Source of the DNA: Rhizobium album
GTDB lineage: Bacteria; Pseudomonadota; Alphaproteobacteria; Rhizobiales; Rhizobiaceae
DNA length: 64,000 bases
NCBI RefSeq assembly: GCF_003122325.1
Contig: NZ_QFBC01000002.1
Span: 496,001-560,000 of the forward strand
Reading direction: 5' to 3'
Below are positions 1 to 64,000 of this stretch, one piece after another. Position 1 is the first letter of the stretch; each line of letters opens with the position of its first letter. A program made the translations under genes and the position numbers. The notes beneath the pieces were generated by a model. That model did not search any database. It was not told where the DNA came from and saw only the letters and a program-made list of their open reading frames with translations.

Positions 1-50
1 AAGGTTTCGGAGATCGCCGGCTGAGCGGCAGTCGCCGGCCCTGGCCGATA

Positions 51-66
51 TACGTCAAATGACGTA
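51..66. promoter_or_regulatory. Perfect palindrome upstream of hupE, candidate operator
   Basis: Seven-base arms TACGTCA and TGACGTA are separated by two A residues, about 105 bases before the hupE start. A perfect dyad of this size in an intergenic position is a plausible dimeric-repressor site. The regulator is unknown and no metal-regulator consensus was recognised. Confidence 0.4.
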
Positions 67-170
67 GTCGAAAACTTCCGGCATTTTCTCCCGGCGCCGG
101 ATATGCCAAAACTCCACACTGAAGGAGGTCGTCCGCATCATCGGCGCCTCCGCCAGCAAGGGGACGCATC

Positions 171-773
171 ATGGCCAGAAAATTCATCCCGTTCACCATT
201 GCCGCCGCGGCGGCCTTTCTCACGCCGGCGCTCGCTTTCGCGCATACCGGCGTCGGCGAGGCGAGCGGCTTCATGCATGGGTTCATGCATCCGGTCGGCG
301 GGCTGGATCACATCCTGGCGATGGTGATGGTCGGCGTCTTCGCCCGGCAACTCGGCGGCAAGGCGCTCTGGGCGGTGCCCGCGAGTTTTGTGGCGCTGAT
401 GGCCGGCGGCGGTGCACTCGGCATTTCGGCCATACCCGTACCGTTCGTCGAAACCGGGATCGCGCTGTCGGTGGTCATCCTCGGCGGCCTGGTGGCCTTC
501 GGCCTGCGCGCCTCGCTGGCGGCGGCAGCCGGCATCGTCGGCCTTTTCGCGATCTTCCACGGTTACGCGCACGGCGCCGAAATGCCGGCGGATGCGAGCG
601 GCATGGATTATGCGCTCGGCTTCATGCTGGCCACCGCCTTGCTGCATGTCGCGGGTCTCGGCACCGGCGCCCTGATCGGCCGGCTCGGCGAGATCAAGGG
701 GCCGATCGTCGTCCGTTCGGCCGGCGGCGTCGCCGCGCTGGCGGGCGTCGGCCTGCTCTCAGGCATACTGTAG
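171..773 (+). CDS. hupE: HupE/UreJ family metal permease
   Basis: This 200-residue membrane protein belongs to the HupE/UreJ family, which takes up nickel or cobalt across the inner membrane. A signal-like N-terminus (residues 1-24, ending LAFA before H25) is followed by the family hallmark HPVGGLDH at residues 40-47. A second histidine-rich patch, FHGYAHG, lies near residue 130, and several hydrophobic helices make up the rest. The start is supported by AAGGGG about seven bases upstream. It converges on a large cobalamin gene set, so cobalt is the more likely substrate. This is inference, because family members for nickel look the same. A perfect palindrome lies about 105 bases upstream. Confidence 0.85.
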   Translation: MARKFIPFTIAAAAAFLTPALAFAHTGVGEASGFMHGFMHPVGGLDHILAMVMVGVFARQLGGKALWAVPASFVALMAGGGALGISAIPVPFVETGIALSVVILGGLVAFGLRASLAAAAGIVGLFAIFHGYAHGAEMPADASGMDYALGFMLATALLHVAGLGTGALIGRLGEIKGPIVVRSAGGVAALAGVGLLSGIL

Positions 774-861
774 GCGGACTGCCGGTCGCAGACGCCCGCG
801 TAAAACCCTGGGCAATCTCGACCGGTTGCGCTGGAAACGGCGTTGTCAGCAGGCGGCTCTT

Positions 862-1623
862 TTATTCCTGCCGACCGCGAAAACGGCGCTGGTAGGCAGG
901 ATCGTAGAGGGCGCTTTCACGGAAATCGCTGGCGGCAAGGCCGGGCCCGACGAAAATCAGCGCGGTGCGCTCGATCGGGTCTTCCGCCACCCTGGCGGCG
1001 ATGTCAGCCAGCGTGCCGCGGACAATCCGTTCGTCCGGCCAGCTTGCCTTGACGACGATGGCGACGGGGCAGTCCGCGCCGTAGAGCGGCGTCAGCTCCG
1101 CCACCACCTGATCCAGCGCATGAATGGCCAGATGAATGGCCAGCGTCGAGCCGCTGGCGCCGAACGCCTGCAGCGTCTCGCGGTTCGGCATCGGCGACGC
1201 CCGGCCGGACACGCGGGTCAGCACGAGGCTCTGGGCGACGGAAGGGATGGTCAGCTCGCGCCCAAGCGCCGAGGCGGCGGCCGCAAAAGCCGGCACGCCG
1301 GGGGTCATGGTGTAGTCGAGGCCGCGTTTTTCGAGGCGGCGGATCTGCTCGGCAACGGCGCTCCAGACCGAAAGATCGCCGGAATGCAGCCGGGCTACAT
1401 CCTCGCCGGCTTCCGCCGCCCCGGCGAATTCCGCCTCGATCTCGTCCAGCGACATCGGCGCGGTATCGACGATGCGGGCGCCGGGCGGGCAATATTGCAG
1501 AAGCTCCGGCGAAACCAGCGAACCGGCATACAGGCAGACGGGGCATTTGCCGATCAGATCCCGGCCGCGAACGGTGATGAGATCGGCCGCCCCCGGCCCT
1601 GCCCCGATGAAATGTACAGTCAT
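862..1623 (-). CDS. cobM: Precorrin-4 C(11)-methyltransferase
   Basis: This 253-residue SAM-dependent tetrapyrrole methylase transfers the C11 methyl group in aerobic cobalamin synthesis, converting precorrin-4 to precorrin-5. The N-terminal [12 protein letters not shown] loop is the methylase P-loop-like motif, followed by HSGDLSVW near residue 80 and [10 protein letters not shown] near residue 108, both diagnostic of the CobM/CbiF group. Length is normal. An AGGA-type ribosome site precedes the ATG. It lies downstream of cobL on the same strand, separated by about 200 bases that hold a RIME-like palindrome. It converges with hupE. Confidence 0.95.
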
Positions 1624-1727
1624 GTCCTATCCCTCGATCATACCGCGACCAGCCGATGGATGGCGCCGCGCTGACAAAAATTACCGACCTTGCCACCCCT
1701 GGCGGGCAGGGTGTCGACCTATGCCGC

Positions 1728-1800
1728 CTTCCCTTTCTCCCAGCGGGGAGAAGGAGGCAGGGCGCACCCTCTCATTCCATAGGCGAAAACCCTGCTCCTA
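1728..1800. repeat. RIME-like intergenic palindrome, copy 1
   Basis: The core is an inverted repeat of TTCTCCC (1735-1741) and GGGAGAA (1746-1752), followed by a GGCAGGGCGCACCCTCTCATTCC-like tail. The same tail recurs at 15.96 kb. It sits between cobL and cobM. Similar elements occur at eight more places in this window. Confidence 0.7.
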
Positions 1801-1827
1801 CGAAAAAAGCTCCCGTTTCCGCTCCGG

Positions 1828-3066
1828 TCATGATTTCACCCAGCTCCATTGCGTCACCGGCATGGCCGGCCGCCAGCCGGTCATGCTGCCGACGGGGCCT
1901 GCGCGGGCAATGTCGATGCGCACCAGCGTGCCGCCGAGGCGCGCATGCTGTGCCAGCAGCACCGCCTCCATCTCGATCGTCACGGCATTGGCGACCAGAC
2001 GGCCGCCCGGCCTCAGTGCAGCGATGGCCGCATCCATGACGCCCTCCTCGCTGCCGCCACCGCCGATGAAGATCGCATCCGGGGCCGCAAGCCCGGCAAG
2101 CGCCTGCGGCGCCTGCCCCTCGACGACGGCGAGGCCCGGCACGCCGAACATCGCCGCGTTGCGGCCGATCCGTGCGGCCCGGTCCGGCGCCTGTTCGATG
2201 GCAATGGCGCGCATGGCGGGGTCTCGGAGCATCCATTCGATGCCGATCGATCCGGAACCGCCGCCGATATCCCAGAGAAGCTCGCCTTTGCGCGGGGCGA
2301 GCGCCGAGAGCGTCAGCGCCCGGATCTCCCGCTTGGTGATCTGGCCGTCATGTTCGAATAGCGCATCGTCCAGGCCGCTGGCGAGCGGCAGGATTCTTGC
2401 GCCTTCGCCCGCCGCCACCTCGACACCGCAAACATTGAGCGCGTGAAAAACATCGTCGGAAAAATGCGCGGCGACATGCCGGGTCAGCCGTTCCTGCTCT
2501 CCGCCAAGCGCTTCCAGTACCGTCAGCCGCGAACCGCCAAAACCGCTTTCGCAAAGCAGGCGGGCAAGGACGGCCGGGCCTTTGTCGTCCGAGGTCAGGG
2601 CCAGCACGCGGCGGCCCGGCTGCAGGTGCGGACGGATGAGGTCGACAGGCCGGCCATGCAGAGAAACCACCGTCACCTCCTGCAGCGGCCAGCCGAGACG
2701 GGACGCAGCAAGGCTGAACGAGGAGGGTGCGGGAATGACGACCATCTCTGCCGGGTCGATGCGCCGCGACAGCGTGGCGCCGACGCCGAAGAAGAAGGGG
2801 TCGCCGGAGGCGAGCACCACGGTGGATCTGCCGCGGCGGGCGACGACGGCCTCGACCGACTTTTCGAAGGGGCTGAGCCAGGCCTGCGTCTCGCCGGCGA
2901 TCAGCGGAGCGGCCAGCTCCAGGTGGCGGGTACCGCCGAAAACCAGGCCGGCGGCGGCAATCGCCGCCTTGGCGGCATCGCCGAGGCCGGCTGGACCATC
3001 CTCGCCGATGCCGATAATGGTGAGCCAGCGTTCGGAAACGGACGGGGCATGGATGGGATCAGGCAT
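1828..3066 (-). CDS. cobL: Precorrin-6Y C5,15-methyltransferase (decarboxylating)
   Basis: This 412-residue bifunctional enzyme methylates C5 and C15 and decarboxylates the C12 acetate side chain of precorrin-6Y (dihydro-precorrin-6), giving precorrin-8X. The N-terminal half is a tetrapyrrole methylase (CbiE-like, starting GIGEDG). The C-terminal half, from about residue 240, is a class I methyltransferase of the CbiT type with DIGGGSGSIGIEW. The start given is the ATG in MPDPIH, whose CATG is shared with the divergent cobK start codon. An in-frame ATG at 3081 has a better upstream GAGAAGAAG and is a real alternative. Either choice makes the two divergent genes overlap at their 5' ends. Confidence 0.93.
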   Translation of the reverse strand: MPDPIHAPSVSERWLTIIGIGEDGPAGLGDAAKAAIAAAGLVFGGTRHLELAAPLIAGETQAWLSPFEKSVEAVVARRGRSTVVLASGDPFFFGVGATLSRRIDPAEMVVIPAPSSFSLAASRLGWPLQEVTVVSLHGRPVDLIRPHLQPGRRVLALTSDDKGPAVLARLLCESGFGGSRLTVLEALGGEQERLTRHVAAHFSDDVFHALNVCGVEVAAGEGARILPLASGLDDALFEHDGQITKREIRALTLSALAPRKGELLWDIGGGSGSIGIEWMLRDPAMRAIAIEQAPDRAARIGRNAAMFGVPGLAVVEGQAPQALAGLAAPDAIFIGGGGSEEGVMDAAIAALRPGGRLVANAVTIEMEAVLLAQHARLGGTLVRIDIARAGPVGSMTGWRPAMPVTQWSWVKS

Positions 3067-3820
3067 GGGCAGACACCGCATTCTTCTTCTCGGCGGCACC
3101 ACGGAGGCCCGGCAGCTTGCCGAACGCCTGGCCGGCCATCCCGTCTATGAGGCGACGCTGTCGCTTGCCGGCCGCACGGCCGAGCCGCGTGCCCTGCCGC
3201 TGGCGGTGAGAAGTGGCGGTTTTGGCGGCGCCGAAGGGCTGGCGCAGTATCTTCGCGCCCAGCAAATCGACCTGCTGATCGACGCAACCCATCCCTTCGC
3301 CAACAGGATTTCCGCCAATGCCGCGCAAGCGGCCAGGGAAACCGGCGTGCCGGTCTTCGCGCTTCGCCGCCCCGCCTGGGAACGGGTCGAGGGCGACCTG
3401 TGGGAGAGCGTCGAGAGTATCGAAACGGCCGTCGATACCCTGGGCACGGCACCGCGCCGGGTGTTCCTGGCGATCGGCCGGCAGGAGGCTTTCACCTTCA
3501 GCCGCGCGCCGCAGCACGCTTATGTCGTGCGCAGCGTCGATCCCGTGGTGCCTCCGCTCGACGTGCCGCAGGCGGAATACATCCTGGCGACCGGGCCGTT
3601 CCACGAGGCGGACGAGCGCCGGCTGCTCGAAGAGCGGCGCATCGATGTGATCGTCGCCAAGAACAGCGGCGGCAGCGCCACCTACGGCAAGATCGCCGCC
3701 GCGCGCATTCTGGGCAAACCGGTGGTGATGATCGAGCGGCAGGTCGCGCCCGACATCCTGTCGGTCGCCGACGCGGAAGCGGCGCTCGAACGCATCGCTC
3801 ACGTGTTGCCTCCGGCATAG
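3065..3820 (+). CDS. cobK: Precorrin-6A reductase
   Basis: This 251-residue NADPH-dependent reductase turns precorrin-6A into precorrin-6Y. The N-terminus carries the nucleotide-binding LLLGGTTEARQLA segment, followed by DATHPFANRIS near residue 80 and a C-terminal AKNSGGSATYGKI block, all typical of CobK/CbiJ. It is the only cob gene on the plus strand. It starts head-to-head with cobL, sharing bases of the CATG, and its 3' end overlaps the 3' end of cobJ by 22 bases. It therefore has no intergenic sequence of its own, and its promoter must lie inside cobL coding sequence. Confidence 0.93.
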   Translation: MGRHRILLLGGTTEARQLAERLAGHPVYEATLSLAGRTAEPRALPLAVRSGGFGGAEGLAQYLRAQQIDLLIDATHPFANRISANAAQAARETGVPVFALRRPAWERVEGDLWESVESIETAVDTLGTAPRRVFLAIGRQEAFTFSRAPQHAYVVRSVDPVVPPLDVPQAEYILATGPFHEADERRLLEERRIDVIVAKNSGGSATYGKIAAARILGKPVVMIERQVAPDILSVADAEAALERIAHVLPPA

Positions 3821-4563
3821 AAGCGCGGCGTGTAGACGAGGTCGGATTGTCCCTCGCGGGCAACGATTCGCGTTTCCGGCGAGCCGATGATGACGCAGGT
3901 CGCCATGTCGGCGCGGTTTGCATCGGCCTCGGCAAGCGGCATGACCAGGAGGCGCTCGTCCGGCCGGCCGGCGGCGCGGCCGAAGATCACCGGCACCGTG
4001 CCGGGCAGAACCTCGCGCAGCAGAGAAAAGGCTTCGCCGAGTTGCCAGGGCCGCGCCTTGCTGATGGGATTGTAAAGCGCGATCACCATGCCGGCTTCCG
4101 CCATCAGCCGCAGCCGCCTGGTGATGACGTCCCAGGGTTTCAGGTTGTCGGAGAGCGAGATGGCACAGAAATCATGGCCGAGCGGCGCGCCGATGCGGGC
4201 GGCGACCGCCAGCATGGCGGTCACGCCCGGCGTCACCACAAGCTCCACCTGCCGCCATTCAGCCGGACCCTTGTCGATGGCTTCGCAGACGGCAGCCGCC
4301 ATGGCGAAGACGCCGGGATCGCCGCCGGAGACGACACAGACCTTCTCTCCCGCCGCGGCCCGCGTCAGCGCGGCCTGGGCGCGATCCAGTTCCTCGCGGT
4401 TGTCGGAAGCGATGCGCCGCTGGTCGGGGCGCAGCGACAGGCGGTCGAGATAGGGACCGTAGCCGAAAAATTCCGTGGCGGCGGCAACGGCGCTCAAGGC
4501 CTCCGGCGTCATCTGCCCGGCATTGCCGGGGCCGGTGCCGACGACATACAGCACTCCGCTCAT
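3799..4563 (-). CDS. cobJ: Precorrin-3B C(17)-methyltransferase
   Basis: This 254-residue tetrapyrrole methylase performs C17 methylation and ring contraction in the aerobic corrin pathway. Visible motifs are GTGPGNAGQMTPEA at the N-terminus, SGGDPGVFAMAA near residue 80 and VVTPGVTAM in the middle. It starts within the cobI stop (ATGA, four-base overlap), so it is translationally coupled as the last gene of the cobG-H-I-J run. Its 3' end runs 22 bases into the convergent cobK. Confidence 0.95.
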   Translation of the reverse strand: MSGVLYVVGTGPGNAGQMTPEALSAVAAATEFFGYGPYLDRLSLRPDQRRIASDNREELDRAQAALTRAAAGEKVCVVSGGDPGVFAMAAAVCEAIDKGPAEWRQVELVVTPGVTAMLAVAARIGAPLGHDFCAISLSDNLKPWDVITRRLRLMAEAGMVIALYNPISKARPWQLGEAFSLLREVLPGTVPVIFGRAAGRPDERLLVMPLAEADANRADMATCVIIGSPETRIVAREGQSDLVYTPRFYAGGNT

Positions 4564-5297
4564 GGCCGGTCCTTCCAGCCGGCGACCAGCACCAGCGAGA
4601 AATAGGGCGCCTCGTCATCCGCCTTTTCGGCGAGCGGCACCATGGCGGCATTCGCCATCGTGCCGCGCTCGACGTAGACAGCCTGGCCGAGCTTGCCGGC
4701 GGCGGCGAGCGCCCGGCGGATTTTCGGCAGGTTGCGGCCGACCTTCATGATGACCGCAGCCTCGGTATCGCCGAGACGGCGCACCAGTTCGGCCTCCGGC
4801 ATGGTGCCGGGCAGTACGGACAGCACGTCGTCACCCTGGACGATCGGCAGCCCGGCCATCGACCAGCAGCCGGACATCGCCGTGATGCCGGGAATGACTT
4901 CCGCCGCAAAACGCGAGGCGAGCCGCACATGCAGATGCATGTAGGAGCCGTAGAACAGCGGATCGCCTTCGCTGAGGATGGCGACCGTGCGGCCGGCTTC
5001 CAGATGGCTGGCGACGGCTGCCGCCGAGGCATCGTAAAAATCGGTGATCTGGCTTTTATAGCCGTCCTCGTTCTTGTCGATCTCGGTGGTGACCGGATAA
5101 TAGAGCGGCAGTTCCGGCATGCCGGGCTTCAACAGCCCGTCAACCACGGCGCGGCCATTGCCGCGGCGGCCTTCCTTGGCGAAATAGGCGAGCACGTCGG
5201 CGCTTTCCAGTGCACGGATCGCCTTGACCGTCAGGAGATCCGGATCGCCGGGGCCGGTGCCGACGCCGATGAGGCGTCCGTAAGCCACGGCGCTCAA
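4560..5297 (-). CDS. cobI: Precorrin-2 C(20)-methyltransferase
   Basis: This tetrapyrrole methylase of about 245 residues makes precorrin-3A from precorrin-2. It shows the family motifs GVGTGPGDPDLLTVKA near the N-terminus and SEGDPLFYGSY in the middle. No ATG is available at the conserved N-terminus. The choices are a TTG overlapping the cobH stop codon, with GAGG eight bases upstream (used here), or a GTG at 5288 that would give a protein starting just before AYGRLIG. Either is consistent with the tight overlaps seen at the other cob junctions. The upstream extension of the open frame lies inside cobH and is not coding. Confidence 0.92.
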   Translation of the reverse strand: MSAVAYGRLIGVGTGPGDPDLLTVKAIRALESADVLAYFAKEGRRGNGRAVVDGLLKPGMPELPLYYPVTTEIDKNEDGYKSQITDFYDASAAAVASHLEAGRTVAILSEGDPLFYGSYMHLHVRLASRFAAEVIPGITAMSGCWSMAGLPIVQGDDVLSVLPGTMPEAELVRRLGDTEAAVIMKVGRNLPKIRRALAAAGKLGQAVYVERGTMANAAMVPLAEKADDEAPYFSLVLVAGWKDRP

Positions 5298-5926
5298 AGG
5301 CCCGGCCTCGACAGGGCGTTGATCGTCGCCGCCGTCATGGCGCTGCCGCCGAGGCGGCCGCGGACGATGGCATAAGGCACGCCGTAGGAATGTTCCGCCA
5401 GCGCATCCTTCGATTCGGCCGCACCGACGAAGCCGACCGGCATGCCGATGATCGCCGCCGGTTTCGGCGCACCGTCGCGCAGCAGTTCGAGGAGGTAGAA
5501 GAGTGCTGTCGGCGCATTGCCAATGGCGACCACCGAGCCGGCAAGCCGCTCGACCCAAAGTTTTAAAGCAGCCGCAGAACGGGTATTGCCGATTTCCTTG
5601 GCGAGTACGGCCGTCTGCGGATCGCTGAGCGTGCAGATCACCTCGTTGCCGGCCGGCAGGCGGGCGCGGGTGATGCCATGCGCCACCATCTGCGCATCGC
5701 AGAAGATCGGCGCCCCGGCTTTCAGCGCGCCGCGGGCAGCAGACACGAAATCCGGCGAGAAGACGAAATGCTGCGCCGCCTCGACGAGGCCACAGGCATG
5801 GATCATACGAACGGCGATATCCGCTTGTTCATCGGAGAAACGCTTGAGATCGGCTTCGGCGCGGATGATGGCAAAGGAGCGCTCGTAAATGGCGTCACCT
5901 TCGCGGATATAGTCGTAATCTGTCAT
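5294..5926 (-). CDS. cobH: Precorrin-8X methylmutase
   Basis: This 210-residue enzyme moves the C11 methyl group to C12, producing hydrogenobyrinic acid. The catalytic histidine known from the family as His43 is present at residue 43 in RMIHACG. FCDAQMVAHGITR and IIGMPVGFVGAAESK are further signature blocks. The start codon overlaps the cobG stop by four bases (ATGA), and the stop overlaps the start of cobI, indicating a coupled operon. Confidence 0.95.
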   Translation of the reverse strand: MTDYDYIREGDAIYERSFAIIRAEADLKRFSDEQADIAVRMIHACGLVEAAQHFVFSPDFVSAARGALKAGAPIFCDAQMVAHGITRARLPAGNEVICTLSDPQTAVLAKEIGNTRSAAALKLWVERLAGSVVAIGNAPTALFYLLELLRDGAPKPAAIIGMPVGFVGAAESKDALAEHSYGVPYAIVRGRLGGSAMTAATINALSRPGL

Positions 5927-7320
5927 TCCCAGTCCCGTTGCAGCCCTTGCCCGATCGCTCCCGCACCCAGCCGTTCGAGGCTGGCCGCCGCCGTCTCGCC
6001 CGGCCGCCGCCCGGCATCGACCAGCGCGGCAAGCCGCCGGAAGGCGGAAGTGACGTCCTTAGCAGCGATGTAAGCATCTGGCGAGCCCGATGCGGAGCCA
6101 TTTACGACAAGTCCGTAGCCTGTTGGCGCTGCCGTCAGCGTCAGGCCCGCCGCGGCAGGATGGGCGCAGCCTTTCGGACAGCCGGAAAGATGCAGCGTCA
6201 ACGAGCCGTCGAGCAGCGACGGCGCTTCGGCGATGACGGTGCGGGCGAGCGCATGCGTATCGAAAAATGCCGAGGCGCAGCCGCGCGCCCCGGCGCAGAG
6301 GGCGATGGCATTTGCCGGATCCGTTGCCGAGGTGCGCAGGCCATGGGCGGCGGCAAGCGAAAGCGCCTCGCCGATCGTTTCGGGCGCGATGCCGATGAGG
6401 AAAAAGCCGTGTTCCGGCGCCAAGCGGATTTCGCCGGCGCCCAGTTTTTCCATCTCCGCGAGGAAAGCGGTGAGGACCGGAGCTTCGATCTGGCAGAAGG
6501 ACAAGCCGACCCCGAGGATGGGCTGGCCCGGATCGAAGGCATGGATGCCGACGGGAAGCGGTGCGGGCGCCTCAATGTCTTCGTCGCCGGCAGGCGGGAA
6601 GGCAAAGTGGCGGCGCCAGGCCTCACCGTCGAGATTGCGGCCACGGGCGGCGGGGCCGAGGGCATCGAGGGTGCGCAGCAGGGCAATGACCGCGTCGATG
6701 ACCTGCTCCCCAGCCAGAAGCGCCACCGGACGAGCCGTGCGGGCATTGCCCGCAAGCGACAGGCGCCACATTGCAGCCCCATCCGCCCGGCGCTCAGCGG
6801 ACAGGCGGATATCGGCAACGATGCCGCCGAGGTGAAAACGGCCGCCGGCATCGACGGTGATCGAGAGTTTCGGGGCAAGCCGCAGCGGCGGCACATGCAT
6901 TTCGATCGCCTGCCGCAGCGCATCGGCAAGCGGACGGGGATCGAGGATTTCGCCGGGATCAATGCCGGCGAGCGGCGGGGTTTCGATCGCCACCCCGGAG
7001 GACAGCGGCATGTCCATCGACAGGATGGTTTGCGCAAAAGCCGGCGCCGTTTCGGCATCGAGGCCGCGGACCTGCAGGTTGCCGCGGGCGGTGACCTCCA
7101 GCAGGCCGTTGCCGAACGCTTTCGCTGCAGCGGCGATGGCGGCAAACTGACGGGGCGTCAGGCTGCCGTCGAGCGGGCGCAGGCGCACCAGCAGGCCGTC
7201 GCCGGTCGCCATCGGCGCATCGAGCGACGGGCAGGCGCCGCGGCGGGCCGAGGGGACGGGAAGCGGGCTGCAGGCGATCGGCGATATTTTCGGCGCGTTC
7301 ATCATCTCAGGCTGAACCAT
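5923..7320 (-). CDS. cobG: Precorrin-3B synthase
   Basis: This oxygen-dependent monooxygenase (465 residues from the start given) converts precorrin-3A to precorrin-3B, the hallmark step of the aerobic pathway. It resembles nitrite/sulfite reductases, with two ferredoxin-like halves. The cysteines for the 4Fe-4S cluster are visible as LCAGARGC and LSGCPKGC in the second half. The N-terminus is uncertain: ATG codons at 7320, 7305 and 7302 are all possible, and the longer open frame beyond 7320 lies in non-coding sequence with a RIME-like repeat. It heads the cobG-H-I-J run. No cobalamin riboswitch was recognised upstream. Confidence 0.92.
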   Translation of the reverse strand: MVQPEMMNAPKISPIACSPLPVPSARRGACPSLDAPMATGDGLLVRLRPLDGSLTPRQFAAIAAAAKAFGNGLLEVTARGNLQVRGLDAETAPAFAQTILSMDMPLSSGVAIETPPLAGIDPGEILDPRPLADALRQAIEMHVPPLRLAPKLSITVDAGGRFHLGGIVADIRLSAERRADGAAMWRLSLAGNARTARPVALLAGEQVIDAVIALLRTLDALGPAARGRNLDGEAWRRHFAFPPAGDEDIEAPAPLPVGIHAFDPGQPILGVGLSFCQIEAPVLTAFLAEMEKLGAGEIRLAPEHGFFLIGIAPETIGEALSLAAAHGLRTSATDPANAIALCAGARGCASAFFDTHALARTVIAEAPSLLDGSLTLHLSGCPKGCAHPAAAGLTLTAAPTGYGLVVNGSASGSPDAYIAAKDVTSAFRRLAALVDAGRRPGETAAASLERLGAGAIGQGLQRDWE

Positions 7321-7418
7321 AACACGGCGGCGGGCCTTGCGAGAAATCAAAGACGCGACCTGCATGATCTGCTTTGCGCCCTGCGCGGTGGCGGGTGGCA
7401 CCATGCAGCCGCGGAGCA

Positions 7419-7475
7419 AGCCCTCTCATCTGCCCTTCGGGCATCTTCTCCCCGAGGGGAGAAGAGGGGAACCGA
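7419..7475. repeat. RIME-like intergenic palindrome, copy 2
   Basis: CTTCTCCCC (7445-7453) and GGGGAGAAG (7456-7464) form a nine-base inverted repeat. It is preceded by a small hairpin TGCCC-TTC-GGGCA at 7431-7443 and by CCCTCTCATC. It lies between cobF and cobG and separates cobF from the coupled cobGHIJ genes. Confidence 0.75.
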
Positions 7476-7484
7476 TGCTGGGTC

Positions 7485-8255
7485 CTATTCCTCGAAATCC
7501 GTGCCTTTCTGCAGCAGATAGATATCCATGATCCAGCCGTGGCGGGTGCGGGCGTCGGCGCGGGTGGCGAGGATCTTTTCCTTCACCTCCGACAGCCGGC
7601 CGCTGATGACGATCTCGTCCGGCGTGCCGAGATAGGCGCCCCAGTAGATCATCGCATCCGGATCCTCGATACGCTGGAACGCCTGCTCGCCGTCGAGCAT
7701 CACCACGGCGGTTTCGACGATATCGGGAAAACTGTCCGCCAGCCGCCGGCCGGTGGTGATCACCACCGGTTGGCCGACGAGGTTGAGCGGGATGCGGTGG
7801 CTGGCACACAGCGCCTGGACGCTGGTGATGCCGGGAATGACGCTGTAATCGAAGGCGACATTGCCGCGCCGGCCGACCCGCTCCAGGATGCGGATGGTGC
7901 TGTCGTAGAGCATCGGATCGCCCCAGACCAGGAAGGCGCCGGTGCCATGCTCGCCGAGTTCGGTGCGGAACATCGCCTCGTGGATCTCGGCAATTGCCGC
8001 ATGCCACTCGTCGACGCCCTGCATGTAGCTCTGGCCTTCGGTGCGGCGGACGGGCACGGCATAGTCCACCGTGCGGCTTTCGGGATTGGTGACGTAGCGG
8101 GCGACGATGTCGCGGCGGATATCGGCCAGTTCCGCTTTCTTCGCCCCCTTGGTCGGCAGGAACAGGACGTCGGCGCTGTTGAGCGCGTTGATCGCCTGGA
8201 TGGTCATGTGTTCGGGATTGCCGGAACCGATGCCGACGACGAGGATATGTCTCAT
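7485..8255 (-). CDS. cobF: Precorrin-6A synthase (deacetylating)
   Basis: This 256-residue tetrapyrrole methylase methylates C1 and removes the acetyl group extruded during ring contraction. This activity is specific to the aerobic pathway. Motifs include VVGIGSGNPEHMTIQA at the N-terminus, LVWGDPMLYDSTI near residue 110 and SVIPGITSVQALCA. AGGGG lies seven bases before the ATG. It is the first cob gene of the minus-strand series and is separated from cobG by about 165 bases holding a RIME-like palindrome. Confidence 0.95.
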   Translation of the reverse strand: MRHILVVGIGSGNPEHMTIQAINALNSADVLFLPTKGAKKAELADIRRDIVARYVTNPESRTVDYAVPVRRTEGQSYMQGVDEWHAAIAEIHEAMFRTELGEHGTGAFLVWGDPMLYDSTIRILERVGRRGNVAFDYSVIPGITSVQALCASHRIPLNLVGQPVVITTGRRLADSFPDIVETAVVMLDGEQAFQRIEDPDAMIYWGAYLGTPDEIVISGRLSEVKEKILATRADARTRHGWIMDIYLLQKGTDFEE

Positions 8256-8322
8256 GGAATGCCCCTGCGCTGCCCGTCGGCGGCGCTGCTTGGGGGCCGC
8301 CGGGAAAGCCCCTTTCGCATGT

Positions 8323-9282
8323 TCAGGCGCTGTGCGCCAGCGCCTCGTCCAGCCGCTTTTTTACCGACCCGCGTTTGGGCGACCGGGCAACGATGACGAT
8401 GCCCGCCAGCGAAACCAGCATGCCGAAGGCCATCGCCCAGGTCAGCGGCTCGTCGAACATGATCCAGGCCCAGATCATCACCACCGGCGGGCTGAGATAC
8501 AGCACCGCCGTCACCTGCGCCGGAGACGACCGGCGCAGCGCAAGGTAATAGAGGCTCCAGGCACCGATGGTGGCGACAAACACAAGCCAGAGAATGCCGC
8601 CGACAAAACCGATTTCGAGGATCGGCGCGACACCGCCCTCCCGCCAGGCAAAAACGGAGAAGATGACCGCCGCCGACAGGCACTGGATGCACAGGCTCTG
8701 ATGGATTGGCATGGCGCCTGCCGGGCTGCGCTTCTGCAGCAGCACAGCTACCGCCAGCGACAGCGTGCCGAGGATGGGCAGGGCATAGGCCCAGAGCGGC
8801 ACGTCGGCGATGCTGACCGACCAGCCGGAGGCGATGAGCACCCCCACCAGCCCGACGAAGGAACCGATCCATTGCCGCCCGGTCAGCATCTGGCCCAGCA
8901 TCGGCCAGGAGAGAGCAGCGACCATCAGCGGCAACATGTCGGTGATCAGCGCCACGAGGCCGGTCGGAACACCGAGGGAGATGGCGAAGGAGAAGGCGCC
9001 CAGGTAGGCCGCCATCGCCAAGGCACCGAACAGCACCTGCGGCAGAACGTCTTTCCAGCGCAACCGCGGCCCGATCGTCAGGGCGAAAGGCAACAGCACC
9101 ATGCCCGAGACCAGACTGCGCCACAGGAGGATGAGAAAGATCGGCGCATGATCGCTGGCGAAACGAATGCCGATGAAACCGGCGCTCCAGCAGATCACCA
9201 GCGCGGCCTGGATCAGCACGAGGAGCGCAAGGCCCATCAGCCCGTTGCCGGGGCGCAATGACGTCGCGAGGGTTCTTGTCAT
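8323..9282 (-). CDS. EamA-family (DMT superfamily) transporter
   Basis: This 319-residue inner-membrane protein has about ten hydrophobic segments arranged as two EamA repeats, each ending in a GxLxxxAGxxxV-like helix (SFVGLVGVLIASG and AFGMLVSLAGIVIV). The family exports small metabolites or drugs, and the substrate cannot be told from sequence. Its start overlaps the stop of the upstream TetR gene by four bases (ATGA), so the two form an operon controlled by the operator just upstream of the regulator. Confidence 0.88.
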   Translation of the reverse strand: MTRTLATSLRPGNGLMGLALLVLIQAALVICWSAGFIGIRFASDHAPIFLILLWRSLVSGMVLLPFALTIGPRLRWKDVLPQVLFGALAMAAYLGAFSFAISLGVPTGLVALITDMLPLMVAALSWPMLGQMLTGRQWIGSFVGLVGVLIASGWSVSIADVPLWAYALPILGTLSLAVAVLLQKRSPAGAMPIHQSLCIQCLSAAVIFSVFAWREGGVAPILEIGFVGGILWLVFVATIGAWSLYYLALRRSSPAQVTAVLYLSPPVVMIWAWIMFDEPLTWAMAFGMLVSLAGIVIVARSPKRGSVKKRLDEALAHSA

Positions 9283-9866
9283 TGGCCGTCGGCCTCGAAC
9301 CGGTCAAGCATGGATGCGGCCATCCTGCGGGCGGTCTTCAATCGCTGGTCATGCCCGTCCAGGCCCGCCCGCGACATCGCGCCTTCCAGAAGAAACGACA
9401 GGTGCTCGGCCATCTCGCCGCACTCGGCATCCCCGGGGCGCAAGGCATCGAGGTAGTGCCGGAACAATTGCTGCACCTCCTCCTTCTGCGCCGCGACGAT
9501 GGCCCGGGCGGGATCATCGACCGCCAGTTCGGCCGCGGCATTGAGAAGCCCGCAGCCGCGAAATCCCCATTCGTAGGCCATGTCAGCATGATCGACATAG
9601 GAATCGAACACGGCCAGCACCCGGTCCTTCGGCGTCAACGCCTCGTTCAACCGCGCCTGCAGAAGCGCATGCCACTCGACGCACCGCCTTTCGAGATAAG
9701 CGACCAGCAAGTCGGCCTTGGACGAGAAATTGTTGTAGAGACTCATCTTCGCCACGCCCGCCCGGGCGGTGATCGCATCGATGCCGGTCGCGGCCACGCC
9801 TTCGGCATAAAAAAGCTCGGCTGCCGCCCGCAGCAGCCGATCACGGGCGGGAACCCGGTTCGCCAT
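9279..9866 (-). CDS. TetR/AcrR family transcriptional regulator
   Basis: This 195-residue protein has an N-terminal helix-turn-helix at residues 5-50 (RLLRAAAELFYAEGV, then GVAKMSLYNNFSSKADL) and a C-terminal ligand-binding region. It is probably a repressor of itself and of the EamA transporter gene that overlaps its stop codon. A very strong palindrome lies 13-48 bases upstream of the start and is almost certainly its operator. The ligand is unknown; the transporter partner suggests it responds to the exported compound. Confidence 0.9.
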   Translation of the reverse strand: MANRVPARDRLLRAAAELFYAEGVAATGIDAITARAGVAKMSLYNNFSSKADLLVAYLERRCVEWHALLQARLNEALTPKDRVLAVFDSYVDHADMAYEWGFRGCGLLNAAAELAVDDPARAIVAAQKEEVQQLFRHYLDALRPGDAECGEMAEHLSFLLEGAMSRAGLDGHDQRLKTARRMAASMLDRFEADGQ

Positions 9867-9878
9867 GAGATCGAAACT

Positions 9879-9914
9879 CCGTTATTATGTAGACCGATCT
9901 ACATAATAACGGAT
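9879..9914. promoter_or_regulatory. TetR operator: perfect 16-base-arm palindrome
   Basis: Perfect complementary arms at 9879-9894 and 9899-9914 surround CCGA; the inner part of each arm reads ATTATGTAGA or its complement. It ends 13 bases from the ATG of the TetR gene, so it overlaps the expected promoter or leader. The position fits autoregulation of the TetR-EamA operon. It could also form an RNA hairpin, but there is no T-run typical of a terminator. Confidence 0.8.
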
Positions 9915-10014
9915 CCGCCGTCAAGCGTTGCCGGCGCCACGCGACGCCGCGGCAGACTGTGTGCGGATGAGAAAACTGGCCAGATCGAGCGATCCCGATC
10001 CGGCTGCGGACGTC

Positions 10015-10458
10015 TTATTCCTGGATGTCCGGCTCGACGAGCTTGGCAAGGTTTCGCAACGATTCCTGCCAGCCAAGATAGCAGGCTTCCGGTGGAATGA
10101 CGTCCGGTATGCCCGCCTGGGTGATCTCCACCTCGGTGCCGACGGACACCTTCTTCAAGGTCACCACGACTTCCATCTCGCCGGGCAGATTGGGATCGTC
10201 GAACCTGTCGACATAGCGCAGGCGTTCGCCGGGAACGAGTTCCAGATATTCGCCGCCGAAGGCGTGGCTGTTGCCGGTGGTGAAATTGCGGAAGGACATC
10301 TTGAACGTGCCGCCGACCTTCGGCTCGAAATGATGCACGGTGCAGGCAAAACCGTTCGGCGGCAGCCACTTCGCCATCGCATCCGCCTCAAGGAACGCGC
10401 GGTAGACCTTTTCCGGGCTGGTTGCCAGGACACGGTGCAGTTTGATGGTGCTCGGCAT
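10015..10458 (-). CDS. SRPBCC (AHSA1-like) domain protein
   Basis: This 147-residue cytoplasmic protein has the START/SRPBCC fold. It starts IKLHRVLATSPEKVYRAFLEADAMAKWLPP, the common beginning of AHSA1-type domains, and ends with the LGWQESLRNLAKLVE helix. Such proteins bind hydrophobic ligands or act as stress factors; no specific role can be assigned. GAAGG upstream supports the ATG at 10458 rather than the longer frame. It is a single gene, with no strong operon partner. Confidence 0.8.
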   Translation of the reverse strand: MPSTIKLHRVLATSPEKVYRAFLEADAMAKWLPPNGFACTVHHFEPKVGGTFKMSFRNFTTGNSHAFGGEYLELVPGERLRYVDRFDDPNLPGEMEVVVTLKKVSVGTEVEITQAGIPDVIPPEACYLGWQESLRNLAKLVEPDIQE

Positions 10459-10563
10459 GATCGTGATCCTTCTCGGTTGTTTGCATGAACGATCCAAGGA
10501 CGGACTGGATCCTGCCGATCCGACAGGGGGAGATTATTTTTGCAAGATCAGGAGAGAAAAATC

Positions 10564-10974
10564 TCAGCCCTTGACCTCGAACTGCGCATCGACGGGAATT
10601 TGCATCGCCGTGACCAGGTGATTGGTCTGGCCGGCAAGACCGATGATCGATAGGAGTTCGCCGTGCTGGGCATCCGTCATGCCCTTGGCCTTGGCGGCGG
10701 CCGTATGGGAATGAATGCAGTAGGAGCAGCCGTTGGCGACCGAAACGGCGATGTAAACCATCTCCTTCGTCAGCGGATCGATCGTGCTTTCGGCGACCAT
10801 GATCTCCTTCAGCTGGCCCCAGATGCGCTTGAGATGCGCCGGATCATTGGCGAGGCCGCGCCAGAAATTGTTGACGAAATCCGATTTGCGCGTGGCGCGG
10901 ATATCGTCGAAGACGGCCTTCACCTCTGGATGTGCGTCCGCCTCGGCATCGGTCCACAGTTTTACGGTCGCCAT
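10564..10974 (-). CDS. Carboxymuconolactone decarboxylase / AhpD-like protein
   Basis: This 136-residue protein of the CMD/AhpD family has the redox motif CSYCIHSH (C-X2-C-X3-H type) in the middle, characteristic of alkylhydroperoxidase-like members rather than true decarboxylases. It probably acts in peroxide reduction or thiol redox chemistry in the cytoplasm; the physiological substrate is unknown. GAGGAGA about nine bases before the ATG supports the MATVKLW start. It sits just downstream of the sugar ABC ATPase gene on the same strand. Confidence 0.82.
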   Translation of the reverse strand: MATVKLWTDAEADAHPEVKAVFDDIRATRKSDFVNNFWRGLANDPAHLKRIWGQLKEIMVAESTIDPLTKEMVYIAVSVANGCSYCIHSHTAAAKAKGMTDAQHGELLSIIGLAGQTNHLVTAMQIPVDAQFEVKG

Positions 10975-11048
10975 GGATTGGGTCTCCTCTTTTCCGTTCT
11001 GTCTGGAATACCCCGCCCGCAGCAGCAGCGCAATTGTTTCGCCTGCCC

Positions 11049-12545
11049 TCAATGCACCGCTGCATACATGATCTTCTCCTCGGTGGCCTCGGCGGGGGAA
11101 AACTCTTCAACGATACGGCCCTGGCGGCAGACGAGGATGCGGTCGGAGAGGTTCATGATCTCCGGCAGGTAGGAAGAAATCACCACTACGGCGAGGCCCT
11201 CGTCGGCGAGCCGGTTGATGATCTGGTGGATCTCGGCGATGGCGCCGACATCGACACCGCGGGTCGGTTCGTCGAAGATGACGACGCGCGGGCGCTGCAC
11301 CAAGCCTTTGCCGATCACCACCTTCTGCTGGTTGCCGCCCGAAAGCTCGACGACGCGGGCATTGTCGTTGATGGCGCGGATATTCAGCATCTTCGTCCAT
11401 TCGGCCGACAGCGCCCGCATCTCGGCGGCGTTGATCACCCAGGCCTTTTCATGGCCGGCAGCAAGCAGGCCGCCAAAGATGTTTTCGGCGATCGACATGG
11501 TTTCGAAGAAACCCTCGCTCTTGCGATCCTCGGTGACATAGACGATGCCGTCCTTCACCGCCTCGCGCGGCACGTAGTACCGCACCGGCTTGTCGTCCAG
11601 CTCGATGGTGCCGCCGCGATTGAAGTCGCGCTTGTAGATGCCGGCAACCACCTTGAAGGTTTCGGTACGTCCGGAACCGATCAGGCCGAAGACGCCGGTG
11701 ATCTGGCCTTCGAAGATCGAGAAGGAGTTGTTGCGCACGATGTTGCTCATCGAGATGTCCTGCACCGACAGCACCTTGTGGCCGGGCTTGCGCAGCTTCG
11801 CCTCGTCGCGCTGGCGGTAAAGCTCGGCCGAGAGCGTGCGGCCGACCATGGCGGCGATGATTTTCTCGCGGTCGAATTCCCTGGTTTCACCGGAAGCGAC
11901 CAGCTCGCCATCACGCAGGATGGTGATGCGATCGGAAATCATCAGCGCCTCTTCAAGCGCATGGGATATGAAGACGATCGAGACACCACGCGCCTTGAGA
12001 CGGCGCACCAGCGCGAAGAAGTGGCGCTTTTCCTCTGGCGTCAGCGTCGCGGTCGGCTCGTCGAAGATGATGATCTCGGCATTGTGGTGGACGGCGCGGG
12101 CGATCTCCACCATCTGCTTCTTGGCCGCACCCAGCGTCTCGACCATGGCGGTGGGATCCACCGGGAAATTCAGCGACTGCAGGAATTGCTGTGCCGAGAT
12201 GTAGGTGCCGCGCAGGCGGTTCAGGAATTTTTCGGCACCGAGATAAAGGTTCTGGGCAACCGTCATCGACGGCACCAGGCTGGTTTCCTGGAACACCATG
12301 GCGATGCCGGCTTCCAGCGCTTCGTTGGGCGTCTTGTAGGACACTTCCCGGCCATGGTGGATCATCGTGCCCGATGTCGCCTCGACGACGCCGGCGATGA
12401 CCTTGGTCAGTGTCGACTTACCGGCACCGTTTTCGCCGAGCAGCGCGTGGATCTCGCCCTTGCGCAGGTCGAATGTGACGTTCTTCACCGCCGGCACGCC
12501 GCGATAGGCCTTGGTGACGCCTTCCAGGCGAACGATGGTTTCCAT
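11049..12545 (-). CDS. Sugar-type (CUT2) ABC transporter ATP-binding protein
   Basis: This 498-residue double ATPase of the RbsA/MglA kind energises import by the permeases encoded upstream. The first domain has Walker A GENGAGKST (residues 37-45) and Walker B IIIFDEPTA. The second has the degenerate GLIGSGRTE P-loop normal for the group, and LSGGNQQKV. The ATG used gives METIVRLEGVTKAYRG; the frame upstream of it is not coding. It is the last gene of the import operon, one base after the SMP-30 gene. Substrate class cannot be fixed from the ATPase. Confidence 0.93.
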   Translation of the reverse strand: METIVRLEGVTKAYRGVPAVKNVTFDLRKGEIHALLGENGAGKSTLTKVIAGVVEATSGTMIHHGREVSYKTPNEALEAGIAMVFQETSLVPSMTVAQNLYLGAEKFLNRLRGTYISAQQFLQSLNFPVDPTAMVETLGAAKKQMVEIARAVHHNAEIIIFDEPTATLTPEEKRHFFALVRRLKARGVSIVFISHALEEALMISDRITILRDGELVASGETREFDREKIIAAMVGRTLSAELYRQRDEAKLRKPGHKVLSVQDISMSNIVRNNSFSIFEGQITGVFGLIGSGRTETFKVVAGIYKRDFNRGGTIELDDKPVRYYVPREAVKDGIVYVTEDRKSEGFFETMSIAENIFGGLLAAGHEKAWVINAAEMRALSAEWTKMLNIRAINDNARVVELSGGNQQKVVIGKGLVQRPRVVIFDEPTRGVDVGAIAEIHQIINRLADEGLAVVVISSYLPEIMNLSDRILVCRQGRIVEEFSPAEATEEKIMYAAVH

Positions 12546-12546
12546 C

Positions 12547-13602
12547 TCAGCGGCCCTCCGCAGTGGCGATATCGATGGCAAGCACGCTGTCGCCGCCCTT
12601 CGACGCGACGTAGAGCGTGTCGTCCTTTTCCACGGCGCTGGTGGTGCCGTGGCGGGTGCCGTTGGCGCGGCTGTGCAGGCCGAAGAGCGGCTGCAGGCCG
12701 GCATCGAGCTTGACCACCAGCCCGTAGGAGCGGCTGGGCGACCAGGGTTTGTGGATGCCCATGGTGCGGATGCCGCCGCATTGCAGCGGCTCCAGGAAAC
12801 TGCGGCCGGAAGAGAGCGACGGCGCAATCCAGCTGTCGCGCGGCACTTCCGCCATCATGTCCAGCCGGTAATGGGTTTCCTGCAGCACGAATTCGATGAG
12901 GCGGTTGCGCGGCGCAAACAGCGACAGCCAGACGCCGCCATCTTCCGCCGGCGACAGGCGGGCGGGATAACCGGGCAGCTTGTCGATGACCGTTTTCGGT
13001 GCGCCGCTGCCGCTGATCCTGAGCAGGCGGTGGCGCCAGCTTTCGCTGACGACGAAACCGTCTGCAACCGGATGCAGGCCGTAGGGGAAAGCAAGGCCGG
13101 AGGCGATCTCGCGGAAGTCACCGCCGGCGGCCTCGCGTTTCCAGACGGAGCCGGAGGCGCCCTTTTCCATCAGGTCGGCCGCCCAGGCGGACGGGGCGTG
13201 TTTTGCCGAGCCATTGGCGAGGACGAGTGCGCCGTCAGCGCCATAAGCCAGCGCAGTGATGCAACGGATAGCGGAGGGTAGCGCGACTTCCTTGCCACCG
13301 ACGAAAAGCTTGCCGGTTTCGAGGGCCACGGCGAGTTCGCCGGCGGGGGAGACGGCAAGCGCGGTGACCGGCGACGGGAAGCTTTCGAGAACGGCAGGTT
13401 CCGTGCCTGCCGTCAGCGTATAGACGGCATTGCCGCTGGACGCGATGAGCGTGCCGTTGCGGAACGCGAGGTTGTCGGCCTCCGTCAGCGCCACGAAGGC
13501 ATGAGCATCGTCCAGGCGGGTGTTCGGGCGGAAGGCGCCGTCGAGTGGCGGGATCGTCACCGCCTTGCCGCGGAAATAATCGAGGATCGGGTCGAGGATC
13601 AT
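12547..13602 (-). CDS. SMP-30/gluconolactonase-like beta-propeller protein
   Basis: This 351-residue protein looks like a six-bladed propeller of the SMP-30/strictosidine-synthase-like superfamily, with repeated short beta motifs (ITALAYGADGALVLANG, GLAFPYGLHPVADGFVVSES, YPARLSPAEDGGVWLSL). Members hydrolyse lactones or esters using a metal centre. No signal peptide is seen, so it is probably cytoplasmic. The start overlaps the stop of the permease-SMP-30 fusion by four bases. Having a second propeller immediately after the fused one suggests two related hydrolytic steps or a scaffold pair. Confidence 0.72.
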   Translation of the reverse strand: MILDPILDYFRGKAVTIPPLDGAFRPNTRLDDAHAFVALTEADNLAFRNGTLIASSGNAVYTLTAGTEPAVLESFPSPVTALAVSPAGELAVALETGKLFVGGKEVALPSAIRCITALAYGADGALVLANGSAKHAPSAWAADLMEKGASGSVWKREAAGGDFREIASGLAFPYGLHPVADGFVVSESWRHRLLRISGSGAPKTVIDKLPGYPARLSPAEDGGVWLSLFAPRNRLIEFVLQETHYRLDMMAEVPRDSWIAPSLSSGRSFLEPLQCGGIRTMGIHKPWSPSRSYGLVVKLDAGLQPLFGLHSRANGTRHGTTSAVEKDDTLYVASKGGDSVLAIDIATAEGR

Positions 13603-15722
13603 TGTGCGCCTCCCCAATAGGAGGCGGGTCCGGTCCAGCTTTCGTCAGCGCCGGCGATCTTGTAGCGACCGACGCGGTTGTTGAGGATGCCGCCGATGAA
13701 CAATTGACCCTTGTGCTCGCGCATGGAGGTGACCATCGGGTGGGCGTTGCCGGACAGGTCGCCGAGCGTCTCGACGATTTCGCCCTTGTCGTTGAATTTC
13801 ACCACGCCGCCGGTGTTGATGTTGGGGAACAGCCATTCGTCCTGCGGCAGGCGGCGGGTCATGCGCTTGCGCATGCCGGGGTGGCGCAGCGACAGGTCGA
13901 AGCTCGGCGTGCGCATGCCGAGCCATGCCATCCAGTAATGGCCGCCGGAGGCGCGGTTGATGTTGTCGGGATAGCCCGGCATGTCCTTGATGACGCATTC
14001 GGCCGTGCCGGCCTTCGGGCCTTCCAGCCAGTAACGGTGGACGCGGCATGCCCAGCTTTCGGCGACGAACAGCGACTTGCCGTCATGCGCCATGCACACG
14101 CCGTTGAGATAACGATAGCCGTCGAGCAGCGTCTTCGTCGAGCCGTCCTTGGGATCGTAGACCAGCAGGCGGCCGGTGGCGCGGTTCTCGATCGAATCGA
14201 GCGCCCAGTCGTGCGCGTCGTAACGCTTGGTGCTGTCGGTGAAATAGATGCGGCCGTCGGGGGCGATGTCGCAGTCGTTCGGATCGCGCAACCGGGCATC
14301 GTCGACGACGGAGGTCCAGGAGCGCGCCGTTTCCGCCGAGAGCTTTTTCACCTCGCGGTCGGGCGAGATGGAATAGAGGCCCATGGCACCGACGCAGCTG
14401 ATGAGGTTTTCGTGCCTGTCGAAGGCCAGCCCGAGCGGGAAGCCGCCGACATGGGCGAAGACCTCAGAGCGCGTGTAATCCGGCGCGAAGAAGCGGACGA
14501 TCTCGCCGTGGCGGGTGCCGCAATAGAGGTGGTCGTTGCGATCGAGGATGACGTCCTCCGGGCCTTCCAGCTCACCGAGACCGATGTGATCGGCTTCCGA
14601 CAGGCGATTGTCGAGGGCATAGGCAGTGCCGGAGCCGGGCAGCGCCGATTGCGTCTCGCCCATCTTCAGGTAGACCGGGGCGACGTAGACCTCGTTCAGC
14701 ACCTTGTGGCGGTTCTTCAGCCAGCGGATATCGATGGTGACGGCGACGGCGAGCATGATGCCGAGCACCATCTGGTTGGTGCCGGTGCCATATCCAAGGC
14801 GGATAAGGCCGTTGGTCATCACCAGCACGATGATCGCCCCCATCAGACCCTTGACCACAGAGCCACGGCCGCCGCCCAGCGAATTGCCGCCGACCACGGC
14901 CGCCGTCAACGCCAGGATTTCGAGGTTGAGGCCGGTGCCGGGACCGGCGCCGGAAAGCCTTGTGGCGATGAGGAAGCCGGCAATCGAGGCGCAGAGGCCG
15001 GAGAAGACATAGGTGAGGAAGACGGTGCGTTTGACGCGGATGCCGGCGTTGTGCGCCGAGCGCCTGGAGCCGCCGACGGCCAGCACATGCCATCCGGGCC
15101 GCGAACGGGTAAGCGCGACATGGGTGATGACCGCGATGACAATGGCGGTGATGACGGGGATCGAAAAGCCGAAGACCGTGCCGTCGCCGATGAAATCCCA
15201 GGCATCGGACGAGGCCATCGACGTCTGGATGTCGGCGCCGTAATTGACCACCAGGATATCGAAGATCGCCCGGCCGATGATGAAGGTGACCAGCGTGGTG
15301 AGGAAGGCGCGCAGGCGCAGGAAACCGACGAGATAACCGTTGATCGCGCCGCAGACGATGCCGGTGGCGAGTGCGGCCACAAGCGCCACCCAGACCGGCA
15401 TCTCGAAGATGAAGAAGGTCGAGACGGCCGCGAACGTGGCCAGCGCGAAGATCGATCCGACCGACAGGTCGATGCCGCCGCCGAGCATGACGACGGTCAG
15501 GCCGGTAACGACGACCGAGAACTCACCGAGCTGGCGGGTCGATTCCTGCAGCGAATAGGGCTTGAAGAAGCCGGGGATCGATGCCCCGAAGGAGGCCACC
15601 GTGACCACCAGCACCAGAAAGGGGATGGCGTTGTCCGTCCAGCGCTTGGTGAGGATTTCGCCCACCAGGTGATCGGGAATAAGATTGTAGCGCCAGGCTT
15701 GCAGGCGTTCGCGGAAGGTCAT
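13599..15722 (-). CDS. CUT2 ABC transporter permease fused to SMP-30/gluconolactonase-like domain
   Basis: This is a 707-residue fusion. Residues 1 to about 330 are a complete RbsC-like permease with GGGIDLSVGS, the INGYLVGFLRLRAFLTTL segment and GGNSLGGGRGSV. From about residue 355 to the end it is a beta-propeller hydrolase-like domain with EGPEDVILDRNDHLYCGT, GFPLGLAFDRHENL, RDPNDCDIAPDGRIYFTDST, LNGVCMAHDGKSLFVAES and PGYPDNINRASGGHYWMAW. The reading frame is continuous through the linker, with no stop or shift. RbsC-type permeases have a cytoplasmic C-terminus, so the propeller is predicted to meet substrate as it enters the cell (inference). It is separated from the binding-protein gene by a long RIME-like element. 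Confidence 0.88.
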   Translation of the reverse strand: MTFRERLQAWRYNLIPDHLVGEILTKRWTDNAIPFLVLVVTVASFGASIPGFFKPYSLQESTRQLGEFSVVVTGLTVVMLGGGIDLSVGSIFALATFAAVSTFFIFEMPVWVALVAALATGIVCGAINGYLVGFLRLRAFLTTLVTFIIGRAIFDILVVNYGADIQTSMASSDAWDFIGDGTVFGFSIPVITAIVIAVITHVALTRSRPGWHVLAVGGSRRSAHNAGIRVKRTVFLTYVFSGLCASIAGFLIATRLSGAGPGTGLNLEILALTAAVVGGNSLGGGRGSVVKGLMGAIIVLVMTNGLIRLGYGTGTNQMVLGIMLAVAVTIDIRWLKNRHKVLNEVYVAPVYLKMGETQSALPGSGTAYALDNRLSEADHIGLGELEGPEDVILDRNDHLYCGTRHGEIVRFFAPDYTRSEVFAHVGGFPLGLAFDRHENLISCVGAMGLYSISPDREVKKLSAETARSWTSVVDDARLRDPNDCDIAPDGRIYFTDSTKRYDAHDWALDSIENRATGRLLVYDPKDGSTKTLLDGYRYLNGVCMAHDGKSLFVAESWACRVHRYWLEGPKAGTAECVIKDMPGYPDNINRASGGHYWMAWLGMRTPSFDLSLRHPGMRKRMTRRLPQDEWLFPNINTGGVVKFNDKGEIVETLGDLSGNAHPMVTSMREHKGQLFIGGILNNRVGRYKIAGADESWTGPASYWGGAQ

Positions 15723-15764
15723 CGGTCGGGCCTAGATTGTGGATGTGGTGGTGGCTTGGGCAGC

Positions 15765-15985
15765 CGCCCCTTGCCTCGGCCCCTCCCCGTCAAAGGGAGA
15801 GGACATGTCGTATTTTGTCGCCGCTTGCCCTTCTCCCCATCGGGGAGATGGTGGCCCGAAGGGTCGGATGAGGGGGGTCAAGAGGACAGGGTCTGCCGTG
15901 TGGCACCCCTCATCCCGCTGCGTCCTGCGGACCCTTCTCCCCGCGCGGGAGAAGGGGGCAAGGCGCACCCTCATTCCACAAGCAA
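15765..15985. repeat. RIME-like mosaic element, long copy 3
   Basis: A compound of palindromes: CTCCC/GGGAG at about 15784-15801, TCTCCCC/GGGGAGA at 15832-15848, then a GGTGGCCCGAAGGGTCGGATGAGGG block. A variable core, a CCCCTCATCCCGCTGCGTCCTGCGGAC block and a terminal CTTCTCCCCGCGCGGGAGAAG palindrome follow. The reverse complement of the element at 50.72-50.88 kb has the same block order. It fills the gap between the binding-protein gene and the fused permease gene. Confidence 0.85.
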
Positions 15986-16010
15986 CGCTCGTTCTGCGCG
16001 GCCAAAAGCC

Positions 16011-17036
16011 TTACTTCGCTGCCACGTCCGCCTGCAGGGCCTTCAGATCCCAGCAGCTGTCGGGGCGGAGGTTTTCCTTCGTGGTCGCCTTCAGCAGCGT
16101 GTAGATGAAGGGCGACGACGTGCCGGGGGCCTGGCCGCTCTGCAGCAGGTACTTGATGATCGCCACCATGTTGTGGGTTTCCTGCGCAAGGTCCGTCATG
16201 ACCACGGCGCCATAGGTGCCGTCGGCGATACGGTCGCAATCGGCCGCCTTTTCGCCGCCGCCCGTCGTGACGAGGAAGACCTGGTCCTGCTTGCCGGCAT
16301 CGCGGATCGCAGCCGCTGCACCGGTCGCGTCACCATCCCAGAAGTCGATGATGCCGCAAATGTCGGGGTTCTGCTGCAGCATGGTCGTGGTCACGTTGCG
16401 CGACGTCGTGGCATCCCAGTTGGAATCCGGCTTGGCGACGACCTGGAAATCCGGATATTTCGCCAGCACGTCCATGATGCCGGCATACTGGTAAAGACTG
16501 GTGGCGTTGACCTGGTCGCCCTGCACGAGGCCGATCTTCTTCGACGAATTCGGGCCGCAACCCTTGACCACGGCTTCCGCTTCCAGGCGGCCGAGCTGCG
16601 TCCAGTCGCTGCCGACATAGGCGTCGGGCTTGAAGTTCGCCGGATTGTCGATGAGCACGACATAGATGCCTTCCGCCTGCGCCCGCTTCATCAGCTTGGA
16701 GTAGGAGTTCAGGTCGAACGACATGATGATCAGCACGTCCGGCTTGGTTTCGGACGAGATCACCTCGGTGATCGCCTGGGCGCCGGCCTCGACGCTCCAG
16801 TTCGGATCGCGGGTTTCCAGGATGCCACCGAAGGCATCGACTTCACGCTGCAGGATCGCCGTCCATCCCTGGGCCAGGTCGAAACCCATGGCCATCGGCA
16901 CCAGGACGATGCGCTTGCCCTTCAGCGCCTCGGCGTAGACGGCTGGCGAGGGATCGTCCGCCGCCTGTGGCGCCGTGGCGAAGAAGGAGGCGGAAAGCGC
17001 GGCGGCTGCCGCCAGAAGCGTAGGCAAATATTTCAT
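16011..17036 (-). CDS. Sugar-type ABC transporter substrate-binding protein
   Basis: This 341-residue periplasmic binding protein of the RbsB-like type has a signal peptide (residues 1 to about 25, SASFFATAPQAADD). The mature part carries VLIIMSFDLNSYSKLMKRAQAEGIYVVLIDNP and GIIDFWDGDATGAAAAIRDAG, typical of the two-lobed fold. AGGGG precedes the ATG. It lies between the first permease and the RIME element that separates it from the fused permease. The fold suggests a sugar or sugar-like ligand, but specificity is unknown. Confidence 0.9.
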   Translation of the reverse strand: MKYLPTLLAAAAALSASFFATAPQAADDPSPAVYAEALKGKRIVLVPMAMGFDLAQGWTAILQREVDAFGGILETRDPNWSVEAGAQAITEVISSETKPDVLIIMSFDLNSYSKLMKRAQAEGIYVVLIDNPANFKPDAYVGSDWTQLGRLEAEAVVKGCGPNSSKKIGLVQGDQVNATSLYQYAGIMDVLAKYPDFQVVAKPDSNWDATTSRNVTTTMLQQNPDICGIIDFWDGDATGAAAAIRDAGKQDQVFLVTTGGGEKAADCDRIADGTYGAVVMTDLAQETHNMVAIIKYLLQSGQAPGTSSPFIYTLLKATTKENLRPDSCWDLKALQADVAAK

Positions 17037-17106
17037 GGCAATCCCCTGTTGCGGTTGGTGGGTAAACAATCTTTCGGGCACCGCGCCGCAGGGGCGCGGC
17101 ACTGTT

Positions 17107-18087
17107 TCAAATGTCGCCCTGCTGCGCCGTCTGTTCATCGCGCGGATTCAAAAAGCCGTCGATGATGATCGCCGCGAGCAGGATCGACGACTTGATCAGG
17201 CTCTGGTAGATCAATGGAATATCGATGATCGTCATGGCGTTGAGCATGATGCCGATCAGCGCCGCGCCGAACAGCACGTTGCGCACCCCGCCCTTGCCGC
17301 CGGACAGCCCGATGCCGCCGATGACCGCCACCAGCACGATGTCGTAGAGCAGCGTCGAGTTGACGACACGGGTATTGATCGAATGCAGGCTGGCGGCCGT
17401 GAGCAGGCCGGCAATGAAGGCAATCAGCGCCGAAATGACGTAGCGCAGCACCAGCATCGGCCGCACCGGCATGCCGGCATTGCGGGCCGAAACCGGATTG
17501 TCGCCGGCAAAATAGACGTAGCGTCCCCACTTGGTGTAGCGCAGGAACAGAAAGATCAGGAAGGCGAGCGCAGCGAAGATGAACACTTCCACCGGAATGT
17601 CGAAATAACGCACGCCGCCGAAAAGCTGCATCCAGTGGCCTAAAGGCACCGGCACGGCATCCTGGGCGATGAGTTGCGACCGCACGTAGCCGAAGACGAA
17701 GGAGCCGCTCGCCAGCGTCACGAAGATCGCCGGCACTTCGGCGTAGGCGACAAGGAAGCCGTTGAGCAGGCCGATCGCCAGCACGCCGGAGATCACCAGC
17801 AGGAAGGCGGCGCCGTCTGCCATGCCGTCGTTCAGGAGTTGCAGATACCAGGCAACCGACATGGCCATGATGGCGACGGCCGAAAGATCGATGCCACGGC
17901 CGATGACGACGATCGCCATGCCGAGCGCCAGGATGCCGAGCACCGAAACGGAACGGACGATGGCAACAATATTGTCCGGCGTGAAGAAGCCCGGCAGGGT
18001 GAAAGAGGCGACGATAAAAATCAGGATCGCGATCAAAAGCACGATCCGCTCCTGATTCATCTCTTTCCAGTTCAACCAGCTTTTCAT
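17107..18087 (-). CDS. CUT2-type ABC transporter permease
   Basis: This 326-residue membrane protein of the RbsC/BPD_transp_2 family contains IGRGIDLSAVAIMAMS, LLNGFLVAYAEVPAIFVTLASGSFVFG and GGIGLSGGKGGVRNVLFG, with about eight to ten helices. The start chosen is MKSWLNW, with GGGGAA upstream. It is the first gene of the import operon, so this transporter has two different permeases; heterodimeric permeases are known for some CUT2 systems. The regulatory region to its right is shared with the divergent RpiR gene. Confidence 0.92.
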   Translation of the reverse strand: MKSWLNWKEMNQERIVLLIAILIFIVASFTLPGFFTPDNIVAIVRSVSVLGILALGMAIVVIGRGIDLSAVAIMAMSVAWYLQLLNDGMADGAAFLLVISGVLAIGLLNGFLVAYAEVPAIFVTLASGSFVFGYVRSQLIAQDAVPVPLGHWMQLFGGVRYFDIPVEVFIFAALAFLIFLFLRYTKWGRYVYFAGDNPVSARNAGMPVRPMLVLRYVISALIAFIAGLLTAASLHSINTRVVNSTLLYDIVLVAVIGGIGLSGGKGGVRNVLFGAALIGIMLNAMTIIDIPLIYQSLIKSSILLAAIIIDGFLNPRDEQTAQQGDI

Positions 18088-18216
18088 GTCGTTCCCCGGC
18101 ACACCGCCCTGCATGGACGGCGGGCATTCTGCATTTTCTTTCATCGGGAAAGCAAAGACGGTCTTACCCAAAGCCGGCCCGGATGAAGCTTTTCATGCGT
18201 CTTATTGGTTTAACTC

Positions 18217-18231
18217 TGAAATGGAATTTCA
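18217..18231. promoter_or_regulatory. Candidate RpiR operator
   Basis: The 15-base dyad TGAAAT-GGA-ATTTCA has perfect six-base arms. Sites of the form GAAA..TTTC are usual for MurR/RpiR regulators, and one is encoded 231 bases away. It lies 130 bases upstream of the first permease start, which would suit control of the import operon. Confidence 0.5.
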
Positions 18232-18384
18232 AACGAGGTCAAGAGACACCGTCCCCTGCAAAGCACGAAACGACTCGACTACCGCCGGGTGCGTGCTTTC
18301 CCTCATTCTTGTTCCCCGCAGCTTTTCGCTGCTTTTTCCCAATGCTATGTCCACACCTTCGTTGCTGTCAACGCTTCTTCACAA

Positions 18385-18412
18385 TTGACGAACAGGAATT
18401 TGTCTGTAATTT
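18385..18412 (+). promoter_or_regulatory. Possible sigma-70-type promoter for the rpiR-type operon
   Basis: TTGACG at 18385-18390 and TAATTT at 18407-18412 are separated by 16 bases, about 50 bases before the regulator's start codon. The -35 match is good and the -10 match is moderate. Confidence 0.4.
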
Positions 18413-18461
18413 TCTCTTCATACCATAACGACAAGTGTGCACTTGGGGAGGCACGACGGCC

Positions 18462-19412
18462 ATGAGCATCCGGGATATGCTGCTGCGCAGCGATCTTTCG
18501 CTTACGCCGTCGGAGGAAAAGATCGTTCAGGCGCTCCTGACCGACTACCCGACGGCAGGGCTCGGGACGGCGACGGCGCTCGCCAAACGTGCCGGCGTCA
18601 GCGACCCGACCGTGGTGCGGCTGGTGATGAAGCTCGGCTTCGAGGGCTATCCCGGTTTCCAGGCAAAACTTCTTGCCGAAGTCGAGGCGCGGCTGCATTC
18701 GCCGCTCCTGATGATGGAGGCGAAGCGGCTGGAAAGCGGCAGCACGGCCGATGGCATCGCCACCTCCTACCTCCACTCGGTGGTCGCCTGCATGGACCGG
18801 ACGATCACCGGCACGCCGGCGATGAGCTACGAGCGTGCCGCCCGGCTGGTGAGCGAGGCGAAGGGCAGCGTCTTCCTGCTCGGCGGCCGCTTCAGCCGCC
18901 ACATCGCCGGCATGCTTTCCGGCTACGTCACCCAGCTGCGCAGCGACGTGCACGATATCGGCGTATTCTCCGCCCAGAGCTTCGACCGGCTCATCGACAT
19001 GGACAAACGCGACGTGCTGGTCGTCTTCGATTATCGCCGCTACCAGCGCGACGTCGTGGCCTTCGCCGAACAGGCGGCGGCCCGCGGCGTCAAGATCCTT
19101 CTTTTCACCGATCCCTGGCTTTCGCCGATCTCGGATTACGCCGAAGTAACACTGTCGAGCGCGATCGACGTCACGTCGCCCTACGACACGCTGGCGCCGG
19201 CGGTCGGTCAGATCGAGGCGCTCGCCGCGCACCTCATCGCCCGCATGGACGACGATACCCGCACCCGCATAGAGGAACTGGAGGCGGTGCGCGAGCGCAA
19301 CGGCGTGACCTTCGACAACACCCGCTCGAATGCCGGGGATACAGCATCCAACGAACCATCCGTCCGGTCGGTGCCCGGACCGAAAAACACCAGGCAGGAG
19401 CCGAAACCATGA
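18462..19412 (+). CDS. MurR/RpiR family transcriptional regulator
   Basis: This 316-residue regulator has an N-terminal HTH_6 domain (residues 1 to about 77, with LTPSEEKIVQALL and GVSDPTVVRLVMKLGFEGYPGFQAKL). A SIS sugar-phosphate-binding domain follows from about residue 110 to 250 (VFLLGGRFSRHIAGML, DVLVVFDYRRYQRDVV). SIS domains sense sugar phosphates or related acids, which fits control of the divergent sugar-type importer. GGAGG lies upstream of the ATG. Its stop overlaps the start of the isochorismatase-like gene (ATGA). Confidence 0.93.
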   Translation: MSIRDMLLRSDLSLTPSEEKIVQALLTDYPTAGLGTATALAKRAGVSDPTVVRLVMKLGFEGYPGFQAKLLAEVEARLHSPLLMMEAKRLESGSTADGIATSYLHSVVACMDRTITGTPAMSYERAARLVSEAKGSVFLLGGRFSRHIAGMLSGYVTQLRSDVHDIGVFSAQSFDRLIDMDKRDVLVVFDYRRYQRDVVAFAEQAAARGVKILLFTDPWLSPISDYAEVTLSSAIDVTSPYDTLAPAVGQIEALAAHLIARMDDDTRTRIEELEAVRERNGVTFDNTRSNAGDTASNEPSVRSVPGPKNTRQEPKP

Positions 19413-20053
19413 CCAAGACCATCACCCGCGACCAGGCTTATGAGGCCGGCGCGACCGCCATCCTGCTCGTCGACCTGCAGAAAATCTGGCTCATTCCCGG
19501 CATCGACCCATCCCATCCGGAGCGTGGTCCCGACCATTATTTCTACAGGCAGACCGCCACCGAGACGATCCCCAACAACGAGCGGCTGCTGGCCGCCGCG
19601 CGGGAAAACGGCGTCGAGGTGCTGCACACCATCATCCAGAGCCTGACCGAGGACGGCCGCGACTGCTCGCTCGACCACAAGCTGACGCCGATCCATATTC
19701 CGCGCAGCGCCCCGGAAGGCCTGCCCGTCGACAGCCTCATGCCGGTCGGCGACGAAATCATGATTCCGAAAACATCTTCTGGCGTCTTCAACTCGACCAA
19801 TATCGACTATCTCCTGAAAAACCTTGGCATCAAGTACCTGATCATCACCGGCATCATGACCGACCAGTGCGTCGACATGGCGGTGCGCGATGCGGCCGAC
19901 CGCGGCTATCTCGTCACCTGCGTCACGGACGCCTGCGCCACCGCGACGCCGGAGCGCCACGACGGCGCCCTCGAGGCATTCGGCGGCTATTGCTGGCTGG
20001 CCGACACCGATACCGTGATCGAACGCCTCAAGGCGCTCGGGAAACCCGCATGA
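19409..20053 (+). CDS. Isochorismatase-like cysteine hydrolase
   Basis: This 214-residue hydrolase of the isochorismatase superfamily shows the expected catalytic Asp-Lys-Cys set: Asp in LLVDLQKIW, Lys in MIPKTSSGVFN and Cys in GIMTDQCVDMAV. The superfamily includes nicotinamidases, N-carbamoyl amidases and ureide-type amidohydrolases, and the substrate here cannot be fixed. It overlaps both neighbours by four bases, so it is translationally coupled to the RpiR regulator and to the N-formylglutamate amidohydrolase. This argues for consecutive amide-cleaving steps. Confidence 0.88.
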   Translation: MTKTITRDQAYEAGATAILLVDLQKIWLIPGIDPSHPERGPDHYFYRQTATETIPNNERLLAAARENGVEVLHTIIQSLTEDGRDCSLDHKLTPIHIPRSAPEGLPVDSLMPVGDEIMIPKTSSGVFNSTNIDYLLKNLGIKYLIITGIMTDQCVDMAVRDAADRGYLVTCVTDACATATPERHDGALEAFGGYCWLADTDTVIERLKALGKPA

Positions 20054-20796
20054 CGGCGGCAGCGACCCCGGACTGGCCGGCCCCGGTCGAGGTGCTGAAC
20101 GCGGCGGGCACGAACGACATCGTGCTTACCTGCGAACATGCCTCGAACCACATTCCGGCCGAATATGCCGGTCTCGGCCTGGCCCCGCACGAACTCACCC
20201 GCCACATCGCCTGGGACATCGGCGTTGCCGCCGTCACCCGCGAGCTGGCGCGGCGTCTCGATGCGCCGGCCTTCCTCGGCACCTATTCGCGGCTTTTGAT
20301 CGACCTCAACCGGCCGGTGGACAGCCCGACCAGCATTCCGGCGCGCTCCGAAGCGACGGACATCCCCGGCAATATCGGCATCGACGACACCGAGAAGAAC
20401 CGTCGCATCGAGCGGATGTTCACCCCGTTCCACGAGCGGATCGAGACCCTGCTCGATGCGCGTGAAAAACAGGGCAGGAAAAGCCGCATCGTCGGCATCC
20501 ATTCGTTCACGCCGGTGTTTCATGGCGTGCAGCGCCCCTGGCATGTCGGCATCCTCTACGGCCAGTCGAAGGATTATGCCGAGGCGTTGATGACGGAGTT
20601 GCGGCGCGACCCGACGCTGGTGGTGGACGGTAACGTGCCCTACATCATCGACCGGCTGGAGGATTACGCCATTCCCGTCCACGGCGAAGACCGCGGCTAT
20701 CCGGCAGTGCTGGTGGAAGTGCGCCAGGACCTCCTGCTGACGGACGACGGAGTGCAGGAGTGGACGGATCGTCTATACGCGGCATTGACGGCCTGA
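20050..20796 (+). CDS. N-formylglutamate amidohydrolase family protein
   Basis: This 248-residue protein of the FGase family shows TCEHASNHIP, DIGVAAVTRELARRL, YSRLLIDLNRP, GIHSFTPVF and the C-terminal VLVEVRQDLL. The family removes formyl or related acyl groups from amino acids, as HutG does in histidine breakdown, but no other hut genes are here. Its ATG overlaps the stop of the isochorismatase-like gene. The most economical idea is that it finishes breakdown of whatever the adjacent ABC system imports. Confidence 0.87.
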   Translation: MTAAATPDWPAPVEVLNAAGTNDIVLTCEHASNHIPAEYAGLGLAPHELTRHIAWDIGVAAVTRELARRLDAPAFLGTYSRLLIDLNRPVDSPTSIPARSEATDIPGNIGIDDTEKNRRIERMFTPFHERIETLLDAREKQGRKSRIVGIHSFTPVFHGVQRPWHVGILYGQSKDYAEALMTELRRDPTLVVDGNVPYIIDRLEDYAIPVHGEDRGYPAVLVEVRQDLLLTDDGVQEWTDRLYAALTA

Positions 20797-21166
20797 GATT
20801 GTTGGGGCGGCTGTCACGACAGTAGCGATCGTGATCTAGTGCGACGCATAGTCCGCACTCCGGCCGACAAAGCATTTCCCATGAACACGGGTTCACGGGA
20901 AATGCTCTATCCTCTTGTCTTTGCCGCATTGTCCGACGCCGACGCGCTTCCGCTTCGGCTGGAAATGCTCCAGAGCCGATTTGCTATTAAGCAATCGTCC
21001 TTATTGGCGCCGGACGCGAATGCGCGTCGACGCCTACACTCGGCGGAGGAATGCTCACGCTGGATAAATCCCTCCAAGCGAAGGCAAAAACTTCATTATG
21101 TGTGGATTGTTGGCCGATATCCGGCGCCAAATAGAAACTCCTCAACCGTTTGATCAATCAAGGCGT
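20797..21166. other. Intergenic stretch without a recognised gene
   Basis: This 370-base region lies between the N-formylglutamate amidohydrolase gene and the convergent DUF4214 gene. It holds the inverted repeat at 20872-20905 and becomes AT-richer towards the DUF4214 gene. The short open frames show no protein-like composition or ribosome site, and no RNA gene was recognised. Confidence 0.6.
20872..20905. repeat. Inverted repeat, 15-base arms
   Basis: Arms at 20872-20886 and 20891-20905 begin and end with GCATTTCCC and GGGAAATGC, enclose ACGG, and differ at one position that would still pair as G-U in RNA. There is no T-run, so termination would be weak. It may be a dispersed rhizobial palindrome. 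Confidence 0.6.
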
Positions 21167-22210
21167 TTAGACGAAAAGATCTCCATCGAGTCTTAAGCCG
21201 TCGGCCGTCAACTTCAGTCCGACGATTCCAGTGAGATTTATGACTCGATCACCGTCCAAATGCCAAACGGCTGAACCAATGCCATTGTCCATACCGCCGC
21301 CGACGCCACTCGAGGAGCCATCATCGACAAACAGATAGGTCTGAAGCTGTCCATTTTTTTCAAAGGAATAGATGACCGTTTCTCCGGCCATTAAGGGCGC
21401 GAGCGCCCCTTTTGAATACCCGCCGTGAGCACCGCCAAGGGCGCCAAATGTCGCAAACTTCCACATAGAGCTTTCAGGAACACTTCCAAATGTGTAAAAA
21501 TCCTCAAAATAGAATAATGATGGATTTGAAGCAGTCACCGTGGCGGCACCAGCGGCCACGATCTGAATTTTATCATAATTAAAATAAAAGTCCTTTATTG
21601 GCGCAGGATCCGAATTTCCGTCAAAAACGTTCGAGGGATCTTGCCCTATCTTGAAAGTGTAAATAATCGGCGCCCGGTCAGGTTGTTCGATTATCGTCGG
21701 AACGATGTTCTTAAGTTTTAATTCAGCCAATTCCACCGATGAAGAGTATTTATCGATTCCCCCAAGCCATTGCCGAGCAGCCGACAACAAATCATCATTA
21801 TATTTTCCGTCAGCCCCTTCGGTGACCAGATGCTTGGAAAATATTGATGCAGCATTCGCCTTGTTATCTATAGTAAGTTTGTCATCGCCGCCAGCTGCGT
21901 TCAATGCGCTGTAGGCAACAACCCCGATATCAAGACGACCGGCGTCAAGTTCCTCAACCCAATATGCCTGTCCCGCAGGCTCCGGAGCACGGCCGAAGAG
22001 ATTATGATAAACTTTCGAGACGATATCCGCATTTGTAGCCCCCGCATACAGCGTGCGGTATTCGTTCGTCGTGGCGAATATTGATGTCAGATCGGCTAAA
22101 CCAGCTTTTCCAGTTTCGATGACATCTTTCCAATATGAAAGACCAGCATTGTCAGCTGGTCGATTGAAATAAGCAATATACACTTTTTGAATATCAAGTT
22201 CGATTGTCAT
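21167..22210 (-). CDS. DUF4214 domain protein, probably secreted
   Basis: This 347-residue protein has N-terminal DUF4214 sequence: IQKVYIAYFNRPADNAGLSYW, followed by SKVYHNLFGRAPEPAGQAYW near residue 65. There is no N-terminal signal. The C-terminus ends in a short hydrophobic tail after an acidic stretch (GLRLDGDLFV), as in type I secretion substrates. The middle and C-terminal parts (FYFNYDKIQIVAAGA and after) are beta-rich and unassigned. The gene is clearly AT-richer than its neighbours, with many AT runs, which suggests acquisition by transfer. GGAG precedes the ATG. Function is unknown; related proteins are linked with surface or exopolysaccharide-associated roles. Confidence 0.75.
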   Translation of the reverse strand: MTIELDIQKVYIAYFNRPADNAGLSYWKDVIETGKAGLADLTSIFATTNEYRTLYAGATNADIVSKVYHNLFGRAPEPAGQAYWVEELDAGRLDIGVVAYSALNAAGGDDKLTIDNKANAASIFSKHLVTEGADGKYNDDLLSAARQWLGGIDKYSSSVELAELKLKNIVPTIIEQPDRAPIIYTFKIGQDPSNVFDGNSDPAPIKDFYFNYDKIQIVAAGAATVTASNPSLFYFEDFYTFGSVPESSMWKFATFGALGGAHGGYSKGALAPLMAGETVIYSFEKNGQLQTYLFVDDGSSSGVGGGMDNGIGSAVWHLDGDRVINLTGIVGLKLTADGLRLDGDLFV

Positions 22211-22308
22211 CTCAGCTCCACCTATTTACTCTACCACCAGAGGATGCAATAAATCGAGAGAGCCTTCAACTCAAATCCTTCCTTGTTTACCTATGCAATC
22301 GAAGATTT

Positions 22309-23154
22309 TCATTTTACCAGCGTGCGGCTCTCCTCGCGGCCGAAACCGCGGATCTCCAGCCGGCCGGCATAGACGTCGACGATCGCGAAGGTGTTTTCGT
22401 CGGGCGTATCGACCATGCCCTTGAAGGTGACGAAGCCGCAGCCGCCGTGCTCACCGAAATTGCCGGCGTGGTTGTGGCCGCAGAAATAGGCCGGGATGTT
22501 GTCGTATTTTTCGATCAGCTCCAGCACGCGGGCAAAATCCCACAGATTGTGCTCGTTCGGCGGATAGATCGGATAATGGTTTAGGATGATCACCATCTCG
22601 CCGGCGGCCTTGGCCGCGCGCAGTGTCACTTCCAGCCAGGCGAACTGCGTGTCGCTCAGCGCGCCGTTCCATGTCTGGGCGTTGACCGCACCCTCGGCCT
22701 TCAGCACCGCCAGGTGGCTGGCGGCCAGCGCCCGGTGGGCATCGCCCTCGCCCGGCGCAAACAGGCTGACCTCGTTGCCGTTCAGCGCGATGAAACGGTA
22801 GGACCCGACCTTGAAATCGTAGTAGCTGTCTTCCAGCCCGAGCCGGCCGACCACCGAGTCGAGGCGTTCCGCCGACACGGAGAAATCATGGTTGCCGAGC
22901 AGGAAGCGGCTTGGCGCCTTCAGCCGCTCATAGACGGGCAGGATATCGTCGAAGCTTTTGAAGGAACGGTCGATGATGTCGCCGAGCGTGACGACGAAGG
23001 CCAGGTCCTCGCCGTTGAAGACGTCGATCGCATCGGACAGTTTTTGGAGACTGTTGGCATAATAGCGATTCATGCCGACATGCGGGGGTATGGCGGCATA
23101 TTGCGGATCGGCAACGACGCCGAAGCGAAAAAGGGGCTTGTCTGTGAGGGTCAT
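22309..23154 (-). CDS. Calcineurin-like metallophosphoesterase
   Basis: This 281-residue phosphoesterase has the metal-binding blocks in order: FGVVADPQYA (residues about 11-20), VVTLGDIID, FLLGNHDFS, ILNHYPIYPP and FCGHNHAGN. The layout matches the ADP-ribose/CDP-alcohol diphosphatase-like group. It is probably cytoplasmic, as no signal peptide is seen. It is a single gene, and the sodB terminator lies just upstream. Confidence 0.87.
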   Translation of the reverse strand: MTLTDKPLFRFGVVADPQYAAIPPHVGMNRYYANSLQKLSDAIDVFNGEDLAFVVTLGDIIDRSFKSFDDILPVYERLKAPSRFLLGNHDFSVSAERLDSVVGRLGLEDSYYDFKVGSYRFIALNGNEVSLFAPGEGDAHRALAASHLAVLKAEGAVNAQTWNGALSDTQFAWLEVTLRAAKAAGEMVIILNHYPIYPPNEHNLWDFARVLELIEKYDNIPAYFCGHNHAGNFGEHGGCGFVTFKGMVDTPDENTFAIVDVYAGRLEIRGFGREESRTLVK

Positions 23155-23205
23155 CAGGCGTGCTTATGGTTGTTGGATAACACGATTGTGACAGAAGAAC
23201 CCCGC

Positions 23206-23241
23206 AAACAAAACACCCGGCGCTCTTTCGAACGCCGGGTG
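23206..23241 (-). terminator. Rho-independent terminator of sodB
   Basis: CACCCGGCG (23214-23222) and CGCCGGGTG (23233-23241) form a nine-base stem with a ten-base loop. On the minus strand the stem is followed by TTTTGTTTG. It begins 25 bases after the sodB stop. Confidence 0.85.
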
Positions 23242-23265
23242 CCGCAAGCGGGATGCCGAGCCAGA

Positions 23266-23868
23266 TTACTTGGCAGCGGCTTCGTACATTTCCAGGACGT
23301 AGTCCCAGTTGATCAGGCTGTCGACGAAGGCTTCGAGGTACTTCGGACGAGCGTTGCGGTAGTCGATGTAGTAGGAGTGTTCCCAGACGTCGACGCCGAG
23401 AATCGGTGAACCGCCATGGACCAGCGGGTTTTCGCCGTTCGGGGTCTTGGAGATTTCGAGCTTGCCGTTCTTGACGGAAACCCAGGCCCAGCCGGAGCCG
23501 AACTGCGTGGTACCGGCAGCAACGAAGTCAGCCTTGAACTTGTCGTAGCCGCCGAGATCGGAATTGAAGGCCGCTTCCAGCTTGCCCGGCAGCTTGTTGC
23601 CGCCGCCGTCCTTCTTCATCCACTTCCAGAAATGGATGTGGTTGTAGTGCTGGGCGGCATTGTTGAACAGGCCGGCATTGGTGCCGAAGGATTTTTTCAC
23701 CACCTCTTCGACCGAGAGATCACCGAGGCCTGCTTCCGCGGCGAGCTTGTTGCCGTTGTCGACATAGGCCTTGTGGTGCTTGTCGTGGTGATATTCGAGC
23801 GTCTCCTTCGACATGAAGGGGGCAAGAGCTTCGTAGTCATACGGCAGCGGCGGAAGTTCGAAAGCCAT
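23266..23868 (-). CDS. sodB: Superoxide dismutase (Fe type)
   Basis: This 200-residue Fe/Mn superoxide dismutase disproportionates superoxide in the cytoplasm. The four metal ligands are visible as H27 (in EYHHDKHH), H77 (in HYNHIHFW), D160 and H164 (in DVWEHSYY). The glutamine in NNAAQ (Q73) sits where iron-type enzymes carry the active-site Gln, favouring an iron enzyme. GGGAG precedes the ATG, and a strong terminator follows the stop. It is a single gene. Confidence 0.95.
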   Translation of the reverse strand: MAFELPPLPYDYEALAPFMSKETLEYHHDKHHKAYVDNGNKLAAEAGLGDLSVEEVVKKSFGTNAGLFNNAAQHYNHIHFWKWMKKDGGGNKLPGKLEAAFNSDLGGYDKFKADFVAAGTTQFGSGWAWVSVKNGKLEISKTPNGENPLVHGGSPILGVDVWEHSYYIDYRNARPKYLEAFVDSLINWDYVLEMYEAAAK

Positions 23869-24093
23869 GGTTTAATCTCCCTTATTGGCAGAGGCCTAAC
23901 TGAGGTCAGTCGTGCGGGAACATAGGAGCGGACGGGGCATGTGGCAACCGGCGAAATGCCAAAAATCAACACAGTCAAGGAAAATTCAACTCGCCGGGAC
24001 ACTGGCCGGAATCGCAGAAAAACCGCATTGCTGCGCGATCCGCTACGCCCCGTTTCGGCCCTCCGGCCAAGGACATGATAAAGGACGCCCCTG

Positions 24094-24423
24094 ATGAGAA
24101 CCACCCTTGCCCTTAGCCTTTTCATGGCTGCCGCAGCCGGCGCCGCCCATGCCTCGTCGGACGATGCCTGGGCCGAATTCGCAGCCGATGTGAAAGCCAA
24201 ATGCATCGAGGCGGCGAAGCCGTCGTTCAAGACCGGCAAGGTCGCGGTCGATCCTTTCGGCAGCGAAAGCTTCGGCCTTGCGGTGGTGAGCGGCGAACTG
24301 AAGTCGACCAAGGGCCAGCAGGCCGCCGTCATCTGCGTCTACGACAAGAAGACGAAGAAGGTCGAGATCGGTAGCGAACTCGGCAGCGACGTCATCAAGG
24401 TGACGGTGCCGAAGAAGAAATGA
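24094..24423 (+). CDS. Small secreted protein of unknown function
   Basis: This 109-residue protein has a clear Sec signal peptide (residues 1 to about 20, ending AAHAS). The lysine-rich mature part has two cysteines (in AKCIEAAK and AVICVYDKK), probably forming a disulfide in the periplasm. AGGA eight bases upstream supports the ATG. No family was recognised. It is convergent with the aminotransferase gene. Confidence 0.7.
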   Translation: MRTTLALSLFMAAAAGAAHASSDDAWAEFAADVKAKCIEAAKPSFKTGKVAVDPFGSESFGLAVVSGELKSTKGQQAAVICVYDKKTKKVEIGSELGSDVIKVTVPKKK

Positions 24424-24459
24424 GGCGCGCCCGGCGGGGGCCGGCGCGCCCCTGCCCGC

Positions 24460-25344
24460 TTATTCTTCGTTGCCGCTGCGGCCGTAGGCCCATTCCATAT
24501 AGAGGTCGAGCGCCTTGCGGGTGATCGGGCCTTCCTGGTAGCTGCGATCGTCGATCTGGGTGACAGGCGCGACCTTGGAGTAGTTACCGGTCATGAATAC
24601 TTCGTCGGCGCCGAGGAAATCGTCGACCGTCAACGTCGCCTCATGCACCTCGAAACCGGCCTGCTTCAACAGGCCGATGATGCGGGCGCGGGTGATGCCG
24701 GCGAGGAAGGTGTAGTTGATCGCCGGCGTGTAAACAGCGCCGTCCTTGACCATGAAGACGTTGGAGGTGGCGGTCTCGGCGACGTTGCCGTTCATGTCGC
24801 GCACCAGCGCGTTGTCGAAGCCGCGGCCGACGGCTTCCGTCAGCATGCGGCCGTTGTTGGGGTAGAGGCTGCCGGTCTTGGCCGTGGTCATGGCGCTTTC
24901 CGGCGTCGGGCGGCGGAAGGGCGATACGGTGAGGCGGCTCGGCTTGGCGGTGTTCATCGGCGCCTCGAACAGGCACAAGGCGAAACGCGTCGAATCCGGA
25001 TCGGGAGCGACGACGCCGTAGCGGCCATGCTCGGCCCAATACATCGGCTTGATGTAGATCGCCGTCTTGCCGTCGAACTTCGAAACGCCTTCCCAGGCAA
25101 GCTTTTCGATCTCTTCCGCCGTCTTGACCGGGTTCATGCCCATGGCCAGCGCCGAACGGTTGATACGCTGGCAATGCAGGTCGAGATCGGGCGCGATGCC
25201 GTCGAACCAGCGGCCGCCGTCGAACACCGTCGAGCCCAGCCACATGGCATGCGAGGTCGGCCCGATCAGCGGCGGATTGCCGGCGAGCCATTCGCCATCG
25301 ACATAGGTCCAGGTGGGCGTGGGGGCAGCGGTGTTGACGGGCAT
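24460..25344 (-). CDS. ilvE: Branched-chain amino acid aminotransferase
   Basis: This 294-residue class IV PLP-dependent aminotransferase interconverts Val, Leu and Ile with their 2-oxo acids. Typical blocks are WLGSTVFDGGRWF near residue 35, the AKTGSLYPNN region that holds a lysine, and VAETATSNVFMVKDG and FLAGITRARIIGL towards the C-terminus. D-amino-acid aminotransferase activity cannot be excluded, since the fold type is shared. GAGAGCACC lies before the ATG. It stands alone. Confidence 0.85.
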   Translation of the reverse strand: MPVNTAAPTPTWTYVDGEWLAGNPPLIGPTSHAMWLGSTVFDGGRWFDGIAPDLDLHCQRINRSALAMGMNPVKTAEEIEKLAWEGVSKFDGKTAIYIKPMYWAEHGRYGVVAPDPDSTRFALCLFEAPMNTAKPSRLTVSPFRRPTPESAMTTAKTGSLYPNNGRMLTEAVGRGFDNALVRDMNGNVAETATSNVFMVKDGAVYTPAINYTFLAGITRARIIGLLKQAGFEVHEATLTVDDFLGADEVFMTGNYSKVAPVTQIDDRSYQEGPITRKALDLYMEWAYGRSGNEE

Positions 25345-25579
25345 GGTGCTCTCCTTTGTTCTTGTCCGTTATCAACGCCCGCCGGCCAGCCCGGTCAAGC
25401 CAAAAAAGCCGCGCGCCGCCACTTGGCAACAAACTGTCCGAAAAACAGACACGCCGGCAGGAATTTTGCGTGAAAACAAACGCTTGCCGAATAGGTGCAT
25501 CACAAATATTCATGGATGAACGGCTTTTGGCGATGCCTGCGCCATGCCATCATCCGGCGGAAGAGAAGAGGATTGCCCG

Positions 25580-26620
25580 ATGAAAGCCATGTATTTCGAA
25601 CGCTTCGGCGAAACGCCCGAGATCCGCACCCTGCCCGACCCGACGCCGTCCGAAGGCGGCGTGGTCATCAAGGTCGAGGCGACCGGGCTCTGCCGCAGCG
25701 ACTGGCACGGCTGGATCGGCCATGATGCCGATATCGTGCTGCCGCATGTGCCGGGCCATGAATTCGCCGGCACCGTTTCGGCGGTCGGCAAGGGCGTGGT
25801 GCGCTTCAAGATCGGCGACCGGGTGACGGTGCCTTTCGTCTCCGGCTGCGGCCACTGCGGCGAATGCCACTCCGGCAACCAGCAGGTCTGCCCCAACCAG
25901 TTCCAGCCGGGCTTCACCCATTGGGGCTCGTTTGCCGAATATGTCGCGATCCCCTATGCCGACCTCAACCTCGTCCACCTGCCCGACAACCTTGATTATG
26001 CCACGGCGGCAAGCCTCGGCTGCCGTTTCGTCACCTCCTTCCGCGCCGTCGTCGACCAGGGCCGCACCAAGCCCGGCGAGTGGGTGGCGGTGCATGGCTG
26101 CGGCGGCATCGGGCTGTCGGCGATCATGATCGCCACGGCGCAGGGCGCCAATGTCATCGCCATCGACATTACCGAGGACAAGCTCGCCTTCGCCCGTTCG
26201 CTGGGAGCGGTGGCGACGATCCATGCGGGCGCGACCGCCAATGTCGCCGAGGCGGTGAAGGAGATCACCAAGGGCGGCGCGCATGTTTCCATCGACGCGC
26301 TCGGCCATACCGCCACCTGCGTCAACTCGATCCGCAACCTGCGCCGCCGCGGCCGGCACATCCAGGTGGGGCTGATGCTCGCCGACCACGCGACGCCGGC
26401 CATCCCGATGGGCGAGGTGCTGGCCTACGAACTGGAGATCTACGGCAGCCACGGCATGCAGGCCTGGCGCTACGATGCGCTGATGGACATGCTAGAAACC
26501 GGCAAGCTTGCGCCGCAAAAGCTGGTCGGCCGCCATGTGAGCCTGGACGAGGCCGTGCCGGCGCTGATGGCGATGGATACCGCCACCGATATCGGCATCA
26601 GCGTCATCACCCGCTTCTGA
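25580..26620 (+). CDS. Zinc-dependent alcohol dehydrogenase (MDR family)
   Basis: This 346-residue medium-chain dehydrogenase has catalytic zinc ligands in [10 protein letters not shown] and GHEFAG. The structural zinc cysteines are the [15 protein letters not shown] block, and the Rossmann motif is [14 protein letters not shown]. The ATG at 25580, preceded by AGAGG, is used; the longer frame is not supported. It is the first gene of a tight trio with a haloacid dehalogenase and a methyltransferase. Substrate is unknown. Confidence 0.9.
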
Positions 26621-26630
26621 GGCAAGAACC

Positions 26631-27281
26631 ATGAGCCAGGCCGCCTATGTCTTCGATGCCTACGGTACGCTGTTCGACGTTCATGCGGCGGTGCGCCGCC
26701 ATGCCGAGCGGGCCGGGCCGGATTACCAGCTGTTTTCCGAGATCTGGCGGGCCAAGCAGCTGGAATATTCCTGGGTGCGCTCGCTGATGGGCGCTTACGC
26801 CGACTTCTGGGCGCTGACGGAACAGGCGCTCGACTACAGTTTTGCGCGGGTGAAAAGCGTCGATCCGTCGTTGCGGGGCGATTTGCTCGATGCCTACCGG
26901 ACGCTGGATTGTTATCCGGAGGTTCCCGCGGTGCTGAAGGGATTGAAGGCGCGCGGCGCCCGTGTCGCCATCCTCTCCAACGGCTCGCCGGAGATGCTTT
27001 CCGCCGCCGTCGCCAATTCGGCCTTGGAGACCGTCATCGACGACATCTTTTCCGTCGATGCGGTGAAAATCTTCAAGACGGCGCCGGCCGTCTACGAACT
27101 GGTGACGACCGCCTACCGGCTCTATCCGCAGGCGGTGTCCTTCCAGTCGTCGAACCGCTGGGACGTGGCCGGTGCGACCAGATTTGGTTTCCGCACCGTC
27201 TGGATCAACCGCAACAATCTGCCGGATGAATATGGCGATTACGGACCGTCCCTGATATTGCCGTCGCTCGAAGCCTTGTAA
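26631..27281 (+). CDS. Haloacid dehalogenase type II
   Basis: This 216-residue HAD hydrolase fits the L-2-haloacid dehalogenase group. The nucleophile Asp9 is in [10 protein letters not shown], the second motif is ILSNGSPEM, a lysine sits in [13 protein letters not shown], and the last motif is [17 protein letters not shown]. It would release halide from 2-haloalkanoic acids in the cytoplasm, though phosphatase activity cannot be excluded. It starts ten bases after the dehydrogenase stop with GAGG upstream, and is followed 20 bases later by tam. Confidence 0.87.
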
Positions 27282-27301
27282 CGGGAAGCGAAGAGGACGG
27301 C

Positions 27302-28072
27302 ATGGCCTGGTCGGCATCGCAATATCTGAAATTCGAGGAAGAACGCACCCAGCCGGCGCGCGACCTGCTGGCGGAAATCCGGCACGACGCGGTCGCCACC
27401 GCCGTCGATCTCGGCTGCGGCCCCGGCAATTCCACCGAACTGCTGGCCGAGCGTTTTCCCGGTGCCGCCATCCGCGGCGTCGACAGCGACGCCGACATGC
27501 TGGAGGCCGCCCGCAAGCGCCTGCCGGCCCTGAGTTTCGAGCAGGCCGACATCGCCGCGTGGAGCCCGGCGGAACCCGTCGACGTGCTGTTCGCCAATGC
27601 CGTGCTGCAATGGCTGCCGGATCATCTCGACGTCATGGACCGGCTCATCGACCACCTGACGCCGGGCGGCGTGCTGGCGGTGCAGATGCCGGACAACCTC
27701 GCCGAACCGTCGCACAAGGCGATGGAGGCGACGCTGCACGACGGCCCCTGGGCGGCCGAATTCGAGGGCCGCAGCCTGCGCCGGCCGAGCCTGCCGCAGC
27801 CGATCGCCTATTACGAACGCCTGTCGCCGAAGCTGGCCGGGCTGAATCTCTGGCACACCGTCTATCGCCATCCGATGGACGATGCGGCGGCGATCGTCGA
27901 ATGGGTGAAGGCGACGGGCCTGCGCCCCTATCTCGACGCGGTGGGAGACACATATCGCGAAAAATTCCTCGCCGCCTACCAGGCCCGCATCGCCGAGGCC
28001 TATCCGCCGCAGGAAGACGGGAAATGCCTGCTGCTGTTTCCGCGGTTCTTCCTGGTGGCGGTGAAGAAGTAA
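27302..28072 (+). CDS. tam: Trans-aconitate 2-methyltransferase
   Basis: This 256-residue SAM-dependent methyltransferase matches the Tam family, which methylates trans-aconitate formed by chance from cis-aconitate. Motif I is [14 protein letters not shown], followed by [24 protein letters not shown] and the conserved [14 protein letters not shown]. The C-terminus ends [13 protein letters not shown] as in the family. It is the last gene of the dehydrogenase-dehalogenase-tam trio. Confidence 0.92.
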
Positions 28073-28086
28073 AGGATCGGGACCAC

Positions 28087-28111
28087 AAAAGCCCCGGTTG
28101 CGAGCCGGGGC
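28087..28111 (-). terminator. Rho-independent terminator for the RTX/DUF4214 gene
   Basis: GCCCCGG (28091-28097) and CCGGGGC (28105-28111) form a seven-base stem, followed on the minus strand by TTTTG. It may also stop the convergent tam operon. Confidence 0.75.
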
Positions 28112-28145
28112 CATGTGCAGTCACAGTGGATTTTTTCGATATAGT

Positions 28146-29288
28146 TCAGACGTAGAAGATGCCGTCCGCGATGGTGCCGGAAACGCCGACAATGTTTTCG
28201 GCACTCTCCGAGAACCCTGCCAGCACGTCGGCGCGCGTCTGGCCGGCCGCAAGCTGCCCCATCCAGTAGTCGATACCGGCCCCCTCACCTGCGCGACCGA
28301 GGACGTTTTCGTAAAGTTTGGAGACAAAGGTCTGATCCGAAGCGTTGGCGCCATAGACGGCGGCAAATTCGGAAGAACCGACGAAACCGGACGCCACCTC
28401 GATCAACGACGTACCCTTGTCCATCGACTTAATCCAGTAGGACAGGCCTGCAGTGTCCGGCGTGCGGTCGAAAGCTGCCTGATAGATGCGGTAGGCCTGA
28501 CCGGCGATGCCGTCGGTGTCGAAGGCAAGGGTGCCATTCGCGGGATCCAGGCCTTCCTCGTTGTCCGACAGGAAGCCGATGCGCTCGACATTGACCGTCT
28601 CGGTATGGATGCCCTGCGCCTCGCTGGACACGATGAAGCCATTGGAGGTCTTCATGATCGTATACTGGTCTCGTGTCCCCGTCAGGTACAGGGTGTCCGT
28701 GCCACCACGCCCATCGAAGTAGTTCTTGCCTGCACCGAGATCCGCAATATCGTTGCGCGACGAACCCAAGACCGTGTCGTCCGTACTGCCGGTGCCGATG
28801 CCCTTGATGTTCTGGAAGAGCCCGGCGATATCCTTCGGAGCGGCGGGGTCGTAGTTCTGCGGCAGCGCGCCGTACGGATTAATTCTTGGCGCGACAAAGC
28901 TGGATGTCGCCACACCGTTTTCCATGTCGAACTTCAACCAGCCGCTATCGGCCTCGATATCGAGGATTGTCTCGGTGCCGCCGATGATGCTCATCTGCGT
29001 GCCCGTGAGCTGCAGAAACGAGACGCCGACGGTCTGCGACAGGTCGATCTTGCTGGCATTCGTCGACATTTCGAAGGGGCGCGCGCCGATGACGCCGTGC
29101 AGAGTGATGTCCGTGACGGAGTACATGTCGAACTGCTCCGGCATGTAGGCGATGTTGCCGATGAACTTGTCGCCGTGCGCTTCCGTTCCACCGGAAATTG
29201 CAAAATAGCCGACTGGCTTGTTCAAAATATAGACGTCAATATCCGAGGTGCCGGTGTTGGTGCCGCTATGTACTTCAAAAGTCGCCAT
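28146..29288 (-). CDS. RTX-like protein with C-terminal DUF4214, probable type I secretion substrate
   Basis: This is a 380-residue protein without an N-terminal signal. The first 170 residues are beta-rich and unassigned. Around residues 195-230 is an RTX-like calcium-binding stretch (DDTVLGSSRNDIADLGAGKN, then FDGRGGTDTLYLTG). The C-terminal third is DUF4214, with AYRIYQAAFDRTPDTAGLSYW, SKLYENVLGRAGEGAGIDYW and AGFSESAEN. It ends GTIADGIFYV, a short acidic-hydrophobic tail like those read by type I exporters. GAGGAAA precedes the ATG and a terminator follows the stop. No exporter gene lies in the window. Function is unknown. Confidence 0.8.
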   Translation of the reverse strand: MATFEVHSGTNTGTSDIDVYILNKPVGYFAISGGTEAHGDKFIGNIAYMPEQFDMYSVTDITLHGVIGARPFEMSTNASKIDLSQTVGVSFLQLTGTQMSIIGGTETILDIEADSGWLKFDMENGVATSSFVAPRINPYGALPQNYDPAAPKDIAGLFQNIKGIGTGSTDDTVLGSSRNDIADLGAGKNYFDGRGGTDTLYLTGTRDQYTIMKTSNGFIVSSEAQGIHTETVNVERIGFLSDNEEGLDPANGTLAFDTDGIAGQAYRIYQAAFDRTPDTAGLSYWIKSMDKGTSLIEVASGFVGSSEFAAVYGANASDQTFVSKLYENVLGRAGEGAGIDYWMGQLAAGQTRADVLAGFSESAENIVGVSGTIADGIFYV

Positions 29289-29498
29289 TTTTTCCTCACT
29301 GCTTGCAATGATGGAAGGATTAGGCGACCAGATGCTTATACCGTTTTAAGACAATCGTTCCAATTTGATATATACGCCGAAAAATCATTGAAGCTTATAG
29401 CGCTTACGGTTCCCGAACGCTTTCACAAACCAATTCGCAAGCTGCGGCAAAGAGATAGGCCGGCGCCTTCGCACCGGCCCAACTTCTGCTTCACCCAA

Positions 29499-29891
29499 TC
29501 AAACGAACTGGCTCAGCCCCGGAACAGAGGACACCACCTGGTCGACCACTTCGTCGCCGGCATATTGCTTGGCGGCGGCGATCGTCTCGCGGGCGAGCGC
29601 CGTGATCTCGCCCATGCCGAGACCTTCGCCCATGAGTTGCTGGCCGAGGCCCATGACGCCGCCGCCGCCGCCGAGCGCGCTCATGACCGAACCGAGCAGG
29701 CCGCCGCCGGCGGATTCGCCGTTGAAGCGGGCGACGAGATCGGCGCCGCCGGGGATGGCCTCGATCATCCGCGCCACGGCGCCGTCGTCGGCCTCGCGCT
29801 GCAGGAAGCCGAGCATCATGCCGAGGGCCTTTTCCGCCAGCGCCGGCTCGATGCCGATCTTGTCGGCGATCTGGGTGACGAGTTCATTCAT
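29499..29891 (-). CDS. Small glycine-rich DUF2267-like protein
   Basis: This 130-residue protein has an N-terminal helical part (MNELVTQIADKIGIEPALAEKALGMMLGFLQREA), a glycine-rich middle (SALGGGGGVMGLGQQLMGEGLGMGE) and a C-terminal helix ending SVPGLSQFV. It resembles rhizobial proteins usually filed under DUF2267; the match is from memory of the pattern. No signal peptide is seen. AGGAGA lies before the ATG. Role is unknown. Confidence 0.65.
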   Translation of the reverse strand: MNELVTQIADKIGIEPALAEKALGMMLGFLQREADDGAVARMIEAIPGGADLVARFNGESAGGGLLGSVMSALGGGGGVMGLGQQLMGEGLGMGEITALARETIAAAKQYAGDEVVDQVVSSVPGLSQFV

Positions 29892-30105
29892 GGGCTTCTC
29901 TCCTTTGTGATCGCGGCCAGCGCGGTATCGATGGGACGGGCGGGTCCTTGCCGTCCGCCCTGCTGCGGCCATCCTGCGGAACCGCCAGAATCAGGGTCGG
30001 CGGATGGTTGTCCGCGTCCGATGCTATCCTTATAACAGGATGAAGATGATTCAATGAAAAGCTGCGGCCGCGCCATCGCCGCCCGCCCAAGGGAGTGAAT
30101 GTTTG

Positions 30106-31671
30106 ATGTTGCAGGACGGAAAGCTTTTCATCGGTGCCAGCCGCAATCCGGATGACAGCATCAACAGGCCGGAATATCTCGATCTGAAATTCGGCAATCG
30201 TCACGGCCTGATCACCGGCGCCACCGGCACCGGCAAGACGGTGACGCTGCAGATCCTGGCGGAAGCCTTTTCCAATGCCGGCGTGCCGGTGTTCTGCTCC
30301 GACATCAAGGGCGACCTCTCCGGCATCGCCGCCATGGGGGAGCCCAAGGACTTCCTCCTGAAGCGTGCCGAACAGATCGGCCTTTCGCCTTACGATTTCC
30401 AAGAGTTCCCGGTGATCTTCTGGGATCTCTACGGCGAAAAGGGCCATCGGGTGCGCGCTACCATCGCCGAGATGGGGCCGCTGCTGCTCGCCCGGCTGAT
30501 GAACGCCACCGAGGCGCAGGAAGGCGTGCTCAACATCGCCTTCAAGATCGCCGACGAGGGCGGCTTGCCGCTGCTCGACCTGAAAGACCTGCAGGCGATG
30601 CTCAACTACATGGGCGAGCATGCGGGCGAGATTTCCAACCAGTTCGGTTTCGTGTCGAAATCCTCCGTCGGTTCGCTGCAGCGCGGGCTGCTGGTGCTGG
30701 AGCAGCAGGGGGCGGAACATTTCTTCGGCGAGCCGGCGCTGAAGATCAGCGACATCATGCGCGTCACCAATGACGGCCGCGGCGCCATCTCGGTGCTTGC
30801 CGCCGACAAGCTGATGATGAACCCGCGGCTCTACGCCACCTTCCTGCTCTGGCTCCTGTCGGAGCTGTTCGAGGAACTGCCCGAGGTCGGCGATCCCGAC
30901 AAGCCGAAACTGGTGTTCTTCTTCGATGAGGCCCACCTCCTCTTCGCCGATGCGCCGAAGGTGCTGATCGAGCGCGTGGAGCAGGTGGTGCGGTTGATCC
31001 GCTCCAAGGGCGTCGGTGTCTATTTCGTCACGCAAAACCCGCTCGACGTGCCGGAAACCGTGCTCGCCCAGCTCGGCAACCGGGTGCAGCATGCGCTGCG
31101 CGCCTATACGCCGCGCGAGCAGAAGGCGGTGAAGACCGCCGCCGACACCTTCCGCCCCAACCCGGCCTTCGATTGCGCCACCGTCATCACCACGCTCGGC
31201 ACCGGCGAGGCGCTGGTCTCGACGCTGGAGGGCAAGGGCGCGCCGTCGATGGTGGAGCGCACGCTGATCCGCCCGCCGGCCTCCCGCCTCGGCCCGGTGA
31301 CGGAGGAGGAGCGCAAGAAGGTGATCGCCGTCAGCCCCGTCGCCGAGATGTACGACGAGGATTTCGACCGCGAGTCGGCCTATGAAATTCTGGCCGCCCG
31401 TGCAAAACAGGCGGCGGACCAGGAGGCTGCAAAACGCCAGCCGGAAGAAAAGCAGCAGCAAGGCGAAGACGACAGCGCCGCCGGCCGCTGGACCCTGCCC
31501 GGCTTCGGAAACGACCGTAACGACGATGCTGGCCCGGCGCCCCGCAAGCGCACCTCCGGTTACCAGCGCGAAACGGTGGTCGAGGCGGCGATGAAGAGTG
31601 TTGCGCGCACCGTGGCAAGCCAGGTCGGCCGGGCGCTGGTGCGCGGGATTCTGGGCAGCCTGCGGCGGTGA
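30106..31671 (+). CDS. HerA-like ATPase (DUF853)
   Basis: This 521-residue P-loop ATPase of the HerA/FtsK superfamily, DUF853 branch, has Walker A GATGTGKT near residue 40, Walker B LVFFFDEAHLLF, the sensor VYFVTQNPLDVP and an arginine-rich NRVQHALRAYTPREQK. The C-terminal 100 residues are charged and low-complexity, ending in a basic helix (VARTVASQVGRALVRG). It probably acts on DNA or protein complexes as a hexamer; cellular role is not established. The ATG at 30106 follows GGGAG. Confidence 0.88.
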   Translation: MLQDGKLFIGASRNPDDSINRPEYLDLKFGNRHGLITGATGTGKTVTLQILAEAFSNAGVPVFCSDIKGDLSGIAAMGEPKDFLLKRAEQIGLSPYDFQEFPVIFWDLYGEKGHRVRATIAEMGPLLLARLMNATEAQEGVLNIAFKIADEGGLPLLDLKDLQAMLNYMGEHAGEISNQFGFVSKSSVGSLQRGLLVLEQQGAEHFFGEPALKISDIMRVTNDGRGAISVLAADKLMMNPRLYATFLLWLLSELFEELPEVGDPDKPKLVFFFDEAHLLFADAPKVLIERVEQVVRLIRSKGVGVYFVTQNPLDVPETVLAQLGNRVQHALRAYTPREQKAVKTAADTFRPNPAFDCATVITTLGTGEALVSTLEGKGAPSMVERTLIRPPASRLGPVTEEERKKVIAVSPVAEMYDEDFDRESAYEILAARAKQAADQEAAKRQPEEKQQQGEDDSAAGRWTLPGFGNDRNDDAGPAPRKRTSGYQRETVVEAAMKSVARTVASQVGRALVRGILGSLRR

Positions 31672-31683
31672 CTTGGAAGACTG

Positions 31684-31815
31684 GGTGGCGGCCCCTCACC
31701 CTCTTCCTGTAGAATGAGGAGAGGGACTTGCCTCGCTCGACGTTGAGTTTGGCGAAAGCGGCGCGGCATACCTCCTTCTCCCCCGCGGGGAGAAGGAGGC
31801 AGGCGGCACCCTCTT
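31684..31815. repeat. RIME-like element, copy 4
   Basis: The strongest palindrome here has 13-base perfect arms at 31771-31783 and 31787-31799 (CCTCCTTCTCCCC and its complement). It is preceded by a diverged CCTCACCCTCTTCC half and followed by the GGCAGGCGGCACCCTCTT tail. It lies between the convergent HerA-like and DUF2161 genes. Confidence 0.75.
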
Positions 31816-31835
31816 AATCCATACGACCGCGAAAG

Positions 31836-32492
31836 CTATCCCGCCGCCTGCGGCCAGCGGACAAGCGCCGCCTGGCCGGCATCCGTCAGGGCGTAGACGC
31901 CGCGGTCGATGCGTTCGAACCAGCCGTAGACGTTGCCGAGCAGGATCTTGGCTGCATCCGGCGCCTGCGGGCGGATGTCGCGCGGGCGCAGCGGCCCGGC
32001 GGCAAGGGCTGCGGCGCAGGCGAGCGCCTGCTGGCGGTAGGCGGTCATGACAGGCGCCTTGGTGCCGCCGCCGAGCATCGGGTCGCCGCGGCGCTTGCGG
32101 TGCTCGGCGACGAGGCGGGATCGGCGTTTGGTGTTGGTGCGCGGCATCGGCGAAATCGAGCTGACGATGATACTGACCACGCCGCCATCCGAGACACCGA
32201 GCATGCCGATGCCGAGCCGGCGGCAGAGATCGCGGAACCTTCGGTCAGCCTCGCGGCCCCTGCCCTTCGCCGAAACGCGGGCGGCGATCCAGATTTCGTC
32301 GGCGGCAGCAGCGCGATCGACGGCCTGCAGGATCAGCTCCAGGTTAAAGCTCAGCTTCAGCTCGCAGACCACCACGACCGGCGGCTCGCCCTCGCTCAGG
32401 CCGACGAGATCACAACTGCCCACCTCGCCCTTGACGGTGTAGCCGGCGGTTTCGAGGAAGGTTTTGACGGGGAGGTAAAGGGACGTTTCCAT
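31836..32492 (-). CDS. DUF2161 PD-(D/E)XK-fold protein
   Basis: This 218-residue protein has the nuclease-like core at the N-terminus: ETAGYTVKGEVGSCDLVGL, then VVVVCELKLSFN, giving the D...ExK arrangement of the PD-(D/E)XK fold. A basic middle and a C-terminal winged-helix-like segment (LLGNVYGWFERIDRGVYALTDAGQAAL) follow. The family is common in rhizobia, and its activity is not established. It is a single gene. Confidence 0.8.
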   Translation of the reverse strand: METSLYLPVKTFLETAGYTVKGEVGSCDLVGLSEGEPPVVVVCELKLSFNLELILQAVDRAAAADEIWIAARVSAKGRGREADRRFRDLCRRLGIGMLGVSDGGVVSIIVSSISPMPRTNTKRRSRLVAEHRKRRGDPMLGGGTKAPVMTAYRQQALACAAALAAGPLRPRDIRPQAPDAAKILLGNVYGWFERIDRGVYALTDAGQAALVRWPQAAG

Positions 32493-32579
32493 GGCGGCCG
32501 GCGGGTGAGAATCAGTGCCGCCAGACTAGCATGGCGCGGGCTGGCAGGGGTTAACGGGGGCGATGACGGTCGAGGCGAT

Positions 32580-32640
32580 CTCCCTCTTCCACCCCAGCGG
32601 GGAGAAGGGGGAAAGCCGCCCCCGGTGCAGAATGTCGAGG
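32580..32640. repeat. RIME-like palindrome, copy 5 (diverged)
   Basis: CTTCCACCCC-AGC-GGGGAGAAGG forms an imperfect palindrome near 32585-32610, followed by a GGGAAAGCCGCCCCC tail. It has the same core layout as the other copies but carries mismatches. Confidence 0.55.
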
Positions 32641-32731
32641 GGCTTCTTCGACCCTATGCGGCCGGTTGCACTCGTATGCGTCCAATGCTAAAAACCATCC
32701 ATCGAACTCGAGCCGAATGGAGGGCTGTGTG

Positions 32732-32800
32732 ATGACATATTTCCGGCAGCATCGCCAGTTTGGCCCGAAAGCGGCCCTGCAAATGCGTTTGCAGGGCTGA
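32732..32800 (+). CDS. 22-residue leader peptide upstream of the ABC-F gene
   Basis: The ORF starts with ATG eight bases after a strong GGAGG and encodes MTYFRQHRQFGPKAALQM plus four more residues, then TGA. Its last codons form one arm of a perfect stem-loop (32775-32796). ABC-F ribosome-protection genes are commonly controlled by short upstream ORFs on which drug-stalled ribosomes pause, so a regulatory role is plausible. It could also be a chance ORF. The spacing to the ABC-F start is 164 bases. Confidence 0.5.
   Translation: MTYFRQHRQFGPKAALQMRLQG
32775..32796 (+). promoter_or_regulatory. Stem-loop overlapping the leader ORF end
   Basis: CCCTGCAAA (32775-32783) and TTTGCAGGG (32788-32796) are perfect complements around TGCG. 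There is no T-run after it, so it is more likely a translational or RNA-stability element than a terminator. Confidence 0.6.
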
Positions 32801-32964
32801 CCGGAGACTTACCCCCTCTTCCTGGTCTGCCCCTCGTGGCCCGTGCGGCGCCGAGCTTTTCGCTTGTGATGTCCTGCACTTCTTCATCCGCCGCGCGACA
32901 CCTGCATCGACCGATGGCCGGATGCCACGGATGCGCTGATCGCCGGCCAGACCAGGAAACGATC

Positions 32965-34483
32965 ATGACCCTCATTTCCCTCCGCAGCCTCGGCGTCACG
33001 CTGGGCGCACCGCTGTTTTCCGACCTGTCGCTGACGGTCGGCCGCGGCGAGCGCCTCGGCATCGTCGCCGCCAACGGCCGCGGCAAGTCCACGCTGCTGC
33101 GCTGCATCGCCGGCACCGCGGATGCCACCACCGGCGAGATCACTCGCGGCCGCGGCCTGACCATCGGCCATATGGAACAGACGGTGCCGCCGCAGTTGAT
33201 GGCGATGCCGTTTCATCAAGCGGTGGCCGCCGCCCTGCCAGCCGAGCAGGCGAAAAACGAATCCTGGCGTGTCGATATCGTCCTCGACGACCTCGCCGTG
33301 CCGGCGGAGCTGCGCGAGCGTCCGCTCAGGCAGCTGAGCGGCGGCTGGCAACGCATCGCGCAGCTCCGCCGGCGTCGCCGTCACCGAGCCGGATGCGCTG
33401 CTGCTGGATGAACCGACCAACCATCTCGACCTGTCGAAGATCGCAGCGCTCGAGGCATGGCTGAACGCCCTGCCCCGCGACATGCCGGTCATCGTCGCCA
33501 GCCACGACCGCGCCTTCCTCGATGCCGTCACCAACCGGACGCTGTTCCTGCGGCCGGAGCGTTCGCAGCTTTTCGCCCTGCCCTACAGCCGGGCGCGAGC
33601 GGCACTCGACGAGGCGGATGCTGCCGAGGACCGGCGTTTCCGCCGCGACATGAAGACGGCGCAGCAATTGCGCCAGCAGGCGACGAAGCTCAACAACATC
33701 GGCATCAATTCCGGCAGCGACCTGCTGGTGGTCAAGACCAAGCAATTGAAACAGCGGGCGGAAAAGCTGGAGACGGCGGCGAAGCCGGCGCACCTTGAGC
33801 GCTCGGCCGGCGCTATCCGGCTTTCCAACCGCGGCACGCATGCCAAGGTGCTGGTGACGCTGGAGGATGCGGCGGTGAGGACGCCGGACGGCGCGCTGCT
33901 GTTCATGACCGGCAGGCAGTTCGTCTGCCAGGGCGACCGGATCGTGCTGCTCGGCGCAAACGGCGTCGGCAAGTCGCGGCTGGTGACGATGCTGCGGGCG
34001 GCGATCGGCCATGCCCATGAGGTGACCGACGGTATCAAGCCGACGCCGTCGCTGGTTCCCGGTTATGCCGACCAGAACCTCGCCGATCTGCCGGGCGACG
34101 AAACGCCGCTTCACCTCTTGAGCCGGCGTTTTGCCCTCGGCGAGCCGCGGGCGCGAACGCTGCTCGCCGGCGCCGGCATCGCCATCGACATGCAGGAGAA
34201 GCCGGCCGGCCATCTGTCCGGCGGTCAGCGGGCGCGCCTCGGCATGCTGGTGCTGCGGCTCACCGAGCCGAATTTCTACCTGCTGGACGAGCCGACCAAC
34301 CATCTCGACATTGAGGGACAGGAAGCGCTGGAGAGCGAGCTGATGCAGCACCAGGCAAGCTGCCTGCTCGTCTCGCACGACCGCAGTTTTGTCCGCGCGG
34401 TGGGCAACCGTTTCTGGTTGGTCGAGCGGCGGCGGCTGGTGGAGGTGGATGGGCCGGAGACGTTTTTCGCGTCGTTCGGGTGA
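32965..34483 (+). pseudogene. ABC-F family ATPase, disrupted by a single-base frameshift
   Basis: The first frame (from the ATG at 32965, with AGGAA upstream) encodes NBD1 with Walker A AANGRGKST and runs to LSGGWQRIAQL. There it leaves frame: bases 33361-33370 read CAGCTCCGCC where CAGCTCGCC would continue the protein. The second frame then gives AGVAVTEPDALLLDEPTNHLDL, the linker, NBD2 with GANGVGKSR, LSGGQRARLGML and LLDEPTNHLDI, and ends at 34483. With one C removed the product would be about 505 residues, normal for the family. ABC-F proteins lack membrane domains and act on the ribosome. This is either a real recent inactivation or a sequencing error in a C-rich run. No slippery site for programmed shifting is seen. 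Confidence 0.85.
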
Positions 34484-34505
34484 GGACTACCGGCCTTGGA
34501 GCATT

Positions 34506-34527
34506 GTCTCCCCGTTCACGGGGAGAC
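34506..34527. repeat. RIME-like palindrome, copy 6
   Basis: GTCTCCCCG (34506-34514) and CGGGGAGAC (34519-34527) are perfect complements around TTCA. It sits between the convergent ABC-F and L,D-transpeptidase genes and could form a hairpin in both transcripts, though without T-runs. Confidence 0.75.
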
Positions 34528-34548
34528 GGCAGGCCTTATCGAAAAACC

Positions 34549-35328
34549 TCAGAGAACGACGATCTGGCTCTTGCCCGAAACCCGTTCAAAGAGGTCGATG
34601 ACGTCCTGGTTGAGCATGCGCACGCAGCCGGAAGAGGTTGCCTTGCCGACCGATTTCCAGTCCGGCGTGCCGTGGATACGGTAGAGCGTGTCCTTGCCGT
34701 CCTTGAAGATGTAAAGGGCGCGGGCGCCGAGCGGGTTGTTCAGGCCGGGATTCATGCCGCCATTGGCGGCGGCGAACATTTTCAGGTCCGGCTGGCGCTC
34801 GACCATGTCGTCGGGCGGCGTCCAGCGCGGCCATTTCTGCTTCCACTGGATCACGCCGCGGCCGGACCAGGCGTAACCGTCGCGGCCGATGCCGACACCA
34901 TACCGCATCGCCTTGCCGCCCGGCTGCACCAGATAGAGAAAGCGCTGCCTGGTATCGACGACGATGGTGCCCGGCTTCTCGACCGTCTGGTATTCGACCT
35001 CCTGGCGCAGGTAGCGCGGATCGATCGACCGGTAGGGGATGGCCGGCAGCATGCGACCATCATCCTCGGTCGCGGCATAACTCGCCAGGTGCACCGGATT
35101 GGAGACCGGCAAGCCATAGGTCTGGTGGAAGGAGGTGGTGTAGAGCGTCGTCCGCCGCGCCGGCGGCTGCGCCGTATCGGCCGACTGGAAAAACACCGGC
35201 GCCGTCTCGTAGCGGAAGACATCGGCATTCATGCGCGAGGTGTCGGTGCAGCCGGCAACGGCAAGCGCTGCCGTCAACAGCGCCGCAACGGACAGGGACC
35301 GGCGAACGGGGGCGTGATCGAAAATCAT
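34549..35328 (-). CDS. L,D-transpeptidase (YkuD domain), lipoprotein
   Basis: This 259-residue envelope enzyme cross-links peptidoglycan or attaches proteins to it. A signal peptide with the lipobox LAVAGC predicts anchoring to a membrane. The YkuD domain occupies roughly residues 110-259, starting GTIVVDTRQRFLYLV, with the catalytic His and Cys in HGTPDWKSVGKATSSGCVRM. The start at MIFDHAP is chosen so that the signal peptide begins normally. A paralogue of the same layout lies at 43.4 kb. Confidence 0.9.
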   Translation of the reverse strand: MIFDHAPVRRSLSVAALLTAALAVAGCTDTSRMNADVFRYETAPVFFQSADTAQPPARRTTLYTTSFHQTYGLPVSNPVHLASYAATEDDGRMLPAIPYRSIDPRYLRQEVEYQTVEKPGTIVVDTRQRFLYLVQPGGKAMRYGVGIGRDGYAWSGRGVIQWKQKWPRWTPPDDMVERQPDLKMFAAANGGMNPGLNNPLGARALYIFKDGKDTLYRIHGTPDWKSVGKATSSGCVRMLNQDVIDLFERVSGKSQIVVL

Positions 35329-35599
35329 GGACTTACCGCTTTTGCAACAGATGACATCTGGTCCCATGATCCCAGACGCGGCTGGCGCGAGGCTGTCGTG
35401 GCGAAGGCTTGTTCCGGGGTCGGCCGCCGCATCGTCACAGCAACGCCTCGAAGAGCCGCTGGCCGAATTCCTCGTTGCCGATTACCCGTCGCGGATCGGC
35501 TACCTGCTGGAAACGGCTGGCCGTTGCACCCCTGGGACTGCGCGCCAAACCGGCACCGGCCATTCTTTCATCATCGCGGCGGGCGAGCGCGAGCCGGCG

Positions 35600-36259
35600 T
35601 TACGACGCCTCCGCGGCGCGGATCGCCATCACCGCCTTGAAGGCCGGCCGGGACTGGCAACGGTCCAGCCAGGCGGCCATCTTCGGCGCGGCGTCGAACA
35701 GTTCCTTTTCGGTCATCGCATAGCGGAAAACCTCCGCCACATTGAGATCGGCCACGGTGAAACGGTCGCCGACAAGCCAGGCGTGCCGCTGAAAATGCGC
35801 CTCCAGCAATGCGAAGGCCGGCTTGAGGGCGCGGCGGGCAAGCCTGAGCGTCAGCTGGCCTTCCTCACTCTGCTCGATGCCGTTGTCGTAGGCCAGCACG
35901 ACCTTGACCGCATGCGGCTCCACCTCGGTGGCGGCCCACAGGGTCCACATCGTCGCCTGCCCCTCTTCCTGCACCGATTGCGGCGCCAGCGGCCCGCCAT
36001 ACTTGCGCGCGAGATAGAGGTTGATCGCCAGCGATTCCGTCAGCACCAGCCCGTTGTCGTCGATGGCGGGAATGAAGCCGAGCGGATTGACCGCCAGGAA
36101 GGACGGCGAGCGGGTGTTGAGCGGCGCGCCCGGATCGAGCGGATCGGCAAGCCGGCGCGCCTGGATCACCGGCACGGATTTGACATCCAGGCCAAGCTCG
36201 GCCGCCATCCAGTAATTGCGCGCAGCTCGCGAACGGTAAACGCCGTAGATCGTCAGCAT
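35600..36259 (-). CDS. Glutathione S-transferase family protein
   Basis: This 219-residue protein has an N-terminal thioredoxin-like domain ([23 protein letters not shown], then [31 protein letters not shown]). The all-helical C-terminal domain contains the N-capping motif region [15 protein letters not shown] catalytic Ser/Tyr is probably S10 in YRSRA. It is a cytoplasmic detoxification or thiol-transfer enzyme with unknown substrate. It is a single gene. Confidence 0.88.
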
Positions 36260-36425
36260 GATCCTCTCCCTTTTTGCCGGACGATAGTCGGCGGCAGGGA
36301 AAAACGGAACCGGCGGAAAGGATGAAATCTTTGCATGAAAAGATCATCAATGATCATCGATCGAGGTTGCGACGAGGCCGATTCTCTGCTGATGGAAAGG
36401 CGGGGCATGCAAAACTGATGGCTGC

Positions 36426-37790
36426 CTACACCCGGTTGCCCTCGATGGTCAGGTGTGCAAATCCGCCATTGCCCGCCAGCGCCAGGTCTCCGGTGGTCTT
36501 GTCGTTCCAGCGGAAGCCGACGATGCCGCCTTCGGGCGTTTCCTGAAACAGGTTGTCGGCAAGCAGCGCCGTGCCGGAGCCTTCGACCACCGAGACGGCG
36601 CAGCCGACCGGTGCCTTGCGCACGATGTTGCCGGTGGCGACGATGTTGCGCAGGTATGGCCCCCAGCCGAGCATCATGCCCCACTTGCCGGCATTCTCGA
36701 TGACGTTGCCGCTGACGGTCGTATCGGCTTCCACGGCGATGCCGAAGCCGAAGCCGGCACCGTCATGCGCGTAGGGTCCGGTCGGCGACAGGTTGCGGAT
36801 GACGTTGTTGGCGACGGTGGCGAGCCGGCCGCCCGCGTCGAAATTGACGATCAGCACGCCGTTGGCGGCGCCGTCCACCAGGTTGCCGGTGACGACGGCG
36901 CCCTCGAAACCGAACTCCGAATAGATCGCCGTCTCGCCGGAGCGCAGGCACTGGTTGCCGGCGATCTGCACGTTCGAACCGGCATTGGCGCGGATCGCCG
37001 AGAAGGCGCAATCGGAGACATGGTTGTTGGCGATCATCACACCGTCGGCGCGGAAGATGTTGATGCCGTTGCCGTTCTGGCCGGTGCCGCCGGCGGTGGC
37101 GGCGATGCGCGTCACGCGGTTGCCGGAAATCATCGTGCCGTCCTCGCCCTTGGTCCAGCGATGCACGAGGATGCCGCCGTTGCCGCAATCGGAAACCGTG
37201 TTGCCGGTCACCGACAGGCCGGTGCTTTCGACCGCATAGATCGCCGCCAGCGCCGCGCCGGACAGATGCGAGCGCTCGATGCGGCCGCCGCAGCGTTCCA
37301 TCTGGACGGCATGCTTGCGGCTGCCGGCGATCTCGCAATTGTCGATGATGACTTCGGCGACGCCGTGCAGTTGCACCAACGCCCCGGCATAGTCGCCGAG
37401 CCAGCGGTTGTCGCCGTCGATGACGATGTTGGACAGCTGCACGCGCCGCAGGCCCTCGGCCATGAACAGGTGACCCTCGCCGGTATAGACGATGCGGGAG
37501 GCACCCGGAACGCCGGTGATGCGGGTGTTGTCGGGCAGGTCTATGTTGGAGAGGCGGTAGGTGCCGGGCGGCAGGAAGACCGGCACGTCGCTGGCCGCCG
37601 CCTTGCGCAGCATCCTTTCGAAACTCTTGCTCTGATTGTCGGCCGTTCCCGGCAGCACCCCGAACTCCGCCGCGTCGATCGGCCCGCGCAGGTCGACCGG
37701 CGTCAGTTCGAGCGCGCCGGCGCGGCTTGCCGCCAGCGGCAGGAAGGCGGCGCCCGACAGTATTCGGAGAAGTTGACGGCGTGACGGCAT
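36426..37790 (-). CDS. Tat-exported parallel beta-helix repeat protein
   Basis: This 454-residue protein starts with a twin-arginine signal (PSRRQLLRILSGAAF, cleavage near SRAGA). It continues as a right-handed beta-helix with many turns such as GLSVTGNTVSDCGNGGI, GVMIANNHVSDCAFSAI and AVVTGNLVDGAANGV. It fits the rhizobial family described as a twin-arginine-translocated uncharacterised repeat protein (TIGR03808). The fold suggests polysaccharide binding or cleavage in the periplasm, but no catalytic residues can be assigned. GGAG precedes the ATG at 37790. Confidence 0.87.
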   Translation of the reverse strand: MPSRRQLLRILSGAAFLPLAASRAGALELTPVDLRGPIDAAEFGVLPGTADNQSKSFERMLRKAAASDVPVFLPPGTYRLSNIDLPDNTRITGVPGASRIVYTGEGHLFMAEGLRRVQLSNIVIDGDNRWLGDYAGALVQLHGVAEVIIDNCEIAGSRKHAVQMERCGGRIERSHLSGAALAAIYAVESTGLSVTGNTVSDCGNGGILVHRWTKGEDGTMISGNRVTRIAATAGGTGQNGNGINIFRADGVMIANNHVSDCAFSAIRANAGSNVQIAGNQCLRSGETAIYSEFGFEGAVVTGNLVDGAANGVLIVNFDAGGRLATVANNVIRNLSPTGPYAHDGAGFGFGIAVEADTTVSGNVIENAGKWGMMLGWGPYLRNIVATGNIVRKAPVGCAVSVVEGSGTALLADNLFQETPEGGIVGFRWNDKTTGDLALAGNGGFAHLTIEGNRV

Positions 37791-37991
37791 GATCGGCTCC
37801 AGAATTGTCCCGATCGACAAGCAGAATTCATGCCAACGACAAACGTACCGTTTTGAAACAGATCATTTCAAACGATAAATATTGGGCAAAAAAAGCGCTC
37901 GTCTTTCGGCATTTCAGCTATGATGCGCGCCGCTGAGTCGCTTACCGTGTATCGCTCTTAAACAAGAATAAGGAAATGGCCCCTATATTCG

Positions 37992-40361
37992 ATGGCAGTA
38001 TCCATCGCCGGGGCGGACGACATTCGAAGTTACGGCGCAAGGTTGGGACACGGAATGGGCGAGACCGGAATGCGGCGTACTTGTCTGCCGGATGGTGACG
38101 AAGAAACCTTTCAAGCACAGACCAGACGACTTGTGGCGGCAACCGAAGCGCTCCTCGACAATAACGAGGCTTTCGGCGACGGTCAGTCATGGCCTGTCCT
38201 CGCCGCCGCCCTCGACCAGGTTTCCGACCAGATCTATGTGAAGGACCTCGACAGCCGCTTCCTGTTCGCCAACCTGGCGACGGTGCGCACCAACCGCCTG
38301 GAATCGGCAGACCAGCTCATTGGCAAAACCGATTTCGACCTGTTCCCAGCCGATGTCGCCGGAGGGTTCTACGAGAGCGAGCAAACATTGCTGGCGTGCG
38401 GTATCCCCGAACTGGACATTGAGGAAACGCTGATCGCGCCGGACGGCCGCCAGTTCTGGTGGCTGACCTCGAAGACGCCGCTGCGCGACCGCGACGGCCG
38501 TGTTGTCGGGCTGATCGGCATTGCCCGCGACATCACCACCCGCAAGCGCGAGGAAGCGCTGCGCAGCGGCCAGGCGAACCTCCTGGAAATGATCGCCCGC
38601 AGCGAGCCGCTGCCCGCCATCCTGGAAGCGCTCGTGCTGCTGGTCGAAGAGCAGCTGGACAACATCCAGGCCTCCGTGCTGCTGCTCGATCCGGAAGGCA
38701 AAACATTGCACCAGGGTGCGGCGCCGAGCCTGCCGGCCGGCTACAACAAGCTGATCGACGGCGTCGCCATCGGGCCGAACATCGGTTCCTGCGGCACGGC
38801 CGCTTGGCTGGGAAAACCGGTCATCGTCAGCGACGTTCAGACCGACTACCGCTGGGCGAACTTCCGCGATCTCGCAGTCCAGTACGGCCTGTACTCCTGC
38901 TGGTCGACACCGATCCTGACGCATCAGGGCAATGTGCTGGGAACGCTGGCGCTGTATTCGGGCAGCGTGCGCCACCCGACCGAAAACGAGATGCAGCTGG
39001 TGGCGATGGCGACGCATATTGCCGGCATCGCCATCGAGCGCCAGCGCGCCGAGGACCGCATCCACTTCATGGCGCATCACGACGCGCTGACGGGGTTGCC
39101 CAACCGCACCTACTTCAAGGACAAGATCGCCGACGTGCTGCACCAGGCCAAGATCAGCGGCCAGCGGGTCATCGTCGCTTATGTCGATCTCGATAATTTC
39201 AAGCAGATCAACGATAATTACGGCCACAATGCCGGCGACGAGCTGCTGCGCCACGTGGCGGCGCGCATGCTGGAATTCACCCGCGCCTCCGATCTCGTCG
39301 TGCGCCTCGGCGGCGACGAATTCGTTCTCGTCTTCGCCAACCAGGCGCGTGGCGAGGGCGATATCCTGCCGCGGCTCGCCGAGCTGCGCCGCTCGATCTC
39401 GCGGCCGATCGTCGTCGACGGCGTCACCATCGCCACCACCTGCAGCATGGGTGTCGCCAGCTTTCCCGAAGACGGCGAAACGGCCGAGGAGCTGATCGCC
39501 AGCGCCGATGCGGCGATGTACCGGGCCAAGGAGCTGGGCCGGGATTCGCTGCAGGTGCACCGCAACGACGGCGGCAGCCGGGTGGCCGAGCGCTTCAACC
39601 TGCAGGAGGAGCTGCGCACCGCCATCGCCGGCGGCCAGCTGTTCCTCGATTACCAGCCGCAGATCGATCTCGCCTCCGGCCATGTGCGCGGCGTCGAAGC
39701 GCTGGTGCGCTGGAATCATCCCCGCCTCGGCGTCCTGGCGCCGGGAAGCTTCATCGCGCTCGCGGAAGAATGCGGCCTGATCCTACCGCTCGGCCTGTGG
39801 GTGCTCAAGACCGCCTGCCGGCAGAACAAGCGCTGGCACGATCTCGGCCTGCCGCCGGTCGTCATGGCCGTCAACGTCTCCCCCCGGCAGTTCTGCGACC
39901 CGATGCTGATCGACCAGGTCAGCCTGGCGCTGAAGGACAGCGGGCTGGAGCCGCAATTCCTCGAGCTGGAACTGACGGAGAATGCCATCAGCCAGGATGT
40001 GCCGCGGGCGCTCGCCACCATGGCCGAGCTCGAAAAGCTCGGCATACGCCTGACGATCGACGATTTCGGCACCGGATACGCCAACCTGGCGGCGCTGAAG
40101 ACGTTTCCCGTGCGGCGGCTGAAGATGGACCGTTCCTTCGTGGAAGCCCTGCCGCACGACCCGACCATGGCCGCCATCGCCTCCGCCGTCATCAGCCTCG
40201 CCCGCGGGCTCAACCTGAGCGTCGTGGCCGAAGGCGTCGAGAATGCCGAGCAGATGGCCTATCTGCGCCACAACGGCTGCGACGAGGTGCAGGGTTTCCA
40301 TTTCTCGCGGCCGGTGGCGCCCGAAAGCATCGAACGGCTGCTGGCCGCGCCTCCGGCATAA
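37992..40361 (+). CDS. PAS-GAF-GGDEF-EAL cyclic-di-GMP protein
   Basis: This 789-residue signalling protein has a PAS domain at about residues 65-190 (DQIYVKDLDSRFLFAN, then IGIARDITTRKREE), a GAF domain at about 200-355, GGDEF at about 365-520 and EAL at about 535-785. The GGDEF motif is intact at residues 440-444, with the inhibitory RxxD site (RASD) exactly five residues before it. The EAL motif is at 569-571, with ELTENAISQD and DDFGTGYANLA following. Both synthesis and breakdown of c-di-GMP are therefore possible. The ribosome site before the first ATG is weak; an in-frame ATG at 38055 is an alternative. Confidence 0.93.
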   Translation: MAVSIAGADDIRSYGARLGHGMGETGMRRTCLPDGDEETFQAQTRRLVAATEALLDNNEAFGDGQSWPVLAAALDQVSDQIYVKDLDSRFLFANLATVRTNRLESADQLIGKTDFDLFPADVAGGFYESEQTLLACGIPELDIEETLIAPDGRQFWWLTSKTPLRDRDGRVVGLIGIARDITTRKREEALRSGQANLLEMIARSEPLPAILEALVLLVEEQLDNIQASVLLLDPEGKTLHQGAAPSLPAGYNKLIDGVAIGPNIGSCGTAAWLGKPVIVSDVQTDYRWANFRDLAVQYGLYSCWSTPILTHQGNVLGTLALYSGSVRHPTENEMQLVAMATHIAGIAIERQRAEDRIHFMAHHDALTGLPNRTYFKDKIADVLHQAKISGQRVIVAYVDLDNFKQINDNYGHNAGDELLRHVAARMLEFTRASDLVVRLGGDEFVLVFANQARGEGDILPRLAELRRSISRPIVVDGVTIATTCSMGVASFPEDGETAEELIASADAAMYRAKELGRDSLQVHRNDGGSRVAERFNLQEELRTAIAGGQLFLDYQPQIDLASGHVRGVEALVRWNHPRLGVLAPGSFIALAEECGLILPLGLWVLKTACRQNKRWHDLGLPPVVMAVNVSPRQFCDPMLIDQVSLALKDSGLEPQFLELELTENAISQDVPRALATMAELEKLGIRLTIDDFGTGYANLAALKTFPVRRLKMDRSFVEALPHDPTMAAIASAVISLARGLNLSVVAEGVENAEQMAYLRHNGCDEVQGFHFSRPVAPESIERLLAAPPA

Positions 40362-40478
40362 GCCGACCTTGTCGTCGCAGCGCGCCGCAGTCCTCCGCTT
40401 GCTGGCTTTTTGCCCTTTGCCTGTCGTTTTCGCAAAACCGCCGTACACTTTTGCGCGGCGTGCTTTATCTCTATCGCC

Positions 40479-41489
40479 ATGCGACCTGAAAAACTGCTCT
40501 TCCCGACGCCGGAAGGCCTGTATTGCCCGGCCGGCGCCTTCCATGTCGATCCGGTCCGGCCAGTCGACCGCGCATTGATCACCCACGGCCATTCCGACCA
40601 TGCCCGCTCCGGCCACCGGGCGGTCCTGGCCACCCGCCAGACCCTCGACATCATGAAGCTGCGCTACGGCGAGGATTTTTGCGAAAGCGAACAGGCCGTC
40701 GATCTTGGCAGCGAGCTCGACGTGGGCGGCGTCGCCGTCAGCTTCCATCCGGCCGGCCATGTGCTGGGTTCGGCGCAGATCGCCATCGAGAAGGAGGGCA
40801 TGCGCATCGTCGTCTCCGGCGACTACAAGCGCAGCGCCGATCCCACCTGCACCCCCTACGAGCCGGTCGCCTGCGACGTCTTCATCACCGAGGCGACCTT
40901 CGGCCTGCCGGTGTTCCACCACCCCGATCCGCGCGCCGAAATCGGCAAGCTGATCACCTCGCTGAAACAGTTTCCCGAGCGCAGCCACCTCGTCGGCGCC
41001 TATGCGCTGGGCAAGGCGCAACGGGTGATCGCGCTTCTGCGGCAGGCGGGATATGGCGAGCCGATCTACATCCACGGGGCACTCGCCAAACTGTGCGATT
41101 ATTACCGGTCACAGGGCATCGATCTCGGCGAATTGCGGCCGGCGACGGTGGAGCGCGGCAACCAGGACGAATTCCGCGGCGCCGTCATCGTCGGCCCGCC
41201 CTCGGCCTTCGCCGACCGCTGGGCGCGGCGCTTCTCCGATCCGGTGGCGAGTTTCGCCTCCGGCTGGATGATGGTGCGCCAGCGCGCCAAGCAGCGCGGC
41301 GTCGAGCTGCCGCTGGTGATCTCCGACCATTGCGACTGGCCGGAACTGACGCAGACCATCCGCGAGATCGCCCCCGAGCAGGTCTGGGTCACCCATGGCC
41401 GCGAGGAGGCCCTGGTGCGCTGGTGCGAACTCCAGGGCATCGCCGCCCGGCCGCTGCATCTCGTCGGTTACGAGGACGAGGGGGATTGA
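40479..41489 (+). CDS. Ligase-associated DNA exonuclease (metallo-beta-lactamase fold)
   Basis: This 336-residue nuclease of the MBL/beta-CASP-like group is found beside ATP-dependent DNA ligases. The metal-binding motif is ITHGHSDHARSGH near residue 35, followed by HPAGHVLGSAQI, VVSGDYKR and a C-terminal ISDHCDWPEL and VWVTHGREEAL. It starts at MRPEKLLFPTPEGLYCP; the longer frame upstream is not supported. It is followed by the ligase gene 115 bases later, with a RIME-like palindrome in the gap. Confidence 0.9.
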   Translation: MRPEKLLFPTPEGLYCPAGAFHVDPVRPVDRALITHGHSDHARSGHRAVLATRQTLDIMKLRYGEDFCESEQAVDLGSELDVGGVAVSFHPAGHVLGSAQIAIEKEGMRIVVSGDYKRSADPTCTPYEPVACDVFITEATFGLPVFHHPDPRAEIGKLITSLKQFPERSHLVGAYALGKAQRVIALLRQAGYGEPIYIHGALAKLCDYYRSQGIDLGELRPATVERGNQDEFRGAVIVGPPSAFADRWARRFSDPVASFASGWMMVRQRAKQRGVELPLVISDHCDWPELTQTIREIAPEQVWVTHGREEALVRWCELQGIAARPLHLVGYEDEGD

Positions 41490-41514
41490 GGATGGGAGCA
41501 GACCCTTTCTCCAG

Positions 41515-41565
41515 CGATGCGTGCGGCTCGTCCCCTCTCCCCGGCGGGGAGAAGGGGATGTGCGT
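41515..41565. repeat. RIME-like palindrome, copy 7
   Basis: TCTCCCC (41536-41542), GGC and GGGGAGA (41546-41552) form the core, flanked by CGTCCCC and AGGGGATG. It lies between the exonuclease and ligase genes of one operon. Confidence 0.7.
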
Positions 41566-41604
41566 TAGCCTTGCCGGCCGCATGGAGATCCCGGGAGCCC
41601 GCGC

Positions 41605-43230
41605 ATGAAAGCCTTCGCCACCCTGCTCGACCGTCTCGTCCTGACGCCCTCCCGCAACGGCAAGCTGAAACTGCTGACCGACTATTTTCGCGACACCCCC
41701 GACCCGGATCGTGGCTACGGCCTCGCCGCCATCGCCGGCACGCTGGAGGTGCGCAGCGTCAAACCGGCCATGCTGCGCGAACTGGTGCTGGAACGCATGG
41801 ACGAGGTGCTGTTCCGCTATTCCTACGATTACGTCGGCGATCTCGCCGAAACCATATCGCTGGTGTGGGATCGCGAGAGCGATGCCGAACACCCGCTGCA
41901 GCCGCGCCTCGGCGCGGTGATCCGCGAAATGAACGGGCTCGGCCGCACTGAGGTGCGCGCCTATGTGCGCGGCCTGCTCGACCGGCTGGATACGTCGAGC
42001 CGCTTCGCCTTCCTGAAGCTTGTCACCGGCGGGTTACGTATCGGCGTTTCGGCCAGGCTTGCCAAGCAGGCGCTCGCCGACCTCGGCGGCAAGGACGTGA
42101 CGGAGATCGAAACCCTGTGGCACGGGCTCGCCCCGCCTTACGAGCCGCTGTTCGCCTGGCTGGAGGGCAGGACCGACAGGCCGGTGCTGGCAACGCCGGC
42201 GATCTTCCATTCGGTGATGCTCTCGACACCCGTCGGCAACGGCGACCTCGACGGGCTCGACCCGGCCGATTTCGCCGCCGAGTGGAAATGGGACGGGATT
42301 CGCGTGCAATTGACGGGTTTCGGCCGCGAGCGGCGGCTCTATTCCCGCAGCGGCGACGACATTTCCGGCACCTTTCCGGATATCATCGACGCGATGAATT
42401 TCGAAGGCGTGCTCGACGGCGAGCTTCTGGTCGGCGGCACGGCGCGCTCCAACAATCCGACGCGCACCTTCGGCGACCTGCAGCAGCGGCTGAACCGCAA
42501 GACGGTGAGCAGCCGCATGCTGGACGACTACCCGGCCTTCATCCGCGCCTACGACCTGTTGTTTTCCGGCGATCGCGACGTGCGCGGCGAAACCTATGTC
42601 GAGCGCCGCGACCGCCTGACCGCGATCATCGATAGCAGCCCGCACGAGCGTTTCGACCTCTCGCCGCTTGTGCCTTTCTCCAACTGGACGGACCTCGACG
42701 CGCTGCGCAAGGCGCCGCCCGATCCGGTGATCGAAGGCGTGATGATCAAGCGGCTCGACAGCACCTACCAGGCCGGCCGCGCCAAGGGGCCGTGGTTCAA
42801 GTGGAAACGCGATCCCTACAATATCGATGCCGTGCTGATGTATGCCCAGCGCGGCCACGGCAAACGCTCCAGCTATTATTCCGACTTCACCTTCGGCGTC
42901 TGGACCGAGCTGGATGGCAAGGACCAGCTGGTGCCGGTCGGCAAGGCCTATTTCGGCTTCACCGATGCCGAGCTGGAGCAGCTCGACCGTTTCGTCCGCA
43001 ACAACACCACCGATCGTTTCGGCCCCGTCCGCGCCATCCGCGCCACCCATGACTTCGGTTTCGTCGTCGAGGTCGCCTTCGAGGGCATCAACCGCTCCAC
43101 CCGCCATAAATCCGGCGTCGCCATGCGTTTTCCGCGCATCGCCCGGCTGCGCGAGGACAAGCCACCCTACGAGGCTGACCGGCTGGAAACGCTGATGGCG
43201 ATGATCGACGGCGATGCGGCGGAGGCGTGA
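41605..43230 (+). CDS. ATP-dependent DNA ligase (LigC-like)
   Basis: This 541-residue ATP-dependent DNA ligase has the nucleotidyl-accepting lysine K228 in EWKWDGIRVQL, followed by YSRSGDDISGTFP, the VIEGVMIKRLDS motif and the KGPWFKWKRDPY motif. The N-terminal 200 residues are the helical DNA-binding domain, and the C-terminus is the OB-fold. It seals nicks in repair and is not the replicative ligase. GGGAG precedes the ATG. The usual further partners, an Lhr-type helicase and a PdeM-like phosphoesterase, are not adjacent. Confidence 0.92.
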   Translation: MKAFATLLDRLVLTPSRNGKLKLLTDYFRDTPDPDRGYGLAAIAGTLEVRSVKPAMLRELVLERMDEVLFRYSYDYVGDLAETISLVWDRESDAEHPLQPRLGAVIREMNGLGRTEVRAYVRGLLDRLDTSSRFAFLKLVTGGLRIGVSARLAKQALADLGGKDVTEIETLWHGLAPPYEPLFAWLEGRTDRPVLATPAIFHSVMLSTPVGNGDLDGLDPADFAAEWKWDGIRVQLTGFGRERRLYSRSGDDISGTFPDIIDAMNFEGVLDGELLVGGTARSNNPTRTFGDLQQRLNRKTVSSRMLDDYPAFIRAYDLLFSGDRDVRGETYVERRDRLTAIIDSSPHERFDLSPLVPFSNWTDLDALRKAPPDPVIEGVMIKRLDSTYQAGRAKGPWFKWKRDPYNIDAVLMYAQRGHGKRSSYYSDFTFGVWTELDGKDQLVPVGKAYFGFTDAELEQLDRFVRNNTTDRFGPVRAIRATHDFGFVVEVAFEGINRSTRHKSGVAMRFPRIARLREDKPPYEADRLETLMAMIDGDAAEA

Positions 43231-43436
43231 AGAAACGGCGCGGTCGCCGCTCTTTCGCCATAACGATCAATAAACTGACAACACTTCTGTGTGACTATCG
43301 GCTATCACCGGTGGATCGGCCAGTCGCGCTGGGGTAAGGGTGGCAACATTCTTGCTGCGGCACGGAACCAAGCGGCCCCGCCAACCGTTTCCATGCCGCA
43401 TATGCAACGTCGTCCCACGGATTTTGTCTTCCTGCC

Positions 43437-44165
43437 ATGAACGATCCTCATTTCCTCTCCCGGCGCCGTTTTCTGTCTTTCGCCGGGGTTGCCGCCGCTT
43501 CCACGCTGGCCGGTTGCGCCTCGTCCTCGACGCCGCCGGTGATGCCGGTGCGCACCGTGGCCTTCACCCGGCCGGAAATTCCCGGCAGCGTCGAATACAC
43601 GCCGCGCTCGGCCGAACTCGACCTCATCTATGGCGAGATGGAAGACAGCGGCTTCATTATTCCCGCCGTGCCCTACCAGAAGATCCCGCCGCAATTCTAC
43701 CGCCAGCGGGTGAGCAACACCACTGGCCAGCCGGCCGGAACCGTGGTCGTCGATACGCGGGCAAGGTTCCTGTATCTCGTCGAATCGGGCGGGGCGACGG
43801 CGATGCGCTATGGTGTCGGCATTGGCCGCGAAGGCTTCGCCTGGCAGGGCGAAGGCGTCATCTGGTGGCGGCAGAAGTGGCCGCGCTGGAAGCCGCCGAA
43901 CGAAATGGTCGCCCGCAAGCCGGAACTGGCGAAATATTCCATCGAAAACGGCGGCATGGATCCCGGCCTGACCAATCCGCTCGGCGCGCGTGCGCTCTAC
44001 ATCTTCCAGAACCGCCAGGACACGCTCTACCGGCTGCACGGCTCGCCGGAATGGAACTCGATCGGCAAGGCCGTCTCCTCCGGTTGCGTGCGGCTGATAA
44101 ACCAGGATGTCATCGACCTCTACGACCGCGTGCCGGAAAAGGCCCGCATCGTCGTCTGGCAGTAA
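43437..44165 (+). CDS. L,D-transpeptidase (YkuD domain), Tat-type lipoprotein
   Basis: This 242-residue paralogue of the 34.5-kb protein has a twin-arginine motif (SRRRFLSFAG) and a lipobox STLAGC in the same signal peptide, suggesting export in folded form followed by lipidation. The YkuD domain begins GTVVVDTRARFLYLV and ends with HGSPEWNSIGKAVSSGCVRL holding the catalytic His and Cys. It shares blocks such as QKWPRW and NPLGARALYIF with the first copy. It is a single gene, convergent with ohrR. Confidence 0.9.
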   Translation: MNDPHFLSRRRFLSFAGVAAASTLAGCASSSTPPVMPVRTVAFTRPEIPGSVEYTPRSAELDLIYGEMEDSGFIIPAVPYQKIPPQFYRQRVSNTTGQPAGTVVVDTRARFLYLVESGGATAMRYGVGIGREGFAWQGEGVIWWRQKWPRWKPPNEMVARKPELAKYSIENGGMDPGLTNPLGARALYIFQNRQDTLYRLHGSPEWNSIGKAVSSGCVRLINQDVIDLYDRVPEKARIVVWQ

Positions 44166-44174
44166 GCCGGCGAT

Positions 44175-44202
44175 AAAAACCCCGGCAGCGAAAGCGCCGG
44201 GG
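44175..44202 (-). terminator. Rho-independent terminator of ohrR
   Basis: CCCCGGC (44180-44186) and GCCGGGG (44196-44202) form a seven-base stem, with a further GC pair inside the loop. On the minus strand it is followed by TTTTTATCG. It may also stop the convergent L,D-transpeptidase transcript. Confidence 0.8.
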
Positions 44203-44229
44203 CATTGCCGATCCCTACTCCATCAGCCT

Positions 44230-44685
44230 TCAACCGTCCTGGGATGACTGTAATTGCGCTCGCAGGTCATGCAGGCGCTGGCGAAGGGCGTCGATCTCGT
44301 CGCTATCGCAGCCGATCGCCTTGCCGATGGCGCCCAGCACGCCGGCGGCCTGCTGTTTCAGCGCGAGCCCCTTCGCCGTTACGCGAACCAGCACTTGCCG
44401 TTCGTCGTTGACGTCGCGCAGCCGGGTAATCAGCCCCGCCTGCTCCAGCCGCTTGAGCAGCGGCGACAGCGTGCCGGAATCGAGATCGAGGGACTGGCCG
44501 ATCGCCTTGACCGGCACCTCGCCCTTCTCCCACAGAACCAGCATGACAAGATATTGCGGATAGGTGAGCCCGAGCGGATCGAGCAGCGGCTTGTAGGCGC
44601 GCGTAAACGCGTGCGCCGTGGCATAGACGGCAAAACAGAGCTGCCGGTCGAGCACCAGATGCTTGTCCAAAACCGCCTGTTCCAT
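44230..44685 (-). CDS. ohrR: MarR-family organic peroxide regulator OhrR
   Basis: This 151-residue regulator from the start used has the conserved reactive cysteine in LDRQLCFAVYA, the LGLTYPQYLVMLVLWE block and a winged helix (IGQSLDLDSGTLSPLLKRLEQAGLI, then RDVNDERQVLVRVT). Oxidation of the cysteine by organic peroxides releases DNA. Starts at 44718 (GTG) or 44712 are possible, but MEQAVL gives the usual OhrR N-terminus. It is divergent from ohr, with operator-like palindromes between them. Confidence 0.92.
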   Translation of the reverse strand: MEQAVLDKHLVLDRQLCFAVYATAHAFTRAYKPLLDPLGLTYPQYLVMLVLWEKGEVPVKAIGQSLDLDSGTLSPLLKRLEQAGLITRLRDVNDERQVLVRVTAKGLALKQQAAGVLGAIGKAIGCDSDEIDALRQRLHDLRAQLQSSQDG

Positions 44686-44768
44686 CGCCTTGCCCCGTCG
44701 TTTCACCGTCATCGTCACGTGCCACCATAATCGCAGTTCAAATTCTTTTTTTCAATGTGCAAAATTAT

Positions 44769-44787
44769 ATTGCGCGCAATTAAATTG
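44769..44787. promoter_or_regulatory. OhrR operator region: two overlapping palindromes
   Basis: ATTGCGCGCAAT (44769-44780) is a perfect palindrome. It overlaps CAATTAAATTG (44777-44787), whose core matches the classical OhrR box CAATT-A-AATTG. The pair lies 46 bases before ohr and about 80 before ohrR, so one site could control both promoters. Confidence 0.75.
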
Positions 44788-44832
44788 TTCTATATATAAA
44801 AATCATTCTCGACAAACCCAAGGAGACACGAG

Positions 44833-45255
44833 ATGCCGATCCTCTATACGACCAAAGCCACAGCCACCGGCGGCCGTTCGGGCCGCGCCGTCAGCGAGGA
44901 CGGTGTCCTCGACGTGACGCTGACCACGCCGAAGGAACTCGGCGGCGACGGCGCCCGCGGCACCAATCCCGAGCAGCTTTTCGCCTCCGGCTACTCCGCC
45001 TGCTTCCTCGGTGCCCTTAAATTTGTGGCAGGCAAGGAAAAGGTAAAGATCCCGGAAGACACGACCGTGACCGCCACCGTCGGCATCGGCCCGCGTGACG
45101 ACGGCCAGGGTTTCGGCATCGAGGTGTCGCTGTCGGTCAACATCCCGGGCATCGACCGCGAAGTCGGCGAAAAACTGATCGCCGCCGCCCACATCGTCTG
45201 CCCCTACAGCCATGCGATGCGCACCTCGACCGAAGTGCCGGTCTCGCTCGCCTGA
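44833..45255 (+). CDS. ohr: Organic hydroperoxide resistance protein
   Basis: This 140-residue thiol peroxidase of the Ohr/OsmC family reduces organic hydroperoxides using two cysteines: C57 in FASGYSACFLGAL and the second in AAHIVCPYSHAM near residue 121. AGGAG lies about ten bases before the ATG. It is divergent from ohrR, which should repress it until peroxides appear. A strong bidirectional terminator follows. Confidence 0.95.
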   Translation: MPILYTTKATATGGRSGRAVSEDGVLDVTLTTPKELGGDGARGTNPEQLFASGYSACFLGALKFVAGKEKVKIPEDTTVTATVGIGPRDDGQGFGIEVSLSVNIPGIDREVGEKLIAAAHIVCPYSHAMRTSTEVPVSLA

Positions 45256-45277
45256 GCCAGGGCCGAAACAATCGACG

Positions 45278-45313
45278 AAAAAAGCCGGAGCGTCGCACGC
45301 ATCCGGCTTTTTT
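45278..45313. terminator. Strong terminator after ohr
   Basis: Perfect 12-base arms, AAAAAAGCCGGA (45278-45289) and its complement (45302-45313), end in six T residues. The A-run and T-run make it functional in either direction. Confidence 0.9.
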
Positions 45314-45363
45314 CGCCCGACAAGACAGGTGACAAGCCGGAAAATTTGCCTTAGAGAGGGCGC

Positions 45364-45438
45364 ATGTCGATGCTGAACACCTACGCCTATCGATTTTATT
45401 CGTACCGCTGCTTCCAGCGGATGCGGGCCTGTGCGTAG
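45364..45438 (+). CDS. Tyr/Phe-rich attenuator leader peptide
   Basis: The 24-residue peptide MSMLNTYAYRFYSYRCFQRM plus RACA is encoded after a GAGAGGG ribosome site. Four Tyr codons (45382, 45388, 45397, 45403) and two Phe codons (45394, 45412) lie within eleven codons. The composition and position before a DAHP synthase gene and a terminator mark it as a translation-coupled attenuator leader sensing charged tRNA-Tyr, with tRNA-Phe as a possible second signal. The alternative pairings are described with the terminator at 45469-45496. Confidence 0.88.
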   Translation: MSMLNTYAYRFYSYRCFQRMRACA

Positions 45439-45468
45439 ACTAGACTGACGTCACGACATCACCCGAAC

Positions 45469-45496
45469 AGCCGCTGGTCACCCTGGCGGCTTTTTT
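45469..45496 (+). terminator. Attenuator terminator before the DAHP synthase gene
   Basis: AGCCGC (45469-45474) pairs with GCGGCT (45486-45491), extended by wobble pairs, and is followed by six T residues. Inside the leader ORF, CCGCTG (45405-45410) can pair with CAGCGG (45415-45420), and CAGCGG can instead pair with CCGCTG (45471-45476). That gives a 1:2, 2:3, 3:4 switch. A ribosome stalled on the Tyr codons covers segment 1, frees segment 2 for antitermination and allows transcription of the synthase gene. Confidence 0.85.
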
Positions 45497-45536
45497 GTCG
45501 GCACGGTATGACCCCCAGAACAGAGGAAAGCATGCC

Positions 45537-46598
45537 ATGCCGCATACCACAGACGACCTGCGTATCGTCGACATCACCCCGCTGAGCTCGCCGGAGCGCA
45601 TCCTGACGGAGATCCCGCGCACCGACGCGGTGACCGAGACCGTCACCCGCTCGCGCCAGACGGTGCACGACATCCTGCACGACAAGGACGACCGCCTGAT
45701 CGTCGTCATCGGCCCCTGCTCGATCCACGATCCGGTCGCCGCCCGCGAATATGCCGGCCTGCTGGAAGAGCAGCGCCGCCGCTTCTCCGACGAGCTGGAA
45801 GTGGTGATGCGCGTCTACTTCGAGAAGCCGCGCACCACCGTCGGCTGGAAGGGCCTGATCAACGATCCGCATCTCGACGGCAGCTACCGCATCGAGGACG
45901 GCCTGCGGCTTGCCCGCGGCCTGATGATCGACGTCAACAAGCTCGGCCTGCCCGCCGGCTCGGAATTCCTCGACACGATCACGCCGCAATACATCGCCGA
46001 CCTGGTCAGCTGGGGCGCCATCGGCGCGCGCACGACCGAAAGCCAGGTACACCGCGAACTGGCCTCCGGCCTGTCCTGCCCGGTGGGTTTCAAGAACGGC
46101 ACGGACGGCAACGTCCGCATCGCGCTCGACGCCTGCATGGCCTCGTCGCGGCCGCATCATTTCCCGGCAGTGACCAAGGACGGTCGCGCCGCGATCGCCT
46201 CGACCCGCGGCAACGAGGATTGCCACGTCATCCTGCGCGGCGGCAGCCGGACGAACTACGATGCCGACAGTGTCAACGCCGTGTCGGCGCTCTCGGAAAA
46301 GGTCGGGCTTGCGCCGCGGCTGATCATCGACGCCAGCCATGCCAACAGCAGCAAGAACCCGGAAAACCAGCCGAAGGTGACCGCCGACGTCGGCCGCCAG
46401 GTGGCGGCGGGCGACCGGCGCATCAAGGGCGTCATGGTGGAAAGCCACCTCGTCGCCGGCCGGCAGGACCTGGTGCCGGGCAAACCGCTCGTCTACGGCC
46501 AGAGCATCACCGATGGCTGCATCGACTGGGCGACCTCGGTTTCGGTGCTGGAAGATCTGGCACGGTCGGTCCAGGCACGCCGGCGGGCTGCGGCATAA
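45537..46598 (+). CDS. Class I DAHP synthase (3-deoxy-7-phosphoheptulonate synthase)
   Basis: This 353-residue enzyme makes the first shikimate-pathway intermediate from PEP and erythrose 4-phosphate. It matches the AroF/AroG/AroH type: IVVIGPCSIHDPVAAREYA near residue 55, MRVYFEKPRTTVGWKGLINDP, GARTTESQVHRELASGLSCPVGFKNGTDG, the ILRGG loop and DASHANSSKNPENQP. Which E. coli isozyme it corresponds to cannot be told from sequence alone. The Tyr-rich leader suggests tyrosine as the main regulatory signal. AGAGGAAAG precedes the ATG at 45537. Confidence 0.95.
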   Translation: MPHTTDDLRIVDITPLSSPERILTEIPRTDAVTETVTRSRQTVHDILHDKDDRLIVVIGPCSIHDPVAAREYAGLLEEQRRRFSDELEVVMRVYFEKPRTTVGWKGLINDPHLDGSYRIEDGLRLARGLMIDVNKLGLPAGSEFLDTITPQYIADLVSWGAIGARTTESQVHRELASGLSCPVGFKNGTDGNVRIALDACMASSRPHHFPAVTKDGRAAIASTRGNEDCHVILRGGSRTNYDADSVNAVSALSEKVGLAPRLIIDASHANSSKNPENQPKVTADVGRQVAAGDRRIKGVMVESHLVAGRQDLVPGKPLVYGQSITDGCIDWATSVSVLEDLARSVQARRRAAA

Positions 46599-46616
46599 GG
46601 GACTGCGGCTGAAATG

Positions 46617-46639
46617 ATGAGGGCTCGACAGGCCCTCAT
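46617..46639 (+). terminator. Possible terminator after the DAHP synthase gene
   Basis: ATGAGGGC (46617-46624) and GCCCTCAT (46632-46639) form an eight-base stem 19 bases after the stop codon. Only a short T-stretch follows, so termination would be weak. Confidence 0.45.
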
Positions 46640-46659
46640 TCGCCTTCGCGCTGCGGGCT

Positions 46660-46686
46660 TTTCTCCCCGTTACGGCGGGGAGAAGA
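46660..46686. repeat. RIME-like palindrome, copy 8
   Basis: TTCTCCCCG (46661-46669) and CGGGGAGAA (46676-46684) are perfect nine-base arms around TTACGG, flanked by T and A runs. It lies between the convergent DAHP synthase and lipoprotein genes and could act as a bidirectional hairpin. Confidence 0.75.
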
Positions 46687-46784
46687 AAATGTGATGCACC
46701 CCTCCACGTCTTACAGCAGAGGGTCAGGAGCCAAGCCGCCTGCACGGCAAAGGATTGGGCCGTCGCGGCTCAGTGATCCCCAGG

Positions 46785-47054
46785 CTACTTGATATAGCGC
46801 CGGGCACCCTTTTCGCCGCTGGTGCCGGTTTCGCCCAGTTCCTCCTGCATCGCCTCGACACCACGCTTGGGCACGAAATAATACTGGCCGGAGCGCACGG
46901 CATTGGTGCAGGCGACAAATTCCTGCTCGCGGATGACGCCGCGGCATTGTTTGGAGATCGGATCCACGAACCCGTCCGGCGGCACGTAGGCGCCCGGATT
47001 GGTGCAGCCGCTGACGGCAAGCAGGCCGAGGATGGCGATGGCGACGTTTCTCAT
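46785..47054 (-). CDS. Small lipoprotein of unknown function
   Basis: This 89-residue protein has a lipoprotein signal (MRNVAIAILGLLAVSGC). The mature part contains a second pair of cysteines (KQCRGVIREQEFVACTNAV) and a charged C-terminus. GAGGG lies before the ATG at 47054. It is probably anchored in a membrane of the envelope. No family was recognised. Confidence 0.72.
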   Translation of the reverse strand: MRNVAIAILGLLAVSGCTNPGAYVPPDGFVDPISKQCRGVIREQEFVACTNAVRSGQYYFVPKRGVEAMQEELGETGTSGEKGARRYIK

Positions 47055-47137
47055 GTGTCCCTCTTCATGCGGGCGGCGCATGCCACCGATTCGAACACAC
47101 TCGATATCCGTCCAACCCTGCCCGAACGTTGCGTCGG

Positions 47138-47869
47138 TCAGGCCCGTTGCTTTTCGTCGAGCCAGTCGCGGATGAGCGCCCGGTAGCGCTCGCCGGAAAA
47201 GCTCGGGAAGTGGCCGCCATGCACGAGGCGCACCGGCAGCGACAGCAGGCGCTGCATCGACCGCAGGTAATCTCCGGCATCGGCATGGTAGGTATCCTCG
47301 ATCAGCGGGCCGTCATAGAGGATGTCGCCGGAAAACAGGATGCCGGTCTTTTCCTCCCACAGCGCGATGCCGCCGGGGGAGTGGCCGGGCGTATGAATGA
47401 CCTCGAAGACGCGATCGCTGAGATCGATATGATCGCCGTCCCGAAGGATGCGGGTCGCCGGCGCCGCCTTCACAGCATAACATGTCGAGCAATAGGGTTC
47501 CGGCGGCAGGGCGTCGAAGATGTCGTCGGTGACATAGGGTTCGGCGAGCGTGTTGGCGCGGGTCGGGTGGGCGAGAAGATCGGCCTCGGCCTCATGCACG
47601 GCACGGCATTCGAACTCGTGATGGCAGCCGATGTGATCGAAATGGGTGTGGCTGGCTACCGCGATCAACGGCTTCTCGGTGACCAGCGGCACCCACTCGC
47701 GCAGCGACACGACACCCATGCCGCTATCGACCAGCATGTCGCGGTCGCGACCACGGACGTGCCAGATGTTGCAGCGGTAGAATTCCTGGATGTAGGGTTC
47801 GGAAATGGCGGTGACGTCGTCCCCGCGGCGCTCGACGGCGTACCATTTGTCCGGGCTGATGCGCAGCAT
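47138..47869 (-). CDS. Metallo-beta-lactamase-fold hydrolase
   Basis: This 243-residue hydrolase has the HTHFDHIG metal-binding motif near residue 75, with later ligands in HTPGHSPGGIAL, FSGDILYDGP and the C-terminal LVHGGH. It resembles glyoxalase II-type or lactonase-type members; substrate is not evident. There is no signal peptide. GAGG precedes the ATG, which starts two bases after the stop of the PotA-like ATPase, so it is the last gene of that importer operon and probably acts on the imported compound or its product. Confidence 0.87.
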   Translation of the reverse strand: MLRISPDKWYAVERRGDDVTAISEPYIQEFYRCNIWHVRGRDRDMLVDSGMGVVSLREWVPLVTEKPLIAVASHTHFDHIGCHHEFECRAVHEAEADLLAHPTRANTLAEPYVTDDIFDALPPEPYCSTCYAVKAAPATRILRDGDHIDLSDRVFEVIHTPGHSPGGIALWEEKTGILFSGDILYDGPLIEDTYHADAGDYLRSMQRLLSLPVRLVHGGHFPSFSGERYRALIRDWLDEKQRA

Positions 47870-47871
47870 GG

Positions 47872-48975
47872 TCAGGCCTCCGTCACGGCCGGCAGGGCGA
47901 CGATATCGGCGGCCTGCACGGCGAGCGGCACGCAAACGCCATCGGCAAGCTGCGCCGTCTGCGGCATGTGCACGACGAGGCTCAGCGAAGGCGAGGATAC
48001 GGGCGCCACATGGCAACGCTGGTGGGTGCCGAAGAAGGCACTGGACGTGATACGCGCCTCGCCCAGCGACAGGCTGCCGGGACTGCCCGCCGTCTCCGCG
48101 GGACCGCGGAAATGCTCCGGGCGGATAACGAGGCTGAGCTTCTGCCCGGCCCTCGCATCGCCGGCGGTAAAGGCCGTGGCCGGCAGGGCCAGCCGGCCGA
48201 GCGGCGTTTCCACCAGCACGTCGTCGTCGTCGCGGGCGATCGCCTTGCCGTCGAGGAAATTCACCTCGCCCATGAAGCCGGCGGAAAACAGCGATTTCGG
48301 CCGCATGTAGATCTCGGCCGGCGCGCCGACATCCTCGATGCGGCCAGCATTCATCACCACGATGCGGTCAGCGATCGCCATCGCCTCTTCCTGGTCGTGG
48401 GTGACGTGGACGAAGGTGGTGCCGACCCGCTTCTGGATCGCCTTCAACTCATCCTGCATCTGGCGGCGCAGTTTCAGGTCGAGCGCGCCGAGCGGCTCGT
48501 CGAGAAGCAGCACGTCGGGATCGACGGCGAGCGCCCGGGCCAGCGCCACGCGCTGGCGCTGGCCGCCGGAGAGTTCGTGCGGCTTCTTGGCCGACGAGGC
48601 CTTCAGGCCGACGAGATCGAGGAAACCGAAGGCCTTCTCATAGCGTTCGGCACGCGCCATGCCGCGCATCCTGAGGCCGAAGCCGACATTGTCGCGCAGG
48701 CACATATGCGGGAAAAGCGCATAATCCTGGAACATGGTGGTGGTCGGACGCCGGGCCGGCGGCACGAAGGTCATGTCCTTGTCGGCGATCAGCACCTGGC
48801 CGCTCGAGGGCAGCAGGAAGCCGCCAAGGATGGAGAGCAGCGTGGTCTTGCCGCAGCCCGAGGGGCCGAGCAGCACGATGAACTCGCCGGCGGCGATCTC
48901 CAGCGAGACCTCGTTCAGCGCCGTGAACTGGTGGAAAAGGCGCGAGACGGTGCGGATCGAGACGGCGGCGGTCAT
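47872..48975 (-). CDS. Spermidine/putrescine-type ABC transporter ATP-binding protein
   Basis: This 367-residue ATPase of the PotA/CysA type has Walker A GPSGCGKTT (residues 37-45), the LSGGQRQRVALARAL signature, Walker B DVLLLDEPLGALD, the VTHDQEEAM switch and a C-terminal TOBE-like regulatory domain. It drives import together with the two permeases just upstream. It overlaps the permease gene by four bases and is followed two bases later by the MBL-fold hydrolase gene. Confidence 0.92.
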   Translation of the reverse strand: MTAAVSIRTVSRLFHQFTALNEVSLEIAAGEFIVLLGPSGCGKTTLLSILGGFLLPSSGQVLIADKDMTFVPPARRPTTTMFQDYALFPHMCLRDNVGFGLRMRGMARAERYEKAFGFLDLVGLKASSAKKPHELSGGQRQRVALARALAVDPDVLLLDEPLGALDLKLRRQMQDELKAIQKRVGTTFVHVTHDQEEAMAIADRIVVMNAGRIEDVGAPAEIYMRPKSLFSAGFMGEVNFLDGKAIARDDDDVLVETPLGRLALPATAFTAGDARAGQKLSLVIRPEHFRGPAETAGSPGSLSLGEARITSSAFFGTHQRCHVAPVSSPSLSLVVHMPQTAQLADGVCVPLAVQAADIVALPAVTEA

Positions 48976-49763
48976 GGCGTGTTCTTTTTCCGGAAGAGGG
49001 TCAGTTCGAGGATGGCGAGCAGCGCGATCGACGCCAGGAAGACGACGGAGCCGATGGCGTTGGTTTTGGGGTTGAGGCCGGAGCGCAACAGGCTCCAGAT
49101 CTCCACCGGCAGGGTGACGTTGAAACGCGACAGCAGGAAGGCGATGATGAATTCGTCCCAGCTGAAGGTAACAGAGAGGAAGAAGCTGGCGAGGATCGAG
49201 GGCATCAGCATCGGCGCGGTGACGAGCAGCATCACCTTCCAGTCACTGGCGCCGAGGTCGCGGGCGGCGCGCTCGATGTTCACATGGTGATCGCCCATCG
49301 AGGAATAGATGATCGCGAAGCAGAGCGGCAGGTTGATGACGACATGGCCGATGCCGACCGTCCACAGTGACAGGCCGATGCCGAGCGTATTGAGCACGGT
49401 GAGCAGGCCGAGCGCTATGATCAGGTAGCTCACCGTCATTGGCGCGATCAGCAGGCCACGCTGCAGCACCGAGCCCGGCAGCTTGTAGCGGGCAAAACCG
49501 TACGCCGCCATGAAGCCGAGCAGGCAGGCGACGGCGGACGACGCGGTGGCGACGATCAGCGAATTCAGCAGGGCCGCCATCAGCTTGCGGTCGGCGAAGA
49601 TCGCCTCGTACCATTGCAGAGAAAAGCCGTTGAAGGGTGGTACCGGCAAGCGGCCGTCCTGGAAGGAGAACAGCACCAGCACCGCCACCGGCAGGAAGAT
49701 GAAGCCGAACAGGGCGGCGGCGTAGATAACGGCAAGAAGGGTGGAGAGACGGTGGCGCAGCAT
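48972..49763 (-). CDS. ABC transporter permease (PotC-like)
   Basis: This 263-residue inner-membrane permease has about six helices and the cytoplasmic loop motif ERAARDLGASDWKVMLLVTAPMLMP that docks the ATPase. The ATG at 49763 is used; the much longer open frame upstream is out-of-frame sequence of the previous permease gene. The gap to that gene is two bases, and its own stop overlaps the ATPase start. Confidence 0.92.
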   Translation of the reverse strand: MLRHRLSTLLAVIYAAALFGFIFLPVAVLVLFSFQDGRLPVPPFNGFSLQWYEAIFADRKLMAALLNSLIVATASSAVACLLGFMAAYGFARYKLPGSVLQRGLLIAPMTVSYLIIALGLLTVLNTLGIGLSLWTVGIGHVVINLPLCFAIIYSSMGDHHVNIERAARDLGASDWKVMLLVTAPMLMPSILASFFLSVTFSWDEFIIAFLLSRFNVTLPVEIWSLLRSGLNPKTNAIGSVVFLASIALLAILELTLFRKKNTP

Positions 49764-49765
49764 GG

Positions 49766-50629
49766 TCACACCCGATCGATCTTCAGCCAGCGGGCGCAGA
49801 GCGCATAGGCCAGCGTGACGGCGAGCATCAGCACGATGGAGAGCGCCGAGGCCATAGGCAGGTCGGCGCGCCGGCCGATCTGCAGCATGATGATCTGCGG
49901 CAGCACCAGCTCGTTGTTGCCGCCGAGAATCTGCGGCGTGATATAGTCGCCGATGCAGAGCACGAAGGTGAGGAAGGCGCCGGTCATGATGCCGGGCAGC
50001 GTCAGCGGCAGGATGACGTGCCAGAAGGTCTGCAGCCCGTTGGCGCCGAGATCGGCGGCGGCGCGGCGGTAGTTCGGCGACAGTTGCACCAGATTGGCGT
50101 AGATCGTCAGCGTCAGCAGCATGACGAAGAAATGCACGAAACCGATGACGGTGGCGGTGCGGGTGCTGGCGATTTCCAGCGGCTCGGAAATGATGCCGAT
50201 GCCCAGCAGCGCCTGGTTGATGACGCCGTTCTTGGTCAGTACCAGCAGCCAGGAATAGGAGCGCACGACATAGGACGTCCAGAACGGCAGGATGGCGAGG
50301 ATCAGCGCCGTGCGCTGGAAGCGCTTCGGCACCCGTTCGGCAATGATCCAGGCAAGCGGATAAGCGAGCAGCACCGAAAGCACGGTGACGGTGAGGGTGA
50401 TTTCGAGGGAATTGCTCAGGCCCTTGAGCAGGGCGTTTTCGCCGAAGAAGCGCAGGTAGTTGTCGAGGTTCCAGGCACGCACGATCTCCCGGCCCTGCCG
50501 CGACCACAGGCTCATCGCCGCCATGAACAGGAACGGCACGACGAAGAAGGCGACGGTCCAGACGAGCGCCGGCGCCACAAACCCCCAGGCCTTGCGGCGA
50601 TCGGCATTTTCGAGCGAGAGGGTGGTCAT
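49766..50629 (-). CDS. ABC transporter permease (PotB-like)
   Basis: This 287-residue permease has about six helices and the ATPase-docking motif RRAAADLGANGLQTFWHVILPLTLPG. It pairs with the PotC-like protein to form the translocation pore. The start MTTLSLENADRRKAWGF is used; the region upstream of it is repeat DNA rather than coding sequence. A 286-base gap with a RIME-like element separates it from the binding-protein gene. Confidence 0.92.
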   Translation of the reverse strand: MTTLSLENADRRKAWGFVAPALVWTVAFFVVPFLFMAAMSLWSRQGREIVRAWNLDNYLRFFGENALLKGLSNSLEITLTVTVLSVLLAYPLAWIIAERVPKRFQRTALILAILPFWTSYVVRSYSWLLVLTKNGVINQALLGIGIISEPLEIASTRTATVIGFVHFFVMLLTLTIYANLVQLSPNYRRAAADLGANGLQTFWHVILPLTLPGIMTGAFLTFVLCIGDYITPQILGGNNELVLPQIIMLQIGRRADLPMASALSIVLMLAVTLAYALCARWLKIDRV

Positions 50630-50715
50630 GGGTGGCTTTCGGCCTCTGTTTCGTGTTGGGGGATTGCCCCTGATCCGCCTGCGTCCCTTACTCCCCCGAG
50701 CGGCAGGGTATCGCA

Positions 50716-50885
50716 CATAGAACGAAAGGGTGCCCCGTGCCCCTTCTCCCCCGCGGGGAAAAAGGTCCGCAGGACGCAGCGAGATGAGGGGGTGCCACGG
50801 GGGAAAGTCCTGCCGTGTGTCGCCCCTCATCCGACCCTTCGGGCCACCTTCTCCCCGCTGGGGAGAAGGGGAAGAGGGGCGACGA
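50716..50885. repeat. RIME-like mosaic element, long copy 9
   Basis: The order of blocks is CCCCTTCTCCCCCGCGGGG, AAGGTCCGCAGGACGCAGCGAGATGAGGG, a variable core with CCTGCCGTGTGTCG, CCCCTCATCCGACCCTTCGGGCC and CTTCTCCCCGCTGGGGAGAAG. This is the inverse of the element at 15.77-15.98 kb. As there, it lies between a binding-protein gene and the next permease gene of an ABC operon. Confidence 0.85.
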
Positions 50886-50915
50886 GCCGTCAAACCCGCC
50901 ATAGGCAGCCAATAT

Positions 50916-51998
50916 TTACTGCTGCAACATCTCCGTCCAGACATCCTGCATCTTCTGGTCCAGCTCGGCGCTCGGCACCGGATAGAGCTGGGTTTTCGGC
51001 AGGTACGATGCCTGGTCGCTCCAGCGCAGCGCCGCCTTCTGGGCGTCGGTCAGGTGATCGCCCGCCTTGCTGTTGGCCGGCATCGCCCAGTAGCAGGAGG
51101 AGGTGGCAAGCCGCGCCTGGCCCTCGGGGCTGACGATATACTGCACGAACTTGCGCGCCAGTTCCTGCTTCTTCGAGGTCTTGAGCACGGCGATGGACTG
51201 GGTCCAGAGCAGGCCGCCCTCGTCCGGGATCGTCCAGTCGAGGTCCGGCTTGTCGGCCGAGAGCACGCCGGTGATCCATTCGCCGCCGCCGAGCAGGATG
51301 TCGACTTCACCGGTCGCCAGCGCCGTCTGCGAGGAGACGACGTCGCTGACCTGCTTGGAATTCTGCTTCAGCGCCACCAGCCTGTCCTTGATGGCGGGTA
51401 GATCGGCGTCGGTGAGTTCCGCGGTCTTCTTGCCAAGCTCCAGGCCGGCGATGCCGATCAACGGCAGGTAATAATCGTAGATCGCGATGCGGCCCTTGTA
51501 TTTTTCCGACCAGAGCGACGACAGGTTCTTCATGTCGTTCACATCGACCTTCGACTTGTCGTAGGCGATGGTGTTGTAGCCGAATTTTTCGGTGACGGCG
51601 TAGATCTTGCCGTCGCGGCTGTTGTTCTTGTCGAGGCGAACCTCCGGGAAGATATCCGCCGTCGGCAGGGCATCGGCCGGCAGTTCGGCAAACAGGTCCA
51701 TGTCAAGGGCGCGCTGCACATCGACGCCGTCGATGACCATGACGTCCCAGTCACCCGGCTGCGACTGCTCGATGATCGACAGGCCGGCGCCCGTGCCCTC
51801 GAAATCCTTGAGATTGACCTTGACGTTGTTGGCCTGCTCGAACGGCTCGATCAGCGTCGGATCGGTGTGGTCGCACCAGACCAGCGCGTTCAGCTCATCC
51901 TGCGCCAGTGTCGGCGCGGCAAAGGCGATGGCCGCAAGCGCGGTGGCGGACTGCAGAAAACGGCGCATGCAAGCGCCAGGCCTTTTCCCGGTTTTCAT
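50916..51998 (-). CDS. Periplasmic binding protein, spermidine/putrescine (PotD/PotF) type
   Basis: This 360-residue secreted protein has an N-terminal signal with a basic start and the cleavage region AAPTLAQDE. The mature protein shows ALVWCDHTDPTLIEPFEQANNVKV, GDWDVMVIDGVDVQRALDM, FGYNTIAYDKSKV and GEWITGVLSADKPDLDWTIPDEGG, fitting the PotD/PotF cluster, which binds polyamines and other cations. The usual aromatic cage residues cannot be confirmed by eye, so the substrate stays open. GAGGG precedes the ATG at 51998. It heads the operon and is divergent from the TetR gene. Confidence 0.9.
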   Translation of the reverse strand: MKTGKRPGACMRRFLQSATALAAIAFAAPTLAQDELNALVWCDHTDPTLIEPFEQANNVKVNLKDFEGTGAGLSIIEQSQPGDWDVMVIDGVDVQRALDMDLFAELPADALPTADIFPEVRLDKNNSRDGKIYAVTEKFGYNTIAYDKSKVDVNDMKNLSSLWSEKYKGRIAIYDYYLPLIGIAGLELGKKTAELTDADLPAIKDRLVALKQNSKQVSDVVSSQTALATGEVDILLGGGEWITGVLSADKPDLDWTIPDEGGLLWTQSIAVLKTSKKQELARKFVQYIVSPEGQARLATSSCYWAMPANSKAGDHLTDAQKAALRWSDQASYLPKTQLYPVPSAELDQKMQDVWTEMLQQ

Positions 51999-52047
51999 CT
52001 CGTTTCCCTCTTTCCCGACGCTCATTTCCGGCGCCTTTCGGAAAAAG

Positions 52048-52093
52048 ATTGAATGAGTTCAATTTTTAAGTCAATATCAATTTTGAGGATATT
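52048..52093. promoter_or_regulatory. Two dyads between the ABC operon and the TetR gene
   Basis: ATTGAA-TGAG-TTCAAT (52048-52063) is a perfect dyad with six-base arms. AATATC (52073-52078) and GATATT (52088-52093) form a second one. They sit in the short AT-rich gap shared by the divergent binding-protein and TetR genes, as expected for TetR operators. Confidence 0.6.
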
Positions 52094-52114
52094 CAAAAAA
52101 CGGAAAAGACTGAA

Positions 52115-52735
52115 ATGGCAGGGCTGAGGGCACGGCAGAAGGCCGACAGGAATCGGCGCATCCTGGAGGCGGCATCGAGCCTGTTTCGTGAGGTGGGTTA
52201 TGACAGCGCGCGGATCGAGGACATCGCCGAACGCGCCGAGGTGTCGGTCGGGACCTTCTACAATTATTACGAAAACAAGGGCGACATCCTCGTCGCCACC
52301 GTCTCCATGGAAGTGGAGGAGGTATTGGAAGCCGGCAAATCCATCGTCGAAAACCCGCCCGCCTCCGTCGGCGAGGCGCTGGAAGTGCTGATCAACCAGT
52401 ATTACGACCACTCGCTCGTCTATCTGACGAAGGAGATGTGGCGCACCGCCATGGCGATTTCGATCCAGCAGCCGAAAAGCCCTTTCAGCCGGCGCTACAC
52501 CGATCTCGACAACCGGCTGTGCGACCAGATCGCCGCCCTGATGCAGAAGCTGCAGCTGCGCGGCGTGATCATGACCGGCATCGATGCCGTCGCCGTCGGC
52601 CAGATGGTGTTCAACAACCTCAACATGATGTTCACGGAATTCGTCAAGGACGAGCCGGCGACGCTCGAGGCGCTGAAGGACAATGTCGCCCGCCAGAACC
52701 GGCCCTTAGCGACGCTGATCAGCGCCCCGCGATAA
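52115..52735 (+). CDS. TetR/AcrR family transcriptional regulator
   Basis: This 206-residue regulator has an N-terminal helix-turn-helix (NRRILEAASSLFREVGYDSARIEDIAERAEVSVGTFYNYYENKGDIL) and a C-terminal ligand-binding region containing MWRTAMAISIQQPKS. It is divergent from the polyamine-type ABC operon, with two dyads between, so it is probably its regulator and possibly senses the imported compound. Confidence 0.9.
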   Translation: MAGLRARQKADRNRRILEAASSLFREVGYDSARIEDIAERAEVSVGTFYNYYENKGDILVATVSMEVEEVLEAGKSIVENPPASVGEALEVLINQYYDHSLVYLTKEMWRTAMAISIQQPKSPFSRRYTDLDNRLCDQIAALMQKLQLRGVIMTGIDAVAVGQMVFNNLNMMFTEFVKDEPATLEALKDNVARQNRPLATLISAPR

Positions 52736-52768
52736 GACCCGACAAACAAGCATGACAGGGAGAGACTA

Positions 52769-53164
52769 TTGGAAGACGAGATCCTCGGTGCCGCACGCCG
52801 GCTCATCGACGCTTTCGCGCGCCACGACCGCGACGCCTATTTTGCCGCTTTCGCCCCGGAAGCGACCTTCATCTTCCACAATCTCGACCGCACGCTGAAA
52901 AGCCGCGCCGAATACGAGGCGGAATGGGCGCTCTGGGAAAGCCGCGACGGATTTCGCGTCCGCGGTTGCCGGTCGAGCGAACAGCGGCTGCAGATGGTGG
53001 GCGAGACGGGCATCTTCACCCATGCCGTTTCCACCGATGTCGCCTTCGGCGACGACGAGGCCACCACGCAGGAGCGCGAAACCATCGTCTTCGCCCGCGA
53101 TGCCGCAGGCGCCTGGAAAGCGGTGCACGAGCATCTTTCGGCGCCCACTACCCCTACTTCTTGA
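52769..53164 (+). CDS. SnoaL-like/DUF4440 (NTF2-fold) protein
   Basis: This 131-residue protein has the NTF2-like cone fold pattern: AARRLIDAFARHDRDAYFAAFAPEATFIFHN at the N-terminus and ERETIVFARDAAGAWKAVHEHLSAP at the C-terminus. It starts with TTG, preceded by GGGAG at good spacing; no ATG fits. It lies 33 bases after the TetR gene and may share its transcript. Members are isomerases or ketosteroid-like enzymes or have no known activity. Confidence 0.8.
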   Translation: MEDEILGAARRLIDAFARHDRDAYFAAFAPEATFIFHNLDRTLKSRAEYEAEWALWESRDGFRVRGCRSSEQRLQMVGETGIFTHAVSTDVAFGDDEATTQERETIVFARDAAGAWKAVHEHLSAPTTPTS

Positions 53165-53324
53165 AGGGCTTTCGGGAATTTCTGCTGCAACCATCCGATA
53201 TTCGCCTGAATCCTCTGCTTACCCGGCGTTGCCAAACAAGGCGCATCGCGTTAGCAAGCGTGCCTAATGACGCGCCCTATGACGAGGCGCCGACGGGATG
53301 GGACCAGCCGAGAGGATTGCATTC

Positions 53325-54752
53325 ATGACGAAGAGAATAGTTCCGGTGATCATGGCCGGCGGCAAGGGAACGCGGCTCTGGCCGCTGTCGCGGGCCACGG
53401 CGCCGAAACAGTTCATCCAGCTGATCGGCGACAAGACGCTGTTCCAGAACACGCTCGCCCGCGTCGCCGATCCGGATCGTTATGAAGCGCCCGTCATCGT
53501 CACCAACGAGGAATTCCGCTTCCTCGTCGCCGAGCAGGCGCGCGAAATGGGCGTCAAGCTCGCCGCCGTCATCCTGGAACCGATGGCCCGCAACACCGCG
53601 CCGGCCGTCGCGGCCGCCGCGGCCGCGGTTGCCGGCCTGTTCGACGACGATGCGATCATCCAGATTCTCGCCTCCGACCACGAGATCGTCGCCGACGCCA
53701 CCTATCTCGACTGTATCCGCATCGCCCGCGACACTGCGGCGGCCGGCAAACTGGTGACCTTCGGCATCACGCCGGCGCATGCCGAAACCGGCTATGGCTA
53801 CATCGAATCCGGCGACCCGCTGCCCACCGGCGCCCATGCGGTGAAACGGTTCGTGGAGAAGCCGAACAAGGAAAAAGCCGAAGAGATGCTCGCCGCCGGC
53901 GGTTATCTCTGGAACTCCGGCATGTTCATGTTCTCGCTGCCGCAGCTGACCAAGGAATTCCAGGCCTATGCGCCTGCCGTCATGGAAGCGGCAACGCTGG
54001 CCGTCGAAAAGGCCGTGCGCGACCTCGATTTCACCCGCCTCGACCACGACGCCTTCGCGGCGAGCCCGGATATTTCCATCGATTACGCCATCATGGAAAA
54101 GACCAGGAACGCCGCCGTCGTGCCCTCGCCGATCGTCTGGTCGGATCTGGGCAGCTGGGATTCGGTGTGGAAGCTCGGCAAGAACGACGAGGACGGCAAC
54201 GTCGTCGAAGGCAATGTCACCGTTCTGAACACCCGCAATTCGCTGGTCATGTCGCATCACGGCCACCTGGCCGTGCAGGGCATGGACAACATCGCCGTCA
54301 TCGCCAGCGAGGACGCCGTCTATGTCGGCCGCCTCGATGAGGCGCAGGAGGTCGGCAGGCTGGTCAAGCATCTCGCCGCCCGGAGCGCCACCTCGAACCT
54401 GACGCAGACGCACCCGACCTCCTACCGCCCCTGGGGCGGCTATACCTCGGTGCTCAACGGCGACCGGTTCCAGGTGAAGCGCCTCTTCGTTCTGCCGGGC
54501 AAGAAGCTGTCGCTGCAGAAGCATCATCACCGCTCCGAGCACTGGATCTGCGTCAAGGGCACGGCGGAAGTGACCGTCGGCGAAAAAGTCCAGACCCTGC
54601 GCGAAAACGAGTCCGTCTACATCCCGCAGGGCGAGGTGCATCGCCTTGCCAATCCGGGCAAGATCCTGCTGGAGATGATCGAGGTTCAGACAGGTTCCTA
54701 TCTCGGCGAGGACGACATCATCCGCATCGTTGACGAATTCGGCCGCAGCTGA
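53325..54752 (+). CDS. manC: Mannose-1-phosphate guanylyltransferase / mannose-6-phosphate isomerase
   Basis: This 475-residue type II PMI/GMP enzyme makes GDP-mannose for exopolysaccharide or lipopolysaccharide. The N-terminal nucleotidyltransferase begins IVPVIMAGGKGTRLWPLSRATAPKQF and includes FVEKPNKEKAEEML. The C-terminal cupin-type isomerase carries RPWGGYTSV and the metal-binding HHHRSEHW. AGAGG lies before the ATG at 53325. It is a single gene with a strong terminator after it. Confidence 0.93.
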   Translation: MTKRIVPVIMAGGKGTRLWPLSRATAPKQFIQLIGDKTLFQNTLARVADPDRYEAPVIVTNEEFRFLVAEQAREMGVKLAAVILEPMARNTAPAVAAAAAAVAGLFDDDAIIQILASDHEIVADATYLDCIRIARDTAAAGKLVTFGITPAHAETGYGYIESGDPLPTGAHAVKRFVEKPNKEKAEEMLAAGGYLWNSGMFMFSLPQLTKEFQAYAPAVMEAATLAVEKAVRDLDFTRLDHDAFAASPDISIDYAIMEKTRNAAVVPSPIVWSDLGSWDSVWKLGKNDEDGNVVEGNVTVLNTRNSLVMSHHGHLAVQGMDNIAVIASEDAVYVGRLDEAQEVGRLVKHLAARSATSNLTQTHPTSYRPWGGYTSVLNGDRFQVKRLFVLPGKKLSLQKHHHRSEHWICVKGTAEVTVGEKVQTLRENESVYIPQGEVHRLANPGKILLEMIEVQTGSYLGEDDIIRIVDEFGRS

Positions 54753-54775
54753 CGGCAGGATGACCATTCTGCAAG

Positions 54776-54807
54776 GCGAGCCGGCCCCGTGGCCGGCTCG
54801 CTTTTTT
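54776..54807 (+). terminator. Rho-independent terminator of manC
   Basis: GCGAGCCGGCC (54776-54786) and GGCCGGCTCGC (54791-54801) form an eleven-base perfect stem with a four-base loop, followed by six T residues. Confidence 0.92.
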
Positions 54808-54829
54808 GTTGCGTGAATTTCTTGTTTAC

Positions 54830-54853
54830 TATAATGACTGACTGGTCAGTCAT
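54830..54853 (+). promoter_or_regulatory. Promoter -10 box overlapping a TetR operator
   Basis: TATAAT at 54830-54835 is a consensus -10 box. It overlaps a perfect dyad with nine-base arms ATGACTGAC (54834-54842) and GTCAGTCAT (54845-54853). Binding there would block the promoter of the TetR-HlyD-ABC operon, 15 bases before the regulator's ATG. Confidence 0.75.
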
Positions 54854-54868
54854 AAAAGGATTCCTTCG

Positions 54869-55486
54869 ATGAAGGAAAGCAAACGCAAGGCCGTCAGCCC
54901 GGAGCAGCGCAAGCGTGAGATCCTCGACGCCGCTTTTGCCGTCTTCACCGAGCGCGGTTTCGCCGCGACGCGGATCGAGGATATTGCGGCGCGGGCCGGC
55001 ATCGCCAAGGGCACGGTCTACCTGCATTTTGCCGACAAGGAGGCGCTGTTCACCGGACTGGTCGCCGGCCTCGCCTCGCCGGTGCTGGCGGAAATCGGCG
55101 CGGTGGCGATCCGCGACGGCCTGACGGGCCGGCAGGCGGTGACGCTGCTTTACGATACGTTCGTGCGGCTGGTGCTGCGCACCGAGCGCCGCCACCTCAT
55201 CCGCCTGATTATTTCCGAAGGACCGGCCTTTCCGGCGATTGCCGAGATCTATCACCGCGACGTCATCTCGGTCGGGCTCAAGGCGCTGCAGCAGGTGCTG
55301 TCGCGGGCGGCGGAGCGGGGCGAACTGAGGGCGCCGGCCGTCGCCGCGGTACCGCAGATCGTCGCCTCGCCGCTCATTCTCTCCATCGTCTGGGGTTCGC
55401 TGTTCGAACGGCTGGAACCGCTCGATACGAAAAAACTCTTCGATGCCTTTCTCGACACTCTTTTCATGCCGCCCGGAGACGCGTGA
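54869..55486 (+). CDS. TetR/AcrR family transcriptional regulator
   Basis: This 205-residue regulator has an N-terminal helix-turn-helix (REILDAAFAVFTERGFAATRIEDIAARAGIAKGTVYLHFADKEALF) and a TetR_C-type C-terminal domain. It is the first gene of an export operon and probably represses it through the palindrome overlapping the -10 box upstream. Its stop codon overlaps the next ATG (TGATG). Confidence 0.92.
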   Translation: MKESKRKAVSPEQRKREILDAAFAVFTERGFAATRIEDIAARAGIAKGTVYLHFADKEALFTGLVAGLASPVLAEIGAVAIRDGLTGRQAVTLLYDTFVRLVLRTERRHLIRLIISEGPAFPAIAEIYHRDVISVGLKALQQVLSRAAERGELRAPAVAAVPQIVASPLILSIVWGSLFERLEPLDTKKLFDAFLDTLFMPPGDA

Positions 55487-56463
55487 TGCGCAAGATCCTT
55501 CCCCTCGCCGTGGTGCTCCTGGCGGTACTTTGCGCCCTTCCGTTCCTGCTGTCCGATGACAAGCCGCGACCCTACCAGGGCTGGGTTGAAGCCGACACGC
55601 TGTTCATCGGGGCTGAAAACGGCGGGCGGCTCACGGAACTCGCCGTTGCGGAAGGGCAAGCGGTCGCCGCCGCCACCCCGCTCTTCCGCCTCGACGACCG
55701 GACGGAGCTTGCCGCGGTGGACGGCGCCCGCGCCGAGCTTGCCAAGGCGCAAGCGCAGCAGGCGCTGGTGATGGCGGCGCAGAAACGGCCGGAAGAGATC
55801 GCCGTGCTGGCCGCCAGCGAACGGGAGGCGCAGGCAAAGCTCGACCTGGCCTCCGAAGAACTGGAGCGCACCACCGCGCTGTTCAATAGGGGCACGGCTT
55901 CGAAATCCAACCTCGACAGCGCGGAGGCCAACTACGCGGCGAGCAAGGCCGCGCTCGACAACATCCGCCGCCAGATCGACCTCGGCCGGCTGCCCGAACG
56001 CGACGAGACGATCCGCGCGGCGGAAAAGACGGTGCGCTCCGTCCAGGCCAATCTTGCCGCGGCGGAAGCCGCACTCGCCCGCCGTGCCGTTACCTCGCCG
56101 GCCGCCGGCACGGTGGAAGAACTGTATTACCGGACCGGCGAAGTGGTGCCGGCAGGGCGGCCGGTGGTGGCGATCCTGCCGCCGGAGAACATCAAGCTGC
56201 GCTTCTTCATCCCGCAGGCAGCCCTTGCCGGCACACGACTCGGCGACCGGGTGACGGTCTCCTGCGACGGCTGCGAGACGAGCGCGGCGCGCATCACCTT
56301 CATCGCATCATCCGCCGAATACACGCCACCGGAGATCTACACGCCGGAGGAGCGGGCAAAGCTGGTCTATCGCATCGAGGCCGTGCCGGAAAAACCGGCG
56401 CTGCTGCGCGTCGGCCAGCCGGTCGACATCCAGCCGGCGGCCGGCAGCGGAGAGGCGCAATGA
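55486..56463 (+). CDS. HlyD-family membrane fusion protein
   Basis: This 325-residue periplasmic adaptor has a single N-terminal membrane helix (residues 2-20), a first lipoyl half (YQGWVEADTLFIGAENGGRLTELAVAEGQAV), a coiled-coil hairpin at about residues 60-190 and the second half (AVTSPAAGTVEELYYRTGEVV). It links the ABC exporter to an outer-membrane channel or acts on its own. The layout resembles YbhG. It is coupled to both neighbours by overlaps. Confidence 0.88.
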   Translation: MRKILPLAVVLLAVLCALPFLLSDDKPRPYQGWVEADTLFIGAENGGRLTELAVAEGQAVAAATPLFRLDDRTELAAVDGARAELAKAQAQQALVMAAQKRPEEIAVLAASEREAQAKLDLASEELERTTALFNRGTASKSNLDSAEANYAASKAALDNIRRQIDLGRLPERDETIRAAEKTVRSVQANLAAAEAALARRAVTSPAAGTVEELYYRTGEVVPAGRPVVAILPPENIKLRFFIPQAALAGTRLGDRVTVSCDGCETSAARITFIASSAEYTPPEIYTPEERAKLVYRIEAVPEKPALLRVGQPVDIQPAAGSGEAQ

Positions 56464-57431
56464 CAGCCGCCGCACCCGCCCTCCCCGAGAGCGCCGAAGC
56501 CCCGCCCGCCCGCGACATCGTCATCGACGTTCACGAGTTGACGAAGAGTTTTAACGGCCGCACCGTCGTCGACCATGTGTCGATGCAGGTCGGCAAGGGC
56601 CGCATCCACGGTTTTCTCGGCCCGAACGGCTCCGGCAAGACCACCACCATCCGCCTGCTCTGCGGCCTGCTGACGCCGGACAGCGGCACCGGCACCTGCC
56701 TCGGGTTCGACATCCTCACCGAAAGCGACCGCATCCGCCGCCGCGTCGGCTACATGACGCAGCGTTTTTCGCTCTACCAGGACCTGTCGATCCGCGAAAA
56801 CCTCGAATTCGTCGCCCGCATCTACAATCTGCCCGATCCGCGCGGCAAGGCGCAGGGCGCCATCGACCGGCTCGGCCTCAAGGGCCGCGAAAACCAGCTG
56901 GCCGGCAATCTCTCCGGCGGCTGGAAGCAGCGGCTGGCGCTCGGCGCCTGCATCCTGCCGCAGCCGGCGCTGCTTTTGCTCGACGAGCCGACCGCCGGCG
57001 TCGATCCGCAGGCGCGGCGCGAATTCTGGAGCGAGATCCATGCACTCGCCGCCGAAGGCCTCTCGGTGCTGGTCTCGACGCACTACATGGACGAGGCGGA
57101 GCGCTGCCACGAGATCGCCTACATCGCCTACGGCAAGCTGCTGGTGACCGGCACGGTGGACGAGGTGATAGCCGCCTCGCATCTCTACACCTGGACCGTG
57201 ACCGGCGCTGACATCCACCCGCTGCAGATGGAACTGGAAAAGACCGGGGGCATCGACATGGTCGCCCCCTTCGGCACCAGCCTGCATGTTTCCGGCCGCG
57301 ACGAGACGGCGCTGGAAGCGGCGATCGCCCCGTTCCGCAGCCGCGCCGGCCTGACTTGGCAGAAGGGCGAGCCGACGCTGGAGGATGCCTTCATCGACCT
57401 GATGAAACGGTCGGAGGACAATTTCCGATGA
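56460..57431 (+). CDS. ABC-2 type exporter ATP-binding protein
   Basis: This 323-residue single-domain ATPase has Walker A GPNGSGKTT, LSGGWKQRLALGACI, LLLLDEPTAGVDP and THYMDEAERC. It powers the permease encoded next. E. coli YbhF has two ATPase domains in one chain; this protein has only one, so the complex probably uses a homodimer. It overlaps both neighbouring genes by four bases. Confidence 0.92.
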   Translation: MTAAAPALPESAEAPPARDIVIDVHELTKSFNGRTVVDHVSMQVGKGRIHGFLGPNGSGKTTTIRLLCGLLTPDSGTGTCLGFDILTESDRIRRRVGYMTQRFSLYQDLSIRENLEFVARIYNLPDPRGKAQGAIDRLGLKGRENQLAGNLSGGWKQRLALGACILPQPALLLLDEPTAGVDPQARREFWSEIHALAAEGLSVLVSTHYMDEAERCHEIAYIAYGKLLVTGTVDEVIAASHLYTWTVTGADIHPLQMELEKTGGIDMVAPFGTSLHVSGRDETALEAAIAPFRSRAGLTWQKGEPTLEDAFIDLMKRSEDNFR

Positions 57432-58567
57432 GCGTAGACGGCACCGGCGGCGCCTTCGGCCGCTTCTGGGCGATGACGACCAAAGAGTTCATCCAGATGA
57501 CCCGCGACCGGATCACGCTGGCGACGATGATCATGATCCCGGTCATGCAGCTCTTCCTCTTCGGTTTCGCCATCAACTCCACGCCGCACAACCTGCCGAC
57601 CGCCGTGCTGATGCGCGAGACGAGCGATGTCGGCCGGTCGATCCTGGCAGCGCTCGAAAACACCGATTTCTTCGACATCCGCTTCGTGCTCCAGCGCGAG
57701 GAAGAGATGGACGAGATGCTGCAATCCGGCCGGGCGCTGTTCGTCATCGAGATCCCCGAAGGGTTCGAGCGGGCGCTGCGGCGCGGCGAACAGCCGGCCT
57801 TGCTGGTGGCCGCCGACGCCACCGATCCCGTCGCAGCAAGCTCGGCGCTCGGCGCGCTGTCCGGCATCGTCAACACCGCCTTGGCCCGCGACCGGCAGGT
57901 CACGATGGGCGAGCCGACGCCGCCCGCCTTCCGCATCGTCCAGCATCGCCGCTACAATCCGGCCGGCTCCTCGACGCTCAACATCGTGCCCGGCCTGCTC
58001 GGCACCATCCTGACCATGACACTTTTGATCTTCACCGCGCTCTCCGTCACCCGCGAGGTGGAGCGCGGCACGATGGAAAACCTGCTGTCGATGCCGATCC
58101 GGCCGATCGAGATCATGCTCGGCAAGATCGCGCCCTATGTGCTGATCGGTCTGCTGCAGGCGGTACTGATCATTGCTGCCGGTTTCTGGGTTTTCGGCGT
58201 GCCGATCCTCGGCGACCCGGCCTCGCTTTCGCTGCTCACCGGCCTGTTCGTGCTCGCCAACCTGTCGATCGGCTACACCTTCTCGACGGTGGCGACCAAC
58301 CAGTTGCAGGCGATGCAGATGGCGATGATGTTTTTCCTGCCCAACATCCTGCTCTCCGGTTTCATGTTTCCCTTCGCCGGCATGCCGGCCTGGGCGCAAT
58401 GGATCGGCGAGGCGCTGCCGCTGACGCATTATATCCGCATCGTCCGCGCCATCATGCTGAAAGGCGCCGATCTTTCCGACCTGACCACCGACGCGCTGGC
58501 CCTCGCGGGGCTGACGGGCATCGCCATGCTGATCGCGGTGAGGCGTTTCCGGCGGACGCTGGACTGA
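57428..58567 (+). CDS. ABC-2 type transporter permease
   Basis: This 379-residue permease resembles YbhS/YbhR: an N-terminal membrane helix (ITLATMIMIPVMQLFLFGFAI), an extracytoplasmic domain of about 130 residues, then five helices including NIVPGLLGTILTMTLLIFTALSVTREVERGTMENLL and LPNILLSGFMFPFAGMP. Only one permease gene is present, so a homodimer is expected. The export substrate is not evident; related systems move drugs or cations. Confidence 0.9.
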   Translation: MSVDGTGGAFGRFWAMTTKEFIQMTRDRITLATMIMIPVMQLFLFGFAINSTPHNLPTAVLMRETSDVGRSILAALENTDFFDIRFVLQREEEMDEMLQSGRALFVIEIPEGFERALRRGEQPALLVAADATDPVAASSALGALSGIVNTALARDRQVTMGEPTPPAFRIVQHRRYNPAGSSTLNIVPGLLGTILTMTLLIFTALSVTREVERGTMENLLSMPIRPIEIMLGKIAPYVLIGLLQAVLIIAAGFWVFGVPILGDPASLSLLTGLFVLANLSIGYTFSTVATNQLQAMQMAMMFFLPNILLSGFMFPFAGMPAWAQWIGEALPLTHYIRIVRAIMLKGADLSDLTTDALALAGLTGIAMLIAVRRFRRTLD

Positions 58568-58692
58568 GGCTGAACGCGGCTGCTTTCGGGGGCGACGGAA
58601 TGCCGCAATCGTTCTTGCTTTCTTGCGCTGCATTGCACAAGATCACCCGATCATGAAGCGCGTATCGCAGAACGGGTCAGGCAAGCAGCACG

Positions 58693-61600
58693 ATGTCGAT
58701 CAAAGCCAGCATCTACCATCTGACGCACTACAAATATGATAACCCCGTCGTCCTCGGCCCCCAGATCATCCGCTTGAAGCCCGCCGCGCATTCCAAGACC
58801 AAGGTGCTCAGCCACTCGCTGAAGGTCACGCCGGCCAAGCACTTCGTCAACCTGCAGCAGGACCCCTACGGCAACTACCTCGCCCGCTTCGTCTTTCCCG
58901 AGCCGGTGACGGAGTTCAAGATCGAGGTCGACCTCGTCGCCGACATGACGGTCTACAATCCCTTCGACTTCTTCGTCGAGGAAAGCGCCACCAGATGGCC
59001 GTTCTCCTATCCGGCGGAACTGACGGAGGATCTTTCGATCTACATGAAGCCGGAACCGACCGGCGACGCCTTTGCCGCCTTCATGAAAACGGTCAACCGC
59101 TCCGAGCAGCGCACCGTCGACATGGTCGTCGGCCTCAATGCCCGGCTGCAGCAGGAAATCGGCTACGTCATCCGCCTGGAGCCCGGCGTGCAGACGCCCG
59201 ACGACACGCTGATCGGCGCCAAGGGCTCCTGTCGCGACACCAGCTGGCTTCTGGTGCAGGTGCTGCGCCATCTCGGCCTCGCCGCCCGCTTCGTCTCCGG
59301 CTACCTGATCCAGCTGACGCCCGACCTCAAGGCGCTCGACGGTCCTTCCGGCACCGACGTCGATTTCACCGACCTGCATGCCTGGGCGGAAGTCTATCTG
59401 CCCGGCGCCGGCTGGGTCGGCCTCGATCCCACCTCCGGCCTGCTGACCGGCGAAAGCCACATCCCGCTGGCGGCGACGCCGCATTACCGCAACGCCGCGC
59501 CGATCTCCGGCGGCTATTCCGGCCATGCCAAGACCGAATTCGACTTCGACATGAAGGTGCGGCGCGTCGCCGAGCACCCGCGCATCACCAAGCCTTTTTC
59601 GGAGGAATCCTGGGAAGCGCTCGATGCGCTCGGCCGCAAGGTCGACCGCACGCTGGCGGCGCAGGACGTGCGCCTCACCATGGGCGGCGAGCCGACCTTC
59701 GTTTCGATCGACGACTTCGAATCCGCCGAATGGAATACCGACGCCGTCGGTCCGACCAAACGCGACAAGGCCGACCTGCTGATCCGCCGCCTGCGCCAAC
59801 GCTTCGCCCCCGGCGGCTTCCTGCATTACGGCCAGGGCAAGTGGTATCCGGGCGAATCGCTGCCGCGCTGGACGTTTTCTCTGTACTGGCGCCGGGACGG
59901 CCTGCCCGTCTGGTCGAACGACGACCTCGTCGCCAAGGAAGACACCGACTACAAGGTGACACCGGACGATGCCGGCCGGCTGCTGACGGCGATCGCCGGC
60001 GAGTTGGATATCGCGACCGAGAACGTACTGCCGGCCTTCGAGGACCCGGCGGAATGGCTGGTCAAGGAAGCCAGCCTGCCCGAGAACGTCGATCCGGCGA
60101 ACTCCGAATTGGAGAATCCCGAGGACCGGCAGCGCATCGCCCGCGTCTTCGAGCGCGGCCTGACGACACCGACCGGCTACGTGCTGCCGGTGCAGGCCTG
60201 GAACGCCCGCGCCGACGGTCGCCGCTGGGCCAGCGAGAAGTGGACGACCCGGCGCGGCCGCATCTTCCTCATGCCCGGCGACAGCCCGGTCGGCTACCGT
60301 CTGCCCCTGAATTCGCTCGCCTTCATCCCGCCGTCGCACTATCCCTACATCAATCCGATGGACCCGAGCGTGCCGCGCGGCCCCCTGCCCGATTTCGGCA
60401 AGGACGAGGGCCGGCCGCTGCAGGCGGCGCACTTCCAGCCCTTCGCCGACACGCAACCGGTCAGCCCGCAGCACGGAGGTCATGCCGAAGAAAACGACGG
60501 CCATGTGCGCACGGCCATCTCGGTGGAGCCGCGTGACGGACGGCTCTGCGTCTTCATGCCGCCGACGGTGACGATCGAGGACTATCTCGATCTCATCGCC
60601 TCGACCGAGCGTGCCGCCGCCGCGCTCGGCCTGCCGGTGCACATCGAAGGTTATGCGCCGCCGCAGGACGAACGCATCAACGTCATCCGCGTCGCCCCCG
60701 ATCCCGGTGTCATCGAGGTCAACATCCATCCCGCCTCTTCCTGGGAGGATTGCGTCGCGACGACGCAGGCGATCTACGAGGAAGCGCGGCAGACGCGCCT
60801 CGGCGCCGACAAGTTCATGATCGACGGCCGCCACACCGGCACCGGCGGCGGCAACCACGTGGTGGTCGGCGGCGCCAATCCCGGCGACAGCCCGTTCCTG
60901 CGCCGGCCGGACCTGCTGAAGAGCATCGTGCTGCACTGGCAGCGCCATCCTTCGCTCTCCTACCTGTTCTCCGGCATGTTCATCGGCCCGACCAGCCAGG
61001 CGCCGCGCATCGACGAGGCCCGGCACGACTCGCTCTACGAGATGGAGATCGCCATGGCGCAGGTGCCGGCGCCGGGCCATGGCCAGCCGCCGCTGCCCTG
61101 GCTCGTCGACCGCCTGTTCCGCAACCTCCTGATCGACGTCACCGGCAACACCCATCGCGCCGAGATCTGCATCGACAAGCTGTTTTCGCCGGACGGACCG
61201 ACCGGCCGCCTCGGCCTCATCGAGTTCCGCGGCTTCGAGATGCCGCCGAACGCCCGTATGAGCCTCGCCCAGCAGCTCCTGGTGCGGGCGCTCATCGCCC
61301 GTTTCTGGAAGAACCCGGCCGCCGGCCGGTTCGTGCGCTGGGGCACGACGCTGCACGACCGCTTCATGCTGCCGCATTTCATCTGGCAGGATTTCCTCGA
61401 CGTCCTGTCCGACCTCGGCGACAACGGCTTCGCCTTCCGGCCGGAATGGTTCGAGGCGCAGCTGGAATTCCGCTTCCCCTTCTGCGGCGAGGTGCAGTAC
61501 GGCGATACATTGCTGGAACTGCGCCAGGCGCTGGAGCCGTGGCATGTGATGGGCGAGCAGGGCGCGCCGGGCGGCACGGTCCGCTACGTCGATTCCTCGG

Positions 61601-62022
61601 TGGAGCGCCTGCAGGTGAAGCTCACCACCGACAATCCCGAACGTTACGCCGTCGCCTGCAACGGCCGTGCCGTGCCGCTGAAGCCGACCGGGCAATCGGG
61701 TGTCGCCGTCGCCGGCGTGCGTTTCAAGGCGTGGCAGCCGGCATCCGGCCTGCATCCGGTGCTGCCGGTCGATACGCCTTTGACCTTCGACATTTATGAC
61801 ACATGGACGGGCCGTTCGATCGGTGGATGCCGTTACCATGTTGCCCATCCGGGCGGCCGCAACTATGACACGTTCCCGGTAAACGGCAACGAAGCGGAGG
61901 CCCGGCGGCTGGCGCGATTCGAACCGTGGGGGCACACCGGCGGACAGTATACTCTGATGCAGGAAGCCGCCTCGGCGGAGTTTCCGTTGACGCTGGATCT
62001 GCGGCGGCCGCAAGGGATCTAA
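58693..62022 (+). CDS. Transglutaminase-like / DUF2126 protein
   Basis: This 1109-residue protein has an N-terminal bacterial transglutaminase-like region (residues 1 to about 290, starting [15 protein letters not shown]). Its catalytic triad is visible as C180 (GSCRDTSW), H229 (DLHAWAEVY) and D245 (GLDPTSG). From about residue 310 to the end is DUF2126, with [31 protein letters not shown] and [15 protein letters not shown]. No signal peptide is seen, so it should be cytoplasmic. Such proteins occur with circularly permuted ATP-grasp and alpha-E proteins and are predicted to make or trim peptides. The ATP-grasp gene follows immediately after the stop codon. Confidence 0.92.
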
Positions 62023-64000
62023 ATGGGCAAGAAACCCGCGACGGGACGAAAGCTGAGCGCTGAGGCCGGGTCGGCAGCCGATCCGGCCTTCGGCTATCGC
62101 GCCATGCCCGATATCGCCGACGAAATGGTCGACACGCAGGGGCAGGTGCGTCCCGTCTGGCAGGGGCTTCTTTCGGCGATCAGCCGCATGACGGAGCAGG
62201 AACTGCATGATCGTTTTGCCCGCGCCGACCGCTATCTTCGTGACGCCGGCGTCTTCTACCGTGCCTACGGTGCGCAGGGCAGCGGCGAGCGCAGCTGGCC
62301 GATCTCCCATATTCCCGTTCTGATCGACGAAAAGGAATGGCAGGCGCTCGAAGCCGGATTGATCCAGCGCGCCAACGTTCTCGAAGAGGTCGTCGCCGAC
62401 ATCTACGGCGAAAACCGGCTGGTGCGCGACGGCTGCCTGCCGCCGGCGCTGATCGCCGCCAACCCGGAATATCTGCGGCCGCTGGTCGGCATCAAGCCCG
62501 TGGGCGGCCATTACCTGCATTTCTGCTCCTTCGAGGTCGGCCGCGGGCCGGACGGCAACTGGTGGGTGCTCGCCGACCGGACGCAGGCGCCCTCCGGCGC
62601 CGGCTTCGCGCTGGAAAACCGCGTCGCCACCACCCGCGCCTTTTCCGACATCTATGCCGAGACCCATGTACACCGGCTCGCCTCCTTCTTCGGCGCCTTC
62701 CGCAACACGCTGCAGGGCGGCAAGCACAGCGCCGAGGACCGTATCGCCGTCCTGACGCCGGGGCCGGCGAACGAAACCTATTTCGAGCACGCCTACATCG
62801 CCCGCTATCTCGGCTTCATGCTGCTGGAAGGCGAGGACCTGACGGTCTTCAACGACCGCGTCATGGTGCGCACCGTCGCCGGGCTGAAACCGGTCAGCGT
62901 GCTGTGGCGCCGCCTCGACGCCTCCTATGCCGATCCGCTGGAGCTGAACCAGCAGTCGCATATCGGCACGCCCGGCCTGGTCGAGGCGCTCCGCGCCGGC
63001 TCGGTATCGATCGTCAACGCGCTCGGCTCCGGCATCCTCGAAACGCGGGCGCTTTTGTCCTTCATGCCGACCATCTGCCGCCACCTGCTCGGCGAGGACC
63101 TGCTGATGCCGTCGATCGCCACCTGGTGGTGCGGGCAGCAGGCGGAGCGCGAGCATGTCGCCAGCAATATTTCCAGGATGGTGATCGGCCCTGCCTATTC
63201 GCGCCTGCCGTTCTTCGACGACAACGGCCAGTCGGTGCTCGGTTCGACGCTGCGCAGCTCGGCCAAAGTCTCGATCGCCGACTGGCTGAATACCGACGGC
63301 GCCAAGCTGGTCGGCCAGGAGGCCGTGACGCTGTCGACGACGCCGGCGATCGTCAACGGCAAGCTGACGCCGCGGCCGATGAGCCTGCGCGTCTTCGCCG
63401 CCCGCACCGCCGACGGCTGGGAGATCATGCCGGGCGGTTTTGCCCGTATCGGCTCCGGCGACGACGTGGCGGCGATCGCCATGCAGTCCGGCGGCCGCGC
63501 CGCCGACGTCTGGATCGTCAGCGACAAGCCGGTGGAGCGCACCACGCTCCTGCCGGCCGAGGAAAACTTCACCCGCAACATGCCGGGCAGCCTGCCGAGC
63601 CGGGCGGCGGACAACCTCTTCTGGCTCGGCCGCTACATCGAGCGGGCGGAAGGGGCGCTGCGCATCCTGCGCGCCTGGAACGCCCGCTTCGCCGAATCCG
63701 CCGATCCGAAGCAGCCGCTGCTCGCCAATGTCAGCGATTATCTCGCCGCCCTCGACATGGACACGACGGAGGCCGTGCCGGAAAGCCTGCTGCGTAACAT
63801 CGACAGCGCCGTCTACTCCGCCAGCAACATCCGCGACCGTTTCTCGCCGGACGGCTGGCTGGCGCTGAACGACCTGGCGAAGACGGCAAGACGGTTTCAC
63901 GAGCGCGTCAAGCCCGGCGACGACGCCACGCATGCGATGACCGTTCTCTTGCGCAAGCTTGCCGGCTTCGCTGGTCTGGTGCACGAAAACATGTATCGCT
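62023..64000 (+). CDS. Circularly permuted ATP-grasp / alpha-E fusion protein (3' end outside window)
   Basis: The frame from the ATG at 62023 stays open to the window edge (659 codons). The first 480 or so residues are a circularly permuted ATP-grasp domain (DUF404/407 type) with RDAGVFYRAYG, NRLVRDGCLPPALIAANPEYLRP, HFCSFEVGRGPDGNWWVLADRTQAPSG and LSFMPTICRHLLGEDLLMPSIATWWCG. An alpha-E domain follows, beginning SRAADNLFWLGRYIERAEGALR near residue 525. ATP-grasp enzymes join amino groups to carboxylates, so a peptide-ligation role beside the transglutaminase is plausible. It starts directly after the upstream TAA and is cotranscribed with that gene. Confidence 0.9.
   Translation, partial: MGKKPATGRKLSAEAGSAADPAFGYRAMPDIADEMVDTQGQVRPVWQGLLSAISRMTEQELHDRFARADRYLRDAGVFYRAYGAQGSGERSWPISHIPVLIDEKEWQALEAGLIQRANVLEEVVADIYGENRLVRDGCLPPALIAANPEYLRPLVGIKPVGGHYLHFCSFEVGRGPDGNWWVLADRTQAPSGAGFALENRVATTRAFSDIYAETHVHRLASFFGAFRNTLQGGKHSAEDRIAVLTPGPANETYFEHAYIARYLGFMLLEGEDLTVFNDRVMVRTVAGLKPVSVLWRRLDASYADPLELNQQSHIGTPGLVEALRAGSVSIVNALGSGILETRALLSFMPTICRHLLGEDLLMPSIATWWCGQQAEREHVASNISRMVIGPAYSRLPFFDDNGQSVLGSTLRSSAKVSIADWLNTDGAKLVGQEAVTLSTTPAIVNGKLTPRPMSLRVFAARTADGWEIMPGGFARIGSGDDVAAIAMQSGGRAADVWIVSDKPVERTTLLPAEENFTRNMPGSLPSRAADNLFWLGRYIERAEGALRILRAWNARFAESADPKQPLLANVSDYLAALDMDTTEAVPESLLRNIDSAVYSASNIRDRFSPDGWLALNDLAKTARRFHERVKPGDDATHAMTVLLRKLAGFAGLVHENMYR

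Follow-up and report, generated by a model that had tools for sequence, protein, structure and literature searches.

A conserved fusion of an RbsC-type permease with an SSL-type beta-propeller in an ABC importer cassette, and its putative hydrolytic role

The window (the whole stretch of 64,000 nucleotides analyzed here) carries a gene in which an RbsC-type ABC permease continues in frame into an SSL-type beta-propeller. The fusion is built from a known type of permease and a known type of propeller, and is conserved. The reading we favor, and hold to be somewhat probable, is that of an ABC importer with a hydrolase built into its second permease and with a free second propeller (prop2) as its partner, the solute being mevalonate or mevalonolactone in the clades linked to HMG-CoA reductase. 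Among the titles and abstract starts covered, mostly outside subscription journals, we found no publication that appears to describe a permease-propeller fusion, nor one that appears to describe a mevalonate importer or its lactonase; the available part of PMC13064465 does not mention a lactonase. If an enzyme is indeed fused to the channel of an ABC importer, transport-coupled chemistry becomes directly testable in one complex.

The fusion gene and its cassette

The fusion gene (13599..15722, minus strand, stop codon included) reads from 15722 to 13599 as a single open frame of 707 codons. Residues 1-345 (14688..15722) are the permease domain, as supported by PF02653, the model helices and a positive-inside count, and residues 346-707 (13602..14687) are the propeller, with ligand positions E389, N482, N540, D586 and N587. 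All four Pfam matches exceed their curated cut-offs: PF02653 (BPD_transp_2) at residues 68-327 (E 1.3e-34, 120.1 bits against 26.8), PF20067 (SSL_N) at 368-411 (E 3.1e-12, 46.6 bits against 18.9), PF08450 (SGL) at 414-602 (E 9.4e-15, 55.3 bits against 26.3) and PF03088 (Str_synth) at 482-568 (E 6.8e-21, 74.6 bits against 25). The open frame and these domains confirm the original prediction of an RbsC-like permease followed by a propeller in one frame. Its description of the propeller as SMP-30/gluconolactonase-like stands in part: the PF08450 match and the metal-ligand positions agree with it, but the SSL family is closer, with Str_synth at 74.6 bits and SGL at 55.3. As a ribose permease proper the fusion fails the NCBIfam equivalog NF007067 (RbsC), at 151.8 bits against a cut-off of 398.

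The cassette lies on the minus strand. Permease 1, an unfused RbsC-type partner (17107..18144, start at 18144 or 18171; PF02653, E 7.6e-25), is followed by a periplasmic sugar-type substrate-binding protein (16011..17036; PF13407, E 1e-40), the fusion, prop2 and a two-domain RbsA-type ATPase (11049..12545; PF00005 in two stretches, matched with a longer start), for which the best-scoring NCBIfam models are those of sugar-importer ATPases, with scores under the cut-offs. Relatives keep this order, and all five genes are present in 82 of 88 loci, the remaining six being cut by contig ends. The PF02653 score and the clustering with a sugar-type binding protein and a two-domain ATPase place the system among the RbsC-type importers. 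Like the carbohydrate importers RbsABC, AraFGH and AlsABC (PF02653), it has a binding protein and a two-domain ATPase next to the permease domain; unlike them, it has permeases that differ from each other, one of them extended by a propeller of 360 residues, and misses the RbsC equivalog cut-off. The source genome contains this cassette five times, a recurrence that had been overlooked.

The five fusions of the source genome are 45-100% identical to that of the window (itself included); the other four are full length, 45-56% identical and without inner stops. At least 80% of the fusion query is present in one place in 15 plasmid records. The best 80 of 434 further confirmed loci, kept for study, come mostly from alpha- and also from gamma- and betaproteobacteria, and 68 of these 80, read from the start closest to that of the window's gene, encode a protein of exactly 707 residues. 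A database search for the two-domain architecture and its gene context, as had been suggested, thus returns many full-length fusions in a fixed cassette. Two doubts had accompanied the suggestion. A sequencing error hiding a stop at the junction is excluded by the four further fusions, the plasmid records and the loci of 707 residues, and homologues are not always split, as fusions recur in five places and in many independent assemblies. The same recurrence, complete plasmids included, makes it extremely improbable that two genes were joined by an annotation or assembly error, and no evidence in favor of such an error was found.

Membrane topology and the fused propeller

The predicted structure of the fusion has ten membrane helices in the permease. 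With the N-terminus taken as inside, the inside loops hold 15 K/R in 105 residues and the outside loops 1 in 45; this positive-inside topology puts the C-terminus of the fusion in the cytoplasm. The propeller is therefore predicted to face the cytoplasm, as are both ends of the permease domain, in support of the earlier claim that the permease ends there with the propeller on the inner side. The orientation of permease to propeller is poorly fixed in the prediction (pTM 0.66; mean pLDDT 68.5-85.2 over five models). Sequence search at E 0.01 gave no solved structure of a related permease, and fold searches were filled by propeller matches.

The linker between permease and propeller spans residues 336-372 in the model and could be loose. 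It would then suit an independent cytoplasmic hydrolase, uncoupled from the transport cycle, for which fusion only sets stoichiometry and location. One relative (G590) would fit the same explanation: permease 1, binding protein, an unfused permease 2 and the ATPase lie in cassette order with no propeller within 14 kb around them, so a transporter of this kind exists propeller-free. However, among the matches listed, which reach E 1e-60 and include no more than three scored candidates for any genome, none has permease 2 and propeller split into two genes (two partial matches end at contig ends), and the exact length shared by most of the best 80 loci is stricter than a free tether requires. We consider such an uncoupled arrangement unlikely.

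Each of the 54 diverse fusions in the alignment retains all five ligand positions (E389, N/D482, N540, D586 and N587), and so do 88 of 88 redundant rows except for one gap at a contig end. We take them, as Glu, Asn/Asp, Asn and Asp-Asn, to match the metal-ligand positions in PON1 and DFPase numbering. SMP-30/gluconolactonase (XC5397), DFPase, Drp35, PON1 and the RPA3624 lactonase share these positions and the fold (Z 27.7-30.6), but are free enzymes of about 16-18% identity to the fused propeller.

The nearest solved structure is rice TGW6 (PDB 8kg3, Z 36.2, 30% identity over 278 residues). This similarity, the six-bladed fold and the PF03088 and PF20067 scores assign the fused propeller to the SSL family. 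TGW6 is likewise a six-bladed SSL propeller, with the same Glu, Asn, Asn and Asn positions, but is a free plant protein outside any transporter; the bond it cleaves in its sugar conjugate is an ester. The available part of PMC10958001 describes TGW6 as an IAA-glucose hydrolase in whose crystal no Ca2+ was found, and the Glu59, Asn167, Asn226 and Asn272 named there align with E389, N482, N540 and N587 of the fusion (with a manually counted offset of 28 in the numbering, which accounts for all four positions). From this pattern of fold and residues we judge the fused propeller to be a putative cytoplasmic ester or lactone hydrolase tethered to the importer.

Strictosidine synthase (PDB 2fp8 and others) is alike in fold (Z 32.8-35.4) and Pfam family (PF03088), but has Gly at the positions of N540 and D586. 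Opposite its Glu309, the catalytic residue, lies Thr665, invariant in 54 of 54 fusions, as mapped through a weak ungapped stretch (4.2 and 8.5 bits). Strictosidine synthase activity of the fusion is unlikely, as two ligand positions differ and, by this weak alignment, the catalytic Glu is probably absent.

The second propeller and the proposed mechanism

Prop2 (12547..13602, minus strand, 351 aa) begins within the stop codon of the fusion through an ATGA overlap, just as had been claimed for a second, free propeller gene. Its degeneracy had escaped notice: the ligand positions are replaced by D43, I115, Y174, A214 and R215. Prop2 is a homologue of the fused propeller without the active-site ligands, with none of the five in 35 of 38 rows and one in the other three, and the loss is likewise seen in the redundant set of 87. 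With at least four of the five metal-ligand positions gone in each of these 38 rows, it does not match the pattern of the active propeller hydrolases. Across 297 genomes of the order it lies directly behind the fusion in 48 of 48 places, with 3-104 bp between match ends. Loss of the ligand positions together with this constant placement argues for a pseudoenzyme-like obligate partner, most likely one that serves the fused propeller in a structural or a regulatory role. The constant pair of a putatively active and an inactive propeller mirrors the paired transporter halves.

A regulatory pair can also be imagined in which neither propeller is an enzyme: the fused one would be a sensor whose binding of imported solute on the cytoplasmic side slows the transporter or gates it (trans-inhibition), and prop2 would be the second sensor half. 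A constant non-catalytic partner would fit such a pair, the conserved pocket would equally suit binding, and the TGW6 crystal, according to the available part of PMC10958001, is without metal. Yet the hydrolase ligand set is intact in all 54 fusions while the sister prop2 has lost its ligands, which suggests selection on chemistry, and degradative genes adjoin some of the cassettes. We regard the sensor explanation as doubtful and retain a built-in hydrolase as our preferred reading.

The importer, of the ribose/sugar class, would combine a single binding protein and a single double ATPase with two non-identical RbsC-type permeases, presumably as a heterodimer. Past its last membrane helix, permease 2 would run on into the cytoplasmic SSL/TGW6-type six-bladed propeller, which, at the inner mouth, most likely cleaves the arriving solute by hydrolysis of an ester or a lactone; prop2 would pair with it, perhaps on the permease-1 side. 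Only tentatively do we go further, to a vectorial hydrolase: the permease would pass the solute directly to the active site of the built-in propeller, with the dead twin alongside, and hydrolysis, for example of mevalonolactone to mevalonate, would trap the product and belong to the transport cycle itself. The earlier proposal that import is directly coupled to hydrolysis of a lactone or ester is supported in part: the conserved fusion, the predicted cytoplasmic propeller, its retained ligand positions and the cassettes behind HMG-CoA reductase genes agree with a putative hydrolase, and coupling to transport would be a further step. In E. coli, UgpQ accompanies the Ugp importer of glycerophosphodiesters and is reported to hydrolyze the solute in the cytoplasm during import; it differs from the fused propeller in being a separate protein, of another fold and with another transporter class.

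Gene context and candidate solutes

Seven cassettes, in two clades, lie after degradative HMG-CoA reductase genes, and in six of the seven an HMG-CoA lyase gene adjoins the ATPase, on the same strand in five of these six (four reductases and two lyases were examined with family models). Mevalonate, the substrate of HMG-CoA reductase, has a lactone form. These clusters supply one concrete candidate solute: beside reductase and lyase genes, the importer probably takes up mevalonate or mevalonolactone.

Linkage of the fusion with mevalonate degradation at the level of whole genomes was rejected: with HMG-CoA reductase in 37 and the fusion in 35 of the 297 genomes of the order, four are shared against 4.4 expected. 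In two more genomes that carry the fusion, the reductase lies away from the fusions found (about 256 kb in G833, about 15 kb in G905). HMG-CoA reductase occurs in 33 genomes that lack the fusion; in the loci of 12 of these (L177-L188), the window proteins as queries gave no relative of permease 1, the binding protein or the propeller. Weak ATPase-like frames occur in five of these loci, and L187 has a weak permease-2-like frame (32 bits).

Beside the cassette of the window lies a carboxymuconolactone-decarboxylase-family gene (10564..10974, minus strand; PF02627) that recurs in its clade, a similar gene being present in 68 of 88 loci. On the plus strand follow a divergent RpiR/SIS-type regulator (18462..19412; PF01418 and PF01380), an isochorismatase-family gene (19409-20053; similar gene in 8 of 88 loci) and an N-formylglutamate-amidohydrolase-family (FGase) gene (20050-20796; 7 of 88), and relatives of this cassette have glutamine-synthetase- and class-IV-aminotransferase-family genes among their neighbors. 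The neighbors of the cassettes differ so widely that one solute for all does not fit. The database records met in this analysis name the fusion after one domain only, which hides the two-domain architecture; many copies could be renamed.

Architecture of the fusion and its cassette

The original prediction of one open frame joining an RbsC-type permease (permease 2) to a beta-propeller, with a second, free propeller gene (prop2) overlapping its stop codon, is borne out. The frame runs uninterrupted through window 15722..13599 on the minus strand (707 codons), and the start of prop2 overlaps the fusion stop codon. Residues 68-327 match the Pfam model BPD_transp_2 and residues 368-602 the SSL_N, Str_synth and SGL models, each above its cut-off. 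The predicted structure (mean pLDDT 85.2, pTM 0.66; four other models gave 68.5-76.9) has ten membrane helices within residues 27-335, followed by a linker and then the beta-propeller. With the N-terminus taken as inside, K/R account for 15 of 105 loop residues inside versus 1 of 45 outside, a trend kept across a 34-row alignment with the exception of the inside loop 81-87 (zero K/R). Because of this positive-inside pattern, together with the topology of RbsC, the fused propeller should lie on the cytoplasmic side; hydrolysis there, and its place in the transport cycle, are putative. The annotated records examined name the protein as SMP-30/gluconolactonase/LRE family protein, ABC transporter permease or rbsC_2.

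The window cassette is ordered permease 1 (the unfused RbsC-type partner), binding protein, fusion, prop2 and RbsA-type ATPase. All five genes are present in 82 of 88 loci (the best 80 of 434 confirmed by fusion likeness and 8 others fetched), and contig ends cut the remaining six (L034, L063, L065, L069, L078 and L082). The 80 loci are not independent: Mesorhizobium supplies many of them, and L086 duplicates L014. Permease 1 runs in the opposite direction in L012, a copy from the genome of the window. In the assembly of L080, a Brucella pituitosa record, the frames of the binding protein and of prop2 are both broken into two. The 288-base gap between the binding-protein gene and the fusion holds a palindrome-rich intergenic element (window 15817-15982); the gap has 50 matches in its own genome, itself included, mostly to gap bases 95-260, and the element resembles the rhizobial intergenic mosaic repeats. 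Elsewhere in the window (862-8255), a gene run resembles cobalamin (cob) biosynthesis, as judged from translation starts only.

Ligand positions of the two propellers

Structural comparison places the fused domain close to TGW6, the rice IAA-glucose hydrolase (PDB code 8kg3; Z 36.2, rmsd 2.3, 278 aligned, 30% identity), to strictosidine synthase (Z 32.8-35.4), and to DFPase, RPA3624 lactonase, Drp35, XC5397 and PON1 (Z 27.7-30.6). Foldseek was also run on the fused domain. prop2 aligns with the same TGW6 structure at Z 30.4 (rmsd 2.7, 265 aligned, 17% identity).

Alignment pairs Glu59, Asn167, Asn226 and Asn272 of TGW6, residues named in PMC10958001 and converted with a hand-counted numbering offset of 28, with E389, N482, N540 and N587 of the fusion, which are metal-ligand positions of propeller hydrolases. 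Among 54 diverse fusions E389, N540, D586 and N587 are invariant, and position 482 is D in 30 and N in 24. The larger, redundant set agrees at the ligand positions in 88 of 88, except that a contig end leaves one row with a gap at N587. In a profile alignment of prop2 to the fusion (hhalign, 294 columns, E 1.4e-31), 35 of 38 rows retain none of the five positions and 3 retain one; in the redundant set (n=87, including the fragments L063 and L080) 76 retain none, 10 retain one and L063 is partial. The role of prop2 is thus far putative. PMC10958001 describes a TGW6 crystal without Ca2+ and a single acidic residue at the site. The fusions linked to HMG-CoA reductase carry Asp at 482, an extra acidic residue, which suggests that metal use may differ between fusion clades.

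Spread of the fusion and its pairing with prop2

The genome of the window encodes five full-length fusions (100, 56, 56, 51 and 45% identity). With that genome counted each time, matches occur in 11 of 398 genomes of a phylum sample at E <= 1e-100, all within the class of the window's genome; in 36 of 297 of an order sample at E <= 1e-60, 35 of them with the fusion; and in 12 of 385 of a class sample at E <= 1e-70, 10 of them with the fusion. Copy numbers in these samples are lower bounds, with 2 or 3 candidates scored per genome. The class-sample matches lacking a full fusion are G663 and G781 (free propeller only; no fusion found in either at that threshold) and G984 (partial). The free-standing propellers of G781 and G663 (L151 and L152) share 38% identity with the fused domain. 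The best 80 of the 434 loci also include Yersinia proxima, an Enterobacterales, a Thiotrichales MAG, an Arenicellales MAG and Paraburkholderia, and plasmids carry the cassette in one Pantoea and one Paraburkholderia.

When 297 genomes of the order were searched with a prop2 profile (E <= 1e-30, at most six scored candidates in each), 35 of them gave a total of 48 places. Every one of the 48 follows a fusion on the same strand, at a distance of 3-104 bp (match ends); two of these fusion places come from the own-genome search, since the order search was limited to three scored candidates per genome. The matches that lack prop2 are G552 and G530, whose partial fusions end at contig ends, and G590, the one order-sample match with only an unfused permease relative. 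The G590 locus (L135, contig 7) encodes permease 1, binding protein, unfused permease 2 and ATPase, and the 14 kb fetched showed no propeller. Its permease 2 clusters with the fused permeases in the permease-domain tree (100/99). Because that tree leaves the base of the group open, the G590 cassette may represent the ancestral state or may have lost both propellers.

Gene context and candidate solutes

In L009 (contig 25 of the window's genome) the cassette is preceded by genes for a degradative HMG-CoA reductase (TIGR00532, 436 bits vs a cut-off of 260), a family III CoA-transferase and an enoyl-CoA hydratase, and is followed by HMG-CoA lyase. The reductase also lies upstream in L091, L136, L139, L159 (so annotated in Shinella sp. 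HZN7), L189 (a fragment at a contig end) and L190. The lyase gene adjoins that of the ATPase, sharing its strand in L009, L091, L139, L189 and L190 and lying on the opposite one in L136; none was seen in the L159 locus. Family-model scans covered four of the reductases (L009, L139, L159 and L190) and two of the lyases (L009 and L190); the others are named by likeness. In the tree of 54 fusions the seven reductase-linked members form two clades (three and four, each 100/100), and the clade of four nests with seven unlinked fusions in one clade (99/99).

All four order-sample genomes with both reductase and fusion have them adjoining, for which the chance is about 0.4% per genome (a rough figure from five fusions, 10 kb, one strand and ~6.9 Mb). 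Among 46 fusion-bearing genomes searched, seven have the reductase; it adjoins the cassette in G000, G055, G472, G594 and G959 and lies apart from the fusion found in G833 (~256 kb) and G905 (~15 kb). At the genome level the order sample (297 genomes) presents no association (4 shared vs 4.4 expected). Side-by-side genes without a genome-level association argue for a link confined to some cassettes. Judged from this context, the reductase-linked cassettes probably import mevalonate or mevalonolactone. Literature searches aimed at the fusion returned no apparent description of the architecture or of a lactonase-linked mevalonate importer. L190 (G959, contig 25) holds two adjoining fusion cassettes, one beside the reductase and lyase genes and the other from a different clade.

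Around other cassettes the neighbors are genes for CoA-transferases and lyases, for alcohol and aldehyde dehydrogenases, or a gene of the carboxymuconolactone decarboxylase (CMD) family, which suggests that several solutes are served across the cassette family. The 21 CMD-labelled rows, the window's included, fall within a single clade of 24 (100/100); no CMD gene was found in the loci examined for the other three (L077, L083 and L087). Neighbors in the window clade belong to the CMD, class IV aminotransferase and quinone-oxidoreductase-like families, with divergent isochorismatase, glutamine-synthetase and N-formylglutamate amidohydrolase family genes, and those examined indicate no substrate. 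The cassette on a Pantoea sp. At-9b plasmid (L013) has neighbors with the annotations dihydroxyacetone-kinase family, triose-phosphate-isomerase family, rpiB, transketolase and lumazine-synthase-like protein, a possible pointer to a sugar-acid or tetritol pathway.
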